Source of the DNA: an uncultured Pseudomonadota bacterium
GTDB taxonomy: Bacteria; Pseudomonadota; Gammaproteobacteria; Methylococcales; Methylomonadaceae
Direction: 5' to 3'
Assembly: GCA_903918375.1 (NCBI GenBank)
Contig: CAIXED010000008.1
Span: forward strand, 1-64,000
DNA: 64,000 nt
Shown: positions 1 through 64,000 of the stretch, piece after piece
How the letters are laid out: each line of letters begins with the position of its first letter
Position numbering within the stretch: the stretch's first letter is position 1
Made by a program: the position numbers and the translations under genes
The notes under the pieces: generated by a model
Told to the model about the DNA's origin: nothing
Databases searched by the model: none
The model's input: the letters and a program-made list of their open reading frames with translations, nothing else

Positions 1-138
1 CGTTGATGAATATTAGTAAGAAATGGACTATGCCATTGCGTGACTGGAAAGCCGCTCTAAATCGGTTTACTATTCAATTTGAGGATCGGATGGTGAGCCG
101 ATAATTTAAATCCCGTTTACACAAAATCTAGGACACCC
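1..138 (+). mobile_element. 3' end of an IS256-family insertion sequence
   Basis: The window opens inside an insertion sequence. A transposase C-terminus stops at 104 and is followed by a terminal sequence (about 113-138) containing TTTACACAAAA and GGACACCCTC. Transposase stop, short spacer and a TTTACACAAAA/GGACAC end is the usual right-end layout of IS256-family elements. The left end and target duplication lie outside the window, so the exact boundary is an estimate. Confidence 0.72.
3..104 (+). CDS. IS256-family transposase, C-terminal fragment
   Basis: Open from the window edge to TAA at 102-104, giving 33 residues that end ALNRFTIQFEDRMVSR. The KKWTMPLRDWKAALNRF stretch followed by an acidic FEDR tail is characteristic of the end of IS256 (Transposase_mut) DDE transposases. 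The catalytic residues are upstream of the window. Whether the full transposase is intact cannot be judged. Confidence 0.75.
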   Translation: MMNISKKWTMPLRDWKAALNRFTIQFEDRMVSR

Positions 139-247
139 TCGATTCTCAAAAAACGGGCATTATCAGAAAACAAGTGACTTCGGTAGGATTTACTCAACAA
201 CATTAAACGCACCGTAATTACTCCAAATTTTAACACCCCCATAAACA

Positions 248-1057
248 ATGAACTCGCACGACAAAATTTTCCATTACACAAGCATTGAGTCTCTAGCAAT
301 GATTTTAAGCTCAAAAACACTTCGGTTTTCCAGATTAGATAAGTTAGACGATGTACTCGAAGCTCAAAAGCATAACGGAATCGAATTTGGTAAATATTTC
401 TTTGCCAGTTGCTGGACACAACAACCAGAAGAAAGCATTCCTCAATGGAGGATGTACGGTAACAAGATGCGGGGAGTTAGAATTGAATTACCCAAATATC
501 CATTTCGCAAAATTGCTATAGAACCAAAACAACATAGACCATGGCTCGAAACTTTCGAACAAAGTATCATCGGACCTTTATCGATTGATGAATGCGATAA
601 CGAAACATATTTTATACAGCCCAATTTCTTTGGCGACTTTTTCGATGGTCCCGTTGAATATGTACCTGATGTTAAAACTAGATACTCCAATGCAATCAAA
701 CTAGAAGACAATACAATTATTAAAGAGCCCAACAAATTGCCTCGATTAAAATCAGAGCATTGGAGTTTTCAATCCGAATATCGATTTCATCTATGGGTAT
801 TGCCTAAACCCAATGACCAATCAGATAAGCACCAAAATCTTGGCATTCAAATGATTAATGGATTCAAAAATAACATTGATCCTGGTATAGATTTCATAGA
901 TGTCCCGCTTGATTCCTGCGTATTCAATAATTTGGTCATTCGAACAGGACCTTTGTGTACCCCCGGCGGTCGTACTTGTATTGAGGCATTAATAGCTAAA
1001 TACGCCCCTAATGCTGAAATAGAAAACAGTCATTTCGAGAACAGCATCAGAAAATAA
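248..1057 (+). CDS. DUF2971 domain protein
   Basis: 269 residues. The N-terminus HYTSIESLAMILSSKTLRFS, then FASCWTQQPEESIPQWRMYG and GVRIEL, follows the DUF2971 pattern: a YTS/L..IL start, a C-W-T segment and an 'MWRMYG' core. The molecular function of DUF2971 is not established; members often sit in accessory or defence-type neighbourhoods. It stands alone, about 110 bp after an insertion sequence, consistent with cargo or an insertion-prone site. No catalytic motif is clear. The ATG at 248 is the first in frame and begins the conserved block; the upstream ribosome site is weak. Confidence 0.7.
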   Translation: MNSHDKIFHYTSIESLAMILSSKTLRFSRLDKLDDVLEAQKHNGIEFGKYFFASCWTQQPEESIPQWRMYGNKMRGVRIELPKYPFRKIAIEPKQHRPWLETFEQSIIGPLSIDECDNETYFIQPNFFGDFFDGPVEYVPDVKTRYSNAIKLEDNTIIKEPNKLPRLKSEHWSFQSEYRFHLWVLPKPNDQSDKHQNLGIQMINGFKNNIDPGIDFIDVPLDSCVFNNLVIRTGPLCTPGGRTCIEALIAKYAPNAEIENSHFENSIRK

Positions 1058-1316
1058 TAAACAATAGATTTGCTTGTAGAATGCTGTAAACAAAGTGCTC
1101 CACATCAATCGCGACCGATGCGCTTCACGTTGTTCCACATCCTACGCCGTCTATTCACACGTGGACTTCCAGACCAAGACCCCCTAGCTAACCACAGAAA
1201 AAGCTTAAATTCCAATAACCTAACGCCCAATCATCCCCCTCAATTATGACATTTCACATTTCTGTCATATTTGCTTGCCACAATCTCTAGCAACAATTAA
1301 GTAGCTAGGAAACAAG
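1058..1316. other. Intergenic region upstream of the OlsF operon
   Basis: No gene seen. The segment 1085-1150 (GCGACCGATGCGCTTCACG, then TTGTTCCACATCC) resembles the degraded edge of a dispersed repeat but cannot be paired with another copy here. The 3' part carries the candidate Pho box described separately. Confidence 0.4.
1251..1284 (+). promoter_or_regulatory. Candidate Pho box and -10 upstream of the OlsF operon
   Basis: ATTTCAC (1251-1257), spacer ATTT (1258-1261) and CTGTCAT (1262-1268) form two 7-mers on an 11-bp period. The second matches the PhoB consensus half-site CTGTCAT exactly; the first matches 4 of 7. CACAAT (1279-1284) lies ten bases after the box, where a PhoB-dependent -10 is expected. 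The gene content downstream (ornithine-lipid-type acyltransferase, PhoU-like protein) makes phosphate control plausible. This is inference from a partial match. Confidence 0.4.
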
Positions 1317-3038
1317 ATGATTGATGCTGAACGCATATTGAAAGAAACCTATCCCGATTTTAAGCTGGGTAAAGACAACAAATTAGTGGTTAAGGCTTTA
1401 AAAAAGCTGATTCACCAAGATGATTTTAACGAGGTGATTCGTAAAAACCAGCATTTGCGCGGCTTTGCGTTTCTTGACAAGTTGTTGAATTATTTCAAGT
1501 TTAGCTATCACATCGACAACGATGCTTATAACAATATCCCTGCCGAAGGTCGTTTAATTATCGTCGCTAATCACCCGATTGGTACCTTGGATGGTTTGGC
1601 TTTGGTTAAGCTAATTCGCTCGGTGCGGCCTGATGTGCGGATTGTCGCTAATCGGGTGTTGTCACATATGCAGCCTTTGGAATCGGTGTTTTTACCAGTC
1701 GATGTTTTGACCGATAAAAAGCAACTGAAAGCTACTTACAAAATCATGCTCGATGCTTTGGAAAATGAAGAAGCCATCATCATGTTCCCAGCCGGTGAAG
1801 TATCGCGGATTACTCCAAAAGGGGTGCGCGATGGGGATTGGCAAAGTGGCTTTTTGAAATTGGCGCACAAATCCCAAGCACCGATTTTGCCGATTCATAT
1901 TAAAGCTAAAAATTCGGCTTTGTTTTACAGCGCATCGACGCTCTATAAGCCATTAGGCACGATGCTGTTGGTCAAAGAAATGTTCAATAAAAAGAACCAG
2001 TCGATCAAGTTTCAGGTCGGCGCACCGATTCCTTATTCGGCAATTGCCAATAGCGACGAAAACAATAAACAACTGGCGAAACGCTTTAGAAAACACGTTT
2101 TAAATCTCGGCAAAAAACACAAAACCCCGTTGTTTGATACTTTTGCCACCGTGGTACATCCGGCTAATGCGAAAGCGGTGAAAAAAGCCCTGTTCCAATC
2201 GCGTTTACTCGGTGAAACCCGCGATGGCAAAAAGATTTTTCTCTATCAATTCCAAGATGATTGTCCGGTGATGCAGGAAATTGCTCGCTTGCGAGAATTG
2301 ACTTTCAGAACCGTCGAAGAAGGCACCGGTCTTGCCTTGGATTTGGATAAATTCGATGTTTACTACAGCCATATCGTACTGTGGGACGACAATGATTTGG
2401 AAATTGTCGGCGCGTATCGAGTTGGCGAAGGCCCAAAAATTCTCGCCAGCCACGGCATTGACGGTTTTTACACGCAAACCTTGTTCGATTTACAAGGCGA
2501 ATTGGCGGCCTATTTACCTAATAGTATCGAATTAGGCCGCAGCTTTGTGCAGCCGCGCTATTGGGGGCAACATAGTTTGGATTATCTTTGGTATGGCATC
2601 GGCGCTTATTTGCGTGAACAGCCAGAGATTAAATATTTGTTTGGCCCAGTCAGCTTGAGCAATGCTTATCCGCAATTAGCCAAAGAATTGATTATTGGTT
2701 TTTACCAACAGCAATCGGTGCCAGGCTTTCCGAATGCGGAAGCGCGAATGCCGTTTGAGATTTCTGAGCAATGCCAGCAGTTTGCGACACGCGAGTTTAC
2801 TCACGATTACGCCACCAGCTTTAAAACTCTAAACAGCGAATTAAAACGTCTAGGCGTGAAAGTGCCAACCCTTTACAAGCAATATAAAGAGTTATGCGTT
2901 GATGATGGCAGTCACTTTATCGCTTTCAACATCGACCCTGACTTTAATAACTGTATCGACAGCTTGGTGATGGTGGAAATCGACAAAATCGCCCCGAAAA
3001 AGCGTCAGCGTTATATCGAAAAATCGTTGACTAGCTAA
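1317..3038 (+). CDS. olsF: Bifunctional acyltransferase, OlsF-like (ornithine lipid synthesis)
   Basis: 573 residues with two domains. The N-terminal half is a PlsC-type acyltransferase: NHPIGTLDG at 85-93, with His86 and Asp92, and FPAGEVSR at 156-163. The C-terminal half (about 300-560) resembles the GNAT-like 'hemolysin'/OlsB N-acyltransferase domain. This order and length match OlsF, which acylates ornithine and then esterifies the product to give ornithine lipid without phosphate. A related hemolysin-like acyltransferase is the alternative. It heads a six-gene operon; the next gene starts 3 bp after its stop. ATG 1317 follows AGGAAACAAG, an acceptable ribosome site. Confidence 0.72.
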   Translation: MIDAERILKETYPDFKLGKDNKLVVKALKKLIHQDDFNEVIRKNQHLRGFAFLDKLLNYFKFSYHIDNDAYNNIPAEGRLIIVANHPIGTLDGLALVKLIRSVRPDVRIVANRVLSHMQPLESVFLPVDVLTDKKQLKATYKIMLDALENEEAIIMFPAGEVSRITPKGVRDGDWQSGFLKLAHKSQAPILPIHIKAKNSALFYSASTLYKPLGTMLLVKEMFNKKNQSIKFQVGAPIPYSAIANSDENNKQLAKRFRKHVLNLGKKHKTPLFDTFATVVHPANAKAVKKALFQSRLLGETRDGKKIFLYQFQDDCPVMQEIARLRELTFRTVEEGTGLALDLDKFDVYYSHIVLWDDNDLEIVGAYRVGEGPKILASHGIDGFYTQTLFDLQGELAAYLPNSIELGRSFVQPRYWGQHSLDYLWYGIGAYLREQPEIKYLFGPVSLSNAYPQLAKELIIGFYQQQSVPGFPNAEARMPFEISEQCQQFATREFTHDYATSFKTLNSELKRLGVKVPTLYKQYKELCVDDGSHFIAFNIDPDFNNCIDSLVMVEIDKIAPKKRQRYIEKSLTS

Positions 3039-3041
3039 ACC

Positions 3042-4055
3042 ATGAACAGTGTTTTAGTCGAACAGCAGCAACTTGATGCCATCATTCAACAGCTCGGTGA
3101 TCGGGCGCAAGTTGAGGTGCTGGAGACGATTAGCTATCGAGATCAGCAATTTCCGATTTACAGCATCGCCATCGGTTCACAGCGCGATGATGTGCCGGTG
3201 ATTGCTTATTTTGGTGGCGTGCATGGTTTGGAAAAAATCGGCACCGAAGTGTTATTGGCTTATCTGCAAACCTTGGCGAATTTGCTGGATTGGGATCAAG
3301 AGCTGAATCGGCGCTTGGAAAATGCACGCTTATTATTTGTGCCGATTATCAATCCGGTCGGGGTATTTTACGGCACCCGCTGTAATGGCAACGGTGTTGA
3401 TTTAATGCGTAACGCGCCGATTGAAGGCATCGGTAAAACCAAACTTTACAGCGGCCATCGCATCAGCCCACGTTTGCCGTGGTATCGCGGTGAACAGGCG
3501 GTGATGGAAGCCGAAGCTCAAGCCCTATGCCAAGTGGTGCGCCAGCAATTACAACGCTCGTCGTTATTGATTGCGATGGATTTACATTCGGGATTTGGGA
3601 TTCAAGATCGCTTGTGGTTTCCCTATGCCTCGCGCAAAACCCCGTTTCCCTCGTTAGCCGAAGCCCACGCCCTTAAAGCCTTGTTCGACCAATGCTACCC
3701 GCATCATTTTTATAAAATCGAACCGATGAGCCAAGAGTATGTGATTAGCGGTGATCTTTGGGATTATCTCTACGACGAATTTTGGCAGCAAAATCAACAA
3801 ACCGATCACTTTATGCCGCTCACGCTAGAGATGGGTTCTTGGCAATGGCTACGGAAAAACCCGATGCACTTGTTTTTACGTCACGGCTTGTTTCATCCAG
3901 TCTTGCCACACCGCCAACAACGGATTTTGCGCCGCCATTTAACCCTGTTTGATTTTCTATTTCGCGCCGCGCTGTATCCCGAAAAATGGACCGATTTAAA
4001 CCCGCAACAGCGTCAACAACAACATCAACTTGGCTTAGAAAACTGGTATGTCTAA
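3042..4055 (+). CDS. M14-family zinc carboxypeptidase-like protein (DUF2817 type)
   Basis: 337 residues. The M14 zinc site is visible: HGLE (His61, Glu64) and a third ligand His182 in MDLHSGFG. NPVG (104-107), Arg113 and VDLMRN (119-124) correspond to substrate-binding motifs, and the catalytic Glu is probably Glu263 in TLEMGSW. No signal peptide is apparent, so it is likely cytoplasmic. M14 enzymes remove C-terminal residues from peptides or hydrolyse acyl-amino bonds; the substrate is unknown. It lies 3 bp after the olsF-like gene and overlaps the next gene by 8 bp, so translational coupling is likely. Confidence 0.75.
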   Translation: MNSVLVEQQQLDAIIQQLGDRAQVEVLETISYRDQQFPIYSIAIGSQRDDVPVIAYFGGVHGLEKIGTEVLLAYLQTLANLLDWDQELNRRLENARLLFVPIINPVGVFYGTRCNGNGVDLMRNAPIEGIGKTKLYSGHRISPRLPWYRGEQAVMEAEAQALCQVVRQQLQRSSLLIAMDLHSGFGIQDRLWFPYASRKTPFPSLAEAHALKALFDQCYPHHFYKIEPMSQEYVISGDLWDYLYDEFWQQNQQTDHFMPLTLEMGSWQWLRKNPMHLFLRHGLFHPVLPHRQQRILRRHLTLFDFLFRAALYPEKWTDLNPQQRQQQHQLGLENWYV

Positions 4056-4851
4056 CTGCATATTGTTGCGTGGTTTATCGCGAGAATCGGGACATTGGGG
4101 CGATTTTGTACCGCAGATGCAGGCGGCATTGCCAATGGTTAAAATCGAAACCTTGGATTTACCGGGCACAGGTCAGTTTTATCAACAAACCAGCCCTAAT
4201 CGAATAGAAGCGATTTTAGAAGCAACCCGCCAGCAAGCTTTACAAGACGGCTTACTCAAGCAACCGATTCATTTACTCGCCGTTTCATTAGGTGGCATGG
4301 TGGCTTGGGAATGGTTGCAGCGTTACCCGCAAGAGATTCAATCAGCGATTTTAGTCAACACCAGCTTCGCCAACCTCAGCCCGTTTTACCAACGCTTACG
4401 CTGGCAAGCCTATAGTCAATTAGTTAGTGCTTTGACCAGCAATGATGCTTACCAACGTGAATTAGCGATTGTTCGCATGGTCAGCAATCGAGCCGATGGC
4501 GAACGCCAAACCATTGCTAAAGCATGGGCAAAATTACATCAACAACGCCCCATCAGTCTAAGCAATAGCCTTAATCAAATCACCGCTGCCGCCCGTTATA
4601 AACCGAGTTTGAACCGTCCTCAACTGCCGGTGTTATTACTCAATAGTTTGGGCGACCACTTAGTCTCAGCCAACTGTTCCTCCGCTATTCAACAGGGTTA
4701 TCAATTGCCATTACACAGCCATGCAAACGCTGGACATGATTTGGTGCTGGACGCGCCGGAATGGGTGATTGATCAAGCGCTCGCTTGGTTACAAAATCTG
4801 CCTCCGTCACACGCTTGTAACCTTGAGAAACTAAAGTCGCCGGACTTGTGA
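4048..4851 (+). CDS. Alpha/beta hydrolase
   Basis: 267 residues with an alpha/beta-hydrolase fold pattern. The nucleophile elbow is AVSLGG (Ser80), Asp203 lies in LGDHLV and His230 in AGHD, forming a plausible triad. LPGTG near residue 40 is a loop common in this family. The nucleophile motif has Ala where Gly is usual at its first position. The substrate is unknown; esterase or lipase-like activity on lipids would suit the operon, but that is inference. It overlaps the M14-type gene by 8 bp. Confidence 0.75.
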   Translation: MSNCILLRGLSRESGHWGDFVPQMQAALPMVKIETLDLPGTGQFYQQTSPNRIEAILEATRQQALQDGLLKQPIHLLAVSLGGMVAWEWLQRYPQEIQSAILVNTSFANLSPFYQRLRWQAYSQLVSALTSNDAYQRELAIVRMVSNRADGERQTIAKAWAKLHQQRPISLSNSLNQITAAARYKPSLNRPQLPVLLLNSLGDHLVSANCSSAIQQGYQLPLHSHANAGHDLVLDAPEWVIDQALAWLQNLPPSHACNLEKLKSPDL

Positions 4852-4867
4852 TTTTACGAGATTTAAC

Positions 4868-5587
4868 ATGATGACATCAGCAACCCCAATCACACCAACC
4901 CATATCTTGCATACTTTTGATGGCGAATTAGAGCAATTACACGAGCTAGTGCTAAAAATGACCAATTTGATTTTGTATCAATTGGAACTGGCTTTAACTG
5001 CCTTAGGCAATGAAGATTGTGAAACCGCATTGAAGATCATCGCTCAAGACAAACAGGTTAACCATCTGGCGATTGAGATTGATAAAGAAGTTTTAGAGCT
5101 ATTAGCAAGACACAATCCCGTCGCCAATGATTTACGCGCGGTGATTTCTATTGCCAAAATCAGCAGCGAGCTGGAAAAAATCAACGATGAAATTACTGAA
5201 ATTGCTCGCTTGGTTTTAGCTTTGTTTGAACCGCGCTTAGGCGTTATCAATACTGGCCTGCCTGTCGATCTGATTAACATCGGCAATCTGATTGAAAGCA
5301 TGTTGAAAAAATTAATCTTAGCGCTTTGGAACAGACAATCGACCCAAGCTTATGCTTTATTGGAACTGGGGCGCAGTTGTGAACAAGATTTACAAATCAG
5401 CAATAAACAACAATTGGCGTTAGCAGTTAGCGATGTACGAAAAGTAAGCCGAAGCTTGGATATTATGGAAATCCTCAAGGCTTTGGAGCATTGTGGCGAA
5501 TCTTGCCGCAATATCGCTGAATACATCATTTTTATGATTGATGGCGAAGATATAAGACACCTTAAACTCAACAATCGTGATAACTAA
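4868..5587 (+). CDS. PhoU-like protein
   Basis: 239 residues, almost entirely helical, with the PhoU repeat signature: DKQVNHLAIEIDKEVLELLA followed by NDLRAVISIAKISSELEKI. These are the acidic metal-binding E/DxxxD segments of PhoU helical bundles. PhoU proteins couple the Pst phosphate transporter to PhoR, but no pst genes are nearby, so this may be a divergent PhoU-domain regulator linked to polyphosphate or phosphate sensing. Gap to the hydrolase is 16 bp and to the phosphatase 6 bp. The C-terminal repeat is weaker than the first. Confidence 0.75.
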   Translation: MMTSATPITPTHILHTFDGELEQLHELVLKMTNLILYQLELALTALGNEDCETALKIIAQDKQVNHLAIEIDKEVLELLARHNPVANDLRAVISIAKISSELEKINDEITEIARLVLALFEPRLGVINTGLPVDLINIGNLIESMLKKLILALWNRQSTQAYALLELGRSCEQDLQISNKQQLALAVSDVRKVSRSLDIMEILKALEHCGESCRNIAEYIIFMIDGEDIRHLKLNNRDN

Positions 5588-5593
5588 TGAATC

Positions 5594-6268
5594 ATGCCTA
5601 GAGAATTATTACTGTTACGTCATGCAAAATCGGATTGGCCTGAAGGGGTTGCCGACTATAACCGCCCGTTAAAAAAACGTGGCAAAAAAGCAGCTTTATT
5701 GATGGGCGAATGGCTTTTGAGCCAAGATTTACGCCCTGATTCGATAATCAGTTCACCTGCCGAACGCGCTCGAGAAACCGCTGAAAAACTCTGCAAAGGC
5801 TTACACATTAAAAAACACGGGCTGCTGTATTTTGATGACCGGATTTACGAAGCCTCTGTCGAATCATTGAAAAGTGTTTTAGCAGACTGTCCATCATTTA
5901 AACAACGGTTATTAATCGTTGGTCATAACCCCGGCTTGGATAATTTATTAATCGATTTAGTGGCTGAAACCTTAATGCCTGATGACGATGACAAAATTTT
6001 AGGCACTGCCAATTTAGCCAGAATTAGTCTGCCCGATGACTGGAATCAATTAGATACCGGCTGTGGTCAACTGATTAGCATTACCAAACCTAAAGACATT
6101 TTGACGACTGTAGAACCCGTTATTGAAGCGATAACAGCAGAACAAGTTGAAGTTGAACAAACTAGCTTTGAACAACCAGAACAACAGCCAAAACTCAGCC
6201 GCTTACAACGATTAAGTAAGTGGCTAATTCGAGATAAAAACAGCCATAAACACAAGCTTAATCCATGA
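5594..6268 (+). CDS. SixA-like phosphohistidine phosphatase
   Basis: 224 residues. It begins with the histidine-phosphatase motif LLLRHAKSDW, with catalytic His10, Arg9 and Lys12 as in SixA. SSPAERARETAE (54-65) supplies the second Arg region and VGHNPGLD the second His (His111). SixA is about 160 residues; the extra C-terminal 50 residues are Glu/Gln-rich then basic, with no recognised domain. SixA dephosphorylates phosphohistidine in phosphotransfer proteins. Genes of this type are often found with CHAD proteins, as here, where its stop overlaps the CHAD start by 4 bp (ATGA). Confidence 0.8.
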   Translation: MPRELLLLRHAKSDWPEGVADYNRPLKKRGKKAALLMGEWLLSQDLRPDSIISSPAERARETAEKLCKGLHIKKHGLLYFDDRIYEASVESLKSVLADCPSFKQRLLIVGHNPGLDNLLIDLVAETLMPDDDDKILGTANLARISLPDDWNQLDTGCGQLISITKPKDILTTVEPVIEAITAEQVEVEQTSFEQPEQQPKLSRLQRLSKWLIRDKNSHKHKLNP

Positions 6269-7764
6269 AAATCATTGAACTTTATACCGCCGCCAAACCG
6301 GAAAAATTGGTTAAAAAACTAAACCAACAGATTCCAACCCAAATACTATCAACTGAATATATTATTAAATCTTATTACGATAGTTTTGACTGGCGTTTGT
6401 ATAAGCATCAATTAATCGCAGAACAGCTTAGGTCCAAACAACAATCGAGTTTTTTACTACGCAATCTTGATAGCGAAAAAATCATCGCTGAAACTGATTT
6501 AAAAGATATTCCAAAATTTTCACAGCAATTTGAAAATCAAGAAATCGCCAATATTTTAAATCCGATTCTCAAAATTCGCGCTTTAACTAAAATCTGTACG
6601 ATTGATTATGATAGTTATGTGATTGGTATTAACGATGAAAATGGCGAATTAATTGCTAAACTGACCTTTGAACAATATGAGTTATTCGGTAATCGTCTAT
6701 TATTAGAAGCCGCGCCTAATCAACAGAAAAAAATAGGCAAAATAATAAAAATTCTAAAAAAAGAATTTACCATTTCAACCAGTAAAGAATCGGTTTTTAG
6801 TAAAGCCTTAAAATCCCAAGGCCGAAAACCGAAAGATTACTCAGCGAAACTGGATTTACAACTAGCAAAAAATCAAAGAGCCGATCTTGCTTGTCAGAGT
6901 ATTTATAGCCAATTATTAAAAACCATCAAAAACAATGAGCACGGTGTCATTAACAACACCGACACTGAGTTTCTGCATGATTTTAGAACTGCAGCCCATA
7001 AAACTCAGACTGGCTTACGACAATTAGATAATGTTTTTCCTGAATCCGATCAAAATTACTTTTTGAAATTCTTTGATTGGTTAGCAGAAATTAGCAACGA
7101 AACTCGCGATTTAGACGTTCATTTATTAAGCTTCCAGCAGCAATACCAAGCTAACTCGGCTAAAGATAAAAAGGTCTTAGCTAGTTTTCACGATTTTTTA
7201 TCCACTAAACAGCAACAATCGCAGAAACAATTAGCTGACTTATTAAAATCTGCCGACTATTTAACTGGCTTACATGAATGGGAAAGGTTTTTAGATCGAA
7301 ATATTGACAAGGGCGAGCCGATTAAACACGCTAAAACCGCCATTAAGAAATTAGCCGATAAACGCCTAAAAAAGATTTATTTAAAATTTCTGGTGCAAGG
7401 TTTTGAATGCTTGAAAACAGAATCCGACTCATCTTTGCATGAGTTAAGAAAGTTAATCAGAAAACTTCGTTATCTTTGCGAGTTCTTTGCATCTTTATAT
7501 TCTGAAAATAAAATTAATAGTTTGTTAAGCGATTTGAAACATATCCAAGAGCTATTAGGCTTGGAACATGACCTTAGCATACAAATTTCGCATTGGACTG
7601 AGTTTCAGGAACAACATAAAAACAAGACTGATGCGCTAATCATTACATCGATGATAGATAATTTAAACTTCGAAAAACAAAAAATCGCTCAAGAATTTTC
7701 GGCATTATTTACCGAATTTTCCAGCATCAAAAACCAGAAAATGGTTGATAATTTATTTAACTAA
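6265..7764 (+). CDS. CHAD domain protein with a degenerate CYTH-like N-terminus
   Basis: 499 residues. The C-terminal half (about 205-490) is a CHAD domain: FLHDFRTAAHKTQTGLR (His238, Arg241, His245), then ETRDLDVHL and HELRKLIRKLRYLCEFF. CHAD domains bind inorganic polyphosphate through conserved His and basic residues. The first 180 residues contain YYDSFDWRL, which resembles CYTH, but the ExExK motif that opens catalytic CYTH enzymes is absent. It is therefore probably a binding protein, not a triphosphatase. Last gene of the operon; a terminator follows at 7841. Confidence 0.78.
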   Translation: MKIIELYTAAKPEKLVKKLNQQIPTQILSTEYIIKSYYDSFDWRLYKHQLIAEQLRSKQQSSFLLRNLDSEKIIAETDLKDIPKFSQQFENQEIANILNPILKIRALTKICTIDYDSYVIGINDENGELIAKLTFEQYELFGNRLLLEAAPNQQKKIGKIIKILKKEFTISTSKESVFSKALKSQGRKPKDYSAKLDLQLAKNQRADLACQSIYSQLLKTIKNNEHGVINNTDTEFLHDFRTAAHKTQTGLRQLDNVFPESDQNYFLKFFDWLAEISNETRDLDVHLLSFQQQYQANSAKDKKVLASFHDFLSTKQQQSQKQLADLLKSADYLTGLHEWERFLDRNIDKGEPIKHAKTAIKKLADKRLKKIYLKFLVQGFECLKTESDSSLHELRKLIRKLRYLCEFFASLYSENKINSLLSDLKHIQELLGLEHDLSIQISHWTEFQEQHKNKTDALIITSMIDNLNFEKQKIAQEFSALFTEFSSIKNQKMVDNLFN

Positions 7765-7840
7765 ACCGTTTTCGTCATCTTATTGTCACATAGAGTATGT
7801 AATATTAAGTTGAGTGTTGTTGTACTGTATGTTACCTCTT

Positions 7841-7866
7841 AATCCAGCTTATGCTGGATTTTTTTT
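7841..7866 (+). terminator. Rho-independent terminator of the OlsF-CHAD operon
   Basis: AATCCAGC (7841-7848), loop TTAT, GCTGGATT (7853-7860), then six T residues. It is a textbook hairpin about 75 bp after the CHAD stop. Confidence 0.85.
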
Positions 7867-8132
7867 GACTACAATAAGGCAATTTAATAAATTGTCATAA
7901 TTACGTCATTATTCAAGGTTATTATTGTGTTTTGGATTGGTATTAAGCTTAGCAGCCTACCAACAAGGAAGTGCTTTTTAAGTATTATTGATTGCAATCA
8001 ATAAGCCCAGTTATTTTGGATTTGGTAATAATGCGCAAATTACCGACAGGGATGTATTTATTTTATTGGCTTGGAGGGTTGATCTAAAGTAGATTAGCGA
8101 TCCCAGCTTCCAAATCTTGCTCACTACCTAAG
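7867..8132. other. Non-coding stretch with a small palindrome
   Basis: No gene seen. The only structure is a perfect 16-bp palindrome, ATTGATTG/CAATCAAT, at 7987-8002. Its role is unknown. Confidence 0.4.
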
Positions 8133-8224
8133 CCGTTCGTGCTGAGCATGTCGAAGTATGAACGGCGATGATGGCGACAAACTCGGCTTTTCCATTCATC
8201 CTTCGACATACTCAGGACGAACGG
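8133..8224. repeat. Inverted pair of 33-bp REP-like repeats
   Basis: Copy one (8133-8165) starts CCGTTCGTGCTGAG and ends AAGTATGAACGG. Copy two (8192-8224) is its reverse complement with 29 of 33 positions matching, and 26 bp separate them. Each copy is itself a short imperfect hairpin (CCGTTC/GAACGG). Repeats containing GTTCGT.CTGAG..TGTCGAAG are dispersed in many proteobacterial genomes. It lies between convergent genes, the usual place for such elements. Confidence 0.75.
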
Positions 8225-8242
8225 AAAACCCTTACCTTACTG

Positions 8243-9289
8243 CTATGCGGCATTAACAGCCAACACATCAACCCCTTCCCAAACTCGTTCAGCGAATTCA
8301 GCATTGATTTCTGGCATGCCGTCTTTTAACCATTGCACCAAAATCTCGGCAACATTCGGGTAAGTGATACGAACCGCATGGGGATTGTGCAACCAATCTT
8401 CGATGACTGCGGCATCAATATCAAACATGGTGTGACCATAGCCCAATTGTTTTAACGCTGCCGCATTAGAAATCTGTTCCATTTGTGCGTGCAACGGTTT
8501 GGCCAAAATCTTTTTACCCAGTTGCAAAGACTCACTGGCTAACTCAAAACCGGCATTGCTGATAATCCCCGCACAATCGTAAACATCGTTTTGGAAACCG
8601 TCTCTGGAAAGCGGCTTGCAAATAATGTGCGAGTATTTTGAAGGTACGACGTGCGGTGAATAAACGTGGAATTCGAAATTCTCAAACGGCGCTAAATGTT
8701 GAATCACTTCATGGCTATCTTCAAATGGCAGATAAACCACGATTTTGTTAGCTTGCACCGACTCTGGCACAGGGTGAGTTTCGATAATCGGCGGCAAAAT
8801 TGGTTGACCAAAATGATGCCAATGCAAACCGACGCCAATATCCACTGGCGCAAAATAATTCATTACTTGATTAGCGATGGGGTCAGAACCTTCGCGCGGG
8901 ATGTTGTGGCGGAAAGCGTATTGATGACCGATGCCGATCACCTGTTTTTTCTGTCTTCTTGCCGCCCAAGCGGTGACTGGCTCAAAATCGCTGATGACCA
9001 AATCATAACCGCTCAAATCCAAAGCTTTAATATCGCGCATAAAGCTGATTGGTTGAGCTTCCAAAGCGGTCTTTAAATAAGACACTTGGCCTTTGTTGGT
9101 GTTAAAGGTCAGGCCAGCTTTAACCTGATAATCACCAAATATTTCCATATCGAAATATTTATCAGCAGGGCGGCCAGTGAACTGAAACGTCACCTCAAAA
9201 CCTGCCGCATAAAGCGCTTTTGCCATCACTCTGGCGCGAGTGATATGACCGTTGCCGGTACCTTGTACACCGTAGAATATTTTTGTCAT
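8243..9289 (-). CDS. Glycosyltransferase-like protein of the MJ1255 family
   Basis: 348 residues. The N-terminus IFYGVQGTGNGHITRARVMA is the nucleotide-sugar transferase GT-B signature (GxGxGHxxR) of the MJ1255/TIGR00661 family. ISNAGFELASESLQLGKKIL (about 247-266) matches the donor-binding SNAGF.E motif near the C-terminus. Related to UDP-GlcNAc transferases such as MurG, but donor and acceptor are not known. No signal peptide or membrane segment. It is an isolated gene, transcribed away from CorA's end, with REP-like repeats after its stop. Confidence 0.75.
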   Translation of the reverse strand: MTKIFYGVQGTGNGHITRARVMAKALYAAGFEVTFQFTGRPADKYFDMEIFGDYQVKAGLTFNTNKGQVSYLKTALEAQPISFMRDIKALDLSGYDLVISDFEPVTAWAARRQKKQVIGIGHQYAFRHNIPREGSDPIANQVMNYFAPVDIGVGLHWHHFGQPILPPIIETHPVPESVQANKIVVYLPFEDSHEVIQHLAPFENFEFHVYSPHVVPSKYSHIICKPLSRDGFQNDVYDCAGIISNAGFELASESLQLGKKILAKPLHAQMEQISNAAALKQLGYGHTMFDIDAAVIEDWLHNPHAVRITYPNVAEILVQWLKDGMPEINAEFAERVWEGVDVLAVNAA

Positions 9290-9428
9290 TCGCTGATCCG
9301 CTAAATTTGCATCGAAACTTAGGGCAAATATTGTTTAAAGCCCCAAGCACTAGCGCCTAGGATAGAAACGATTTATGACAGCGGGATGACGGGTTTTTTA
9401 TAGAATTGTGACAATCAAAATCATGCAA

Positions 9429-10418
9429 TTACAGCCAACGCGCCTTTTTCAATCGCCAATACAGCAAGGCGCTACCCAAAGTCACCACCGCAATCACCAA
9501 CGGATAGCTATATTCCCATTCCAGCTCTGGCATGTGCTTAAAATTCATGCCGTACCAACTAAACACCATGGTCGGAATCGCTAAAATCGAACCCCAACCC
9601 GCCAGTTGTTTGACAACGTCATTTTGTCTGACGGTTTCAAACGTAAGGTGGACTTGCATCGCCGCCAACAACATCTCGCGCATACTGTGAATTGCTTGAT
9701 CAATACGTTTGATATGGTCGGCAATATCGCGGAAATAGACTAAAACATCTTTAGGAATCAACTCATTATGAAAACGCATCAATTCATTGCAAATATCAAT
9801 CACCGGATTAATCGCGGTTTCTAATAACAGCAATTCACGCTTGAGTTTATAGAGGTCTTCCATGGTTTCTCGGCTGGGTTTGTAGGCAAAAATCGCTGCT
9901 TCCAAAACATCAAACCGCGCTTGTAAGCCATGAATCACTGGCATGTAGTTATCGACAATGAAATCCATAATCGCATACAGCGCAAAACCAGGGCCTTTAC
10001 TTAATTGATTGGGCATTGCCTCGCAACGTTCACGAACCTTGCTCAAAGTTTTAGACGCACCGTGACGAACAGTAACCAGAAAACGCGGCCCTAAAAATAA
10101 ATGCGACTCGCCAAATTCAACTTTGTCTTCGCCAAGATGGGCGGTGTGTAAGACGATGAATAAGGAGTCGCCGTATTCTTCAATCTTTGGCCGTTGATGC
10201 GCCGAACAAGCGTCTTCAATAGCCAATTCGTGTAAACCAAATTCTTCCTGAATTTTGCCGAGCAGTTCTTTATTAGCCTCACGCAAACCCAGCCAAATAA
10301 AGGTGTTGTCGCGCTTTAACACTTCGCTAATATCTTCTAAAACCACATCGCCAATCGCGAGGCCGTTTTCATAAGCGACGCATTTCATCACCATGTTGTG
10401 ATTGATGGTATCGATCAA
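9429..10418 (-). CDS. corA: CorA family magnesium/cobalt transporter
   Basis: The signature YGMNFKHMPE between the two C-terminal transmembrane helices identifies CorA. The rest is the large cytoplasmic alpha/beta and helical funnel. Start choice: the longest frame begins at 10469 inside the upstream gene, but a TTG at 10418 lies 6 nt after GAGGAA, which itself overlaps the TGA stop of the upstream lipoprotein gene. That start gives 329 residues, typical of CorA. The tight junction implies co-transcription with the lipoprotein gene. The TTG start is inference from spacing; an ATG at 10394 is the alternative. Confidence 0.85.
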   Translation of the reverse strand: MIDTINHNMVMKCVAYENGLAIGDVVLEDISEVLKRDNTFIWLGLREANKELLGKIQEEFGLHELAIEDACSAHQRPKIEEYGDSLFIVLHTAHLGEDKVEFGESHLFLGPRFLVTVRHGASKTLSKVRERCEAMPNQLSKGPGFALYAIMDFIVDNYMPVIHGLQARFDVLEAAIFAYKPSRETMEDLYKLKRELLLLETAINPVIDICNELMRFHNELIPKDVLVYFRDIADHIKRIDQAIHSMREMLLAAMQVHLTFETVRQNDVVKQLAGWGSILAIPTMVFSWYGMNFKHMPELEWEYSYPLVIAVVTLGSALLYWRLKKARWL

Positions 10419-10428
10419 CGCTGTTTCC

Positions 10429-11604
10429 TCATTTTGAAATGGTAATTTGCGGCGCACCTTTTTGAGCAAGATCGGCCATGGTCATTTGAAATATCTGATG
10501 CAATAAACGAAAGCCTTCGCGATTCCATTGATAGCCTGATTCGGCTTGCACCGCGTAATAAAAGCCTTGGTAATACACCGACAAATTGGCATCGTCTGGC
10601 TCAGTTTTTGACACTGAAATCGCCAAGGTGTGAACCGGATTTTCGCGCACCGAAGGGGTGGCCGGATGTTTGTCGATAGCCAACTCTGGTTCATCATCTA
10701 AATCGCGACCAATAAAATTCAGGACGTTGTAAAAACTTCGCAATCGAAAGAAGCCATGCAACGGCAGTTCGCCAGCGGGATAATCGCCGCGAATATCAAC
10801 CATCACATCATTGATTGAGCCATTATCGGCTTCGTCATTGAGCCTAATCCGCTCGTCGTTGCTCAATAACTGCGGGTCGTAATTGGTGAGAATAATATGA
10901 CCCGCAACCCGTTTGGTGAGCCTTAGTTGTTTGCTTAATGGCAGATGTTCGACTTTGTATTCTTTCTGGACATTAATCAGCTGTTCGCTAGTCATCGAAG
11001 CTTCGCTGATTAGCCAGCTTTGATCAAACCATAACGGCTCGACAAATAAGGTATGTCTATCTTGAACCGAAGAAAGATGGGTCACCGCTTGGCGAAATTT
11101 GCGATAGCCATCGACATCGTTTGACTTGTTATTCAACACATGCTGTTGGCCATTTTCATTAATCCGCAATTCACCGGCTAACAAGCGCAAAATCAAATCC
11201 ACATCGGCACCTTGGCGCAGCAACATGGTTAATTTGTTTTCCTGAAACGGGGTTAACAAGCGGCGGGTAAATTCTTCGCCTTCAATCGGCACGATACTAA
11301 TGGTGGGATTTTCCGACACCGTGCCACCAAAAATCGGTGTCATTAACGCACCGGCTTCGCCAGTTAAAGCAGGGGTTGCGCCAGCATTGAATTGAAAATT
11401 AAAAGTGGCGGCAATATTGGAAACACCGGTGAAATGTAAAGGCTGGTGTTGATGGGCGCGAGCGATGTTCAACAACAATTGCTTGGATTGAATTTCCGTC
11501 GCGGTTTGATCGTAAGCCATAACCGCGTGATCGAGTGCGATAGGGGAGAAGCAGGCTTGTAGGCTTAAGGCGGTGATGATGACTAGGAATTTGGGAGATT
11601 TCAT
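10429..11604 (-). CDS. Predicted lipoprotein of unknown function
   Basis: 391 residues with a lipoprotein signal: Lys near the start, a hydrophobic stretch and the lipobox LQAC (Cys18). After the signal comes DHAVMAYDQTATEIQSKQLL, then segments rich in beta-type sequence (LHFTGVSNIAATFNFQF). I do not recognise a named family. Its stop abuts the CorA ribosome site (11 bp between stop and TTG), so it is likely the first gene of a lipoprotein-corA unit. An envelope location is inferred from the lipobox; a role beside CorA is not established. Confidence 0.7.
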   Translation of the reverse strand: MKSPKFLVIITALSLQACFSPIALDHAVMAYDQTATEIQSKQLLLNIARAHQHQPLHFTGVSNIAATFNFQFNAGATPALTGEAGALMTPIFGGTVSENPTISIVPIEGEEFTRRLLTPFQENKLTMLLRQGADVDLILRLLAGELRINENGQQHVLNNKSNDVDGYRKFRQAVTHLSSVQDRHTLFVEPLWFDQSWLISEASMTSEQLINVQKEYKVEHLPLSKQLRLTKRVAGHIILTNYDPQLLSNDERIRLNDEADNGSINDVMVDIRGDYPAGELPLHGFFRLRSFYNVLNFIGRDLDDEPELAIDKHPATPSVRENPVHTLAISVSKTEPDDANLSVYYQGFYYAVQAESGYQWNREGFRLLHQIFQMTMADLAQKGAPQITISK

Positions 11605-11640
11605 GGGTGAATTTTCAGATCAATGGACAAACAACGGATG

Positions 11641-11853
11641 TTACTTTGGTAAACCATCAATTGAGTCGAGAGCGAAACAACTCAAGTAATCGCTGAACAC
11701 ACCATTTTGTTCAACGTTTTGATTATAAGCCGCTATGGCAGATTGATTTTCGCTAATCCAAGCTTGGCGCTGTTTGTATTGATCAGGTAAATCCATATCA
11801 ACACATGGATTGGTTGAACTTTTTCGTGCTTTTTGATTGTGAGAAATGAACAT
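11641..11853 (-). CDS. Orphan CcdA-like antitoxin, apparently shortened
   Basis: 70 residues. QAWISENQSAIAAYNQNVEQ followed by NGVFSDYLSCF matches the C-terminal toxin-binding part of CcdA antitoxins (W..EN..AI..YN..VE..G.FSD...F). The ribbon-helix-helix N-terminus expected before it is missing or shortened: only about 30 unlike residues precede the motif. No CcdB-like frame is adjacent; the flanking genes are the lipoprotein and sodB. Likely a decaying antitoxin relic, or a solitary antitoxin giving protection against related toxins. Confidence 0.55.
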   Translation of the reverse strand: MFISHNQKARKSSTNPCVDMDLPDQYKQRQAWISENQSAIAAYNQNVEQNGVFSDYLSCFALDSIDGLPK

Positions 11854-11893
11854 GACACCACTGAAACCTTACACAAAACAGCAGTCAAAAAAA

Positions 11894-11921
11894 ATCCCGT
11901 TGCTAAGCTTAACAACGGGAT
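11894..11921 (-). terminator. Terminator downstream of sodB
   Basis: ATCCCGTTG (11894-11902) pairs with CAACGGGAT (11913-11921) around a 10-nt loop. A-runs and T-runs flank it on both sides, so it could act in both directions. It sits 13 bp after the sodB stop. Confidence 0.85.
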
Positions 11922-11934
11922 TTTTTTAACAGTC

Positions 11935-12516
11935 TTACGCTGCGAAGTTAGCGTTAGCTACTTCCCAGTTTACCAATGCCCAGAATGCTTCTAGGTATTT
12001 AGGACGCAAGTTGCGGAAGTCGATGTAGTAAGCGTGTTCCCAAACGTCGCAAGTCAAAATAGGGGTTTGACCAGCAGTTAATGGGCAACCAGCGTTGCTA
12101 GTGCTTACTAATGCCAAGCTACCGTCAGCATTTTTAACCAACCAAGCCCAACCTGAACCGAAAGTGGTTACAGCACATTTGCTGAATTCTTCTTTGAATT
12201 TTTCGAATGAGCCAAAAGTCGCGTTAATTGCATCAGCCAAAGCGCCTGTTGGTTCGCCACCAGCGTTAGGCGCCAAACCATTCCAGTAGAAAGTGTGGTT
12301 CCAAACTTGTGCTGCATTATTGAAAATGCCGCCAGTTGATGTTTTAACGATTTCTTCTAAAGACAAACCTTCAAATTCGGTGCCTGGTACCAAGTTGTTT
12401 AAGTTGGTAACGTAGGTTTGGTGATGTTTGCCGTAGTGGTATTCGATAGTTTCCGCAGAAATGTGCGGTGCTAATGCGTCTTTTTCGTACGGTAATGCAG
12501 GTAATTCAAAAGTCAT
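11935..12516 (-). CDS. sodB: Superoxide dismutase (Fe)
   Basis: 193 residues, the length of E. coli SodB. Metal ligands are visible: His27 in YHYGKHH, His74 in WNHTFYW, and Asp/His in [21 protein letters not shown] and FGSGWAWLV favour the iron-type enzyme over manganese. It converts superoxide to peroxide and oxygen in the cytoplasm. A GGAG ribosome site precedes the ATG. Single gene with its own terminator; the region upstream is shared divergently with the CYTH gene. Confidence 0.95.
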
Positions 12517-12721
12517 CTTTATTCTCCATGTTGAATGAACAGCAGCAGTTAGGTTAGGGCTAGAAGCCTTTGCGCCTAATTACCTAGTATTATAATAAAG
12601 AATTATCGCAGAACACTAACCGAATGTGAGGAATGGTAAGAACCACCATTAATTTCACCAATTAACCAAGCCGATTGAGATAATTAAACGATTATTGATT
12701 CCCCAACTAACAGGCTTATCT

Positions 12722-13195
12722 ATGGCATTGGAAATTGAACACAAATTTTTACTAGCTAACGATGACTGGCGCGATGAAGTCAGTCACTCGGTGCATTACA
12801 AACAAGGCTATCTCAGTAGCCAACCCACCAGCTCGGTGCGAGTGCGTATTTCGGACTCTCAAGCTTGGTTGAATATCAAAAGCGCGACGATTGGTAATCA
12901 CCGCCAAGAATTTGAATATGAAATTCCAGTCAGCGATGCCAACACGATACTCGATGATCTATGTCACAAGCCGTTAATCGAAAAAATGCGCCATTTTGTA
13001 CAACGTGACCGACATATCTGGGAGATTGATGAGTTCATGGGAGACAATGCTGGGCTGATTGTTGCGGAAATTGAATTGTCTGAACTGGAAGAGGCTTTTG
13101 CAAAACCAAGCTGGATTGGGGCGGAAGTAACCGCTGATTTGCGTTATTACAACAACAATTTAGTTAAACATCCGTTTAAAGATTGGCTGGATTAA
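12722..13195 (+). CDS. CYTH domain protein (triphosphate tunnel metalloenzyme type)
   Basis: 157 residues starting MALEIEHKFLL. The ExExK metal/triphosphate motif is Glu4-Glu6-Lys8. SSVRVRISDSQAWLNIKS supplies the basic strands lining the tunnel, and EIDEF and VAEIELS the acidic strands. Size and motifs match stand-alone bacterial CYTH proteins, many of which hydrolyse inorganic tripolyphosphate. Adenylate or thiamine-triphosphate activity cannot be excluded. The ATG at 12722 is preferred over a TTG at 12695, because the ExExK motif normally begins within the first ten residues. Confidence 0.82.
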   Translation: MALEIEHKFLLANDDWRDEVSHSVHYKQGYLSSQPTSSVRVRISDSQAWLNIKSATIGNHRQEFEYEIPVSDANTILDDLCHKPLIEKMRHFVQRDRHIWEIDEFMGDNAGLIVAEIELSELEEAFAKPSWIGAEVTADLRYYNNNLVKHPFKDWLD

Positions 13196-13295
13196 GGCTA
13201 GTTATTGCTTGCTACCTTGGCGTTTGCGATGGCAGTTATGCCAACTTCGCCAACCGCTTACTGATAAAATCGCGCTTTTTCACTAAATCCACTCT

Positions 13296-14240
13296 ATGCG
13301 CTTAATTCGCGGATTGAATCATCTTCAACCATTTGCCGATGGCTGCGTGCTGACTATCGGTAATTTTGATGGCTTACATTTAGGTCATCAGCAGGTCATC
13401 GATAAACTGGCCGAGAAAGGTCGCCAATTAAATTTACCAACCGTGGCGATGGTGTTCGAACCGCAGCCTTTGGAATATTTCCTTGCCGATCACGCGCCAT
13501 CACGTTTGACTCGTTTGCGAGAAAAAGCCATTCAATTCGCTAAATCACCGATTGATGCGCTGTTAGTATTGCCGTTTAACCGCAAATTAGCCGATTACGA
13601 TGCCGAACAATTTATCAGTGAGATTTTAGTCAAACACTTAAAAGTGAGGCATTTAGTGATTGGCGATGATTTTCATTTTGGCAAAGCGCGGCGTGGTAAT
13701 TTTGCAATGTTGCAAAGCAAAGGCTTGGAGTTTGGGTTTTCGGTGGAAAACAGTATTTCGTTTGAATTAAGCGGCTTGCGTATCAGCAGCACCTTAATCC
13801 GCGATGCTTTAGGTGAAGGCCAATTAGCGGAAGCGAAACGCATGTTGGGGCGTGATTATTCAGTTTGCGGCCGCGTCGCCCATGGCGATAAGCGCGGCAG
13901 ACAATTGGGCTTTCCCACCGCCAATATCGAAATGCTGAGAAGAAACACACCTATGGTTGGTGTGTTTGCGGTGACAATGACAGGCTTGGACGGCAAGATT
14001 TATCAAGGCGTCGCCAACCTCGGCAATCGACCAACCTTTGATGGTGGCGCTAAAGCGGTACTGGAAACCCATTTATTTAATTTCAGCGGCGACATTTATG
14101 GCCGCTATGTCGAAGTGCATTTTAAAGCCAAGATTCGCGATGAAATCCGCTTCGCCAATTTCGAGGCCTTGCAAGCGCAGATCAAACTTGATGTACAGGC
14201 CGCTCAACAAATTTTTGCCAACCTAAATCACCATGACTAA
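13296..14240 (+). CDS. ribF: Bifunctional riboflavin kinase / FAD synthetase
   Basis: 314 residues, the usual RibF length. The N-terminal adenylyltransferase has GNFDGLHLGHQ and ISSTLIRDAL; the C-terminal riboflavin kinase has GFPTANIE and GVANLGNRPTF. It phosphorylates riboflavin to FMN and adenylates FMN to FAD. The stop overlaps the DUF1289 gene by 8 bp. No FMN riboswitch is visible in the 100 bp upstream. Confidence 0.95.
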   Translation: MRLIRGLNHLQPFADGCVLTIGNFDGLHLGHQQVIDKLAEKGRQLNLPTVAMVFEPQPLEYFLADHAPSRLTRLREKAIQFAKSPIDALLVLPFNRKLADYDAEQFISEILVKHLKVRHLVIGDDFHFGKARRGNFAMLQSKGLEFGFSVENSISFELSGLRISSTLIRDALGEGQLAEAKRMLGRDYSVCGRVAHGDKRGRQLGFPTANIEMLRRNTPMVGVFAVTMTGLDGKIYQGVANLGNRPTFDGGAKAVLETHLFNFSGDIYGRYVEVHFKAKIRDEIRFANFEALQAQIKLDVQAAQQIFANLNHHD

Positions 14241-14454
14241 GCCAACCGCCTCACCTTGTATCAAAATTTGCCAATTAGACGACGATGCGATTTGCATCGG
14301 TTGTTACCGCTCCGCATTTGAAATTGGCGCTTGGTCAAAAGCCGATAACCAAACCCAACAAGCAATTCTCGCTACCGCCCAACAACGCCAACGTGATTAT
14401 GCAGCGCGACGACGTAACAGTAATCTAGCCTCAAACAACACCACTAATAAATAA
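14233..14454 (+). CDS. DUF1289 small cysteine protein
   Basis: 73 residues. SPCIKICQLDDDAICIGCYR followed by EIGAW is the DUF1289 pattern: CxxxC, then CxGC and a conserved E-I-x-x-W. The four cysteines suggest a metal site; the function is unknown. The gene overlaps ribF by 8 bp, and its 3' end overlaps the convergent flippase gene by 58 bp, so its last 19 codons are antisense to the flippase C-terminus. Confidence 0.85.
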   Translation: MTKPTASPCIKICQLDDDAICIGCYRSAFEIGAWSKADNQTQQAILATAQQRQRDYAARRRNSNLASNNTTNK

Positions 14455-15863
14455 ACCAACAAACAAGCGGTAGCACTCAGCCAAAGGTTGCAGTGGTATT
14501 CGCTTTGCAGATATTGATTGCCAAAATACAAACCCAAGCCCAATAAAACATAAGCGCTAATTTTGGCTAACGGGTAGGGCACAGGGTAATAAAACCGCCC
14601 CAACGCCCACGAAGCGAGCACCATAAACCCATAGCACGCCAAGGTCGCCCAAGCCGAGCCTAGATAACCAAACTCAGGTATCCAGAGCAGATTTAAGCCC
14701 ACCGTCAGCGCAGCGCCAGCCAACGATACCCAAGCCCCCAGCCCAGTTCTGTCACTCAATTTGTACCAAACCGACAAGTTGACATAAATCCCCAAACACA
14801 AATTCGCCAACAACAAAATCGGTACCACCACCAATCCCTCTCGATATTCTTCACCGATGAAATATTTGAAGAAATCCAAGTACAAAGTCACCACTAAAAA
14901 GATCAACACCCCAGCCATGACAAAATATTGCATCACCAAAGCATAAGCGCGTTTGGCATCAGCACGTCCGGCGTAGGAAAAGAAAAACGGCTCACCGGCA
15001 TAGCGAAAAGCTTGCACGAACAAAGTCATTAAAATCGACAATTTGTAGCAAGCGCCATAGATACCGAGCATCTTTAAGTTGGTCGGCAAATCATAAGGCA
15101 GCATCACTTTCAAAATCGCCCGATCCAGCATTTCGTTAATCATCCCCGCAAAACCAATCACCACCATCGGTAACGAATAACGCAGCATCGGCGCCAAAAT
15201 CCGTGGATCGAGCTTGAATTGAATCGCTTTAAACTGCGGCAACAACAGCAATAACTTCACAAAACTGGCAATCAAATTAGCCCAGAAAATATAAGCCACG
15301 CCTTGTTTTGGATCGTAATAAGCCGCTAAATCCGGCCAAATCGCTAATAACTTCGGACAAGCCAGTAACAAAAACAGATTGAGAGCGATGGTGATAAAAA
15401 TCTCCGCCATCTTGATACCAGCAAATCGCCAAGCTTTATTTTCGGCACGCAAGCGAGCAAACGGCAACGCAGTCACCGCATCCAGCGCCAAAATTGCTGC
15501 AAAACACAGTAAATAATCAGGATGTTGAGGATAGCGTAACCAAGCTGATAAAGGCTGTTGGTAAATAGCGATTACAGCGAAAAATAGCAGGCTACTGGTG
15601 AATAGAAAGCTCAAGCTGCTGCGATAAACGCTGTCATGTTGATAATCTGGATTTTGCCGAAAACGGAAATAACCGGTTTCCAAACCAAACGCCAACAACA
15701 CCGCAAAAAAACCTGCATAGGCGTAAAACTCCGACACCACACCGTATTCGCCAGCAGCAAAGGTGTAAGTGTAAAGCGGTACTAATAGGTAATTGAGAAA
15801 ACGACCAACGATGCTGCTAAGGCCGTAGATGGCGGTTTGGGAGATGAGTTGTCGTAGAGACAC
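14397..15863 (-). CDS. Polysaccharide flippase (Wzx/MOP-type)
   Basis: 488 residues with about twelve to fourteen hydrophobic segments. The N-terminus QTAIYGLSSIVGRFLNYLLV and PLYTYTFAAGEYGVVSEF matches polysaccharide biosynthesis flippases of the MOP superfamily. These move lipid-linked sugars across the inner membrane. No glycosyltransferase cluster is adjacent, so the exported glycan is unknown. Its 3' end overlaps the DUF1289 gene on the other strand. The upstream side borders a long AT-rich region. Confidence 0.85.
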   Translation of the reverse strand: MSLRQLISQTAIYGLSSIVGRFLNYLLVPLYTYTFAAGEYGVVSEFYAYAGFFAVLLAFGLETGYFRFRQNPDYQHDSVYRSSLSFLFTSSLLFFAVIAIYQQPLSAWLRYPQHPDYLLCFAAILALDAVTALPFARLRAENKAWRFAGIKMAEIFITIALNLFLLLACPKLLAIWPDLAAYYDPKQGVAYIFWANLIASFVKLLLLLPQFKAIQFKLDPRILAPMLRYSLPMVVIGFAGMINEMLDRAILKVMLPYDLPTNLKMLGIYGACYKLSILMTLFVQAFRYAGEPFFFSYAGRADAKRAYALVMQYFVMAGVLIFLVVTLYLDFFKYFIGEEYREGLVVVPILLLANLCLGIYVNLSVWYKLSDRTGLGAWVSLAGAALTVGLNLLWIPEFGYLGSAWATLACYGFMVLASWALGRFYYPVPYPLAKISAYVLLGLGLYFGNQYLQSEYHCNLWLSATACLLVYLLVVLFEARLLLRRRAA

Positions 15864-16730
15864 TGAATTATTCCTTCTGATTCGTCAGGCGACAATCGGT
15901 TACGTCAACATAGGAGAGCGATGCTAGAATTTTGAAGGATTTGGCTTATTTTTATAGAAAAGTCTTGTGCAAAATGAATAAATCACTTCCAAGCTTAAAC
16001 CTTTAAAACTTATCGAAAAAATCGAACTTACGAATATAAAAACTAGACTCAGGCACTAACTTTGTCTTCAACTATATGCTAAACAAACCTTTACCTGTTA
16101 ACTCTGTACATGACCGAATGCACTGGATCTGATTACCATGAGATGATCTTGTTTTAAACGGATTGTAACAGAATAACTAATAAGAACAGCAAAACTCCAA
16201 ACTCTAAAAGCATTTGCATTACCCATCTCGACAAGGGCATTTTATAAGCTGTAGAGCAACAATTTATTGCACCTATCTAAACAAAATCGGTTGCAACTGC
16301 CTGTTTTACAGGCCATCTACAAACACAAAAACAATCATATGTCACTGTTTTTTAACAATTTTTTACATATTACCCCTTTATTTAATCCTCATTTTGAAGT
16401 AGACTAAAAAATCAATGTATCAAATCGTTTTAAACATTATTCCTTGATTTCGTTAACACGTTATGAACCTATTGATCTCTAAAAATACTTCTTTGAAAAA
16501 GCATTCATGGCAATCCCGAATTACCTAATGCTGCTTCCAAAGAAACACAGAATTACTACGACAAAAATACCGACAGAAATTCAGGTTTCACCAGCGACCC
16601 AACCTAATATCATCAAGCCCTAAATCTTTCCGGATAATTTTAGGTAAGAAGGTCTAAGTTGCTTAACAAATGATTTATGCAACAAACCATAAATTTTAAA
16701 ATTTTATAAAAAACACCTAGGGAGCCATAA
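15864..16730. other. AT-rich non-coding stretch
   Basis: About 870 bp with no supported gene. A 62-codon frame at 16214-16402 has no ribosome site or recognisable sequence and is not called. The composition shifts to AT-rich here and stays so to about 18.2 kb, marking the left side of an accessory island. No tRNA, integrase or direct repeat marking an attachment site was seen. Confidence 0.5.
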
Positions 16731-17150
16731 ATGATGCAAGAAAAATTCATTGATAAACTACAAAAAATAATTTCAACTTGTAATTCAGAGGGCATGTACA
16801 GGGGTAACTATATCCCTGAAAATAAACTATCTAACGCAATAAAACACTTCTCTTTTGATACAACAGACACTCCTCTTGCGCTAATAGACACTACTGTTTT
16901 CGGTTCAGCAAAATTAGGCATGATCATCGGACATAAGGGAATATATTTTAAGAATGACTGGAATGTAGAATCGGTTCGTAATTTTTTATCATGGCAAGAA
17001 ATAGCCGAATCTGACTTCAAAATTAGAAAGAAAACGTTTGAAATTGAAATACTACCTAATTGCAACTTCGGCATGTCTGCTGCTAACATGAAGAGAGATG
17101 CTCTTATTGATCTATTAACAGAAATTACAGAATCTTATAACAACATGTAA
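16731..17150 (+). CDS. Unrecognised protein with a PH-like pattern; N-terminal part of a split gene
   Basis: 139 residues, ATG after AGGGAGCC, a good ribosome site. The core LALIDTTVFGSAKLGMIIG followed by HKGIYFKNDW and LSWQEIAESDF has the strand-turn-strand pattern of small PH-like domains that open with 'DxTxFGsak.G...T.kGiy.kn'. I do not know its function. Translation ends at TAA 17148-17150, but the same frame then stays open for 346 more codons with no ATG near the restart. This may be the N-terminal module of a larger protein. AT-rich codon use fits transferred DNA. Confidence 0.6.
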   Translation: MMQEKFIDKLQKIISTCNSEGMYRGNYIPENKLSNAIKHFSFDTTDTPLALIDTTVFGSAKLGMIIGHKGIYFKNDWNVESVRNFLSWQEIAESDFKIRKKTFEIEILPNCNFGMSAANMKRDALIDLLTEITESYNNM

Positions 17151-18191
17151 GATACTAAAGAAATCAAACAGGAATACCGACCTTTCAATACAACCCAACC
17201 GAATCTGTCACTCAATTCTCAGAAATTAATTGAGAATGAATCAAAAAATACACCCCCAATATCAAAGGACAAAATACTAGGCGTTATATCTACTATCATT
17301 GAACAGCATGAACCTAAAATAATCCAATTTATTGGTGACGTCTCTAGCTCTACTCTCCGCAACGATGAAAACATTGAAAAGTTAGCATTATTTTTGTACG
17401 CATTTCTCCCAAATGTAGTGCGCCTAGTTATAAAAGAACATGTTTTTGTTAATTTTATAAAGGAAAATAGAAGCAAAATTCTTGAAACGATTGAACATAA
17501 ATCATTAAAATCAAATAACAATCAAGAATCCCTAATGTATATAAAAGGATCATTTCAGTTATCTGATGCAAAAGAATTATCAAAAACCGTTCATAAACAA
17601 ACTATGAACTTACTAAAACAAGAAGTTGAAGTTTTCATTAAAAATGATGAATCATATTGGATTTTTCTTGGATTGCTTGAAAGCCACATCGATTTAATTC
17701 TAAATGACAATATTTTGAACGCCATCGGTGACTCGGAAAATTATATCAACTTAATAGATGAAAAAGAAAACAACAATTACATTAACTACCTATTAATAAC
17801 AAAAACAATCCTTACAGCCACATATTGTTACAGCATCACTAAACTACCAAATGACTTTAGAGATGAAGTAGATCTAGATACAATTATTAACATGACGAAT
17901 GTTATTTTTCCATATATAGAAAACTTTAAAAACTCTCTTAAAGTTAATTTCAAAAATTACGACGAAAATCATGAAGAAAATGATTTCACAAACAAAATAA
18001 TAGCAATATTTTCTGAAGCAGATGAATCAGACAGACATGACGCACAATTAGCCATACTTAGAAGAAAATCAATAGAAAAAATTTTTAAAGATATTGGGTT
18101 AACACATCAGACCACAAGAACCATACTTATTACCTCTGACATAATTATAGACAATTGGTATAAGCACGCAGTAAAACTAATGGAAGGATAA
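17151..18191 (+). pseudogene. In-frame C-terminal continuation of the 16731 gene, after a TAA codon
   Basis: Reading on from 17151 in the frame of the upstream gene gives 346 sense codons before the next stop, starting DTKEIKQEYRPFN. No ATG occurs before about codon 130, and TTG at 17394 falls inside a well-formed helical segment (LALFLYAFLPNVVRLVIKEH). The region thus lacks a credible start of its own. It is mostly helical and acidic, of no recognised family. The likely explanations are one gene broken by a nonsense mutation, or stop-codon readthrough. A sequencing error is also possible. Confidence 0.6.
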
Positions 18192-18227
18192 TCCTTTAAA
18201 TATTAAAATAGACTTTTGGTTGACAAA

Positions 18228-18437
18228 ATGGCATTCCCCCCTAATTTCAACACCCAATCAACCTGTAATGCTTGCGGTAAACGAGTGCTTATCAAGCACA
18301 CAAAAGATGCGATCTTTCGGCCAAATCAATGCGGATATTGTGATAGCACAGACTTAACTCATGTTGAAGTTATAAAATTGAAATACATGCTTTCACATCC
18401 AGTGACTTATCTCCGCATGCTGTTAGCCAAAAAATAA
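18228..18437 (+). CDS. Small zinc-ribbon protein
   Basis: 69 residues from ATG 18228 (a TTG at 18216 would add four). Two Cys pairs, CNAC and CGYC, about 20 residues apart form a plausible zinc ribbon, followed by a basic, hydrophobic tail ending RMLLAKK. No family is recognised. It lies 36 bp after the split gene in the same direction and shares its AT-rich character, so it may belong to the same unit. Nucleic-acid or protein binding is only a guess. Confidence 0.55.
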   Translation: MAFPPNFNTQSTCNACGKRVLIKHTKDAIFRPNQCGYCDSTDLTHVEVIKLKYMLSHPVTYLRMLLAKK

Positions 18438-18500
18438 GCGTTCATCGCTTTCGCTTTGTCATTTATCGTGTGATGGCTTTTAACGTAATTAGGAGGGAAT

Positions 18501-18728
18501 ATGACTGTATCACTCAGGCTACCTGACGACATTCAGAATCGCTTACAACGTCTGGCACAGCTGACTGGACGTAGCAAATCATCTTATATGATTGAGGCGA
18601 TTCGCGAACATCTTGATGACCTTGAAGATTTATATCTTGCTGAACAGCGTTTAGTCGATATTCGTAGCGGAAAAACCCAAACCATTCCAATGGAAGATGT
18701 GATGAAACGCTATGGCTTGGAAAATTGA
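18501..18728 (+). CDS. RelB-type ribbon-helix-helix antitoxin
   Basis: 75 residues. MTVSLRLPDDIQNRLQRLAQ followed by TGRSKSSYMIEAIREHL is a ribbon-helix-helix DNA-binding domain, with a C-terminal tail (RSGKTQTIPMEDVMKRYGLE) of the kind that neutralises RelE-type toxins. Start ATG follows AGGAGGG, a strong ribosome site. It overlaps the truncated toxin start by 17 bp. It appears intact and could still bind DNA or neutralise related toxins. Confidence 0.85.
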   Translation: MTVSLRLPDDIQNRLQRLAQLTGRSKSSYMIEAIREHLDDLEDLYLAEQRLVDIRSGKTQTIPMEDVMKRYGLEN

Positions 18729-18798
18729 GTTTGATCCTGCAGCGGAACGAGAGCTAGATAAATTAGACCCTGATGTTACGCAAGGTCGTCAGCATTGA
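18712..18798 (+). pseudogene. RelE-type toxin, truncated after 28 codons
   Basis: ATG 18712 overlaps the antitoxin end. The 28 residues begin MAWKIEFDPAAERELDKLDP, the canonical start of RelE/StbE toxins, then run into DVTQGRQH and stop at 18796-18798. Normal toxins of this family are about 85-95 residues. The core strands and catalytic C-terminus are absent, and no remnant is seen before the next gene pair. The toxin is therefore dead by a 3' deletion, with the junction near 18780. Confidence 0.8.
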
Positions 18799-18887
18799 GC
18801 GCAATTTTTAGTCCTGTCCTTCACGCCAATAAGAAGCTGCCTGTGATTTCTAATACAATACCAGCAGACAAAAGTGAGAGGTGTTTT

Positions 18888-19070
18888 ATGGCTATCAAAA
18901 GTAGTACTTTTGGGCGTGTTGAATTAAACGGTACCGATGCCGAAAGGTTTTTGCAGATTATGAGCGAGAGAAAAAGTAATCCTCGTGCAGTAGCTGCATT
19001 AAAACGTGGCCGCGAAATTTTAAAACGCGTTACTGAGGGTAAATCAATTCAATTTAAACAAGATGTCTGA
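18888..19070 (+). CDS. Putative antitoxin paired with a GNAT toxin
   Basis: 60 residues from ATG 18888, which follows GAGAGGTG. A longer frame from 18795 lacks a good start. The sequence FGRVELNGTDAERFLQIMSE, then RAVAALKRGREILKRV, is short and basic. I recognise no named family, but its size, its 8-bp overlap with an acetyltransferase gene and its position match GNAT toxin-antitoxin pairs. The antitoxin assignment rests on context. Confidence 0.55.
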   Translation: MAIKSSTFGRVELNGTDAERFLQIMSERKSNPRAVAALKRGREILKRVTEGKSIQFKQDV

Positions 19071-19589
19071 AGCTGGTTTTCATATTCGAAAACTAGAGCA
19101 AGGTGATAACGTCCAAAACTTCAAGCTCGGTAACGAAGCTTTTTTGCCGCTAAAAACGTTTTTGCAAAAGCAAGCCAAAACATTTCAAGAGTCTAATATT
19201 GCTCAAACCTACGTGGCAGTTACTGCACAGGATGCAATAGCGGGATTTATAACGCTGACATGCAGCGAGATAGATCTTCAGAACCATTATGCTATTTCAG
19301 ATTGCAGTCATGCGAATAATTACGAGTATTTGCCCGCAGTCAAAATTGCACGTTTGGCAGTTGATAGCCGCTATAGAGAAAACGGAATTGGAACAGGTTT
19401 ACTTGATTTGCTATTGCTTTGATCATTGATAGAGTGGCTGACAGTGTTGGCTGTAGGTTTGTTGTAACCGATGCCAAAATTGAGGCAGTAGAGTTTTACG
19501 CTAAACAGGGATTCACAGTCCTCAACAGTTATCAGTCAGGTGCTTCCGATTACCATCTCATGTTTTTGGATCTCGATATTCTGGGCTAA
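19063..19589 (+). pseudogene. GNAT acetyltransferase toxin, frameshifted
   Basis: The first frame (19063-19422) encodes a GNAT start, IRKLEQGDNVQNF, strand KIARLAVDSRYRENGIGTGL with the acetyl-CoA RxxGxG motif, and stops at TGA 19420-19422. From 19416 the next frame continues the fold: ALIIDRVADSVGCRFVVTDA, AVEFYAKQGF and a stop at 19587-19589. A net one-base deletion near 19414-19416 explains both halves. Rejoined, the protein would be about 175 residues, normal for tRNA-acetylating TacT-like toxins. Loss of the C-terminal third should inactivate it. Confidence 0.8.
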
Positions 19590-19714
19590 GGAGCGAGAAT
19601 AACTAACGCCATCCACAACAGCAATGCCAAAAAACAAAAAGCAACGATGCCGATAAACACACCTTTTATTGCTCCGGTTAACATTGCTCGTAAGACTTCA
19701 TCGTCATTGAACAT
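19586..19714 (-). CDS. Small single-span membrane protein
   Basis: 42 residues read on the minus strand: MFNDDEVLRAMLTGAIKGVF, then a hydrophobic helix (IGIVAFCFLALLLWMALVIL) and AP. It lies 25 bp after the trmB stop in the same direction, and its stop overlaps the end of the GNAT pseudogene. The ribosome site is weak. The acidic N-terminus and single helix are coherent for a small inner-membrane protein; the function is unknown. Confidence 0.45.
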   Translation of the reverse strand: MFNDDEVLRAMLTGAIKGVFIGIVAFCFLALLLWMALVILAP

Positions 19715-19739
19715 AATTTGTTTTGTCTTTAGCTGACGG

Positions 19740-20429
19740 CTAGGCTTTACGAAAAATCAAATCCCAAACCCCATGCCCTAAATTCAGGCCGCGATTTTCA
19801 AATTTGGTTAAAGGTCGATATTCAGGGCGAGGGCAATAATCGCCGCTTGGACTACTGTTCTGTAACAACTTGGCTTCGGTCAAAATACCGAGCATATCTT
19901 TAGCGTAATGCGCCCAATCAGTAGCGGCGTGGAAATAACCATTGTTGGCTAATTTTTTATGCAGCAATTCGACAAAGCTAGGGCGAACAATTCGCCGTTT
20001 GTGATGGCGACGTTTTTGCCAAGGGTCGGGGAAGAATAGATGCACGCCCGCTAAGCTGTTGTCGGGAATTTTTTGTTCCAGAATTTCGATAGCGTCGTGG
20101 TGATAAATCCGCACGTTATTGATATTGCGTTGTTCCAACAGCATCATTAAATGCCCAACACCGGGGCGGTGAACTTCGATACCGATGTAATTCAAATCAG
20201 GGTTAGCTTCGGCCATATCCGCCAAACTGCTGCCATTACCAAAGCCGATTTCTAAAATCAGTGGGGCTTGGCGACCGAATACTTGGGCAAAATCATAATT
20301 TTGTTCGGGCGATAAACAAAATTTCTCGCTGTGGTTTTGCAGCGCCAGCTCTTGACCTGCAGTGGCTCGGCCTTGGCGACGAATAAAGCTTTTAATTTTG
20401 CTGGGGTCAATTTTTAACGAGTCGGTCAT
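19740..20429 (-). CDS. trmB: tRNA (guanine-N7)-methyltransferase
   Basis: 229 residues. The SAM-binding motif LILEIGFGNGSSLADMA and the TrmB signature VHLFFPDPWQKRRHHKRR are clear. It methylates G46 of tRNAs. The length is close to the E. coli enzyme (239). It is transcribed toward a small membrane-protein gene; a REP-like palindrome precedes it. Confidence 0.95.
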   Translation of the reverse strand: MTDSLKIDPSKIKSFIRRQGRATAGQELALQNHSEKFCLSPEQNYDFAQVFGRQAPLILEIGFGNGSSLADMAEANPDLNYIGIEVHRPGVGHLMMLLEQRNINNVRIYHHDAIEILEQKIPDNSLAGVHLFFPDPWQKRRHHKRRIVRPSFVELLHKKLANNGYFHAATDWAHYAKDMLGILTEAKLLQNSSPSGDYCPRPEYRPLTKFENRGLNLGHGVWDLIFRKA

Positions 20430-20498
20430 GATGGGCGCAGTCGGTGCGAATCGACACCGAGACAGTAAGAAGATTAAAAATAAGTCACTTTCAATAAG

Positions 20499-20575
20499 CC
20501 TCCCCCTTTGAAAAAGGGGGATTGAGGGGGATTTATTTGAATAATCTCCCCTAGCCCCTCTTTTTCAAAGAGGGG
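20499..20575. repeat. REP-like imperfect palindrome
   Basis: Two related arms, 20499-20533 (CCTCCCCCTTTGAAAAAGGG...) and 20543-20575 (...CTCTTTTTCAAAGAGGGG), are inverted relative to each other. Each arm also folds alone through CCCTTTG/CAAAGGG-type pairs. It lies between thiSG and trmB, which point the same way. This G/C-run repeat style is common between genes in several gammaproteobacteria. Confidence 0.65.
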
Positions 20576-20592
20576 AACAGGCTACTGAATAA

Positions 20593-21570
20593 TTACAGAA
20601 ATAAACCATCAATCGGCGAAGAAGCCGAGGCAAAACGCTTGCGTGGCATACGACCAGCTAGGAAAGCTTCGCGACCCGCTTCAATGCCTTTTTTCATTGC
20701 TGAAGCCATTAATACCGGATTTTGCGCGGCGGCAATTGCGGTGTTCATCAGCACGCCATCACAACCTAATTCCATCGCCATCGCTGCATCTGAAGCGGTA
20801 CCAACACCGGCATCAACCAAAATCGGCACCTTGGCGTTTTCGACGATGGTTAAAATGTTGTATGGGTTACGAATCCCTAAGCCAGAACCAATCGGTGCCG
20901 CTAATGGCATCACCGCCACACAGCCGATTTCTTCCAAACGCTTGGCAGCAATAGGGTCGTCGTTGGTGTAAACCATGACGTCAAAACCGTCTTTAACCAA
21001 CATTTCTGCGGCGATATACGTTTGAGCAACGTCTGGGAATAAGGTTAATTGATCAGCTAAGACTTCCAGCTTGACCAATTTATGACCGCCTAATAATTCA
21101 CGCGCTAAACGGCAAGTTCTGACCGCATCTTCGGCGGTGTAACAGCCTGCGGTGTTAGGCAAAATCGTGTATTTATCGGGTGAAATCACATCCAGCAAGC
21201 TTGGCTCATTGGGATTTTGGCCGATATTGGTACGGCGAATCGCTACCGTGATGATTTCTGCACCGCTGGCTTCAGTCGCCAAACGGGTTTGTTCCAAGTC
21301 TTTGTATTTACCGCTGCCGACCAATAAGCGTGAACGGTATTGTTTGCCAGCCAAGGTGAAATAATCGTCTTGGCCACCGCCAATCGCTTGCACAATTTCC
21401 AAACGATCACCGTCTTTAATACTTTGTGAGGCATGTTCGGTGAACGGCAAAATTTCCATGTTTAATTCCACCGCAATCCGCTTACCGGTTAAACCCAAAT
21501 CAGCAATCACATCAGCTACTGTGCAGTTGTCACCATATTCGCGGCTATCGCCATTAACCTGTACTTTCAT
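20593..21570 (-). CDS. thiG: ThiS-ThiG fusion: sulfur carrier and thiazole synthase
   Basis: 325 residues. Residues 1-66 are ThiS, ending IVQAIGGG (Gly64-66). Residues 70-325 are ThiG, with VGSGKY, the Schiff-base Lys167 in [25 protein letters not shown] and [11 protein letters not shown]. ThiG builds the thiazole of thiamine from deoxyxylulose phosphate, dehydroglycine and the ThiS thiocarboxylate. A free ThiS C-terminal glycine is normally needed, yet here it continues into ThiG as GGGQDD. Such fusions occur in other bacteria. It starts 2 bp after aroG stops; SD AAGGG lies in the aroG end. Confidence 0.92.
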
Positions 21571-21572
21571 GC

Positions 21573-22652
21573 TTAACCCTTCGCTTTAATTGCTGCGCGG
21601 CGTTGCTGAACGGCAGACGCCAAATGATTCAGTAAATCGACGCTGTCATCCCAACCCAAGCAAGGGTCGGTGATACTTTGTCCGTAAACCAAGCTGCCGC
21701 CGTTTTCACCATCTTGACGACCTTCGACCAAATGACTTTCCGCCATAATGCCGATGATGCGGCTGTCGCCATTAGCGATTTGACCACCAACATCTTGACC
21801 GACTAACAATTGGCGTTCGTATTTTTTCATGCAGTTCGCGTGGCTGAAATCAATCATGATATTCGGACGCAAACCGGCTTTTTCCAAACCTGTGGCAACT
21901 TGCTCAACGCTGACTTCGTCGTAATTCGGTCTGTCGTTGCCGCCTCTTAAAATGATGTGGGCATCTTCGTTACCGCGAGTCGAGAAAATCGCCGAGCGAC
22001 CTTCTTTAGTCAATGATAAAAAGTGGTGCGGACTCATCGCGGCATTAATCGCGTCGATAGCAATTTTGAAACCGCCATCAGTGGCGTTTTTGAAACCGAC
22101 TGGGCAAGATAAACCAGAGGCTAATTCTCTGTGAACTTGGCTTTCAGTGGTTCTAGCACCAATCGCGCCCCATGAAATCAAGTCCGACATGTATTGCGGG
22201 GTAATCAAATCCAAGTATTCTGTCGCGGCAGGTACACCAAGATTGTTAACGTCTGACAGCACTTTACGAGCAAGACGCAAACCTTTGTTGATGTTGAAGC
22301 TGGCGTTTAAGTCTGGATCGTTAATCAAGCCTTTCCAGCCAACCGTGGTGCGCGGTTTTTCAAAATAAACCCGCATCACAATCACTAAATCGTCTTGCAA
22401 TTGATCCATCAGCACTTTTAAGCGACCGGCATATTCAACCGCCGCTTCGGGGTCGTGGATTGAGCAAGGGCCAATCACCACTAACAAGCGATCATCGTCA
22501 CCAGTCAAAATGTTATGAATCGCCGCCCGCGCTTTTAAAATGGTTTTGGCAGCCACTTCGGTCATGGGAATTTCTTCATGAACCTGAATCGGCGGCACCA
22601 CATCCTTGGTTTCGCAAATTCTTAAATCATCGGTGTTGTAATTAGTTTGCAT
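21573..22652 (-). CDS. aroG: 3-deoxy-7-phosphoheptulonate synthase (AroG/AroF type)
   Basis: 359 residues from ATG 22652; a TTG at 22679 would extend it, but [12 protein letters not shown] aligns with the E. coli-type N-terminus. [48 protein letters not shown] and [11 protein letters not shown] are type I DAHP synthase motifs. It condenses phosphoenolpyruvate with erythrose 4-phosphate, the first step to aromatic amino acids. Which amino acid feeds back cannot be assigned with certainty. It is followed 2 bp later by thiSG. Confidence 0.92.
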
Positions 22653-22824
22653 GACACTGAGTGTTGGTAGACGAATCAAATCGGCTATTTTAACCGTTTT
22701 GAGGGGGAGGGGATACAGGCAATGGTTTTGGCGAATATCCTAAGCACCGAAACCATCGACAATTTTCGGCTTAAACGATGATTTACAGGGATAATAAGGA
22801 TTTTAATCCACCGATGATTAACGC

Positions 22825-23553
22825 TTGAACCGACCAACCACCAGCCGCCGCTATCGCCAACTTAGCCGCAACAGCAATCAGCCTTTAGCCTTAAAAATCA
22901 AACGCGGCTTGGCTTATGCGCTGTTAGTGTTCATCGGCAGTTCGTTACTATTAGTTGCTTTGCTGCGCTTTATGCCAGCGCCCACTTCGGCTTTCATGCT
23001 GAATCAACATTTTGAAGACCTATTTGCCGGCCAAGGCTATCGCACGATTAATCAAGACTGGGTCAGTTACGAAAAAATCTCCAAACACGCCTCGCAAGCG
23101 GTGATTGCCTCCGAAGACCAGCTGTTTTATCAACACAACGGCTTCGACATCAACGCCATCCAAAAAGCCTATCAACGCTATGAAAACGGTGGCAGCTTGC
23201 GTGGCGCCAGCACGATCAGCCAGCAAGTCGCGAAAAATCTGTTTTTAGTACCGGCCAAAAATCTGCTTCGTAAAGCCTTGGAAATTTGGTTTACCGTGTT
23301 ACTAGAAATGCTGTGGAGCAAGGAACGGATTTTGGAAATGTATTTAAACATCGCAGAATTTGGCGACCATCTATTTGGCATCGAAGCCGCCAGTCGCCAT
23401 TATTTCGGCATCCCCGCCAAACAGCTTTCAGCCGAACAAAGCGCCTTACTCGCCGCGACTTTACCGAATCCAATTCGCTTTAAAGCCAACCAACCCAGCG
23501 AATATGTTTACAAACGCCAAGCTTGGATTTTGCGGCAAATGCGCAATTTCTAA
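22825..23553 (+). CDS. mtgA: Monofunctional peptidoglycan glycosyltransferase
   Basis: 242 residues: a basic N-terminus, one membrane helix (about 29-50), then a GT51 domain. Catalytic Glu97 is in ASEDQLFYQHNGFD, GASTISQQVAKNLFL is the second motif and EMYLNIAEFG the third. It polymerises lipid II into glycan strands without a transpeptidase domain. The frame begins at TTG 22825; no in-frame ATG exists upstream of the membrane helix, so the TTG start is likely. Confidence 0.93.
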   Translation: MNRPTTSRRYRQLSRNSNQPLALKIKRGLAYALLVFIGSSLLLVALLRFMPAPTSAFMLNQHFEDLFAGQGYRTINQDWVSYEKISKHASQAVIASEDQLFYQHNGFDINAIQKAYQRYENGGSLRGASTISQQVAKNLFLVPAKNLLRKALEIWFTVLLEMLWSKERILEMYLNIAEFGDHLFGIEAASRHYFGIPAKQLSAEQSALLAATLPNPIRFKANQPSEYVYKRQAWILRQMRNF

Positions 23554-23607
23554 GCCTTGGCGAACGGTTACAATACTTATTTTTTTAGCCTTTAATCTGG
23601 ATTCTGC

Positions 23608-24477
23608 ATGAAATTGCTTACTTTTCTTCATCAAGGCCAATCGAAAATTGGCGCAGTGGTTGATAACAACATCGTGGTTGCGACTGGCAATATCGACCAT
23701 GCTGACACTATGATCGCCTTCCTCACCAGCGGCGCCAACGGTTTAAACGCCTTGCAGAACTTGATTGATAGCGGTAATCACCGTATCAACCTAGCCGATG
23801 TGACGCTGCAAGCGCCGATTCCACGCCCCGGCAAATTGCTAGGCATTGGCCTTAACTACGCTGATCACATTGGCGAAACTGGCCTTGAAAAACCGGAATA
23901 CCCGACTTTTTTCACCAAACAAAGCACTTGCGTCATTGCCGATGGCGAAGCGATTCACTGTCCAAAAGTCTCGGATAAAGTCGATTATGAAGGTGAGTTA
24001 GCGTTTGTAATTGGCAAACGCTGCCGCAATGTTCCGCTTGAACAAGCCCATGAAGTGATTGCTGGTTACACAATTTGTAACGATGTCACGGTGCGCGACT
24101 GGCAATTCCGTACCCCCACGTGGACTATCGGCAAATCCTTCGACACCCACGGCCCAATTGGTCCTTGGATAGTCACTAAAGACGAAATCGCCGACCCGCA
24201 CAATCTCAGCCTAAAAACTTGGGTTGATGAAGAATTACGCCAAAACGCCAACACCGGCGAAATGATTTTTAACTGTTACGAACAAATTGCCTATCTCAGC
24301 CAAGCGATGACTTTGGAGCCGGGCGACGTAATTAGCACCGGCACCCCAAGCGGCGTTGGGGTAAAAATGAAACCGCGCGGCTATTTAAAACCGGGGCAAG
24401 TGGTACGAATTGAAATTGAAGGTATTGGTCAATTACAAAATCCGGTGATTAACGAACCAGATAATTTTATCGGTTAA
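23608..24477 (+). CDS. Fumarylacetoacetate hydrolase family protein
   Basis: 289 residues. LLGIGLNYADHIGETG, the metal-site Glu in DYEGELAFVIG, ICNDVTVRDWQ and VISTGTPSGVG are FAH-family motifs. Members hydrolyse or decarboxylate 2-keto acids such as acylpyruvates. The substrate is not determinable, and no aromatic catabolic genes surround it. It starts 54 bp after mtgA. Confidence 0.88.
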   Translation: MKLLTFLHQGQSKIGAVVDNNIVVATGNIDHADTMIAFLTSGANGLNALQNLIDSGNHRINLADVTLQAPIPRPGKLLGIGLNYADHIGETGLEKPEYPTFFTKQSTCVIADGEAIHCPKVSDKVDYEGELAFVIGKRCRNVPLEQAHEVIAGYTICNDVTVRDWQFRTPTWTIGKSFDTHGPIGPWIVTKDEIADPHNLSLKTWVDEELRQNANTGEMIFNCYEQIAYLSQAMTLEPGDVISTGTPSGVGVKMKPRGYLKPGQVVRIEIEGIGQLQNPVINEPDNFIG

Positions 24478-24490
24478 GATTCAATTAAGC

Positions 24491-24548
24491 CTGCCTCTTG
24501 TAAGCTAAGCCCAACTTTAATAAAAGAGGGCAAATCGCCAAGAGGCAG
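24491..24548 (+). promoter_or_regulatory. RNA stem that would bury a ribosome site
   Basis: CTGCCTCTTG (24491-24500) is the exact reverse complement of CAAGAGGCAG (24539-24548). The second arm contains AGAGG (24541-24545), the ribosome site of the lipoprotein gene at 24551. A partial competitor arm, AAAAGAGGGC (24522-24531), lies between them. The folded 5' leader could hold translation off, for example as a thermometer or switch. The role is inferred from pairing only. Confidence 0.45.
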
Positions 24549-24550
24549 TT

Positions 24551-24883
24551 ATGAAAACTTTGAAAATCACCGCGTTAGTTATTGCTACATTAACTTTGTC
24601 AGGTTGTGCAACCCACCCATACAACGGTGGCTACGCAGCTTACAGCGCCAGCTATTCAAACACACCGGTTTCATATCCTGCCGCTCGATACAACTATTCA
24701 CAGCCTTACTACGCAGCACCGGTTTATCCCGTCGCGCCACGTTATGCGCCTGCGCCAGTGTTGCAGTTTAATTACGGTGGTGGACATGAAAGACATTTTG
24801 AACACGGTCATCACGACTACAGACCAGAACACCATTTCTCACACGGTCATCATGGTCGTCGTCATGAGCGGGATTATCATTAA
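24551..24883 (+). CDS. Small His/Tyr-rich lipoprotein
   Basis: 110 residues with a lipoprotein signal ending LSGC (Cys19). The middle is Tyr/Pro/Ala-rich (NYSQPYYAAPVYPVAPRY) and the tail is His-rich with Arg and Glu (HERHFEHGHHDYRPEHHFSH). Low complexity prevents a family assignment. The histidine cluster could bind divalent metal, which is inference. It is preceded by a stem that contains its ribosome site. Confidence 0.65.
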   Translation: MKTLKITALVIATLTLSGCATHPYNGGYAAYSASYSNTPVSYPAARYNYSQPYYAAPVYPVAPRYAPAPVLQFNYGGGHERHFEHGHHDYRPEHHFSHGHHGRRHERDYH

Positions 24884-24914
24884 AATAGCTAACAACGCGA
24901 AAAGGCGACAAGGC

Positions 24915-24970
24915 GAATTCATAGGGTGCAATAGGCGATAGCCGTATTGCACCATCAAAGCCCATGAATT
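24915..24970. repeat. Nested palindrome
   Basis: GAATTCAT (24915-24922) pairs with ATGAATTC (24963-24970). Inside, GGTGCAATA (24925-24933) pairs with TATTGCACC (24945-24953), and GGC/GCC extend it inward. It is a repeat-like cruciform 32 bp after the lipoprotein stop. Confidence 0.55.
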
Positions 24971-25037
24971 CACCCCGACGGCTTTTGATCGAAATAGCCA
25001 ACCATTTATCCTTGTTTCTCGAAAATAATTGGCCTCC

Positions 25038-25073
25038 GATAAGGTGTAATACGCTTCGCTATTACACCTTATC
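25038..25073. repeat. Perfect 14-bp stem palindrome
   Basis: GATAAGGTGTAATA (25038-25051) pairs exactly with TATTACACCTTATC (25060-25073) over loop CGCTTCGC. The GGTGTAATA.GC arm resembles the neighbouring GGTGCAATA palindrome, so both may be copies of one repeat family. No U-run follows, so a terminator is unlikely. The rest of 24971-25256 holds no gene. Confidence 0.65.
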
Positions 25074-25256
25074 TTGTTAAAATTTGTCGCTTAGTGAACT
25101 GTCTGAGAAATAGGGACAAGATTAAGTCAGGGATGCTGCGGAAGTTTTGTCAGCGCGGCTGAGGAATCAGCGGTTGGCGTAGTCAAAAAATAAATGGTTA
25201 GACATTAGTTTAAAACAATATGATCTTGAAAAAATCAGCTTATTGGGAATCATAAA

Positions 25257-27500
25257 ATGGGTAGTGGCAATGAAAGAATACATCCTGAACTGATTGAGAT
25301 TGCTTTAGATAAAGCAGAAGGGTTTCCATTTGAAAGATTTGCCACTGATTTTTTATCGGCCGTAGAAGGACGAAATTTTATACCCTTAGGCGGATTGCAT
25401 GATGGCGGTGCAGATGGAGTAAAAAGTCGGGAGCTTTTTGAAACAGGAAAATCCAATATTTTTTATCAAATCAGTGTTGAAGCAAATCACCGTTCAAAAA
25501 TACAGAAAACAGTTGTTAGGTTAAAAGAATTTGGACGCATTCCTAAAACTATTTATTACATAACTTCTCGGCAAATACAACATATCGATCAAGAAGAAGA
25601 CGAATTAAGTGAGTTGCATGACGTCCTAATTAGGATAAGAGATAAAAAATATATTATCAGCCACATTAATAACTCAAACGGCACTGTTGCAGCATATAAG
25701 AATCATCTTGAAAAATACACTGCATATTTAGAGCAAATAGGGATTTCAAATTCAACTATTGATGCAGAATATACAGAAGACCCTTCAGTTTTTGTCTTCT
25801 TGCATCATGAAGTTAGCAATAAAGCTGGAAATCGTAAGCTAATTCATTCTATAACAGATACGTTGATACTCTGGGCATTGAGAAATACAGATCACGTAAA
25901 AGATAATTATAAAAATCGTGATCAAATTTTTAATGACATTAAAGAAAACTTTCCATGGGCAAGTCATTACCTCTCAGTTCATTTAGATAATCGACTCGAA
26001 ATCATGCGTAAAAAAGGAGGTTCCGGAAGGGAGATAAATTGGCATAAAAAAGATAATAAATATTGTTTGCCGCATAAAACTAGGCTTTCTATTAAAGAAG
26101 AGAATCGCGAGGATGAAGCACTAAGAATTGATTTTTTCGAAGAAATAAAATTACAAGCCAGCCAGCTTTTTAGTGCGGACGATGGCGAATATCAAATCAT
26201 GTCAGATATAGTTCATCAAGTAATTGTTAATGTATTTGAAAAGCAGGGGCTTTTGCTTTCCTATGCCGTGATTAATGAAGAAAAAAATACTGAAAAAACA
26301 TTAATCATCTCCGATTGCATTGAAAAAGTTTTAATAGAAAAAGAAGTTAAACCTCTACAAATAGAGTTTTATAGGGAATACGCTTACAATCTAATACGTT
26401 CAATTTTTTATAATAGTTCTAGCACCCAAAGAAAATATCTTTACAACTTGTCGAGAGCATACGTTCTTTTATTTACATTAAAAGCGGAACCAAAGATCAT
26501 CGAATATTTCAGCTCGATGAGTGCCTCGTTAAATCTGTTCATAGGCACAGACATTATAGTAAAAGCGTTATCGGAACGGTATTTAAATGAAGAGGACCAA
26601 GTTTGTAGGAATATGCTAAAAATTGCCGTCGCAAGCGGAATGTCTTTGAACTTATCTAATTTTGTTTTAGATGAAGTTTTTTGGCACTTAAGGACCACGA
26701 ATTATGAGTTTATGAATCATTTCCTTGAGCGAGAGCCATTTGTGACAAGAGAAATAGCTAGAAATAGTGAAAGAATATTAATAAGATCTTATTTTTATGC
26801 AAAGGAAAACGACCAAGTAAAAACATGGAAATCATATATTAACCAATTTGTTAGTCATGAAAACATTGAAAGTGACTTAGGAAGAGAGGAGCTGCGGAAA
26901 TACCTTGTTTCTGAGTTTAAGTTGAAATTTATAGAAAACGATAAACTCGAAAGCGTAGTAGACCGGGCAAAGGTTTCAGAGTTAGCCAGTCAATTGTTCG
27001 AAAATGATATAAAGGACAATGCACAACTTGCTTTTAGTAGTGCTTTACTTGTTTTTGGAATATATGGATTGCGTAGAAAGAATAATGAATCAAGCAATGG
27101 CTCACCGTTCGGATTTAAAACCTGGTGGCTAACAAACCAATCAAGAATACGAAGTCATACTAACGAAATTGTTAAATCTAATTTCAATAAGCATTACATA
27201 ATGAAGCCTGAATTTTTATTGAATTTTATAGCAATTTCTCCTTCATGCGCAGAAGCAAGAAAGACTCTTGAAAATATTTTGCCAAGTAATATAGGCATTG
27301 AATTGGGGCACCGTCTAAAGGAAGATGTTTTTCATGAAGTGTTATCTACGGTTGGCGACTGGAAAGGGTATGAGACAGGTAGAGTTAATACTTTAATCTC
27401 AGATTTATCAGATAAATTAAAGTCAGATCAACATAAGATTCACGATATTGATTTAGAAACAATGAATGAACGTTTAAAAAATATTGAAGAAAGGATATAA
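25257..27500 (+). CDS. Large protein with a PD-(D/E)XK nuclease-like N-terminus
   Basis: 747 residues. Residues 20-90 look like an Mrr/PD-(D/E)XK fold: FERFATDFLSAVEG (Glu26), then GGLHDGGADG (Asp49, Asp53) and FYQISVEANHRSKIQK (Gln71, Lys81, Lys84). The usual QxK is QIS, so the catalytic Lys may have moved downstream or been lost. The remaining 640 residues are helical, with no P-loop or membrane span and no family I recognise. The AT-rich codon use, isolation and flanking repeats suggest transfer. A role in defence against foreign DNA is plausible but unproven. A GGGA precedes ATG. Confidence 0.6.
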   Translation: MGSGNERIHPELIEIALDKAEGFPFERFATDFLSAVEGRNFIPLGGLHDGGADGVKSRELFETGKSNIFYQISVEANHRSKIQKTVVRLKEFGRIPKTIYYITSRQIQHIDQEEDELSELHDVLIRIRDKKYIISHINNSNGTVAAYKNHLEKYTAYLEQIGISNSTIDAEYTEDPSVFVFLHHEVSNKAGNRKLIHSITDTLILWALRNTDHVKDNYKNRDQIFNDIKENFPWASHYLSVHLDNRLEIMRKKGGSGREINWHKKDNKYCLPHKTRLSIKEENREDEALRIDFFEEIKLQASQLFSADDGEYQIMSDIVHQVIVNVFEKQGLLLSYAVINEEKNTEKTLIISDCIEKVLIEKEVKPLQIEFYREYAYNLIRSIFYNSSSTQRKYLYNLSRAYVLLFTLKAEPKIIEYFSSMSASLNLFIGTDIIVKALSERYLNEEDQVCRNMLKIAVASGMSLNLSNFVLDEVFWHLRTTNYEFMNHFLEREPFVTREIARNSERILIRSYFYAKENDQVKTWKSYINQFVSHENIESDLGREELRKYLVSEFKLKFIENDKLESVVDRAKVSELASQLFENDIKDNAQLAFSSALLVFGIYGLRRKNNESSNGSPFGFKTWWLTNQSRIRSHTNEIVKSNFNKHYIMKPEFLLNFIAISPSCAEARKTLENILPSNIGIELGHRLKEDVFHEVLSTVGDWKGYETGRVNTLISDLSDKLKSDQHKIHDIDLETMNERLKNIEERI

Positions 27501-27591
27501 GCGCCTTGTAAAAAGTTCGCATGCATTGTTTGTCTAGTAGACTCGCGGCGACAGGAATTGCGTGAAACAGATGCATGCCAACTTGTTGCTA

Positions 27592-28017
27592 ACCGCGATA
27601 CGATGCGCTAAATATGCAACCCACATAGGATGCTGCCGACGTAAGGAGGCGCATCGTTCGCGTTACTCGATACCTTGAGTTTCATGCGAGCTACCACCTC
27701 CCTAATCATTCGAATAAACACCACCGTCTGGCGGTAATGTCCAAATACAATGCAAATGGTCGGGCATAATGACCACGGCATTCATATAAAACGGTTTACG
27801 GGTTTTGACATAACGAAAGGCTTGGCCTAATAAGTCAATTTGTTCAATTAAAAATCAATTGTTTTTGCGCTCTGCTAGATTGACGGTAAAAAACCATAAG
27901 GATTTGGGTATGTAAAAACGTCTATATCCGCCATGGTCTTTGCTTACTCGACTGATGCGCCTCCTTACGTCGGCAGCATCCTATAAGCGTTCCTGAATTA
28001 GCGCATCGTATCGCGGT
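27592..28017. mobile_element. REP/RAYT-derived element with 65-bp inverted ends
   Basis: The left end (27592-27656: ACCGCGATACGATGCGCT, later GGATGCTGCCGACG, ending GGAGGCGCATCG) recurs inverted at 27954-28017. The two match in the outer 18 bases and the inner 28 bases, with a variable middle. The inner block is itself a hairpin (GATGCGCC/GGCAGCATC). Between the ends lies a broken RAYT transposase fragment. This fits a REP-associated element that decayed after insertion between the 747-residue gene and kup. Confidence 0.7.
27702..27945 (-). pseudogene. REP-associated tyrosine transposase (RAYT) fragment
   Basis: On the minus strand the frame reads KDHGGYRRFYIPKSLWFFTV and NLAERKNN, then a TGA codon, then IDLLGQAFRYVKTRKPFYMN, AVVIMPDHLHCIWTLPPDGG and a stop at 27702. 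YRR.Y.P, FFTVNL and the H-x-H in PDHLHCIW are TnpA_REP hallmarks. The in-frame stop and the absent C-terminal half, with the catalytic tyrosine helix, show that it is inactive. Confidence 0.78.
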
Positions 28018-28052
28018 AAATATCAACGACGAGACTCAACAGGTAAATTCCC

Positions 28053-29939
28053 CTAAAGCTCTATCCTAATCCCCAATTCAATCACTCGCTCAACTGGAAT
28101 TTTGAAGTATTCAATCGCGCTGCTTGAGTTGTGGGTTAGGAATCTGAACAAAGAACGACGCCATTTTGGCATTGGGCTTTTACGGCGGAAAGCTAAGCGT
28201 TCGCTGCCGATGAAAAACGATACGTTCTTTTGATCAATGTCCAAACCTTCGTGACAACAAAGCTGTAAAGCCCGTCGCACATCTTGCTGTTCCTGAAAAC
28301 CAAAATACATTTTGACGCGGAAGAAATTACCGTTGTCACCAAACGCGCGGATTTTTAAACGGTGAGCCTCATCAACATACGGCTCTTCTTTGGTGACGAT
28401 GGTTAGAACCACGATTTTTTCATGCAAAACGTGATTGTGTTCCAAATTATGCAATAACACTTGCGGTACACCGTGAACACTACGCGCCAAATAAATCGCG
28501 GTGCCTTCGACGGTGGCCAGCGGATGATCTTTAATTCGCTCTTCCAATTCTTCAAACAACATCCGTTTTTCTTCAAGATATTGCGCCAACAAGGTTTTAC
28601 CCTTAATCCAAGTGGTCATAATCAAAAATAACACGCCACCCACCACCAATGGCAACCAGCCGCCGGTCGGAATTTTTAGACAGTTTGGAATCAGAAACGC
28701 TAAATCTATCGACAAGAAAAACGACAAAAACAAGATACTGGTCGGTTTATTCCATTTCCAAAGTGCTTGAATGACATAAAACGCCAAAATAGTGGTTGTC
28801 ATCATGGTGCCAGTTACGGCAATACCGTAAGCCGATGCCAATGACGACGAGGATTGAAAGCTCAATACCAAAATAAATACCGATACCATCAACAACCAAT
28901 TAACAGCCGGCACATAAACTTGTCCCATTTCATCGCCAGAGGTATGCAGGATGTTCATGCGCGGACAATAACCTAATTGAATTGCTTGGCGAGTCACCGA
29001 AAAAGCACCGGAAATAACCGCTTGCGAGGCAATCACGGTTGCTAATGTTGCCAAAATCAATAAGGGATACAAAGCCCAAGCAGGGGCTAACAAATAGAAC
29101 GGATTTTCGATGGCAGCCGGATTGCTAATCAGTAACGCACCTTGACCAAAATAATTCAGTAACAAGGCCGGAAACACGAAACCAAACCAAGCAAAGCGAA
29201 TCGGTTTCAAACCAAAATGGCCCATGTCGGCATATAAAGCTTCTGCACCGGTGATTGATAAAACCACCGCACCCATAATCACAAAACCTTTCCAACCCAG
29301 TTCTAACAACAAACTGAATCCATAAGCCGGATTGACTGCCATCAATACGCTAGGGACTTTGATGATGTTAATCACCCCAAGCACCGCCAACGAAGCAAAC
29401 CAAATCACCATCACTGGCGCGAATAATCGGCCTACTTTGCTGGTGCCGCTAGACTGCATCATAAACAGGACACCTAACACCACAATCGTAATCAGCAAAA
29501 TGTAGTGTTCCAATTTGGGTGCAATAATCTGTAAACCTTCGACCGCACTCAATACCGAAATAGCAGGGGTTATGATGCTATCGCCATAAAATAGTGCTGC
29601 ACCCAGCAAGCCAGTGGTAATCAGAAAAACCTGACGTTGCGGATTACTTTTTGCGCCATTTAATGCCAAAGCCATTAACGCCATCACACCACCTTCGCCT
29701 TTGTTATCAGCTCGCATGATGAAAATGGCATATTTAATCGTCACCACTAGGGTCAACGACCAGAAAATCAACGATAACACCCCCAACACATGATTAGGAT
29801 CGGTACTTATACCGCTGGCGAAAACCTCTTTAACCGCATACAGCGGGCTGGTGCCAATATCACCAAACACCACGCCAATAGCACTTAATGACAGTGCGGC
29901 CAGTTGTTGTTTAGATTGAGTTGTATGCTTTGCAGACAT
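28053..29939 (-). CDS. kup: Kup low-affinity potassium transporter
   Basis: 628 residues, close to E. coli Kup (622). The N-terminus SLSAIGVVFGDIGTSPLYAV and RADNKGEGGVMALMAL are KUP motifs, with about twelve membrane helices followed by a cytoplasmic C-terminal domain. It takes up K+ by symport with H+. It is transcribed alone, and its 3' end faces the RAYT element. Confidence 0.95.
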   Translation of the reverse strand: MSAKHTTQSKQQLAALSLSAIGVVFGDIGTSPLYAVKEVFASGISTDPNHVLGVLSLIFWSLTLVVTIKYAIFIMRADNKGEGGVMALMALALNGAKSNPQRQVFLITTGLLGAALFYGDSIITPAISVLSAVEGLQIIAPKLEHYILLITIVVLGVLFMMQSSGTSKVGRLFAPVMVIWFASLAVLGVINIIKVPSVLMAVNPAYGFSLLLELGWKGFVIMGAVVLSITGAEALYADMGHFGLKPIRFAWFGFVFPALLLNYFGQGALLISNPAAIENPFYLLAPAWALYPLLILATLATVIASQAVISGAFSVTRQAIQLGYCPRMNILHTSGDEMGQVYVPAVNWLLMVSVFILVLSFQSSSSLASAYGIAVTGTMMTTTILAFYVIQALWKWNKPTSILFLSFFLSIDLAFLIPNCLKIPTGGWLPLVVGGVLFLIMTTWIKGKTLLAQYLEEKRMLFEELEERIKDHPLATVEGTAIYLARSVHGVPQVLLHNLEHNHVLHEKIVVLTIVTKEEPYVDEAHRLKIRAFGDNGNFFRVKMYFGFQEQQDVRRALQLCCHEGLDIDQKNVSFFIGSERLAFRRKSPMPKWRRSLFRFLTHNSSSAIEYFKIPVERVIELGIRIEL

Positions 29940-29997
29940 GGATTGATTCCAAATTTAACGGATGAGTTAAAAGAAATAAGCGGAAAACAGGATTGAA

Positions 29998-30891
29998 TTA
30001 GACGGGGCTTTTGTTTTTACTGGCATTTTTTTCGATGAATTCAATCATTAAGCTGGCAATATCTTTGCCAGAGGTTTTTTCGATGCCTTCTAAACCGGGC
30101 GAGGAATTGACTTCCATCACCAAAGGCCCTCGGTTAGAGCGTAATAAATCGACGCCGCAGACATTTAAGCCCATCACTTTGGCGGCTCGCACGGCAACGG
30201 CGCGTTCTTGTGGGGTTAATTTAACCGCGGTTGCCGAGCCACCGCGATGCAGATTAGAGCGAAATTCACCATCTGCGCCCTGACGTTTCATTGCTGCCAC
30301 CACTTTGTCACCAATCACAAAGCAGCGAATGTCACTGCCAGCGGCTTCTTTGACAAATTCTTGCACCATGATATTGGCATTCAAACCCATGAAGGCTTGA
30401 ATCACGCTACGCGCAGCATTATCGGTTTCGGCCAAAACCACGCCTATGCCTTGCGAACCTTCGACGATTTTAATCACCAGTGGCGCGCCGCCAACTTCTG
30501 AAATTAGGTCATCAATATTGTCGGGATTATGGGCGAAAGCGGTGATGGGTAAATCAATGCCTTTTCTGGCCAGTAATTGGCTAGAGGCGAGTTTGTCGCG
30601 GGAGCGGGTGATGGCGTCTGAGTTATTGAGAACAAAGGTGTTCATTACCTCAAACTGCCGCAGAACTGCTGTGCCAAAGAAGGTTAACGAAGCACCGATG
30701 CGCGGAATCACCGCATCATATTCAGCTAGATTTTCACCTTGATAATGAATCGATGGCTTCATATCGGTGATGTTCATGTAGCAATGAGTCGGATCAAGCA
30801 CTCGCGCTTGATGACCTCTCGCCGTAGCCGCTGCCATTAATCGCACGCTGGAATACAAAGTGCTATCGCGGGAGAGAATGGCGATTTTCAT
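29998..30891 (-). CDS. rimK: RimK-family ATP-grasp ligase
   Basis: 297 residues from MKIAILSRD. The extended frame to 30978 overlaps mtnC and is rejected. The ATP-grasp features [45 protein letters not shown] and VMEVNSSPG match RimK, which adds glutamates to ribosomal protein S6 and can make poly-glutamate. It sits 8 bp after mtnC, so it is probably co-transcribed with the methionine-salvage genes. Confidence 0.9.
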
Positions 30892-30899
30892 AGTAGCGC

Positions 30900-31574
30900 T
30901 TAGAGCTGAATAGCATCGAAATCGTTGACTTGTTGATGCTCGGCTTGAGGATCGATTGCTTGATCTCTCACCAACCACACCGTCTGCAAACCCGCTTGGC
31001 GAGCAGCGTCTAACTCTTCTCGTATATCGGATAAGAACACAATCTGTTCAGCCGGTAATTGCAAAGCGTCAATAATGTTCTGGTAAGAAGCCACTTCGCG
31101 CTTGCCGCCAATATGGGTATCGAAATAACCGGAAAACAGCGGGGTTAAATCACCGGCTTCGCTAAAGCCAAACAATAGTTTTTGCGCTTGCACCGAACCG
31201 GAGGAATAAACGTATAAAGCCAAGCTTTGTTGATGCCAAGCTTTTAAACAGCGGGTGGCATCATCATAAATATGGCCTTTGAAATCACCTTGTTGATAAC
31301 CGGCTTCCCAAATCAAACCTTGAAGCGATTTTAGTGCGGTGATTTTTTGGTCGGTATCAATCCACTCAATAAATTGATTGATTAAAGCGGGGAGGTCGAG
31401 ATCGGCAGCAACGGTTTGACGGGCATCATCTAACAAGGCTTTAACAGCGGCATCGTGTTGATGAGCGGTGACAAAAGCCGGTAAATGTTGGCGAGCGTAA
31501 GGAAATAACACCTCTTTAACAAACGACAGCGAGGACGTGGTGCCCTCAATGTCGGTGACAATCGCTTTAATCAT
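30900..31574 (-). CDS. mtnC: Enolase-phosphatase E1, methionine salvage
   Basis: 224 residues. The HAD motif [20 protein letters not shown] (Asp8, Glu10), [15 protein letters not shown] and [10 protein letters not shown] are MtnC signatures. It enolises and dephosphorylates 2,3-diketo-5-methylthiopentyl phosphate to the acireductone. It overlaps mtnD by 4 bp. Confidence 0.94.
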
Positions 31575-32128
31575 AAGGCAGCCAGATATTGATCAAGCGT
31601 AGGGAAACTGGCGGCAATATCATCACCGGTAAAATCAGCCACCCAACCGTCTTCGGTTACGAACAAACGAATACACTTAAAGTGTGGCGTTTCGCCCATA
31701 TCAAACCAATGTTTGGTATCGGCTGGCACGCTGATTAAATCGCCTTGTTCACAAAGTAGCGCATAGACTTGGTCTTCAACATGCAAGGAAAACAAGCCGC
31801 GACCTTCAACGAAAAACCGTACTTCGAAATCGCTGTGCGTGTGTTCGGACAAAAACTTTTGGCGTAATTGCGCGGCATTGGGATGGTCGGCGCTGAGGCT
31901 AATCACATCAACTGACTGAAAACCGTATTGTTGTTTGAGTTTATCGATTGAGCTTTGGTAAGCATCTAATACCGCTTGCGGCTCGGCATCGGCAGCAAAT
32001 TCTGATTCGGCTTGCCAGCGTTCAAACTGTACGCCAATGGGGCTAAGCTGGGCGGCGATGCTATCAAAATCGCGATAAGTGACGCCTTGATTGGGCTGGT
32101 TAGCGGGGTAAATAGTTAATGCGCTCAT
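31571..32128 (-). CDS. mtnD: Acireductone dioxygenase
   Basis: 185 residues. The cupin metal site HTHSDFE (His96, His98, Glu102) and His140 in PADTKHWFDMG identify ARD. With iron it gives the keto acid precursor of methionine; with nickel it gives an off-pathway product. The bound metal cannot be told from sequence. It overlaps both mtnB and mtnC by 4 bp. Confidence 0.94.
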   Translation of the reverse strand: MSALTIYPANQPNQGVTYRDFDSIAAQLSPIGVQFERWQAESEFAADAEPQAVLDAYQSSIDKLKQQYGFQSVDVISLSADHPNAAQLRQKFLSEHTHSDFEVRFFVEGRGLFSLHVEDQVYALLCEQGDLISVPADTKHWFDMGETPHFKCIRLFVTEDGWVADFTGDDIAASFPTLDQYLAAL

Positions 32129-32748
32129 TGTGATTTCATTCCGTGTAAGCGTATTTCGCAGTCAAATAAAAATTCTAGGGCTTCAAGGTGACGCAAGGTG
32201 TCATTGACCGATGCGCCCCAAGTGTAAAAACCGTGATTGGCAATGATGTAGGCGTGAATATCGCCGTGTTGGTCTAAATAGTTTTCGACTACCGCCGCCA
32301 AGCGCGGAATGTTTTGATCGTTGTCGAAAATCGGAATCTCAATTCGAGTTTCGTGAGTTTCAATGCCCGGCAAGGCTTTGAGCAATTCGTAGTTTTCTAA
32401 AACAATCGCGTGTTTGAATAAGCGAGCGGCGAGGGTGGCATTCATCGAATGCGGATGGAGTACCGACTGCACTTCTGGGTAACGGCGGTAAATCGAGGTA
32501 TGGAGCAAAGTTTCTGCGGACGGTTTTTTACCATCCAGCGAATCGCCATTAGCATCAATCAACATGATGTCATCGCGCTGCAAATGGCCTTTATGGCGAC
32601 CAGAAACAGTAATGGCGATATTGCCATCACTGAGCCGAGCGGAGAAATTGCCGCTGGTGGCTGGGACCCAGCCTTTGCTGTCGATAAAGCGCCCGGCGGC
32701 GATTAGTTGATCGGCCTTGCTGTAAAATTCATCGGTTTTTAAAGTCAT
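32125..32748 (-). CDS. mtnB: Methylthioribulose-1-phosphate dehydratase
   Basis: 207 residues from ATG 32748; the longer frame to 32823 runs into rnpB and is rejected. WVPATSGNFSARLSDGNIAI and the zinc-type VLHPHSMNAT motif belong to the class II aldolase/dehydratase fold of MtnB. It dehydrates methylthioribulose 1-phosphate. First gene of mtnB-mtnD-mtnC-rimK, starting about 35 bp after the 3' end of rnpB, with no clear promoter or terminator between them. Confidence 0.92.
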   Translation of the reverse strand: MTLKTDEFYSKADQLIAAGRFIDSKGWVPATSGNFSARLSDGNIAITVSGRHKGHLQRDDIMLIDANGDSLDGKKPSAETLLHTSIYRRYPEVQSVLHPHSMNATLAARLFKHAIVLENYELLKALPGIETHETRIEIPIFDNDQNIPRLAAVVENYLDQHGDIHAYIIANHGFYTWGASVNDTLRHLEALEFLFDCEIRLHGMKSQ

Positions 32749-32782
32749 CTGGAACGCTTTTGCGGTTTGCAAAAAAGAAGAA

Positions 32783-33130
32783 AAGAGTTGGCCTATAAGC
32801 CGGGTTTTGTCGAGAACAGTCATTCATCTAGGCGACAGATCACTCTGCCGCTCAAGCAATCTACCCAGGAACAACGCGGGCCGCGCCAATGCTCCTCTAT
32901 TTGATCTTGCTCCGAGTGGGGTTTTCCCTGCCACACCTGTTACCAGCTGCGCGGTGCGCTCTTACCGCACCTTTTCACCCTTACCGAGTTCCGAAGAACC
33001 AGGCGGTATATTCTCTGCGGCACTTTCCGTAGGCTCACGCCTCCCAGGCGTTACCTGGCACTCTGCCCTATGGAGCCCGGACTTTCCTCCCTTTTATTTT
33101 CATAAAACGGCGACTGCTCGGCCAACTCGG
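32783..33130 (-). ncRNA. rnpB: RNase P RNA (type A)
   Basis: On the minus strand the sequence carries GAGGAAAGTCCGGGCTCC, AGGGTGAAAAGGTGCGGTAA, GAGCGCACCGCG and GTAGATTGCTTGAGC, the invariant segments of bacterial type A RNase P RNA. The terminal P1 helix pairs GAGTTGGCC (5') with GGCCAACTC (3'). About 348 nt. It processes the 5' ends of tRNA precursors with RnpA. Ends are set from P1 and the upstream TATAAT, within a few bases. Confidence 0.96.
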
Positions 33131-33135
33131 GGGCG

Positions 33136-33141
33136 ATTATA
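33136..33141 (-). promoter_or_regulatory. -10 element of rnpB
   Basis: On the minus strand CGGTATAATCGC places a perfect TATAAT 6-7 bases before the predicted rnpB 5' end. No good -35 is seen 16-18 bases upstream. Confidence 0.6.
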
Positions 33142-33191
33142 CCGGAGTTCTATTGATGCTGCCCCAGGAATGACGACCGAGGCTTCAGAAT

Positions 33192-33226
33192 GCCAGTTCA
33201 TTTTGAATCATTCAAAACGAACTGGC
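33192..33226. repeat. Long hairpin after dsbA
   Basis: GCCAGTTC.TTTTGAAT (33192 on) pairs with ATTCAAAA.GAACTGGC (to 33226), about 16 of 18 positions. It lies 13 bp after the dsbA stop and before rnpB. A weak U-run makes it an uncertain terminator. Confidence 0.5.
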
Positions 33227-33238
33227 TAAGCTTTAAGC

Positions 33239-33841
33239 TTATTTATGACTGGCTTGTTGAATTAACTGATTAGTCACATTAATCATATTTTCTTGTGATT
33301 TTGCAGTAGAAGCGGTGACTTTATATTTGCCGTTAACGATCAAAGCTGGCACGCCGGTAATACCGTAACGACCAGCAATCGCTTCCGCTTGGCGCATTTT
33401 GGAATCAACTAAGAAAGAATTATAAGCGGCATGAAAATCTTCATTTTTAACACCATGAGCAGCAAAAAATTTGGCTAACTCGTCTTCTGTCACCAATTTT
33501 TGTTTTTTATTTTGAATCGCGTCAAAAAGATCGGCATGGACTTTTTCAAGGACATCTAAAGCTTCGGCAACATAATAGGCTTTAGCGTGTTTAGCCCATA
33601 AATCACTAAATACCGCAGGTTGACGAATAAATTCAACATTAGCTGGTTTGGTTTTTAACCAAGCTTGCATCGCTGGTTCCAAGCTATAGCAATGCGGGCA
33701 GCCGTACCAAAAAAACTCAATTACTTCGATTTTGTCAGGATTTTGCACTGGCTGTGCTGGGGAAATTTCTTCATATCCACCATCTGCCTTAACCAAAGCC
33801 GAAAAGCAAAACAATCCTAGCAATGCGATTTTTTTCAACAT
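33239..33841 (-). CDS. dsbA: DsbA-type thiol:disulfide oxidoreductase
   Basis: 200 residues with a signal peptide (KKIALLGLFCFSALVKA). The active site is Cys48-Pro-His-Cys51 in WYGCPHCYS, and the cis-proline loop is TGVPALIV. It introduces disulfides into periplasmic proteins. The ATG overlaps the ccsA stop as TAATG and follows GGAGAA, so the two are translationally coupled. The longer frame to 34015 is rejected. The link to cytochrome maturation genes suggests redox balance of haem-attachment cysteines. Confidence 0.92.
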   Translation of the reverse strand: MLKKIALLGLFCFSALVKADGGYEEISPAQPVQNPDKIEVIEFFWYGCPHCYSLEPAMQAWLKTKPANVEFIRQPAVFSDLWAKHAKAYYVAEALDVLEKVHADLFDAIQNKKQKLVTEDELAKFFAAHGVKNEDFHAAYNSFLVDSKMRQAEAIAGRYGITGVPALIVNGKYKVTASTAKSQENMINVTNQLIQQASHK

Positions 33842-35001
33842 TAAAGTTCTCCGTAAGAATGTAATCCAGATAAAAACATGTTCACGCCCAAAAACGCAAA
33901 CAAGGTGACAAAAAAACCAATCAACGCCCACCAAGCCATCGGCTTGCCGTTCCAGCCTTTGGTCAGACGCATATGTAACCAAGCGGCATAGTTTAACCAA
34001 ACAATCAAAGCCCAAGTTTCTTTAGGGTCCCAAGACCAATAACCGCCCCAAGCTTCCGCCGCCCACAAGGCACCGAGTATGGTCGCCAAAGTGAAAAAAG
34101 CAAAACCCAAAGCAATCGCTTTGTACATCACATCATCTAACAACGCTAAATCCGGCAAACGGGCATTGATAAAGCCTTGAGGATTGCGATCGGCAGCACG
34201 GCTTTTAAGAATAAACACCACACCGATCATCGCCGCTAAAGAAAAGGCGCCATAACCAACAAAATTAGCCGGCACGTGGATTTTCATCCAATAGCTATTT
34301 AAAGCCGGCACTAAAGGCTGAATCCCATCGGCATGACGGTCAAAGGTGTACCACAACAAAAAGCCAACCGCCGCGCTAATCACCAACAACACAAAACCAC
34401 CCAAGCTGCGGGTCTGGTATTTTTGTTCGTAATGCAAATAGAGCAGGGCGGTAATAATCGAAAACAAAATAAACACTTCGTAGAGATTACTGACCGGAAT
34501 ATGACCAATATCCGCGCCCATCAAATAAGACTCGCGCCATCTGACCATCAAGCCCGTCATGCCCATCGCGGTCGCGCTCCAAGTTAAGCTCGAAGCAACT
34601 TTACCAACAAATGGCCGACCCGAGAACAACAAGCCCAAATAAGCCACCGTCGCCATCACATACAAGGCGCTCATCCACATAATCGCTGATTGACTAGCGA
34701 ACAGGTATTTCAACAAAAACGAAGTTTCGCCCAGACTTAAATCGTCGCCATAACGAGAAATCGCCAATAAGCTAAACGCGGTCACGGTTAAACTCAAAGT
34801 CTTTAACGCCGACCATTGCCAGCCTAAGCCTAACAATACCAAAACGCTACTCAACAAAATGCCAATTTCGTAGCCATCCATCAAGGCTTGATATTGACTA
34901 AACAGATAGCCAGCGCCGACCAATAACAAGACAGCCCACAGCCAATCATAGCCGCTGCGAGATTGTAAATAAGAGGCTTGCTGATAAGGATGATGATTCA
35001 T
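33841..35001 (-). CDS. ccsA: System II cytochrome c biogenesis protein CcsA
   Basis: 386 residues with about eight membrane helices. The haem-handling WWD motif is WGGYWSWDPKETWALIVWL (about 313-331). With ResB/Ccs1 it exports haem and ligates it to CxxCH apocytochromes in the periplasm. It starts 13 bp after the resB stop and overlaps dsbA by 1 bp. Confidence 0.94.
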   Translation of the reverse strand: MNHHPYQQASYLQSRSGYDWLWAVLLLVGAGYLFSQYQALMDGYEIGILLSSVLVLLGLGWQWSALKTLSLTVTAFSLLAISRYGDDLSLGETSFLLKYLFASQSAIMWMSALYVMATVAYLGLLFSGRPFVGKVASSLTWSATAMGMTGLMVRWRESYLMGADIGHIPVSNLYEVFILFSIITALLYLHYEQKYQTRSLGGFVLLVISAAVGFLLWYTFDRHADGIQPLVPALNSYWMKIHVPANFVGYGAFSLAAMIGVVFILKSRAADRNPQGFINARLPDLALLDDVMYKAIALGFAFFTLATILGALWAAEAWGGYWSWDPKETWALIVWLNYAAWLHMRLTKGWNGKPMAWWALIGFFVTLFAFLGVNMFLSGLHSYGEL

Positions 35002-35014
35002 TACTAACTCGTTA

Positions 35015-36961
35015 TTAAACAGTAGGATTTAATTGTTGGGCGATACCGGCAAATTCGCGGTCAAAATCATAACGATTTCGCACCGCATTTCCAGCTAACA
35101 AAATACTGACGCCTTGATCGTTAGTGTCCACTAACAACCACAAACGGCGTTGCGGTAAATAAAACATGCAAAACACGCCTAACACCAATAATAAACAGCC
35201 TGGAAAAACCAACCATTGCCCTGGTGAGCGGGTAATTTGTAAACCGGTTGCTTCGATATGCTGAAAGCGTTCGAGTTCAAAAAACCAAGGTGAGGCGTAT
35301 AAATAACCCAAATTAGCCGCTTCAACAGCATCGGTGTAAAACTGGCTGTCAAAGTCTGATAATCCAGTCTCGGTCTTAACGCCTTCTTGCTGCAAAACAT
35401 CGAGATACAGATTCTTCAATAATTGCTGTAAGGCCGCCGCATAAATCTCTGACACTTGCTGACGGCGCGGTTCTTCAACGGTTTTTTCAATCACGCTGGC
35501 GATTTGCTCATAGCCACCGCTGGCAAATTGCTGGCCTAATTGCACCATAAACGCCGCGACCGCTTGGCGCTGTTTTAAATCTGATTGTTGCGCAGCTTTA
35601 CTGGCATTGGCTGCTTGAGTCGCCAATTGCTGTAATTTTTGCAGATTGTGCAAGCCTTGGTAAAAAGCCATAAACCGATCTAGGCGTTGATTGGCATCAG
35701 CAGGCATCATCCAATACTTAAAGCTTTCTGAAACCTTGCTGCGCATCCCGCTGGAATAAAACCAGCGTCCATCTTGCTGAGTCGGCTGCATATACGTGAT
35801 GTATTCATTGGCAATCCCGGTCGCATCACGCAATTTGTACTGAAAAGTGGGGCCGAGATTGATAAATTTTTTCGCGCCGCTGGGATCTGGATTGACGTTG
35901 AACGGTCTGAAATCGGAAATTTCCAAGGTTTGAGTGTCAATCGGGGTGTGGGCTTTAACGCTGGCTTGCAAAGATTTTGCCGCTTGCTCGGTCGTTAAAG
36001 GCCACGCTTTCAGGCTTAATTTAGAGCCACCATCGCCAAAACTGTTTTGGTAAATACTGTAACCTTTGTAGTTAAGCGGATGATTAACCGAAATGGTTTG
36101 TTTAAACGCTTGCGCGGCGACTGGGTCGAGAATGGTCAAATCACTTTCAAACGATTTGGGCTGACCGCTGGGGTAATGTTCGATACGAAAATCATCGACC
36201 TGAATCGTAAACGGTAGTTTTTGTAGCAAATAGCCGTCTTTGTAATCAATAAACGCCAAATCCGCTTGGCCGCGTTCGGCAATATCAACATTGGCGCGGA
36301 ATGACAGATTATCATCGCCCAAGGTGCTAATGGCCGGAATATCGCTGGCAGGAATCCGCCGAGTTTCAACAGCAATCTTGCCACGCCATTCAGCAATTTT
36401 TAGTGGCAAATTGCCATCCAACAAACCGCCAATGCAAATCACAATAATCGCCACATGGCTAAAGATATAACCCAATCGACTGGCGGCACCTTTTTTGGCG
36501 GCAACCAGATAGCTATTGCCTTCTGGTTTTAAGCGAAACCGATAATGATGCTGTTTTAACAAGGCAGAAATCAAAGCCAAACTATCGGCAAGCGTTGCTG
36601 ATTGATCAAAAGTTTGCTGATAAGGCTGTTGCAATAAAGCCGAGCGTTGGCTGTTTTCGCGATAATCGTTGATGTCTTTCACAATCGCCGGCAGATTGCG
36701 ATAAACGCAAACCGAGGTCGATAACACCAAGAAACCGAGAATAGTTAAAAACCACGCCGAGGAATAGACGTTGAACAAATCCAGCTGTTTAAACACTTCA
36801 AACCAAAACGGCCCAAACTTAAACACATAATCGGGATAAGGCTGATTTTGTTGCACTACCGTCCCAATCACCGCTGCAATCGCAATCGCGACTAATAAGG
36901 TAATAGCGAGGTTCATAGAACCTAAAAAGCGGAGCAAGATACGAACAGTGGATGACGGCAT
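35015..36961 (-). CDS. resB: System II cytochrome c biogenesis protein ResB/Ccs1
   Basis: 648 residues. The N-terminus (FLGSMNLAITLLVAIAIAAV and GTVVQQNQPYPDYVFKFGPF) and helices near 60-80 and 160-185 match ResB. A large periplasmic domain follows, and a last helix lies near 580-610. A helical insert rich in Gln and Ala (about 420-480) makes it longer than many homologues. Partner of CcsA. Confidence 0.92.
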   Translation of the reverse strand: MPSSTVRILLRFLGSMNLAITLLVAIAIAAVIGTVVQQNQPYPDYVFKFGPFWFEVFKQLDLFNVYSSAWFLTILGFLVLSTSVCVYRNLPAIVKDINDYRENSQRSALLQQPYQQTFDQSATLADSLALISALLKQHHYRFRLKPEGNSYLVAAKKGAASRLGYIFSHVAIIVICIGGLLDGNLPLKIAEWRGKIAVETRRIPASDIPAISTLGDDNLSFRANVDIAERGQADLAFIDYKDGYLLQKLPFTIQVDDFRIEHYPSGQPKSFESDLTILDPVAAQAFKQTISVNHPLNYKGYSIYQNSFGDGGSKLSLKAWPLTTEQAAKSLQASVKAHTPIDTQTLEISDFRPFNVNPDPSGAKKFINLGPTFQYKLRDATGIANEYITYMQPTQQDGRWFYSSGMRSKVSESFKYWMMPADANQRLDRFMAFYQGLHNLQKLQQLATQAANASKAAQQSDLKQRQAVAAFMVQLGQQFASGGYEQIASVIEKTVEEPRRQQVSEIYAAALQQLLKNLYLDVLQQEGVKTETGLSDFDSQFYTDAVEAANLGYLYASPWFFELERFQHIEATGLQITRSPGQWLVFPGCLLLVLGVFCMFYLPQRRLWLLVDTNDQGVSILLAGNAVRNRYDFDREFAGIAQQLNPTV

Positions 36962-36986
36962 GAACAGCGAGGGGAAAGGTGGTGTT

Positions 36987-37016
36987 GAAAGTTCGTGCTG
37001 TGAGGCACGAACTTTC
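36987..37016 (-). terminator. Hairpin between cytochrome c4 and resB
   Basis: GAAAGTTCGTGC (36987-36998) pairs exactly with GCACGAACTTTC (37005-37016), loop TGTGAG. It lies 14 bp after the cytochrome stop. No strong U-run follows, so it may attenuate, not fully terminate, transcription into resB. Confidence 0.5.
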
Positions 37017-37030
37017 AGACAGTTTCAAAC

Positions 37031-37711
37031 TTATTTCAAAGTTGAAATGTATAAAGAAACCGCTTTGATGTCTTTATCGCTCATTTTCTTAGCGATCATA
37101 TTCATCATATTGTCTGGGTTTTTAGTACGACCAGCGGTTTTAAAATCGGTCAAAGTTTTGCTCAAATAATCAGCATGTTGTGAATGCAGATTTGGATACG
37201 ATGCCGGTTTATTACCTTCAGCATGTGGGCCGTGGCAAGCGATACAAGCAGAAACGCCACTCGCCAAATTACCGTTACGGTATAAATCACTACCCGCGGC
37301 AATTAAATCAGCCAATTCGGTTTTTTTCTGTTCATCGGTTTTAGCCGGTGCGTCATCGTCGTCATCGCTAACTGGCAAACTTGGGGCTGGATTAGCGCTA
37401 ATTTTATTGCTGGCATAAAAAGCCGCGATGTCTTGCATATCCGCATCTTCCAAACCTAAAGCCAACGGAGCCATCATCGGCGCAATCCGTGTACCACCTT
37501 TAAAAGCTTGTAATTGCTTGACTAAATAACCTTGATGCTGTCCCGCTAATTTTGGAAAACCCGGCATGGCGCTGTTGCCATCTTCGCCGTGACAACCCGC
37601 ACAAGAAGCGGCTTTAGCTTTACCAGCGCTTGCGTTGCCTTGTGCATGTACAAAACCAGCACCCGTTGCCAAAGCAACAGAAATGGAAACAGTCAGCAGT
37701 TTTTTTATCAT
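37031..37711 (-). CDS. Dihaem cytochrome c4
   Basis: 226 residues with a signal peptide (KKLLTVSISVALATGAGFVHA). Two haem sites, Cys37-AG-Cys40-His41 and Cys156-IA-Cys159-His160, sit in two similar halves, as in c4. Distal methionines are likely in MMAPLAL and in MMNMIAKKM. The linker near 115-130 is unusually acidic (SDDDDDAPAK). It carries electrons in the periplasm. It lies next to the System II genes and engB, an arrangement shared with Pseudomonas. Confidence 0.92.
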   Translation of the reverse strand: MIKKLLTVSISVALATGAGFVHAQGNASAGKAKAASCAGCHGEDGNSAMPGFPKLAGQHQGYLVKQLQAFKGGTRIAPMMAPLALGLEDADMQDIAAFYASNKISANPAPSLPVSDDDDDAPAKTDEQKKTELADLIAAGSDLYRNGNLASGVSACIACHGPHAEGNKPASYPNLHSQHADYLSKTLTDFKTAGRTKNPDNMMNMIAKKMSDKDIKAVSLYISTLK

Positions 37712-37823
37712 TATGTGGCCCCTGTTCAGGAAGGTTAATCGACGTAAAGCAAGCTGAAACCCAGCGCCTAACGCTATAATGGCGGCGATTCTAACCGATT
37801 TATTATGACTAAGCGAGATAGCG

Positions 37824-38456
37824 ATGAATCCAGTGTACCATCAGGCCAAGTTCATCAACAGTGCGCCACGCCTACAAGACGCACCACCCGACCAAGGCTT
37901 GGAAATCGCATTTGCTGGCCGTTCTAACGCTGGCAAGTCCAGCGCCATCAACACATTAGTGCAACAAACCGCGCTGGCACGAGTCAGTAAAACCCCAGGT
38001 CGCACCCAATTACTCAATTTTTTCCAGATCGACGACAAACGCAAACTGGTCGATTTACCGGGCTACGGCTACGCCAAAGTGCCGGAAGCGATTAAGAGAG
38101 ACTGGGGCAAAATGATGGAAACTTACCTCAGCCAACGCCAAGCCTTAGCCGGAATCGTGTTGGTTATGGACATCCGTCACCCACTCACCGAGTTCGATTG
38201 GCAAATGATCGAATGGTGCCAACACGGCAATCTCCGCATCCACATCATTTTGACCAAAGCCGATAAATTAAAATTTGGTGCCGCGAAAAATACTTTATTA
38301 CAAGTACAAAAAGAATTAAGTCATCTGGAAATTGGCGTCACCCTGCAATTGTTTTCAGCGCTGAAAAAAACGGGGATTGATGATATTCATCGGGTTTTGG
38401 ATGATTGGTTTGAGTTTCGCAAGAAATCGAGTAAGAACCCAGTTGATCCCAATTAG
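37824..38456 (+). CDS. engB: Ribosome biogenesis GTPase EngB (YsxC/YihA)
   Basis: 210 residues. G1 GRSNAGKSS (32-40), G2 [14 protein letters not shown]3 [10 protein letters not shown] and G4 LTKADK are visible, as in EngB, which acts in large-subunit assembly. Divergent from cytochrome c4, a conserved gammaproteobacterial pairing. Confidence 0.95.
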
Positions 38457-38470
38457 CCCCCAATATTATA

Positions 38471-38536
38471 ATTCCCGAACGGGAATAAAAATTAATGGAC
38501 GGGTAAATGACAACAGAAAAATTACCGAACGGTAAT
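38471..38536 (+). promoter_or_regulatory. Paired operators of hipBA
   Basis: ATTCCCGAACGGGAAT (38471-38486) and ATTACCGAACGGTAAT (38521-38536) share the pattern ATTnCCG-AA-CGGnAAT with 7-bp inverted arms. The centres are 50 bp apart. The first lies in the promoter region and the second within codons 5-10 of hipB. Two matched palindromes flanking the start are the expected binding sites for a HipB dimer that represses its own operon. Confidence 0.75.
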
Positions 38537-38743
38537 ATAGAATCCGCCAAACAAGTAGGAAACCTGGTAGCTTTTCATCGTAAAGAGCAAGGACTCACTC
38601 AAGCAGATCTTGCTGGATTAGCACAAACCGGCACTCGATTTATTAGCGATCTTGAGAACGGCAAAGGCACTGTGCAATTCGATAAAGTGATGCTAATCCT
38701 AAATTTATTGGGACTAGATATAAGGATTACGGAGCGCAGTTAA
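38507..38743 (+). CDS. hipB: HipB-type antitoxin and autorepressor
   Basis: 78 residues with a helix-turn-helix: VAFHRKEQGLTQADLAGLAQ, then GTRFISDLENGKGTV. It is expected to bind the two palindromes and to hold HipA inactive. Residues 5-10 (KLPNGN) are encoded by the second palindrome. The stop overlaps the hipA start (TAATG), giving coupled translation. Confidence 0.9.
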   Translation: MTTEKLPNGNIESAKQVGNLVAFHRKEQGLTQADLAGLAQTGTRFISDLENGKGTVQFDKVMLILNLLGLDIRITERS

Positions 38744-40026
38744 TGGAAAAGCTATCAGTATATGCTGGACAATTTTTAGCAGGTTATCTTAGCGAAGACC
38801 CTGTGCACGGCTTGTCATTCAGTTATAACGAGCAATGGCTAACCAATCCAAAGGCTATTCCTCTATCACCTGATTTACCGCTTAGCGAGCAGCCTATTTG
38901 CGGTGATAAAGTGATCGCCTTCTTCGAGAATCTTTTACCCGAAGGTGAGATTCTCGATTTCATCAGCAAAGTTGAACAAATTTCGCCCAGCAATAAATTT
39001 GGTTTACTAGCCCGTTTTGGCGGCGATACAGCTGGGGCTTTTTCAATTTTGCCAAAAGGCATCTTGCCATCACCCAAACCCCACTATTTACCTATAAGCC
39101 CCGAAACTATATTGCAATGGTTTCAACGCTCAAAGGGCATCCCAATCAATTTGTCCGGCGAACAGGCAAGAATGTCTTTATCCGGCGCTCAAGACAAAAT
39201 GACCGTATTTATAGATGCTACAGGCCAATTTTTATTGCCATTGGGATCAGCACCTTCCAGCCATATCATTAAACCCTCGATACAACATCGCCTGGACATT
39301 CCCAACACAGCGATCAATGAAAGCTTGGTAATGATGCTGGCCAAGGCGATTGAATTTAGTGTCGCCAATATTCACTACGCCCCAGAACTCGGTGCCGCGA
39401 TTGTTCAACGCTATGACCGAGAATTCGATGTTAACGGCCAACTTAACCGATTGCATCAAATCGACTTGTGTCAGCTACTGAGTATTCCATCCGGTAAAAA
39501 ATACGAATCCGAAGGCGGCCCTTCGCTAAAACAATGTTTTGATGCGCTATTGGCGCGAAGTTCTAAACCAGCCGGCGATAAAAAACGGCTAATTGAATGG
39601 GTCATATTTAATGTTTTGGTCGGCAATATGGACGGACACGCCAAAAATCTGTCGTTAATCACTCAGGGCAAACAAACCAAACTGGCACCATTTTATGATT
39701 TAGTTTGCACAGCGGTTTATCCGAATCTAAGTAAAAAACTAGCTTTTAAAATTGGCGGTGAAAATCGCCCCCAATGGCTCATGCCTAGACATTGGGATCA
39801 ATTTGCTCAAGATACCTCAACCAAACCTCAGTTTGTTCGGAAGCTCATTGCAGAAATTAGTAACAAAATTGAAGTAGAACTGCCGAATGTAATAAACCAA
39901 CTTCAATCGCTTACCTCAAAAGAAGACGAGTTACTGATGATTGAAAATATTCGAAGCCACATCCAACAATCTGTGACAACGATGAAAAATAGGAATGATG
40001 ATATTGATTGCGTTTCGGTAGCTTAA
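38743..40026 (+). CDS. hipA: HipA-type serine/threonine kinase toxin
   Basis: 427 residues, full length for the family. RMSLSGAQDKMTVFI (143-157) includes the SGAQxK phosphate loop, Lys177 in SHIIKPS is the likely ATP lysine, and the catalytic loop is GNMDGHAKN (Asp297, Asn302) with the metal Asp319 in FYDL. E. coli HipA phosphorylates glutamyl-tRNA synthetase and induces dormancy. All key residues are present, so this looks active. Confidence 0.9.
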   Translation: MEKLSVYAGQFLAGYLSEDPVHGLSFSYNEQWLTNPKAIPLSPDLPLSEQPICGDKVIAFFENLLPEGEILDFISKVEQISPSNKFGLLARFGGDTAGAFSILPKGILPSPKPHYLPISPETILQWFQRSKGIPINLSGEQARMSLSGAQDKMTVFIDATGQFLLPLGSAPSSHIIKPSIQHRLDIPNTAINESLVMMLAKAIEFSVANIHYAPELGAAIVQRYDREFDVNGQLNRLHQIDLCQLLSIPSGKKYESEGGPSLKQCFDALLARSSKPAGDKKRLIEWVIFNVLVGNMDGHAKNLSLITQGKQTKLAPFYDLVCTAVYPNLSKKLAFKIGGENRPQWLMPRHWDQFAQDTSTKPQFVRKLIAEISNKIEVELPNVINQLQSLTSKEDELLMIENIRSHIQQSVTTMKNRNDDIDCVSVA

Positions 40027-40065
40027 AATGGGGGGCATCCACATATAGAAGCAAAGCCCTATCCA

Positions 40066-40362
40066 TTACCCAAGATAATCAACAACATCCATACTTTGAT
40101 GCGAAATCCCAATCACATCAATTCCATTAACTGTAATGGTATAGAAAATTAAATGCTTACCCTGTGGAAAACAATAATAGCCAGTTTTCACATCATCGCG
40201 TTTTTTGCCTAAACTCGAATTCTCTGCCAGCCACTTAAATCGCGAAAATATAGCTCGTAGATATTTCTCAGCTTGATTCTTACCCCATTGCTGAAAAGAA
40301 TAGCGCCAAATTTACTGTAAATCCTGTTCTGTAAGTTCGCGAATTTTATAGCTAGAGCTCAT
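40066..40362 (-). pseudogene. ParE-type toxin with a nonsense codon
   Basis: From ATG 40362 the minus strand reads MSSSYKIRELTEQDLQ, then TAA (40312-40314), then IWRYSFQQWGKNQAEKYLRA and IFSRFKWLAENSSLGKKRDD through to DVVDYLG and a second stop at 40066. The family usually has an acidic residue before IWRY, so GAA to TAA is the simplest change. Apart from codon 17 the frame is intact over 98 codons, pointing to recent inactivation. Confidence 0.85.
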
Positions 40363-40499
40363 GCACTATGTTCTTTATGCATCGCAGCCAAAATGGGGCT
40401 ATCTTCACTCGACTGCAGCGTATTGCGTAACAAATCTAGCTTAAGCTCTGCATCGACTTGTCGTCCCAATTGCGATTTATCAACCGTTAAACTAATCAA
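40359..40499 (-). CDS. ParD-like antitoxin remnant
   Basis: 46 residues from TTG 40499, which follows GAGG and overlaps the polA stop. ISLTVDKSQLGRQVDAELKL, then DLLRNTLQSSEDSP, resembles the C-terminal, toxin-binding part of ParD with the ribbon-helix-helix shortened. The stop overlaps the toxin start as ATGA, the usual coupling. Context supports the antitoxin call; its DNA-binding ability is doubtful. Confidence 0.5.
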   Translation of the reverse strand: MISLTVDKSQLGRQVDAELKLDLLRNTLQSSEDSPILAAMHKEHSA

Positions 40500-43228
40500 T
40501 GCGCCTCATCCCAATTTTCCCCAACGCCGACTTCCACCAACAGCGGCACATGCAATTCCGCTGCATTCGACATAATCTCGCCAATCTTCGCCATACAGTT
40601 TTCTAACTGAGTTTCCGCGACTTCAAATACCAATTCGTCATGGACTTGCATAATCATTTTGGCATCGACACCGCTGTCGTTTAACCATTGGTCACAAGCC
40701 AGCATCGCCAGCTTGATAATGTCGGCAGCGGTGCCTTGCATTGGCGCGTTGATGGCGGTGCGTTCGGCGTATTGGCGTTGGGCGGCGTTGCGGGCGTTGA
40801 TGTCGGGTAAATAGAGACGACGACCGAATAAGGTTTCCACGTAGCCATTTTGTTTGGCTTGTTCACGGATGTCGTCCATGTACTGTTTTACCCCGGGGTA
40901 ACGCTCAAAGTACAAGTTGATATAGGCTTGGGCTTTGTCGCGCGGCAAGCCTAATTGCTTGGCTAGGCCAAATGCTGACATGCCGTAAATTAGGCCAAAG
41001 TTAATCGCTTTGGCGGAACGGCGTAAATCGTTGGTGACGCTGTCTAATGGCACATCAAACACTTCGGCAGCGGTGGCGCTATGGACATCAACACCTTGCG
41101 AGAACGCAGCCAACAAGCCGGCATCGCCTGATAAATGCGCCATAATCCGTAGCTCAATTTGCGAATAGTCGGCAGCAACGATTTTGTAACCGGGCGCGGC
41201 GATAAAGGCTTGGCGGATTTTGCGGCCTTCTTCACTACGAATCGGAATGTTTTGTAGATTGGGATCGGACGACGATAAACGCCCTGTCGCGGCCACTGCT
41301 TGATGATAAGAGGTATGCACGCGACCGCTTTTATTATTGACCTGTTGCGGCAGCTTGTCGGTGTAAGTGGATTTGAGTTTGCTCATGCTGCGGTGGTCGA
41401 TAATCAGCTTGGGCAAGGGGTAATCCAGCGCCAGCTCTTGCAATACTGATTCGTCGGTCGATGGCTGGCCTTTGGGGGTTTTCTTTAATACTGGCAGGTT
41501 TTGGCGTTCAAACAGGATTTCTTGAATCTGTTTTGGCGAGCCAAGATTAAACGCCGAGCCTGCTAAATCATGAGCTTGTTGCTCAATACCAACCATGCGA
41601 TTGGCTAATTCCAAGCTTTGTTGGTCGAGCATCGCGCTGTCGATGAGTACGCCATTGGCTTCAATTTTGGTTAACACATTAACCAACGGCATTTCGATGT
41701 CTTGATACAAGGCCCATAAACTGGCTTGCTGTTGTAATTGTTGCGAAAGGGTTTGGTGTAAGCGCAGGGTGATGTCGGCATCTTCACAAGCGTATTCGGC
41801 GGCAGTTTCGATAGCGACTTCTTGAAAACCGATTTGTTTAGCGCCTTTGCCAGCAACGTCTTCGTAATGAATGGTATCGACGCCTAAATAATGCTTGGCC
41901 AAATCGTCCATATTGTGGCGAGTGGCGGTGCTGTTGAGGACATAGGATTGCAGCATGGTGTCATGGGCAATGCCGCGTAATTGAATACCGTGGTTGGCTA
42001 AAACATGGGCGTCGTATTTTAGGTTTTGACCTAGCTTGGCTTGGTTGGCATCTTCTAATAACGGCTTTAAGGCGGTTAATACCGCTTCTCGGTCTAATTG
42101 CTCTGGGACGTCAGGATAGTCATGGGCGAGGGGAATATACGCCGCTTGTCCGACTTGGATAGCAAAGGAAACGCCGACAATTTGCGCGTCGCTGTAGTTG
42201 AGACTGGTGGTTTCGGTATCGAAGGCAAACAGTTCGGCTTGTTGTAGCTTAAGCAACCAAGTATCGAAATCGGCTTGGCTGAGAATGGTTTGATAGTCTT
42301 TGCTGGTTGGCGCAATCGGCTGTTCAGGCGCTTCGGTTTTGGCAATCGGCGCTGGAGCCGATGGCACATCACCGTTTAAGGTTTTCAACCAACTACTAAA
42401 TCCCAAGCTACCCAATTGCTGTTTCAAGGCGGCAATATCGGGCTCGCGGCGCTTTAAATCGTCCAAACTGTAATGCAAAGCCACGTCACATTTAATCGTC
42501 GTCAACTCGCGTGACAAAGGCAATTGGCCCAAACTGGCACGCAGGTTTTCGCCAATTTTGCCTTTCACTTGCTCGGCATTGGCGATGATATTGTCCAAGC
42601 TACCGTATTCTTGCAGCCATTTGGCAGCGGTTTTTGGCCCGACTTTCGGCACGCCGGGAATGTTATCCACGGTGTCGCCCATCAAGGCTAGGTAATCAAT
42701 AATCTGCTCCGGCTGCACACCAAATTTTTCGACCACACCTTGCACATCCATTTTGGTGTTGGTCATGGTGTTTTCTAAGCTGATGTGATCGGTCACCAGC
42801 TGCGCCATGTCTTTGTCGCCAGTGGAAATAATCACCTTAAAACCTTGGCGTTCGGCATTTTGCGCCAAGCTACCGAGAACGTCATCGGCTTCGACGCCAT
42901 GCTCGATAATCAACGGCAATCCTAAGCTGCGAATCAGCTCATGTAAGGGGGCAATTTGTACCCGTAAATCATCGGGCATCGGTGGGCGGTGGGCTTTGTA
43001 TTGATCGTACAAATCATGGCGAAAAGTCTTACCTGGGGCATCAAACACTACGGCAAAATACGGCGTGTTGTAGTCGTTAATCAATTTACGCAGCATATTT
43101 GATACGCCATAAACCGCATTGGTGGGTTGGCCTTGGGCATTAGTCAAAGGCGGTACAGCGTGAAAAGCGCGGAATAAAAACGACGAGCCGTCGATTAAGA
43201 TCAGTTGGTTTGGAGCAGTATCAGACAT
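40496..43228 (-). CDS. polA: DNA polymerase I
   Basis: 910 residues with three domains. The 5' nuclease occupies about 1-290 (LILIDGSSFLFRAFHA, GDKDMAQLV), the 3'-5' exonuclease follows with an intact DxE motif (AFDTETTSL), and the polymerase has AADYSQIELRIMAHLSG, RRSAKAINFGLIYGMSAFGL and MQVHDELVFE. It fills gaps in replication and repair. Proofreading residues are present. The 3' end overlaps the ParD-like frame by 4 bp. Confidence 0.97.
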   Translation of the reverse strand: MSDTAPNQLILIDGSSFLFRAFHAVPPLTNAQGQPTNAVYGVSNMLRKLINDYNTPYFAVVFDAPGKTFRHDLYDQYKAHRPPMPDDLRVQIAPLHELIRSLGLPLIIEHGVEADDVLGSLAQNAERQGFKVIISTGDKDMAQLVTDHISLENTMTNTKMDVQGVVEKFGVQPEQIIDYLALMGDTVDNIPGVPKVGPKTAAKWLQEYGSLDNIIANAEQVKGKIGENLRASLGQLPLSRELTTIKCDVALHYSLDDLKRREPDIAALKQQLGSLGFSSWLKTLNGDVPSAPAPIAKTEAPEQPIAPTSKDYQTILSQADFDTWLLKLQQAELFAFDTETTSLNYSDAQIVGVSFAIQVGQAAYIPLAHDYPDVPEQLDREAVLTALKPLLEDANQAKLGQNLKYDAHVLANHGIQLRGIAHDTMLQSYVLNSTATRHNMDDLAKHYLGVDTIHYEDVAGKGAKQIGFQEVAIETAAEYACEDADITLRLHQTLSQQLQQQASLWALYQDIEMPLVNVLTKIEANGVLIDSAMLDQQSLELANRMVGIEQQAHDLAGSAFNLGSPKQIQEILFERQNLPVLKKTPKGQPSTDESVLQELALDYPLPKLIIDHRSMSKLKSTYTDKLPQQVNNKSGRVHTSYHQAVAATGRLSSSDPNLQNIPIRSEEGRKIRQAFIAAPGYKIVAADYSQIELRIMAHLSGDAGLLAAFSQGVDVHSATAAEVFDVPLDSVTNDLRRSAKAINFGLIYGMSAFGLAKQLGLPRDKAQAYINLYFERYPGVKQYMDDIREQAKQNGYVETLFGRRLYLPDINARNAAQRQYAERTAINAPMQGTAADIIKLAMLACDQWLNDSGVDAKMIMQVHDELVFEVAETQLENCMAKIGEIMSNAAELHVPLLVEVGVGENWDEAH

Positions 43229-43294
43229 GTTGATTGCCAGTATCGGTAAGGTGCGGCAACGATACAGGGGCGAGGGGCGGGCTGCAAGCAGGTT

Positions 43295-43329
43295 GAGCTA
43301 GTTAGGCGGATTTATCGCCTATCTAGCTC
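43295..43329. repeat. Hairpin between DUF502 and polA genes
   Basis: GAGCTAGTTAGGCG pairs with CGCCTATCTAGCTC, one mismatch. It lies 11 bp after the DUF502 stop. The T-run (TTATTTTTT) is on the plus-strand side, so for the minus-strand genes it is not a standard terminator. Confidence 0.45.
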
Positions 43330-43340
43330 TTATTTTTTGG

Positions 43341-43919
43341 CTATGTTGGCAATTTATCGATTTCAGCGACTTTTTCAAAATCAGCACCAACACTGATAAT
43401 GAAGCTGGTAACTTGTTCGATGCTCATTTCGGATTTAATCACTTTCGATTCATGGACAATTACTGCAAAACCGGAGGTTGGGTTAGGCGAAGTCGGCACG
43501 AATAACACATAGCGATCATCGGTTTTGTTAGTCACATAAGCTGGCACCCAAATACCTTCTTTTGGATATTCGACATATACCACTTCGCGCGGCTCTTGTA
43601 GCTCGTGGCCAGCAATCATATTCACCAGCTTTTTAGTGACGCGGTAAATCGTGCTTAACAGCGGAATCCGGCCAATCAAGCTTTCAAAGGCAGCGATAAT
43701 CGAAAAACGCCCTGAACTGACCCGATGACCCACATAGGTAATCATCGCGAAACTGGCAGCGAATAGTAGAAAGGTAATCAGATAATTATCAGAGTAACCG
43801 TAAACGAACTGGAATAAATCGCTCAAGCGGTCTTTAACGAACAGTACGATTTCCAGAATCACGACCACGGGGATAAACGCTAGTATCCCGAGTAATGTGT
43901 AATTAAGCATTGTTTTCAT
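43341..43919 (-). CDS. DUF502 membrane protein
   Basis: 192 residues. It has two N-terminal membrane helices (LLGILAFIPVVVILEIVLFV and YLITFLLFAASFAMITYVGH) and the conserved IPLLSTIYRVTKKLVN block, then VVYVEYPKEGIWVPAYVT and FVPTSPNPTSGF. This is the DUF502 pattern. The function is unknown; an inner-membrane location is inferred. GGTGG precedes the ATG. Confidence 0.88.
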   Translation of the reverse strand: MKTMLNYTLLGILAFIPVVVILEIVLFVKDRLSDLFQFVYGYSDNYLITFLLFAASFAMITYVGHRVSSGRFSIIAAFESLIGRIPLLSTIYRVTKKLVNMIAGHELQEPREVVYVEYPKEGIWVPAYVTNKTDDRYVLFVPTSPNPTSGFAVIVHESKVIKSEMSIEQVTSFIISVGADFEKVAEIDKLPT

Positions 43920-44071
43920 AATCCACCCTTTTTATTTATTGTTGTTAAGAATAGCTAATCTAAATACAGCCTAAAACTGTAACTGTTGATATTTAAAGCA
44001 TTTTTATGTCGTTTGCAATAGCGGTTAGAGCACAGAAATGAAGATCAGGCGATGTGGTGGGGTAAAGAGCG

Positions 44072-44102
44072 ACAGCATTACAAAAGGTGTTTGTAATGCT
44101 GT
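44072..44102. repeat. 13-bp perfect hairpin downstream of speD
   Basis: ACAGCATTACAAA (44072-44084) pairs with TTTGTAATGCTGT (44090-44102), loop AGGTG. It lies 11 bp after the speD stop with no U-run. It may stabilise the transcript end or help termination. No gene is supported between here and DUF502. Confidence 0.5.
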
Positions 44103-44113
44103 CTTGACCGGCT

Positions 44114-44893
44114 TTAAGAGAAATTTCTGCCGTAAAAGATTTCAGCCATTTCGTCTTGCAACTGTTCTTGAATTTCTTGTTTTTCGTCTTCGCTGAAATT
44201 ACTTTCTTTTTCAAACAAGTAATTTTCCAACTCAGTTTCTTTCAACATCATTTTGGTGTGAAAAATGTTTTCTTGATAAACATTCACGTCAATCATTTGG
44301 TAAAGCTCTTTGGTGCTTTCCGCGATGTAGTTTTGGATTGAGTTGATTTTGTGGTCGATATAATGTTTTTGACCTGAAACATCACGGGTAAAACCACGCA
44401 CACGGTAATCCATAATCACGATGTCAGACTCGAAGCTGTGAATTAGATAATTCAAGGCTTTTAAAGGTGAAATCTGGCCGCAAGTTGAAACGTCAATATC
44501 GGCACGGAAAGTACAAATATCGGTATCTGGATGGCTTTCTGGATAGGTGTGAACAGTGATATGACTTTTATCCAAATGCGCCAAAATGGTATCTGGCAGA
44601 GGGCCTGGCGAATCAGAGTTCATCCCAGCAGGAATAACGGCACCTTCTGAAATCAACATGGTGACGCTGGCACCTTGTGGGTCGTAATCTTGATGAGCAA
44701 TATTGAGAATCTGTGCACCAATAATATTAGCGACATCTTTCAAAATCTGGGTTAAACGCTTAGCGTTATAAGCTTCGTCGATGTATTCGATGTAGGCTTT
44801 TTCTTGCTCTTTAGGTGCGTAGCAAACATCGTAAATGTTAAAGCTCAAAGATTTAGTCAGGTTATTAAACCCGTGTAACTGTAACTTGCTCAA
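44114..44893 (-). CDS. speD: S-adenosylmethionine decarboxylase (proenzyme, E. coli type)
   Basis: 259 residues, the long type. Self-cleavage is expected between Lys109 and Ser110 in [17 protein letters not shown], making the pyruvoyl group. [20 protein letters not shown] is the downstream active-site block. It provides decarboxylated SAM for spermidine. The start is TTG (44893), 8 nt after GAGGG at the end of the OsmC gene, 4 bp from its stop, so the two form an operon. Confidence 0.94.
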
Positions 44894-44897
44894 CTAA

Positions 44898-45317
44898 TTA
44901 ACCCTCTAAAATTTCAAAATCATGACTTATTTCCACACCTGCATTGCCAAGCATAATCGAAGCAGAGCAATATTTTTCGGCAGATAATCTAACTGCACGC
45001 TCTACTGCTGATGCCGACAATTGATTGCCGCTAACCTTAAAGTGCAAGTGAATTTTGGTAAACACACTCGGCACGCTGTCAGCACGTTCAGCGCTTAATT
45101 CGGCAACACAGCCGCTTACATCGTGCCGACCTTTTTGCAAAATATCGATCACATCAAAAGAAGAACAACCACCGACACCCAGTAAAATCATTTCCATAGG
45201 TCTAACACCAATGTTACGACCACCATGATCTGGCGGGCCGTCCATAATGACAGCATGACCGCTGCCGGATTCGCCGACAAACATTCTGCCATCGACCCAT
45301 TTAACCGTTGCTTGCAT
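44898..45317 (-). CDS. OsmC family protein (YhfA-like)
   Basis: 139 residues from ATG 45317 with GGAAGT ahead. The motif LLGVGGCSSFDVIDIL has the first family Cys and AEKYCSASIMLG the second. OsmC proteins are thiol peroxidases; the YhfA branch has no firm role. It is immediately upstream of speD. Confidence 0.85.
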   Translation of the reverse strand: MQATVKWVDGRMFVGESGSGHAVIMDGPPDHGGRNIGVRPMEMILLGVGGCSSFDVIDILQKGRHDVSGCVAELSAERADSVPSVFTKIHLHFKVSGNQLSASAVERAVRLSAEKYCSASIMLGNAGVEISHDFEILEG

Positions 45318-45482
45318 GTTGACTTCCAAACTAAAAAAATGCTGCGGATTTTACAACGATACTATCAATCACATTTATTTTTTTACGTGATTGCCTAGAC
45401 GTTGCAAAATTTCGCCACAAAAATTGGCTGATAGCGCAGTTTACAGAAATTAATTTACAAGATTATTAAAAGCCAATTTGCC

Positions 45483-45532
45483 AAAAGTGTGGCATATGCC
45501 ACACTTTTACAAGATTATTGTGTCATATGACA
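45483..45532 (+). promoter_or_regulatory. Two related palindromes upstream of the 45710 gene
   Basis: A perfect 26-bp palindrome at 45483-45508 (core GTGTGGCATATGCCACAC) and a second at 45521-45532 (TGTCATATGACA) share the pattern TGTGkCATATGmCA. Their centres are 31 bp apart, about three helical turns. They look like two sites for one dimeric regulator. No other gene lies in the 380-bp gap 45330-45709. The regulator is unknown. Confidence 0.6.
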
Positions 45533-45709
45533 TAGTTTAATTAAATCAATCACTTAATTCACAAACTGCGACAATTAGCCGCATTTTATAAATACTCAAA
45601 AACCGTTAATCTGTATCTCACCAACTGCAAGCAACCCAGCAATTCACCTAGCTGATGCAGCTCTGAAACTGTTAATTGGAATTGGTTTTCTCCCCCAAGG
45701 AGAGCCGAC

Positions 45710-46168
45710 ATGGATGTTCCCTTACAAACAGCCCGTCTGATACCCAAAAAATCAGCTCTCACCATCACTGGAATTTTGGATATGGATCATCCTAATCTAC
45801 CCTCCGCATCAATAGACAACGCCATCGAACAATTAAGAAACCTAATCAACGGCTCACCAAAACATCGCGTTTTAAACCTAGCCAATCTGATTAATCAGCT
45901 TTATCAATCCCCAAACTGGCCGCAAATCCATTCAGAAATTTGTAACCAACATTTACTATCGATGGGCCAAATCTCTTTATTAATAGGTATCTCCAGAAAC
46001 AAAGCTCTGATTTCTGCCAATTACCAAGCGTTTTTGCCTAATTCCTACAATATCCTTTATCAACTCTCATTTTTGAACCAAAAACAATTAGAGCGCCACA
46101 CCCAAACCGGCTCCATTCATCCTGCTATGAATCTAACCGCTGCGAAAAAAATTAAAAACAACGCTTAA
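45710..46168 (+). CDS. Unrecognised protein
   Basis: 152 residues, ATG with AAGGAGAG ahead, a strong ribosome site. The N-terminal part is helical. The C-terminal part FLPNSYNILYQLSFLNQKQL followed by GSIHPAMNLTAAKKI resembles the 'LP.s...LYeL..L......G.I.P.mt...a' segment seen in some DNA-associated proteins of phage and plasmid origin. No catalytic motif is evident. The upstream palindromes suggest it is tightly controlled. Confidence 0.6.
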   Translation: MDVPLQTARLIPKKSALTITGILDMDHPNLPSASIDNAIEQLRNLINGSPKHRVLNLANLINQLYQSPNWPQIHSEICNQHLLSMGQISLLIGISRNKALISANYQAFLPNSYNILYQLSFLNQKQLERHTQTGSIHPAMNLTAAKKIKNNA

Positions 46169-46223
46169 TACCTAGTTTGGCAACTGATGTTACTCGGCAA
46201 TTTCAGTCATTCTTGGATATAGC

Positions 46224-46251
46224 CGTCATTCCCGCGAAGGCGGGAATGACG
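46224..46251. repeat. REP-like hairpin
   Basis: CGTCATTCCCGC, loop GAAG, GCGGGAATGACG: a perfect 12-bp stem of the CGTCATTCCCGCG type dispersed widely in proteobacterial genomes. Confidence 0.75.
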
Positions 46252-46379
46252 AAGCCAATAGCAATGACCAAGTCAATCATGTTGAAGGTAAGCCTGTGGC
46301 TTTATAGATGACTATTTGGGTTTAAAAACATAGAGCTTTAAAAAAATCAGTCCTGTATTTAATTGTCTTAACATTTGGT

Positions 46380-46459
46380 TTTGTCATTCCGTTAGGAATC
46401 CCTTGAACTCTAAGTGATTCAATACCTTTAAAATCAAGCGATCCCTACGGGATGACAAA
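46380..46459. repeat. Inverted repeat pair, MITE-like
   Basis: TTGTCATTCCGTTAGGAATC near 46381 recurs inverted as GATCCCTACGGGATGACAA near 46440-46458, with about 40 bp between. The pair shares the GTCATTCC core with the nearby hairpin. No gene is seen in 46169-46586. Confidence 0.6.
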
Positions 46460-46586
46460 CAAGTGGATCAGCAATTTCAAACAATACCTTTCCAGAGTTG
46501 ATCACATGCTTTTGCGTTAAAAACATAATTACTTCGTAACGTCAGTTGGTAAGATTAAGATAATTTCTTATCTAACAGCGCCCACC

Positions 46587-47828
46587 ATGAAAACCCACCA
46601 CCGCCTACTGCTCAGCCTATTACTCGGCATTTGCGCCGGCCTTGCCTTACATCCCTACGCGCAACTGGAATGGCTGCAAAACTTAAATCGCTACCTGCTC
46701 GAACCGATTGGCCAACTATTTTTGCGGCTGATTTTCATGGTGGTCGTACCAATGGTGATGAGCGGTTTGATCCTCGGCGTGTTTCAACTCAGCAATCATC
46801 AGGGCTTAGCCAAAGTCTCTCAACGCACCTTGTTTTTTACCTTACTCGCCAGCTCAGCCTCGGTGATTATTGGCGTCGGCCTAGTCAATCTGGCACAACC
46901 GGGCATCGGTTTAGACATTGCCCAAATCAGCGCCGACAGCAGCGGAGTCGCAAAAATCCAAACCAACGCTGCACAAGCCAAACCCATCGTCCAATCATTG
47001 CTAGAAATCATCCCCAAAAACCCATTTACCGCCGCAAGCCAAGCCTTAGACGGTGAAATGTTGGCGCTGATGTTTTTTTCACTGGCATTCGGCGCAGCCT
47101 TAGCCAACAGCCAATCGCACAAAACCTCGCGCTGGGTTGAGTTATTAGAAGAATGCTATGCCGCTTGTTTATTAGTCGTCGATACCGCGATGAAACTAGC
47201 GCCAGCCGCCGTGTTTGCACTGGTATTTCAATCGACCTTTAAATTTGGCTACCAGATTTTATTTTCGCTGGGGTTTTATGTCTTGATTGTGGTGTTGGGT
47301 TTATTTTTGCAACAAACTTTGGTCTACAGCTTGCTGTTAAAAGTCTTTACCCGCATCAAGCCATTAGCGTTTTTCCGCCAGTGCCGCGACATTTACCTAT
47401 ACGCCTTCGCCACCGCCTCATCCAACGCCACCTTGCCGCGCTCATTAGAACTGGCCGAGCAACAATTAAACATCCGCCCAGAAATCGCCCGTTTCGTTTT
47501 AACCATCGGCTCCACCGCCAACCAAAACGGCACTGCCTTATTTGAAGGCATTACCGTATTATTTTTGGCTCAAGTTTACGGCGTCGATTTATCGCTAGGC
47601 CAACAAGTCCAAGTAGTCATGATGTCAATTTTGGCCGGCATCGGCACCGCTGGCGTCCCTGGCGGTTCGTTACCGTTGATTATGATTTTGACTCAGCAAG
47701 TCGGAATTCCGGCTGAGGGCATGGGGCTGATTCTTGGTGTCGATCGCTTTCTGGATATGTGCCGCACCACATTGAATGTCAGTGGTGATTTGGTGATTGC
47801 GGCCTTGGTGAATGAAAAAGTCGATTGA
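46587..47828 (+). CDS. Dicarboxylate/amino acid:cation symporter (SDF family)
   Basis: 413 residues. LIFMVVVPMVMSGLILGVFQ, the Ser-rich ATASSNATLPRSL loop, TANQNGTALFEGI (the NxxGT-type substrate motif), GTAGVPGGSLPLI and DRFLDMCRTTLNVSGDL are DctA/GltP hallmarks. It imports C4-dicarboxylates or glutamate with Na+ or H+. Which substrate cannot be decided; gltP/dctA symbols are withheld. Confidence 0.92.
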   Translation: MKTHHRLLLSLLLGICAGLALHPYAQLEWLQNLNRYLLEPIGQLFLRLIFMVVVPMVMSGLILGVFQLSNHQGLAKVSQRTLFFTLLASSASVIIGVGLVNLAQPGIGLDIAQISADSSGVAKIQTNAAQAKPIVQSLLEIIPKNPFTAASQALDGEMLALMFFSLAFGAALANSQSHKTSRWVELLEECYAACLLVVDTAMKLAPAAVFALVFQSTFKFGYQILFSLGFYVLIVVLGLFLQQTLVYSLLLKVFTRIKPLAFFRQCRDIYLYAFATASSNATLPRSLELAEQQLNIRPEIARFVLTIGSTANQNGTALFEGITVLFLAQVYGVDLSLGQQVQVVMMSILAGIGTAGVPGGSLPLIMILTQQVGIPAEGMGLILGVDRFLDMCRTTLNVSGDLVIAALVNEKVD

Positions 47829-47829
47829 T

Positions 47830-47885
47830 TCCGGATTTAACGCGACTATAATCCGAATTTAACGCATTCAAAATCCAAATTTAAC
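47830..47885 (+). repeat. Three 22-bp tandem repeats upstream of the ATPase gene
   Basis: TCCGGATTTAACGC (47830), TCCGAATTTAACGC (47852) and TCCAAATTTAAC (47874) occur at exact 22-bp steps, two helical turns apart, in the 65-bp gap before the ATG at 47894. The 5'-most copy is the most GC-rich. They could be operator copies for a regulator bound on one face. The repeat starts 2 bp after the symporter stop. Confidence 0.6.
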
Positions 47886-47893
47886 AAATCAAA

Positions 47894-49138
47894 ATGACCA
47901 CATCGTCAACCAATCAATTACCTGCACTTTTACCCCGCCACCTTTCGCAATCGGTGCTAGAGGCTATGCAAGACACGCCAGCGGTTTTGATTAATGGGCC
48001 AAGACAAAGTGGCAAAACTACCTTAGCCAAACAATGTGCTCCGAATTTACCTTATTACACGCTTGATGATCCGACACTATTAAATGCTGTTCGTGCTGAT
48101 CCACTAGGTTTTGTGCAACAACTTGATCGAGCGATCATTGATGAAGTGCAACGCGCACCGGAATTGTTACTGGCATTAAAGCTGAGTATCGACCAAAATC
48201 GACGGCCAGGACGTTTTTTGCTGACTGGTTCGGCAAATTTAATGGCTTTACCTCAAGTTTCAGAAAGTTTGGCGGGGCGAATTGAAATCCTGACCTTGCT
48301 GCCATTATCTCAAGCAGAATTAAATCAACATCCTAGCCAGTTTCTACAATCGGCGTTAACGCAAACTTGGCCTCTGCAAGCCTCCTCAACATTCAACAGT
48401 CAATTAACTGAACAAGTGTTAACCGGCGGCTTTCCTGAAATGCAGCAACGCAGCGAAGCATCTCGACGACAAGCTTGGGCGAGGGCTTATACCACCACCT
48501 TAGTTGAACGCGATATTCGCGACCTTGCTCAACTTGAACAGATTCGCCAAGTACCACAGCTATTAGCCATTGCCGCAGAACTCAGCGGTCAATTGATCAA
48601 CCTCACCCAAATCGGTGGTCAAATTGGCTTAGATGCAAAAACGGTTGCGAAATACCTGGATTTATTAGAGCGTTTATTTTTGATACGGCGACTACCTGCT
48701 TGGAGCCGCAATCATCTGAAACGGTTGACTAAAACCCCTAAGCTACATTTTATCGATTCTGGCTTGCAATCGACGCTGACAGGTCTGACTGCTGATAAGG
48801 TGTTTATAGATCGCAGTCGTTTTGGCGCAACATTAGAAACTTGGGTTTACGGGGAATTATTGAAAATCTTGAGTTTGACGCCTGAACCTTGGTTTCTATC
48901 CCATTATCGGGACAATTTAAAGCACGAAGTGGATTTTGTCTTGGAATCACCATCGCAACAAGTGCTAGGTATCGAAGTGAAAGCGGCTGCGAGCGTCCAA
49001 ATACAAGATTTTAAAAATCTGCGTGTTTTACGCGAACATTGTGGCAAGCAATTTGTATCAGGCATTGTGCTTTATAACGGCAATCATGCTATTTCATTTG
49101 GCGAACAATTCTGGGCGATACCATTACAGATGCTGTAA
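47894..49138 (+). CDS. AAA ATPase with C-terminal DUF4143 domain
   Basis: 414 residues. Walker A GPRQSGKTTL (35-44), Walker B RAIIDEVQRAP, sensor LLTGSANL (77-105 region), then the DUF4143 nuclease-like part (YRDNLKHEVDFVLE and GIEVKAA). The HEVDFVLE...EVK pattern recalls a PD-(D/E)xK core. Such proteins are widespread in bacteria with unclear roles, often accessory. Function unproven. Confidence 0.85.
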   Translation: MTTSSTNQLPALLPRHLSQSVLEAMQDTPAVLINGPRQSGKTTLAKQCAPNLPYYTLDDPTLLNAVRADPLGFVQQLDRAIIDEVQRAPELLLALKLSIDQNRRPGRFLLTGSANLMALPQVSESLAGRIEILTLLPLSQAELNQHPSQFLQSALTQTWPLQASSTFNSQLTEQVLTGGFPEMQQRSEASRRQAWARAYTTTLVERDIRDLAQLEQIRQVPQLLAIAAELSGQLINLTQIGGQIGLDAKTVAKYLDLLERLFLIRRLPAWSRNHLKRLTKTPKLHFIDSGLQSTLTGLTADKVFIDRSRFGATLETWVYGELLKILSLTPEPWFLSHYRDNLKHEVDFVLESPSQQVLGIEVKAAASVQIQDFKNLRVLREHCGKQFVSGIVLYNGNHAISFGEQFWAIPLQML

Positions 49139-49178
49139 AGCGCTCCACCTGTGCGAAGCGCGTTACTTAATAGCAGTA

Positions 49179-49661
49179 TCAATCTCTAAAATTATTAAAC
49201 TGCAACGGCTGTTCTAAATCCTCGGCTCTCAGCATTTGGATTACTTCCTGCAAGTCATCGCGTTTTTTGCCAGTCACACGGACTTTATCGCCGTTGATAG
49301 CCGCTTGAACTTTGAGTTTTTTGTCTTTAATCAACTTCACCACTTTTTTCGCAAACTCGCTGCTAAGACCTTGTTTTAAGGTAATGGTTTGTTGAGCGGT
49401 TTTGCCGGTGTCTTGGATTTTACCGGTTTCCAAACTGCCAATATCGATGCCACGTTTGCCCATTTTGGCGAATAAAATCGGCAACATTTGTTGGAGCTGG
49501 AAGGTTGATTCGGCTTTCATAATGATTTCTTCGTCTTTATGCTCAAACTCGGCATTAGAGCCTTTGAAATCAAAGCGAGTGGAGACTTCTTTGTTGGCTT
49601 GGTCAACCGCGTTGGTAATTTCGTGACCGTCAATTTCCGAAACAATATCAAATGAAGGCAT
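49179..49661 (-). CDS. yajQ: YajQ family nucleotide/nucleic-acid-binding protein
   Basis: 160 residues. MPSFDIVSEIDGHEITNAVD, STRFDFKGS and VQAAINGDKVRVTGKKRDDL match YajQ (UPF0234). Some members bind cyclic di-GMP and act with transcription factors. Full length. Confidence 0.93.
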   Translation of the reverse strand: MPSFDIVSEIDGHEITNAVDQANKEVSTRFDFKGSNAEFEHKDEEIIMKAESTFQLQQMLPILFAKMGKRGIDIGSLETGKIQDTGKTAQQTITLKQGLSSEFAKKVVKLIKDKKLKVQAAINGDKVRVTGKKRDDLQEVIQMLRAEDLEQPLQFNNFRD

Positions 49662-49786
49662 GTTGCTAACTCGTTGTAAAAATAGGGTGCGCCACTATAA
49701 AAGCCTTGAGGGGATTATTCAACCTGTCATAGCCTATTGGCCTACGTTATAATTCGGGCATTTTTCACTAATCAAGTGGTCCGAAC

Positions 49787-50701
49787 GTGTCGACTAGCAA
49801 AAACGATGTCTCTACTTTTCAGGGCCTGATTTTGACCTTGCAAGAATACTGGTCGAATCAGGGCTGTGTGTTATTACAACCTTTAGATCAAGAAGTGGGG
49901 GCGGGGACTTTTCATCCAGCCACTTTTTTACGCGCAATTGGCCCTGAGCCTTGGAATACCGCTTATGTGCAGCCTTCGCGCCGTCCAACCGATGGTCGTT
50001 ATGGTGAAAATCCTAACCGTTTGCAGCATTACTACCAGTTTCAGGTGATGATGAAGCCATCGCCAGCCAATATCCAAGAGTTGTATTTGGGTTCTTTGCG
50101 GCACTTGGGCTTGGATTTGTTGGAACACGATATTCGCTTTGTTGAAGATAACTGGGAATCACCGACCTTGGGCGCGTGGGGCTTGGGCTGGGAAGTTTGG
50201 CTGAACGGCATGGAAGTCACGCAGTTTACTTATTTCCAACAAGTCGGCGGCTTGGAATGTAAGCCAGTAACCGGTGAAATTACTTATGGCTTGGAACGGA
50301 TTGCGATGTATTTGCAGGGCGTGGAAAGCGTATTTGATTTGGTTTGGACGCGCGGCCCGCAAGGGGTTGTGACTTATGGCGATGTGTTCCATCAAAACGA
50401 AGTGGAAATGTCGGAGTTTAACTTCGACCATGCCAATGTCGATTTCTTGTTCCAATGTTTTGACACTTACGAGCGCGAATGCTTGATGTTGTTGGAAAAA
50501 AACCTGCCGCTACCTGCTTATGAAATGGTGTTAAAAGCCTCGCATTCGTTCAACTTGCTGGATGCCCGTCATGCGATTTCAGTCACCGAGCGCCAACGCT
50601 TTATTTTGCGAGTGCGTAATTTAGCCAAATCGGTTGCTGAAGCTTATTACAACCGCCGCGAAGCCTTGGGCTTTCCGATTCTTGCCAGACAGGGAGCGTA
50701 A
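49787..50701 (+). CDS. glyQ: Glycyl-tRNA synthetase, alpha subunit
   Basis: 304 residues, class II type. [40 protein letters not shown] and [20 protein letters not shown] are GlyQ motifs. It forms the alpha2beta2 enzyme with GlyS and contains the catalytic core. The start is GTG at 49787. The stop is 2 bp before glyS. Confidence 0.96.
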
Positions 50702-50703
50702 TC

Positions 50704-52773
50704 ATGACCACTAGCAATCATTTATTATTTGAACTGGGCTGCGAAGAATTACCGCCTAAATCCCTGAAAAAACTCAGCCAAGCCTTGCTAGACAATATGT
50801 TGGCAGGTTTGAAAGAAGCTGATTTAGGTTTTAGCGATGCAAAAGCCTATGCCACACCACGCCGTTTAGCGGTGATTATTGAAGATTTAATCAGCTTTCA
50901 GCCGGATAAAGTCGTGGAAAAACGCGGCCCAGCGATTCAAGCCGCATTCGACGCCGAAGGCAATCCAAGCAAAGCAGCACAAGGTTTTGCCGCCAGCTGT
51001 GGCGCTAGTTTTGAACAACTAGAGCGCTTAAAAACCGATAAAGGCGAATGGCTGGTGTTTAACCAAGCGGTTAAAGGCCAAGCAACAGTGAATTTAATCC
51101 CTGAGATTATTCGTAAAAGCCTTGGCAATTTGCCGATTGCGAAACGGATGCGCTGGGGTAATTCGGATTTTGAATTTGCTCGTCCGGTGCATTGGGCGGT
51201 TTTGTTGTTTGGTGCCGATGTAATCGACAGCGAGATTTTAGGTGTTAATACCGGTCGCGAAAGCTGGGGACACCGTTTTCATGCGCCGAAAGCGTTAAGC
51301 ATTGCCACGCCAAACGATTATTTGGCTACATTGTTTGAACAAGGCAAAGTGATTGCTGATTTTGAACAGCGCAAAGTGATTATTCGCGATGCGGCTAATC
51401 AAGCGGCGGCGAAAGTGGGTGGTTCGGCGCATATTGAAGAAGATTTGTTAGAAGAAATCGCGGCTTTGAATGAATGGCCGGTGCCAGTAGTCGGTAATTT
51501 CGACGCGCGGTTTTTGGAATTGCCAATGGAGGTTTTAATCACCACCATGCAATCCAACCAAAAATATTTTCCGGTTAAAAATGCACAAGGCGGTTTGTTG
51601 CCGCACTTTATTACTTTCAGCAATATCGAAAGTAACAATCCAGCGTCGATTCAGCATGGTAATGAGCGGGTGATTTTGCCGCGTTTATCGGATGCAGAAT
51701 TTTTCTGGAAACAGGATCGTAAACAGTCGTTGGCGGATCGCGTTGAGAGTTTATCGACGATTGTGTTCCAAAAAGATTTGGGCACTTTGGCGGATAAAAC
51801 CCAGCGGGTTGTCAGTTTGTCGGGTTTGATTGCCGAACAATTGGGCGCGGATGTGGCTTTAACTCAACGTGCGGCTTTGTTGGCTAAAACCGATTTGATG
51901 ACCAATATGGTTGGTGAATTTGCCAATCTGCAAGGCATTATGGGCCGCTATTACGCGGTGGCAGATGGCGAAAATCCTGAAGTAGCGATTGCTTTGGAAG
52001 AGCATTACTTCCCAAAACAGTCGGGCGGCGCGACCCCAAGCACTTTAATCGGTCAGATTTTGTCTTTGGCTGAAAAAATCGACACTTTGAGCGGCATTTT
52101 TAGTGCTGGCTTAATCCCAACTGGCGATAAAGATCCGTATGCTTTACGCCGCGCGACTTTAGGTATTTTGCGAGTATTGATCGAAAACGGCATTGCTTTG
52201 GATGTGGTGAGCTTGTTGGATAGTGCTTTGGCGCAATTCAGCCACAGCTTTAACCACGCCGAAACCCGTCAACGGATTATTGATTTTATCTTTGACCGTT
52301 TAAAAGGTTATAGCTTGGATCAAGGCTTTAGCGCAGATGAGTTTGAAGCCGTATTGGCAGTCAACCCAACCCAACCTTTGGACTTTATGTTGCGGTTACG
52401 GGCTGTGAAAGCCTTTAGACAGTTGCCAGAAGCGGAAAGCTTGGCGGCAGCGAATAAACGGATTATCAATATTTTGAAAAAATCCGATCAAGCCATCTCT
52501 GAGGAAATTGGTAGTTTGGTTGAAGTGGCGGAGAAAAATCTGTTGGCGGCTGCCGAAGCCTCAAATGCCGATATTTTGCCGTTATTAGCTGAACAAAATT
52601 ACCCAATGGCTTTGACGCGCTTGGCGCAGTTACGCGATCAAGTTGATGCGTTTTTTGATCAAGTCATGGTCAATACCGATGATTTGGCTTTGCGTAACAG
52701 TCGTTTGGCTTTATTGGCGATGCTGTCCAACCAGTTCTTGAAAATCGCTGATATTTCTAAACTGCAATCGTGA
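50704..52773 (+). CDS. glyS: Glycyl-tRNA synthetase, beta subunit
   Basis: 689 residues, as in E. coli. LLFELGCEELPPKSLKKLSQ at the start, LAKTDLMTNMVGEFANLQGI (HD-like domain) and DPYALRRATLGILRVL are family features. It supplies tRNA recognition. Stop overlaps the gmhB start (GTGA). Confidence 0.96.
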   Translation: MTTSNHLLFELGCEELPPKSLKKLSQALLDNMLAGLKEADLGFSDAKAYATPRRLAVIIEDLISFQPDKVVEKRGPAIQAAFDAEGNPSKAAQGFAASCGASFEQLERLKTDKGEWLVFNQAVKGQATVNLIPEIIRKSLGNLPIAKRMRWGNSDFEFARPVHWAVLLFGADVIDSEILGVNTGRESWGHRFHAPKALSIATPNDYLATLFEQGKVIADFEQRKVIIRDAANQAAAKVGGSAHIEEDLLEEIAALNEWPVPVVGNFDARFLELPMEVLITTMQSNQKYFPVKNAQGGLLPHFITFSNIESNNPASIQHGNERVILPRLSDAEFFWKQDRKQSLADRVESLSTIVFQKDLGTLADKTQRVVSLSGLIAEQLGADVALTQRAALLAKTDLMTNMVGEFANLQGIMGRYYAVADGENPEVAIALEEHYFPKQSGGATPSTLIGQILSLAEKIDTLSGIFSAGLIPTGDKDPYALRRATLGILRVLIENGIALDVVSLLDSALAQFSHSFNHAETRQRIIDFIFDRLKGYSLDQGFSADEFEAVLAVNPTQPLDFMLRLRAVKAFRQLPEAESLAAANKRIINILKKSDQAISEEIGSLVEVAEKNLLAAAEASNADILPLLAEQNYPMALTRLAQLRDQVDAFFDQVMVNTDDLALRNSRLALLAMLSNQFLKIADISKLQS

Positions 52774-53312
52774 CCGAGCGTTACCTTATCTTGGATCGGG
52801 ACGGCGTGATTAACGCCGATTCCGACGCCTTTATTAAATCGCCTGATGAATGGCTGCCGATAAGCGGTAGCCTTGAGGCGATTGCCTTACTCAATCAACA
52901 TGGCTTTAAAGTCGTGGTAATTACCAATCAGTCGGGGATTGCCAGAGGCTTGTTTGATTTGGACACTTTATCGGCAATCCACGCCAAAATGCAGCAGATG
53001 CTGGCCGATGTCGGTGGCAAGATTGAAGCGATCTATTTCTGCCCACATGGGCCGCAAGATGATTGTGTTTGCCGTAAACCTAAAACTGGCTTGTTTGAAC
53101 AATTTGCCGCTGATAAGCGAGTCGATTTGAACAATCTGTATTCGGTTGGCGATTCTTATCGCGATCTTGAAGCCAGTTTGGCGGTTGGCGCAAGACCTTT
53201 GCTGGTAAAAACCGGCAAAGGCTTAACCACGCTAAAAAACCATCCTCAACTCAATATTCCTATTTTTGAGCATCTTTATGACGCAGCAACCTACATCATC
53301 GCCCAGCGCTAA
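52770..53312 (+). CDS. gmhB: D-glycero-beta-D-manno-heptose-1,7-bisphosphate 7-phosphatase
   Basis: 180 residues, GTG start overlapping glyS. The HAD motif LDRDGVINAD (Asp9, Asp11), TNQSGIARG and the zinc loop FCPHGPQDDCVCRKP identify GmhB. It acts in ADP-heptose synthesis for LPS inner core. It overlaps plsC by 35 bp. Confidence 0.93.
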   Translation: MTERYLILDRDGVINADSDAFIKSPDEWLPISGSLEAIALLNQHGFKVVVITNQSGIARGLFDLDTLSAIHAKMQQMLADVGGKIEAIYFCPHGPQDDCVCRKPKTGLFEQFAADKRVDLNNLYSVGDSYRDLEASLAVGARPLLVKTGKGLTTLKNHPQLNIPIFEHLYDAATYIIAQR

Positions 53313-54027
53313 TTTCAAAGTTTATTTAGGCTCTACGCTGTTTTTTATCTACATTTTGCTCTCGACACCGATTGTCGGGATTTCGGTTTTATCCTGCATT
53401 ATTTTGCCGTTCTCAGTGCGCTATAAAATTGGCGATATTTGGATTAACTCGTTGTTGTTCATGCTGAAATTATGCTGTGGCTTGAGTTATGAAGTGCAAG
53501 GACTGGAAAATTTGCCTAGTGGCGCGGCCGTGATATTAAGTAAACATCAGTCGGCTTGGGAAACTTTGGCATTGCGACAATTTATTTCGCCACAAACTGC
53601 GGTACTGAAAAAATCACTATTGCAAATTCCGTTTGGCGGCTGGGCGCTGGCGACACTAAAACCGATCGCGATTGACCGTCAAAATCAAAAAGAAGCGCTG
53701 AAAATGTTACTGGAGCAGGGCGCTGCTCGTTTGCAAGAAGGCTTGTTTGTGCTGATTTTTCCAGAAGGCACTAGAGTTGCTCCTGGCAAGGTGAAAAAGT
53801 TTGGTGCTGGCGGTGCAATGCTGGCTCAGAAATCGGGCTTTCCGGTGGTGCCACTGGCACATAATGCCGGTGAATTTTGGCCACGGAATAGTTTTTTAAA
53901 ATATCCTGGCGTGATTAAAGTCAAAATTGGGCCAGTTATTTCGACTACCGATAAAAAATCCAAAGAAATTAATGCCGAAGCAGAAGCGTGGATTAATCAA
54001 GCGATGCAAGAAATTGCTAATCAATAA
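53278..54027 (+). CDS. plsC: 1-acyl-sn-glycerol-3-phosphate acyltransferase
   Basis: 249 residues from ATG 53278; TTG 53266 would add four. SKHQSAWET carries HxxxxE, the variant of the catalytic motif, and FPEGTR is the phosphate-binding motif. Membrane helices near the N-terminus. It makes phosphatidic acid. A hairpin terminator follows. Confidence 0.92.
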   Translation: MTQQPTSSPSANFKVYLGSTLFFIYILLSTPIVGISVLSCIILPFSVRYKIGDIWINSLLFMLKLCCGLSYEVQGLENLPSGAAVILSKHQSAWETLALRQFISPQTAVLKKSLLQIPFGGWALATLKPIAIDRQNQKEALKMLLEQGAARLQEGLFVLIFPEGTRVAPGKVKKFGAGGAMLAQKSGFPVVPLAHNAGEFWPRNSFLKYPGVIKVKIGPVISTTDKKSKEINAEAEAWINQAMQEIANQ

Positions 54028-54055
54028 GTTTAAATTTATTCCCCGCCTAAACGCA

Positions 54056-54083
54056 CAAGACCCACATAAAGTGGGTCTTGTTT
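54056..54083. terminator. Terminator after plsC
   Basis: CAAGACCCAC, loop ATAAA, GTGGGTCTTG, then TTT. It is near-identical in layout to the hairpin at 54459 and lies between plsC and the convergent lipoprotein. Confidence 0.8.
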
Positions 54084-54109
54084 CGATCTTTATAGCAAAA
54101 AACTAAAAC

Positions 54110-54244
54110 TTAGTTTGCTTTGCCTTGAGCAGAACCAGAACCGTAGTTAGCTGGTTTTTTGTTGCCGATATCTGGGCTATCCATGCAACCTGTCAAGCTA
54201 ACAATCATCAGGGTCATAGCTAAAAGAGATAATACTTTTTTCAT
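54110..54244 (-). CDS. Tiny lipoprotein, copy 1
   Basis: 44 residues: a signal MKKVLSLLAMTLMIVSLTGC with lipobox LTGC (Cys20), then MDSPDIGNKKPANYGSGSAQ and GKAN. A strong GGAGGATGTT site precedes the ATG. It is a paralogue of the gene at 54514. The mature part is only about 25 residues, of unknown function. Confidence 0.75.
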   Translation of the reverse strand: MKKVLSLLAMTLMIVSLTGCMDSPDIGNKKPANYGSGSAQGKAN

Positions 54245-54458
54245 AACATCCTCCAATTAAAAGTTTTTTTTATTTTTGTGTACTAAATCAAAAATCAAGC
54301 ACGGACAATTTATATCACGGTAAATCTGTTTTTAGCAACCCGAAGTTAATTTTTTGGCAGTTATTTTTAAAAAATTAGCATTTATAAAAAATTTATCTGC
54401 TAAAAATCTGATATTTATCAACAGATTGTATTGATAAATCGCGTTAGCCTTAAACGAA

Positions 54459-54482
54459 CAAGGCCCACAAAAGTGGGCCTTG
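54459..54482. terminator. Hairpin downstream of lipoprotein copy 2
   Basis: CAAGGCCCAC, loop AAAA, GTGGGCCTTG, 10-bp stem. It matches the 54056 hairpin in sequence style, suggesting gene and hairpin were duplicated as one unit. 31 bp after the stop of copy 2. Confidence 0.75.
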
Positions 54483-54513
54483 ATTGCACTGCAGGGCAAA
54501 ACTTGTATTTAGT

Positions 54514-54648
54514 TTAGTTTGCTTTGCCTTGTTCAGGACCTGCACCGTAATTAGCTGGCTTTTTATTGCCAATATCAGGGCTGTCCATGCAACCAGTCAA
54601 GCTGACAACCATCATTACCAAAGCCAAAACAGAAAATACTTTTTTCAT
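54514..54648 (-). CDS. Tiny lipoprotein, copy 2
   Basis: 44 residues from ATG 54648 with the same GGAGGATGTT site; a longer frame to 54708 is rejected. MKKVFSVLALVMMVVSLTGC, then MDSPDIGNKKPANYGAGPEQ and GKAN. The mature peptide is nearly identical to copy 1, while signal peptides and spacers differ, so selection probably holds the mature part. Confidence 0.78.
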   Translation of the reverse strand: MKKVFSVLALVMMVVSLTGCMDSPDIGNKKPANYGAGPEQGKAN

Positions 54649-54751
54649 AACATCCTCCGAATTTAAAAGGTTTTTATAATTGCGTGCACACAAATTTCGG
54701 CACGGCAAAATTTATATCATGGCAAAACAGCTCTTGCAATACCCTACTGCA

Positions 54752-56659
54752 TCACAAGGTATCTAGGTCGCTTGGCAACTGGATTTGAATCTCTTTACCA
54801 TGCCATTTTGCCGAACCAACATCTTGCCAATCACCTGATAGATTGTTCTTTCTCAAGTCATTTTCCCATTCAAACGGCGCACGGATTTTTTTCATCTTGA
54901 TCACAAACTGAGTGCTATCCAGACGCAAATTCTCTTTAATCCCCCAGAAAGCAGTGACCTTCATGATAAATTTTTTCAAACGTAGCTCATCAATGTTTGG
55001 AGTGACCGCTATATTGGCCCACATAGAATGAACACGCCCCCAATTCGGCGCTAAAAGACGGCCTTGTTGATTCACAAACGGCAACCATTTCTCTTGGCCA
55101 TTAGCATCGATATAGGTAATCGCCAAAATACGGTCATAGCCTTCAAAATGATCGTGTAAATACAGCGCATGAGGCGTAATACCTAGAAAAGTATTAGAGA
55201 ACATCAGCAACGCATTGCTCATGTCTGCCACGATACTAGTCACTGGCGATTGGCGTGTATTGACGTGAAGTCGGTACAACAAGCCATAATGAATACTGCT
55301 ATTAAGCTGAAGCACAATCAAAACCAATACAATTTTGCTGATTTTGTTTACAAAGCGTTTACTTAAGCGCTGATCTTGAGTATCAAAAATCTTGTCGTAA
55401 AGCGTTGTTGGAAAACTAACAGCTAGATTCGCAACACAACTGACATCACAGCTAACCCTCGCTCGATTATCGGCAATATTGCGATAAATTCTGCAGGCTA
55501 TCTGATAAATCCCAGGTAATTTCAGCAGCCAACCAATAGGTGCGCTGTATCGCAGTGCAATCAAAATTTGTGCGTAAGTGGCAACACCAGCATAAACACG
55601 ACCTTGATTATCCAGTGCATACAAATCAGTTAACAATTGCGCTTCGCCAATTTGGTTTAATGCCGGATAGTTTTTAGCGGCTGATTGCGCGCCTTGAAAA
55701 TCGACGCCTCCCAACACATCAAAATGATTCAAGATCAAAACTGTCCGGCAGCAAAGCGGACATTGCTGGTCATAAAAAACTCTCAATAATGGCTGTTTTG
55801 CCTGTAAAAAATCGCCTATGGCGCGATACCAAGCAAAAGGCATCATCAAGCTATAAAAAATCAACATCCCCATCCCAAAGGGGTAAATGTTGAATGACAG
55901 GGTAATGCCTAAATGCAAACCTATGCCAATCAAGAAGTACAAAGGTCGCCATTGCCGATAATGAAACAGCGCTAGAAAGCTGAATTGGAAAACCAGAATG
56001 GTGTAGCCAATCAATTTTTGCAGCATTTCGTTATTCAACAGCCATGACATATCCAAGGCTGACATGTAATAGGGCATTGATGATGGCAACCAACCGCCAA
56101 GGCCATTGCGCCAATGTGGGGCAAACATTTTGTGAATTAACGAGTCAAAATACAGAAAACCAAGACAAATAATGACGGGTAGGTAATAGGCCAAAACCGT
56201 GATTTGCGGTTTTGCATAAGTGCTGTAATGCACAAACGGCGTGGCGAGTTTTTTTCTAAGATTATCAATTGCAAATGCCTTATCCAGCGGCATAAAAATC
56301 AGCAAAAAATTGGCGCCGATCATGAACAAATCAAAACCGCCATCAAAATCGCGCTGCATCGGGGTGAAATTAACAAACACCAACCAAAATAGGTAATTGG
56401 CGATACTAGCTTGTTGGCAGCGATAGCCAATCACTAAAGCAAAAGCGACTAAAGCCCATAGCCAAAGAAAAAAGCTAATCATCGGAAATTCGACATCTAA
56501 AAACGGAATCGGGTCGAAAATCAGATGATTAAAGAAAATCAGAAATAGCACTTCTTGCAAGGTAACAAGACCAAACAGCATTCGGAACAAACCAACACCG
56601 GTTGCGGGTGCTTTTTTGTGGTAAAGAGCGTTTATTTTGGCAAGAAGAAGTTTTTGCAT
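54752..56659 (-). CDS. HTTM-domain membrane protein with a DCC (DUF393) thiol domain
   Basis: 635 residues. Residues 20-285 are an HTTM-like bundle of membrane helices (GVGLFRMLFGLVTLQEVLFL, MQRDFDGGFDLFMIGANFLL) related to vitamin-K-dependent carboxylases. Residues 292-415 are a DUF393 domain with Asp297-QQ-Cys300-PL-Cys303. A further helix near 435-455 and a soluble tail follow. The catalytic Lys of true gamma-carboxylases is not identified. A redox role is suggested by the CxxC. Confidence 0.8.
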   Translation of the reverse strand: MQKLLLAKINALYHKKAPATGVGLFRMLFGLVTLQEVLFLIFFNHLIFDPIPFLDVEFPMISFFLWLWALVAFALVIGYRCQQASIANYLFWLVFVNFTPMQRDFDGGFDLFMIGANFLLIFMPLDKAFAIDNLRKKLATPFVHYSTYAKPQITVLAYYLPVIICLGFLYFDSLIHKMFAPHWRNGLGGWLPSSMPYYMSALDMSWLLNNEMLQKLIGYTILVFQFSFLALFHYRQWRPLYFLIGIGLHLGITLSFNIYPFGMGMLIFYSLMMPFAWYRAIGDFLQAKQPLLRVFYDQQCPLCCRTVLILNHFDVLGGVDFQGAQSAAKNYPALNQIGEAQLLTDLYALDNQGRVYAGVATYAQILIALRYSAPIGWLLKLPGIYQIACRIYRNIADNRARVSCDVSCVANLAVSFPTTLYDKIFDTQDQRLSKRFVNKISKIVLVLIVLQLNSSIHYGLLYRLHVNTRQSPVTSIVADMSNALLMFSNTFLGITPHALYLHDHFEGYDRILAITYIDANGQEKWLPFVNQQGRLLAPNWGRVHSMWANIAVTPNIDELRLKKFIMKVTAFWGIKENLRLDSTQFVIKMKKIRAPFEWENDLRKNNLSGDWQDVGSAKWHGKEIQIQLPSDLDTL

Positions 56660-56731
56660 TTTCCGTATTTCGAGGCTTAAAGTTATACGAATTATAAGGT
56701 ATTTAAGGTTTGATCAGTTTCTTTAGGCAAT

Positions 56732-56767
56732 AAAAAAGGCGGTTTCGGAAATCCGAACCGCCTTTTA
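56732..56767 (-). terminator. Terminator of the 42-residue membrane protein gene
   Basis: AAAAGGCGGTTTCGG pairs with CCGAACCGCCTTTT with one bulge, and an A-run at 56732 becomes the U-run on the minus strand. It is 25 bp after the gene stop. Confidence 0.78.
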
Positions 56768-56792
56768 ATAAGCTATGCAAAAAGCAGTTAGC

Positions 56793-56921
56793 TTATTCTC
56801 CGTCTTTAGGCTCAGCAAAAACCCATTTTACGAAGAAGTAGCCTACAGCGATAATTACAACCGCTCCGACCATGCCAGATGGTTCTTTCAGCATTTCTGT
56901 TAAATCTAAGATCGCTCCCAT
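56793..56921 (-). CDS. 42-residue membrane protein
   Basis: MGAILDLTEMLKEPSGMVGA, then the helix VVIIAVGYFFVKWVF and AEPKDGE. A strong GTAGGAGGCACCT site precedes the ATG, and a terminator follows its stop. These signals make the gene convincing despite its size. No family recognised. Confidence 0.7.
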   Translation of the reverse strand: MGAILDLTEMLKEPSGMVGAVVIIAVGYFFVKWVFAEPKDGE

Positions 56922-57137
56922 AGGTGCCTCCTACCTTTAGTTTAGTTGTTATAAAAAAAATTCTGCCAATTCTTGGCGCTCGAACTTCATATCTTACTTT
57001 AGACACATTTAAAGTCAAGCACATTGATGACCTACCATGGAAAGATTATTTCGCAAATTGCCATATCATAAGAATATGAGTAGTATTGGGCTTTGATCTA
57101 GTTTTGATAACAATAAAAATGATTTGAGGGGATTGAT

Positions 57138-57557
57138 ATGATCGGTGGCGTAATTATGATTTTAGCAACGATTTGGGTTTACCAATCGTTGATGAAAGTT
57201 AAAAAAGGCAATACTTTGCTATGGGTTGCGGGTTGTGCAAGCTTATTTTTGGCTATGCAATTTTTGTTCTATACCTTAAACATTGAAATTGTTGATATGT
57301 TTGACGGCAAAGATCCAAACGAAGCTTACGAACGCGATTTAACCAGCGTTGGTGATCGTAAAACTCAAGAAGGTGTAGGCGGTGCTATTTTGCCAACCTT
57401 CCTTGAATTATTACCGCCAACTGCAGGCTTCTTGAGCGTTGCAATTGTTCGCACCTTGTTCATCATGAAACAAGCTTTAACACCAGCTAACTTGTTTAGC
57501 GGTTTGAAAGAAATGTTTTCTAGCATCAAAAACAGCTTCAAAACATCTAGCAACTAA
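57138..57557 (+). CDS. Small membrane protein of unknown function
   Basis: 139 residues, AGGGG ribosome site. Two N-terminal helices (MILATIWVYQSLM and LLWVAGCASLFLAMQFLFYT), an acidic middle (MFDGKDPNEAYERDLTS), then PTAGFLSVAIVRTLFIMKQA and a basic, Ser-rich tail. No family recognised. Convergent with the DUF2970 gene and divergent from the 42-residue gene. Confidence 0.7.
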   Translation: MIGGVIMILATIWVYQSLMKVKKGNTLLWVAGCASLFLAMQFLFYTLNIEIVDMFDGKDPNEAYERDLTSVGDRKTQEGVGGAILPTFLELLPPTAGFLSVAIVRTLFIMKQALTPANLFSGLKEMFSSIKNSFKTSSN

Positions 57558-57603
57558 TGCTTATAAGGCGGTAAATCAACGACTTACCGCCTCCTATATC
57601 TTC

Positions 57604-57795
57604 CTAAGACCCTGTTACCATCGACACGATGCTCACTATCGTATAAATAAACAACAGCGTCGCGACTAAGCCAACTGCAATATAAGCCGGCAAAGAACCA
57701 CTCTTAAAATCGACTTCTCGATTCTTATTACTTTGCACACCAACAATTGCAGCAAACACACTTTTTACAACATGTAGTAGACTGGGTTTAGACAT
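57604..57795 (-). CDS. DUF2970 small membrane protein
   Basis: 63 residues. PSLLHVVKSVFAAIVGVQSN, KNREVDF and one membrane helix (IAVGLVATLLFIYTIVSIVS) match DUF2970. AGGAAAA precedes the ATG. Function unknown. Confidence 0.85.
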   Translation of the reverse strand: MSKPSLLHVVKSVFAAIVGVQSNKNREVDFKSGSLPAYIAVGLVATLLFIYTIVSIVSMVTGS

Positions 57796-57882
57796 AGTTT
57801 TCCTTTATAAAGTGGTTTTAAAGAAGAGCGGCAAATCACCGCTGTTTATAACATCCACAACAATATCCGACTTTTCAGGCCG

Positions 57883-60800
57883 ATGAACAGCAACCAACGA
57901 TTAAAACAGCAATTATCACAACGGATTTTATTTCTGGATGGTGCGATGGGCACCATGATACAGAGCTACCAGCTGGGCGAAAAGGATTATCGCGGCCAAC
58001 GTTTTGCGAACTGGCCCACCGACCTGAAAGGCAATAACGACTTACTGTCCTTAACCCAACCGGACATTATCAAAGCCATCCATCGCGCCTATTTGGATGC
58101 AGGTTCCGATATTCTCGAAACCAATACCTTCAACGCCACCCAAATCGCCATGGCCGACTACCAAATGGAAAGTCTGGCTTACGAAATCAACGTCGCCTCA
58201 GCAAAACTAGCCAAACAAGTCGCCGATGAAGTCAGCGCCTTAACCCCAGATAAACCGCGTTTTGTCGCTGGTGTCCTTGGCCCAACCAACCGCACTTCGT
58301 CAATGTCACCGGATGTTAACGACCCAGGCTACCGCAACATCACCTTTGACGATTTAGTCGAAGCCTACAGCGAAGCCACCCAAGGCTTAATCGACGGCGG
58401 CGCTGACATTATCTTGATCGAAACCGTATTCGATACCCTCAACGCCAAAGCCGCGATTTTTGCCGTTGAACAAACTTTCGACAAATTAGGCTACAAACTG
58501 CCGGTAATGATTTCCGGCACCATTACCGATGCCTCAGGCCGTACTTTATCCGGCCAAACCGCCGCAGCCTTCTGGTACTCGTTAAAACACGTTCAACCCA
58601 TTTCGATTGGTTTTAACTGTGCATTAGGTGCCCAAGAATTACGCCAATACATCGAAGAACTATCAACCATCGCCGACACTTACGTTTCCGCCCACCCCAA
58701 CGCTGGCTTACCCAACGAATTTGGCGAATACGACGAAACCCCAGAACAAATGGCCGCCGAATTGGCCGACTGGGCAGCCAACGGCTACTTGAACATTATC
58801 GGCGGTTGCTGCGGTACTTCACCAGACACCATCCGCGCCATCGTCAAAGCCGTTAGCCAACACCCGCCAAGAGCAATCCCCGAATTAGAAAAGAAATGCC
58901 ATTTGTCAGGCTTAGAGCCAATGACCATTGGCCCAGAAACCTTATTCGTCAATGTCGGCGAACGCACCAACGTCACCGGCTCGGCGGTTTTCAAAAAACT
59001 GATTGTCGAAGAAAACTACGAAGCCGCTTTAGATGTCGCCAAGCAACAAGTTGAAAACGGTGCGCAAATCATCGACATCAACATGGACGAGGGTATGTTG
59101 GAATCAAAAGCCGCGATGGTGCGCTTTTTGAATCTAATCGCTGCCGAGCCGGACATTGCCAAAGTGCCAATCATGCTCGACTCCTCAAAATGGGATATTT
59201 TGGAAGCCGGCTTAAAATGCATTCAAGGCAAAGGCATTGTTAACTCGATTTCGATTAAAGAAGGCGAAGAAAACTTTATCAAACAAGCCCAATTAGTCCG
59301 TCGCTACGGTGCGGCAGTGATTGTGATGGCATTTGATGAACAAGGCCAAGCCGATACCATGGCGCGTAAAGTCGAGATTTGCCAACGCGCTTACAAAATC
59401 CTCACCGAACAAGTCGGCTTCCCGCCCGAAGATATTATTTTCGACCCCAATATTTTCGCCGTCGCCACCGGGATTGAAGAACACAACAACTACGGCGTGG
59501 ACTTTATCGAAGCCACCCGCATCATTAAACAAACCCTGCCACACGCCTTAATTTCTGGCGGTGTGTCCAATGTCTCGTTCTCATTCCGAGGCAACAATCC
59601 GGTACGGGAAGCCATCCACGCCGTATTTCTATATCACGCCGTTCAAGCTGGCATGGATATGGGCATCGTCAACGCCGGACAATTAGCGATTTATGCCGAT
59701 ATTCCGACTGAATTACGTGATGTTGTCGAAGATGTGATTTTAAATCGCACCCCAGAAGGCACCGAAAGACTGTTAGAAATTGCCGAAAAATATCGCGGCA
59801 CAGGCCAAGCCGCCAAACAGGAAACTTTAGAATGGCGCGAATGGCCGGTCAGCAAACGTCTGGAACATGCTTTAGTCAAAGGCATCGCCGACTATATTGA
59901 AGAAGACACCGAAGCGGCTCGTTTAGAAGCCGAAAAACCGCTACACGTTATCGAAGGGCCTTTGATGGACGGTATGAACGTGGTAGGCGACTTGTTTGGT
60001 GAAGGCAAAATGTTCCTGCCACAAGTCGTGAAATCGGCACGGGTAATGAAAAAAGCCGTGGCCTATTTAATGCCATTTATGGATGCCGAAGTTGATGGCA
60101 GCGAACGCAAAACCAACGGCAAAGTGTTAATGGCTACCGTCAAAGGCGACGTTCACGACATCGGCAAAAACATCGTTGCCGTGGTTCTGCAATGCAACAA
60201 TTACGAAGTCATCGACTTAGGCGTGATGGTGCCAGCAGAAACCATTTTGAAAACCGCTCGCGATGAAAAAGTCGATGTAATCGGCCTGAGCGGTTTGATT
60301 ACCCCATCGTTAGATGAAATGGTTCACGTTGCCAAAGAAATGCAACGCCAAGGTTTTAGCGTTCCATTGATGATCGGCGGTGCAACCACTTCCCGCGCTC
60401 ACACCGCCGTTAAAATTGAACCCAACTACCAAGCCGGCCCAACACTGTATGTGACTGATGCCTCAAGAAGCGTTGGCGTCGTCAGTTCATTATTAAGCGA
60501 GGATTTAAAAGCCGACTTTATCGAGAAAACCCGTGCCGAATACGAAATCGTTCGTGAGCGTCACAAAGGTCGTCATGCCAAAGTTGCTCAACATGATTTA
60601 GAAGCCGCCCGCGCCAATAAATTTAACTATGCAGACCACCAACCAGTAAAACCTAAATTTTTAGGCACCAAAGTCATCGACAATTTCTCGCTGGCTAGTT
60701 TGGTGGATTACATCGACTGGACGCCATTCTTCCAAACTTGGGAATTATCCGGCGGCTATCCAGCCATTTTGACTGACCATGTAGTGGGCGAAGAAGCGGT

Positions 60801-61557
60801 GAAATTGTTTGCCGATGCACAAACCATGCTCAAACAAATCGTCGCTGAAAACTGGATTACCGCCAAAGCGGTGATCGGCTTTTTCCCTGCCAATAGCCAA
60901 GGTGACGATGTGATTGTTTATCGTGACGACAGCCGTAGCGAAACGTTGGAAGTGTTGCATCACTTGCGCCAGCAAAACGTCAAAGCCCCAGGCCGTCCAA
61001 ACTACTGCTTATCCGACTTCATCGCCCCAGTTGGCAGTGGCGTTGCTGATTACTTAGGCGGTTTTGCAGTAACCTCAGGAATTGGCATCGAAACCAAACT
61101 AGCCGAGTTTGAACAAGACCACGACGACTACAGCGCGATTATGTTGAAAGCCTTGGCCGACCGTTTTGCCGAAGCCTTTGCCGAATACATGCACCAAGCC
61201 GTGCGCCGCGATTATTGGGGCTATGCCGAAGATGAAAATCACAACAACGCCGCTTTAATCGACGAAGCCTACCAAGGCATTCGCCCAGCGCCAGGTTATC
61301 CTGCTTGCCCTGATCACACAGAAAAGGCCAAGTTATTTGAAATGCTGAATGTCACTGCCAACACTAGCATTGAATTAACCGAAAACTTTGCCATGTTGCC
61401 AACCGCAGCAGTCAGCGGTTGGTATTTCGCTCATCCGGCATCGCAATATTTCAATGTCGGCAAAATCGATCAAGACCAGCTTCAAGATTATGCAAAACGC
61501 AAAGGCATTAAGCTTGAAGTCGCCGAACGTTGGTTAGCAGCGCATTTGCATCATTAA
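57883..61557 (+). CDS. metH: Cobalamin-dependent methionine synthase
   Basis: 1224 residues (E. coli 1227). Homocysteine domain with zinc Cys in FNCALGA and GGCCGTSP; folate domain [14 protein letters not shown]; cobalamin cap and B12 domain [12 protein letters not shown] with the axial His; activation domain [15 protein letters not shown]. It transfers methyl from methyltetrahydrofolate to homocysteine. No cobalamin riboswitch is seen in the 88-bp gap upstream. Confidence 0.97.
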
Positions 61558-61570
61558 GCAGGATTAAGCC

Positions 61571-62068
61571 ATGCGTAGAATTGAATATCTTTTAGAACGC
61601 AGCATGTACGCCAGCCGTTGGATCATGGCGCCTATTTATTTAGGCATGACCTTGGTATTAATGGTGTTGGCGGTGAAATTCTTCCAAGAGCTATACCATT
61701 TCTTACCGCAAATTTTGGCTTTGCCGGATTCTGAAATCATCTTGAAATTGCTGACCTTTATCGACTTAACCTTGGTCGGCAATTTAACCGTGATTGTGAT
61801 GTTCAGCGGCTACGAGAATTTTGTCTCGCGAATGGATATTGAAAGCGACACCGAAAAACTCGAATGGCTAGGCACACATGATTACGGTTCGCTAAAAACC
61901 AAAGTCACTACCTCTATCGTGGCAATTTCATCGATTCATTTGCTGAAAATCTTCATGAACATCAACGCCACCGAAAACGACAAATTACTCTGGTATGTAA
62001 TTTTGCATTTAACCTTAGTCACCTCGGCGTTTGTGATGGGTTACTTAGACAAAATCACCAAACATTGA
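61571..62068 (+). CDS. YqhA family membrane protein (UPF0114)
   Basis: 165 residues with about four membrane helices. [20 protein letters not shown] and [16 protein letters not shown] match the YqhA/UPF0114 family, of unknown function. 13 bp after metH; its TGA overlaps the next start (TGATG). Confidence 0.88.
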
Positions 62069-62304
62069 TGAGCGATTACCTTTTATACGGCACCGAAGGC
62101 TGCCATTTATGCGAAGACGCCGAACAATTGCTAGTCGATGCTGGTTTAGCATTTAGCAAACAAGACATCATCGAAGACCCACAATGGCTGCAAAACTATG
62201 GCTTATTGATTCCGGTGTTATTCCACAGCGCCAGCCAGCAACAATTAAACTGGCCATTTGATAGCCAAGCCTTGCAGGACTTCATTAAAAACAATCGCCT
62301 ATAA
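62068..62304 (+). CDS. Glutaredoxin-like protein (DUF836)
   Basis: 78 residues from ATG 62068. [18 protein letters not shown] contains the redox CHLC, and LIPVLFH the cis-proline. It probably uses glutathione or another thiol. Overlaps yqhA by 1 base and touches trpC. Confidence 0.82.
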
Positions 62305-62336
62305 TGGCGTCATCTTTTCATTTATCAGCGACTGCT

Positions 62337-63146
62337 ATGACCGACACACCTGACATCTTAAAAAAAATTCTTGCCACTAAAGCCGAAGAAGTCGCTCGTC
62401 GCAAGCCGAATTTACCCTTGAGTTTGCTAGAAGAATTAGCCGGCACCGTACAAGGCCCACGCGGTTTTTACCAAGCCATACAAAGCAAAGCCTCAGCCGG
62501 TAAACCAGCGATTATTGCCGAAATTAAAAAAGCTTCACCCAGCCAAGGTGTCATTCGCGAAAACTTTAAACCCATCGACATCGCTCACGATTACGCTTTA
62601 AACGGCGCGACTTGTTTATCGGTGCTCACTGATAAATTGTATTTCCAAGGCTCGGAAGCCAATTTGCAAGCTGTGCGCGAAAAATGCCCGTTGCCAGCGA
62701 TTCGCAAAGATTTCATGATCGACCCGTATCAAATCCACGAATCGCGTGCTTTAGGCGCTGATTGTGTATTGCTAATCGTTGCAGCCTTAGATGATGTGAT
62801 GTTGAAAGAATTAGCCGATACCGCCACTGGCTTGGGCATGGATGTGTTGGTTGAGGTTCATGATGCCGCTGAATTAGAACGGGCTTTAAAGCTGGATACC
62901 AAATTAATCGGTATCAACAACCGCAATCTGCGCACTTTTGAAGTAACGTTACAAACTACTTTGGAACTGAAAAACCAAATTCCTGATGACCGTTTAATCG
63001 TCACCGAAAGCGGCATTCATACGCCGGATGATGTGAAATTGATGTTAGAGCAGGGGATTTACAGCTTCTTGGTCGGCGAAGCGTTTATGCGCGCACCGTC
63101 ACCGGGGCAAAAAATGCGTGAGTTGTTTTTTCCTAGAGCTTTTTAA
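62337..63146 (+). CDS. trpC: Indole-3-glycerol phosphate synthase
   Basis: 269 residues from [12 protein letters not shown]; an ATG at 62304 overlapping the previous stop would add eleven residues and cannot be excluded. [45 protein letters not shown] and [12 protein letters not shown] are TrpC motifs. Stand-alone enzyme, not fused to TrpF. It closes the indole ring in tryptophan synthesis. Confidence 0.95.
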
Positions 63147-63161
63147 ATTTGATTAATGACT

Positions 63162-63202
63162 TAAGCTGTTTATGGTAAATTCCGCATATCATTAACAGCT
63201 TA
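63162..63202. repeat. Inverted repeat after trpC
   Basis: TAAGCTGTT (63162-63170) pairs with AACAGCTTA (63194-63202), 23-nt loop. It is 16 bp after the trpC stop, without a U-run. Confidence 0.4.
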
Positions 63203-63272
63203 TAGTTAGATTTTATTATTTGGATAAGGCGACTAAAGCACTACGCCAATTTTAATCAGATTTACCACCCCA

Positions 63273-64000
63273 ATGTTCGCCTCATCATCACAACTGATCG
63301 TTAAGCATCCAAAGCAATTAACCAAAACTTGGGCACAAAATGTTTTAGCTAATCACTCGCCCAACATTACCGTTTCTGCAGTCAATCTAATTTCAGTTGA
63401 TGTTGGCACCACCAGTCGGATTCATCTGGAAGTCAGCCACGACGGCACCAATGACTTACCTAGACACTGGTTTATTAAACTGCCTTCACTCACTTGGCAA
63501 GCCAGAGCCATTACTGCTTTACCCAGATTGCTCGCTACCGAAGTTTATTTTTATCAGAACCTCATACACCAAGTACCATTAGATACAGCACCGCTATTAA
63601 TGGCAGCTAGCCATTTTGGCATTGGCTCGACCTTGGTACTCGCTGACATTCGTGAAAACGGTGCTCAAGCAGGTAGCGCTGGACAAGCCTTATCTGCCGA
63701 ACAAGCTCATGCAATTATTAGCAAACTAGCTGAATTTCATAGTCGATTCTGGAATCAAAACCAACAAAATCCACCTTATCAAAAATTAGCCGGTCCGATT
63801 CGTCACTTAGAAAACAAGTTGGGCAGCTTGTTTGCAGTACCCTTGATGAAACGCGGCTTGAAAAAAGCAGGAGAGGAGGTTGATAAACAATTACATCAAC
63901 CAGCGATTGCTTACGCTCAACAGCGCAAAAGAATTATGGATCTACTCAATCAAGGCTCACAAACCTTGATTCACCGCGATTGTCACCCAGGCAATTTTTT
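63273..64000 (+). CDS. Phosphotransferase (APH/EcKinase-like), truncated by window edge
   Basis: Open for 242 codons from ATG 63273 to the edge. HWFIKLPSLTWQARAI has a kinase-type Lys, EVYFYQNLIHQVPLDTAPLL matches the small-molecule kinase family and LIHRDCHPGNFF (near the edge) is the catalytic HxDxxxxN motif. It may phosphorylate a hydroxylated small molecule or sugar; the substrate is not known. The C-terminal end is missing. Confidence 0.75.
   Translation, partial: MFASSSQLIVKHPKQLTKTWAQNVLANHSPNITVSAVNLISVDVGTTSRIHLEVSHDGTNDLPRHWFIKLPSLTWQARAITALPRLLATEVYFYQNLIHQVPLDTAPLLMAASHFGIGSTLVLADIRENGAQAGSAGQALSAEQAHAIISKLAEFHSRFWNQNQQNPPYQKLAGPIRHLENKLGSLFAVPLMKRGLKKAGEEVDKQLHQPAIAYAQQRKRIMDLLNQGSQTLIHRDCHPGNF

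Follow-up and report, generated by a model that had tools for sequence, protein, structure and literature searches.

The closest described counterpart of the gene reported here is BnzA of the anti-phage system Bunzi (PADLOC PDLC03833), which carries a PH-like domain at its N-terminus. TerB (PF05099) is listed for both Shango and Bunzi (PMC10952713). In the window, by which we mean the entire stretch of 64,000 nucleotides that was analyzed, an interrupted gene shares this N-terminal domain with BnzA. However, the likeness is limited to that domain: the PADLOC match (E=1.4e-10) aligns residues 10-106 of the first half of the gene with profile positions 8-111 of 544 only, the second half is of a different kind and gives no BnzA match at E up to 1, neither half matches TerB or anything else in Pfam up to E 0.1, and no BnzB was found in the genome by profile search. 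The same BnzB profile does retrieve BnzB in a congener (G010), where it forms a full pair with a BnzA of 572 aa. The genome under study contains a shorter BnzA relative of 416 aa, located at the end of a contig (C67; locus L004, 127-1377; E=3.1e-167), and, as judged from these sequences, its Bunzi looks broken or incomplete. The BnzA of the congener also weakly matched bPH_3 (E=0.015, under the cut-off). A TerD gene is found elsewhere in the genome under study (contig C29; L071 3898-4494), where, as assessed by eye, it stands among conjugation-like genes.

Two further groups of proteins can be compared with the window gene. In a protein of Undibacterium (L023, 394 aa) and in a set of Acinetobacter proteins (about 357 aa), the same domain is likewise N-terminal and is followed in one frame by a helical or J-type part. 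Their C-terminal parts are TerB and/or J, whereas that of the window gene consists of a conserved helical domain, which we name domain X, and an orphan tail. Conversely, small proteins in two genomes (G268 and G271) and their homologues in plasmid and phage records share domain X, of about 90 residues, with the window gene, but are free-standing and have neither the PH-like domain nor the long tail. We consider it probable that the window gene once encoded a single protein of about 486 residues, comprising the PH-like domain, a linker, domain X and the tail, and that a recent nonsense mutation split it in what was a dispensable gene.

An open frame interrupted by a single TAA

The frame begins on the forward strand with ATG 16731, which is preceded by GGAG, runs for 139 codons (the N-half, 16731..17147) and ends at TAA 17148-17150, after which the same frame stays open for 346 codons (the C-half) up to a second TAA at 18189-18191. 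This arrangement, on which the earlier note was founded, can be read directly in the sequence. Its statement that no ATG occurs in the first 240 bases after the stop is true and even understated, as the earliest in-frame ATG downstream lies at 17535 and the earliest ATG, GTG or TTG is a TTG at 17394..17396 of the forward strand. An ATG at 17145, ahead of the stop, runs straight into the TAA. The notion that the C-half is open by chance was rejected, given that the probability of 346 open codons is about 2e-13 from single-base composition alone and that the remaining two forward frames of this stretch contain 33 and 44 stops. When 61 ORFs with a minimum length of 100 aa were compared, this stop had the longest open run in frame behind it (median 11); the runner-up (338) is a separate gene, 3042-4055, that starts at an ATG of its own, and in third place comes a run of 97. 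A reassigned TAA was likewise rejected because the same frame itself terminates at TAA 18189. Scans for promoters and terminators gave matches no commoner than in shuffled sequences, and a search of 15600-19800 against Rfam gave a single match far under threshold, which we took as chance.

The PH-like domain and its relatives

The AlphaFold2 model of the N-half, based on 16 aligned sequences, is a compact domain with a mean pLDDT of 95.6, in which an N-terminal helix is followed by strands and by a final helix (residues 122-137) that ends two residues short of the stop. Against structure libraries, FERM and PH domains came near the top in the PDB, all with E of 1.5 or more, and Foldseek returned nothing at E of 0.001 or better. 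The N-half matched nothing in Pfam or NCBIfam (both E up to 1) or in PHROGs (E up to 0.01), and neither half matched a solved structure by sequence. The earlier description of this region as a PH-like N-terminus is plausible, given a confident strands-then-helix model with PH and FERM domains near the top, but the library matches are not significant, and 'PH-like' serves as a fair label more than as an identification.

One degenerate motif, run over 84,980 species genomes, yielded 28 candidate loci for this N-domain, 20 of which were confirmed, and two out of 50 were confirmed in viral contigs. The 22 loci include eight from Acinetobacter, which are hence not independent, and two that repeat G161 and G143. 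At 18 of the 22 loci the frame runs on for an estimated 43-234 residues beyond the N-domain; three others have it at the end of a longer protein (845, 608 and 344 aa), and just one encodes it by itself (L040, 153 aa). Judged by these architectures, it is a module nearly always tied to another part. Among the carriers from the host's own family are an uncultured Methylococcaceae genome and Crenothrix polyspora, which points to a host within the methane-oxidizing gammaproteobacteria. In the Undibacterium protein the PH-like domain is joined to TerB and DnaJ, both above the Pfam cut-off, and the Acinetobacter proteins have a J-like end, with DnaJ just under the cut-off in all four genome proteins scanned and also in an Acinetobacter phage record (L020). 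The N-domain is followed by SHOCT in Acidovorax (L027) and by a helix-hairpin-helix in another gene of Crenothrix, the second there, while a kinase is found ahead of it in a member of the Planctomycetota (L026). When the N-half was used in tblastn searches, two Acinetobacter phage records matched and no plasmid did; viral contigs queried with its sequence gave no match.

Two other arrangements were encountered among these loci. In one viral contig (L043 4602-5837) a J domain (PF00226, E=2e-15) precedes the PH-like domain, which reverses the order seen in Acinetobacter and Undibacterium. In another genome (G104; L018 1466-3262) a 599-aa protein has two tandem PH-like domains, identified by profile matches, and a further C-terminal part.

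Domain X and the helical tail

Behind the stop, and on the same strand, the frame encodes a polar linker devoid of ATG, GTG and TTG (17151..17264), domain X (17265..17534) and a remainder that is predicted, with low confidence, to be helical (17535..18188). Residues 48-134 of the C-half matched a protein of 122 residues encoded in G268 and G271 (pairwise E = 7e-7), whose gene lies between genes for TerD and TerB, neighbors that were confirmed in both genomes; the two loci are near-identical and were counted as one. A profile of four proteins (from G268, one phage record and two plasmids), from which the window was excluded, scores the C-half at 37.8 bits, whereas the highest score among 1000 shuffles was 8.0. 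The coordinates of X given above come from a five-row profile in which the window is one of the rows; this profile has matches in four of 311 genomes of the order and five of 369 of the class, the genome under study being counted in both. Two of its matches were not trusted, one in G048 (E=7.7e-4) that has a TGA inside and one in G533 that lies in a 41-codon frame with a TAA within the match. In one genome of the class (L052), X lies behind another N-terminal stretch in a stop-to-stop frame of 231 codons. X has no Pfam name; methanotrophs, plasmids and a phage record encode it on its own as a small protein (L010 1396-1761, L012, L045, L046, L047, L052 and L054), and at L010 a TerB match was also found.

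The earlier note had held that homologues beginning near 17394 as separate proteins would speak against a split gene. Separate X proteins do exist, but the match to them starts upstream, near 17265. Given that X spans about 17265-17534, TTG 17394 lies inside it, and a start there would delete its first part.

For the residues that follow X (17535-18188) no homologue was found. The C-half as a whole gave no match in plasmids or phages (tblastn), and viral contigs queried with the C-half, the phage X protein and the X alignment gave none either. A structure predicted for the C-half from its single sequence was unusable (mean pLDDT 37.9). Several weak matches of the C-half were set aside: an NCBIfam match as chance (E=0.082, with 11.7 bits where the cut-off is 577), its sole Pfam match at E up to 1 likewise (E=0.3), those in G278 and G280 on the grounds that they fall inside an unrelated conserved protein, which we take to be HrcA, and those in G196 and at a second locus of G271 (L015), again taken as chance.

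A variable segment and the origin of the stop

The split gene, with a GC content of 30.5%, lies on a strain-specific segment of 2,965 bp (15876..18840) with 33.6% GC, as against 43.7% for the window. In the closely related genome G009 the segment is missing and about 41 bp are found instead: by blastn, positions 1-1131 of the G009 contig (L067) correspond to window 14745-15875 (92.8%) and positions 1173-7208 to window 18841-24883 (93.7%). At the same point G033 has a different insert of 882 bp, which replaces 15876-19739 and carries a Gp49-type and a helix-turn-helix gene, presumably the make-up of a toxin-antitoxin pair. That the segment is missing in one relative and replaced in another places the split gene on an exchangeable segment. 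The site, beside a flippase-like gene (window 15876; L066 852-1733; L067 1132-1172), has the appearance of an insertion hot spot, with three contents in three related genomes. A transposon with terminal repeats was rejected as the means of insertion, there being no repeat pair of at least 14 bases at the segment ends.

Other pieces in this neighborhood, all on the forward strand, include two that look decayed, a RelE-like stretch and an acetyltransferase gene. The segment also bears a small zinc-ribbon-like gene (18228..18437; PF07282, E=0.0047, under the Pfam cut-off), a ribbon-helix-helix gene (18501..18728; DUF6290, TraY and RHH_1 above the cut-off) and a 28-codon stretch (18712..18798), which had no match in Pfam and the translation of which, examined by eye, resembles the start of a RelE-type protein. 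The ribbon-helix-helix gene resembles an antitoxin gene and stands directly before this possible RelE-like remnant; it is perhaps an orphaned antitoxin. Outside the segment, a GNAT acetyltransferase gene (19063..19589) is broken into two frames (119 + 56 aa), as compared to one frame of 175 aa in G009 (L067 1395-1922); it belongs to a probable toxin-antitoxin pair.

The view that the two open stretches were halves of one protein, which is probably correct, rests on the domain content, the missing start and this context. The earlier note had left the choice between a split protein and readthrough of the TAA. The former is favored by the domains, by the missing start, by the variable segment with its broken neighbors and by the 18 of 22 loci at which the frame runs on past the N-domain, with the qualification that those frames carry C-terminal parts other than X; readthrough found little support. 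The comparison with homologues that had been proposed to decide between them gave no homologue of full length, either with a sense codon at the site or with a conserved TAA. No protein joining the PH-like domain to X was present in the collections searched, so that a sense codon at 17148-17150 was never seen; these collections comprised 101 and 311 genomes for the C-half, 237 genomes for the N-half and 370 for the N-half as a profile, 311 and 369 genomes for the X profile, phage and plasmid records, viral contigs, and the 84,980 species genomes by the one N-domain motif only.

The C-half contains no additional stop or frame break, and for this reason a nonsense mutation would be recent. By our estimate, for which indel rates and weights were assumed, a C-half free of constraint since the cut would have an even chance of acquiring a lesion by 0.6-0.9% divergence and a 95% chance by 2.5-3.9%. 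Set against this estimate, the intact C-half suggests that the cut is young, or that the C-half is still constrained, or that the stop is a reading error.

An error of sequencing or assembly, or a mixed-strain consensus, with one intact gene in the living organism, ranks second behind a nonsense mutation as an account of the TAA, and we regard it as unlikely. It would explain the absence of further stops in the C-half, and it is in keeping with the state of the genome, which is a 2.79-Mb draft in 82 contigs, and with the presence of a second lesion, the frame change in the acetyltransferase gene, only about 2.3 kb away. However, that frame change and the stop are different kinds of lesion, and a one-base reading error would not account for the shortened RelE-like stretch of the segment, should that be real.

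Still less probable are two functional genes, the first encoding the PH-like domain alone and the second being initiated within the linker at a non-standard codon, or translated by coupling over the TAA. The complete fold of the N-half, the stop at its very end and the PH-only relative are compatible with a functional short form, X does occur as a separate small protein elsewhere, and rarer start-like codons are available upstream of X (ATC 17163, CTG 17205, ATT 17229 and ATA 17259). Against this, no in-frame ATG, GTG or TTG precedes X, the first of these codons to appear would cut into X, the ATG at 17145 leads only into the TAA, and the four separate X proteins that were read (122-173 aa) do not have the long tail of the C-half.

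Readthrough of the TAA at a useful rate, giving the PH-like domain alone as a short product together with a little of a PH-X form, is very improbable, in spite of the intact downstream frame and the completeness of the N-half fold. The TAA is followed by a G, a context in which termination is less accurate in E. coli (PMC11126739), and in-frame stops that are conserved and under purifying selection have been reported from bacteria (PMC7918605). On the other hand, TAA is the least read-through stop in E. coli reporters, where in both rich and minimal medium the means were 0.01-0.05% of the wild-type level (PMC11126739). The 133 bases behind the stop showed no RNA structure (z = 0.06, with 101 of 200 shuffles folding at least as well), the searches turned up no homologue carrying this stop, and an X-like frame was present at none of the 22 N-domain loci within up to 5 kb on each side, a weak comparison, as no homologue of both halves was found. 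The most doubtful of all is that the stop is a kept switch, in which a short PH-like regulator is accompanied under stress by low readthrough into an acting longer PH-X form, as part of a dose-sensitive defense or stress family; were it true, it would add a rare bacterial example of an in-frame TAA with a function.

Under the preferred account, the two stretches would be the halves of a protein of about 486 residues in which a BnzA-kind PH-like domain and a polar linker preceded domain X and the tail, both helical, and the frame of which was ended in the linker by a single nonsense mutation. The cell would now make at most the folded 139-residue PH-like domain, and the C-half would be untranslated or nearly so. 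The location of the gene on an exchangeable segment beside broken or orphaned pieces of toxin-antitoxin type suggests that its loss is tolerated. By analogy with BnzA, with the TerB and J partners of the N-domain and with the TerD-X-TerB neighborhood, the intact protein was probably a cytoplasmic adaptor in the response to stress or phage, in which the PH-like domain may sense or tether while the C-terminal helical part may act or recruit partners of the Ter or chaperone type.

A broken gene as such is ordinary. The modest value of this one lies in the presence of a BnzA-type N-domain in one frame with X, which Pfam does not name and which elsewhere sits between TerD and TerB genes. In other proteins the N-domain is partnered by TerB, J, SHOCT, helix-hairpin-helix and kinase domains. 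The split gene also marks an exchangeable site in this genus. The combination of the N-domain and X in a single frame, given the position of X between TerD and TerB genes elsewhere, strengthens a link between the Bunzi N-domain and stress modules of the Ter type.
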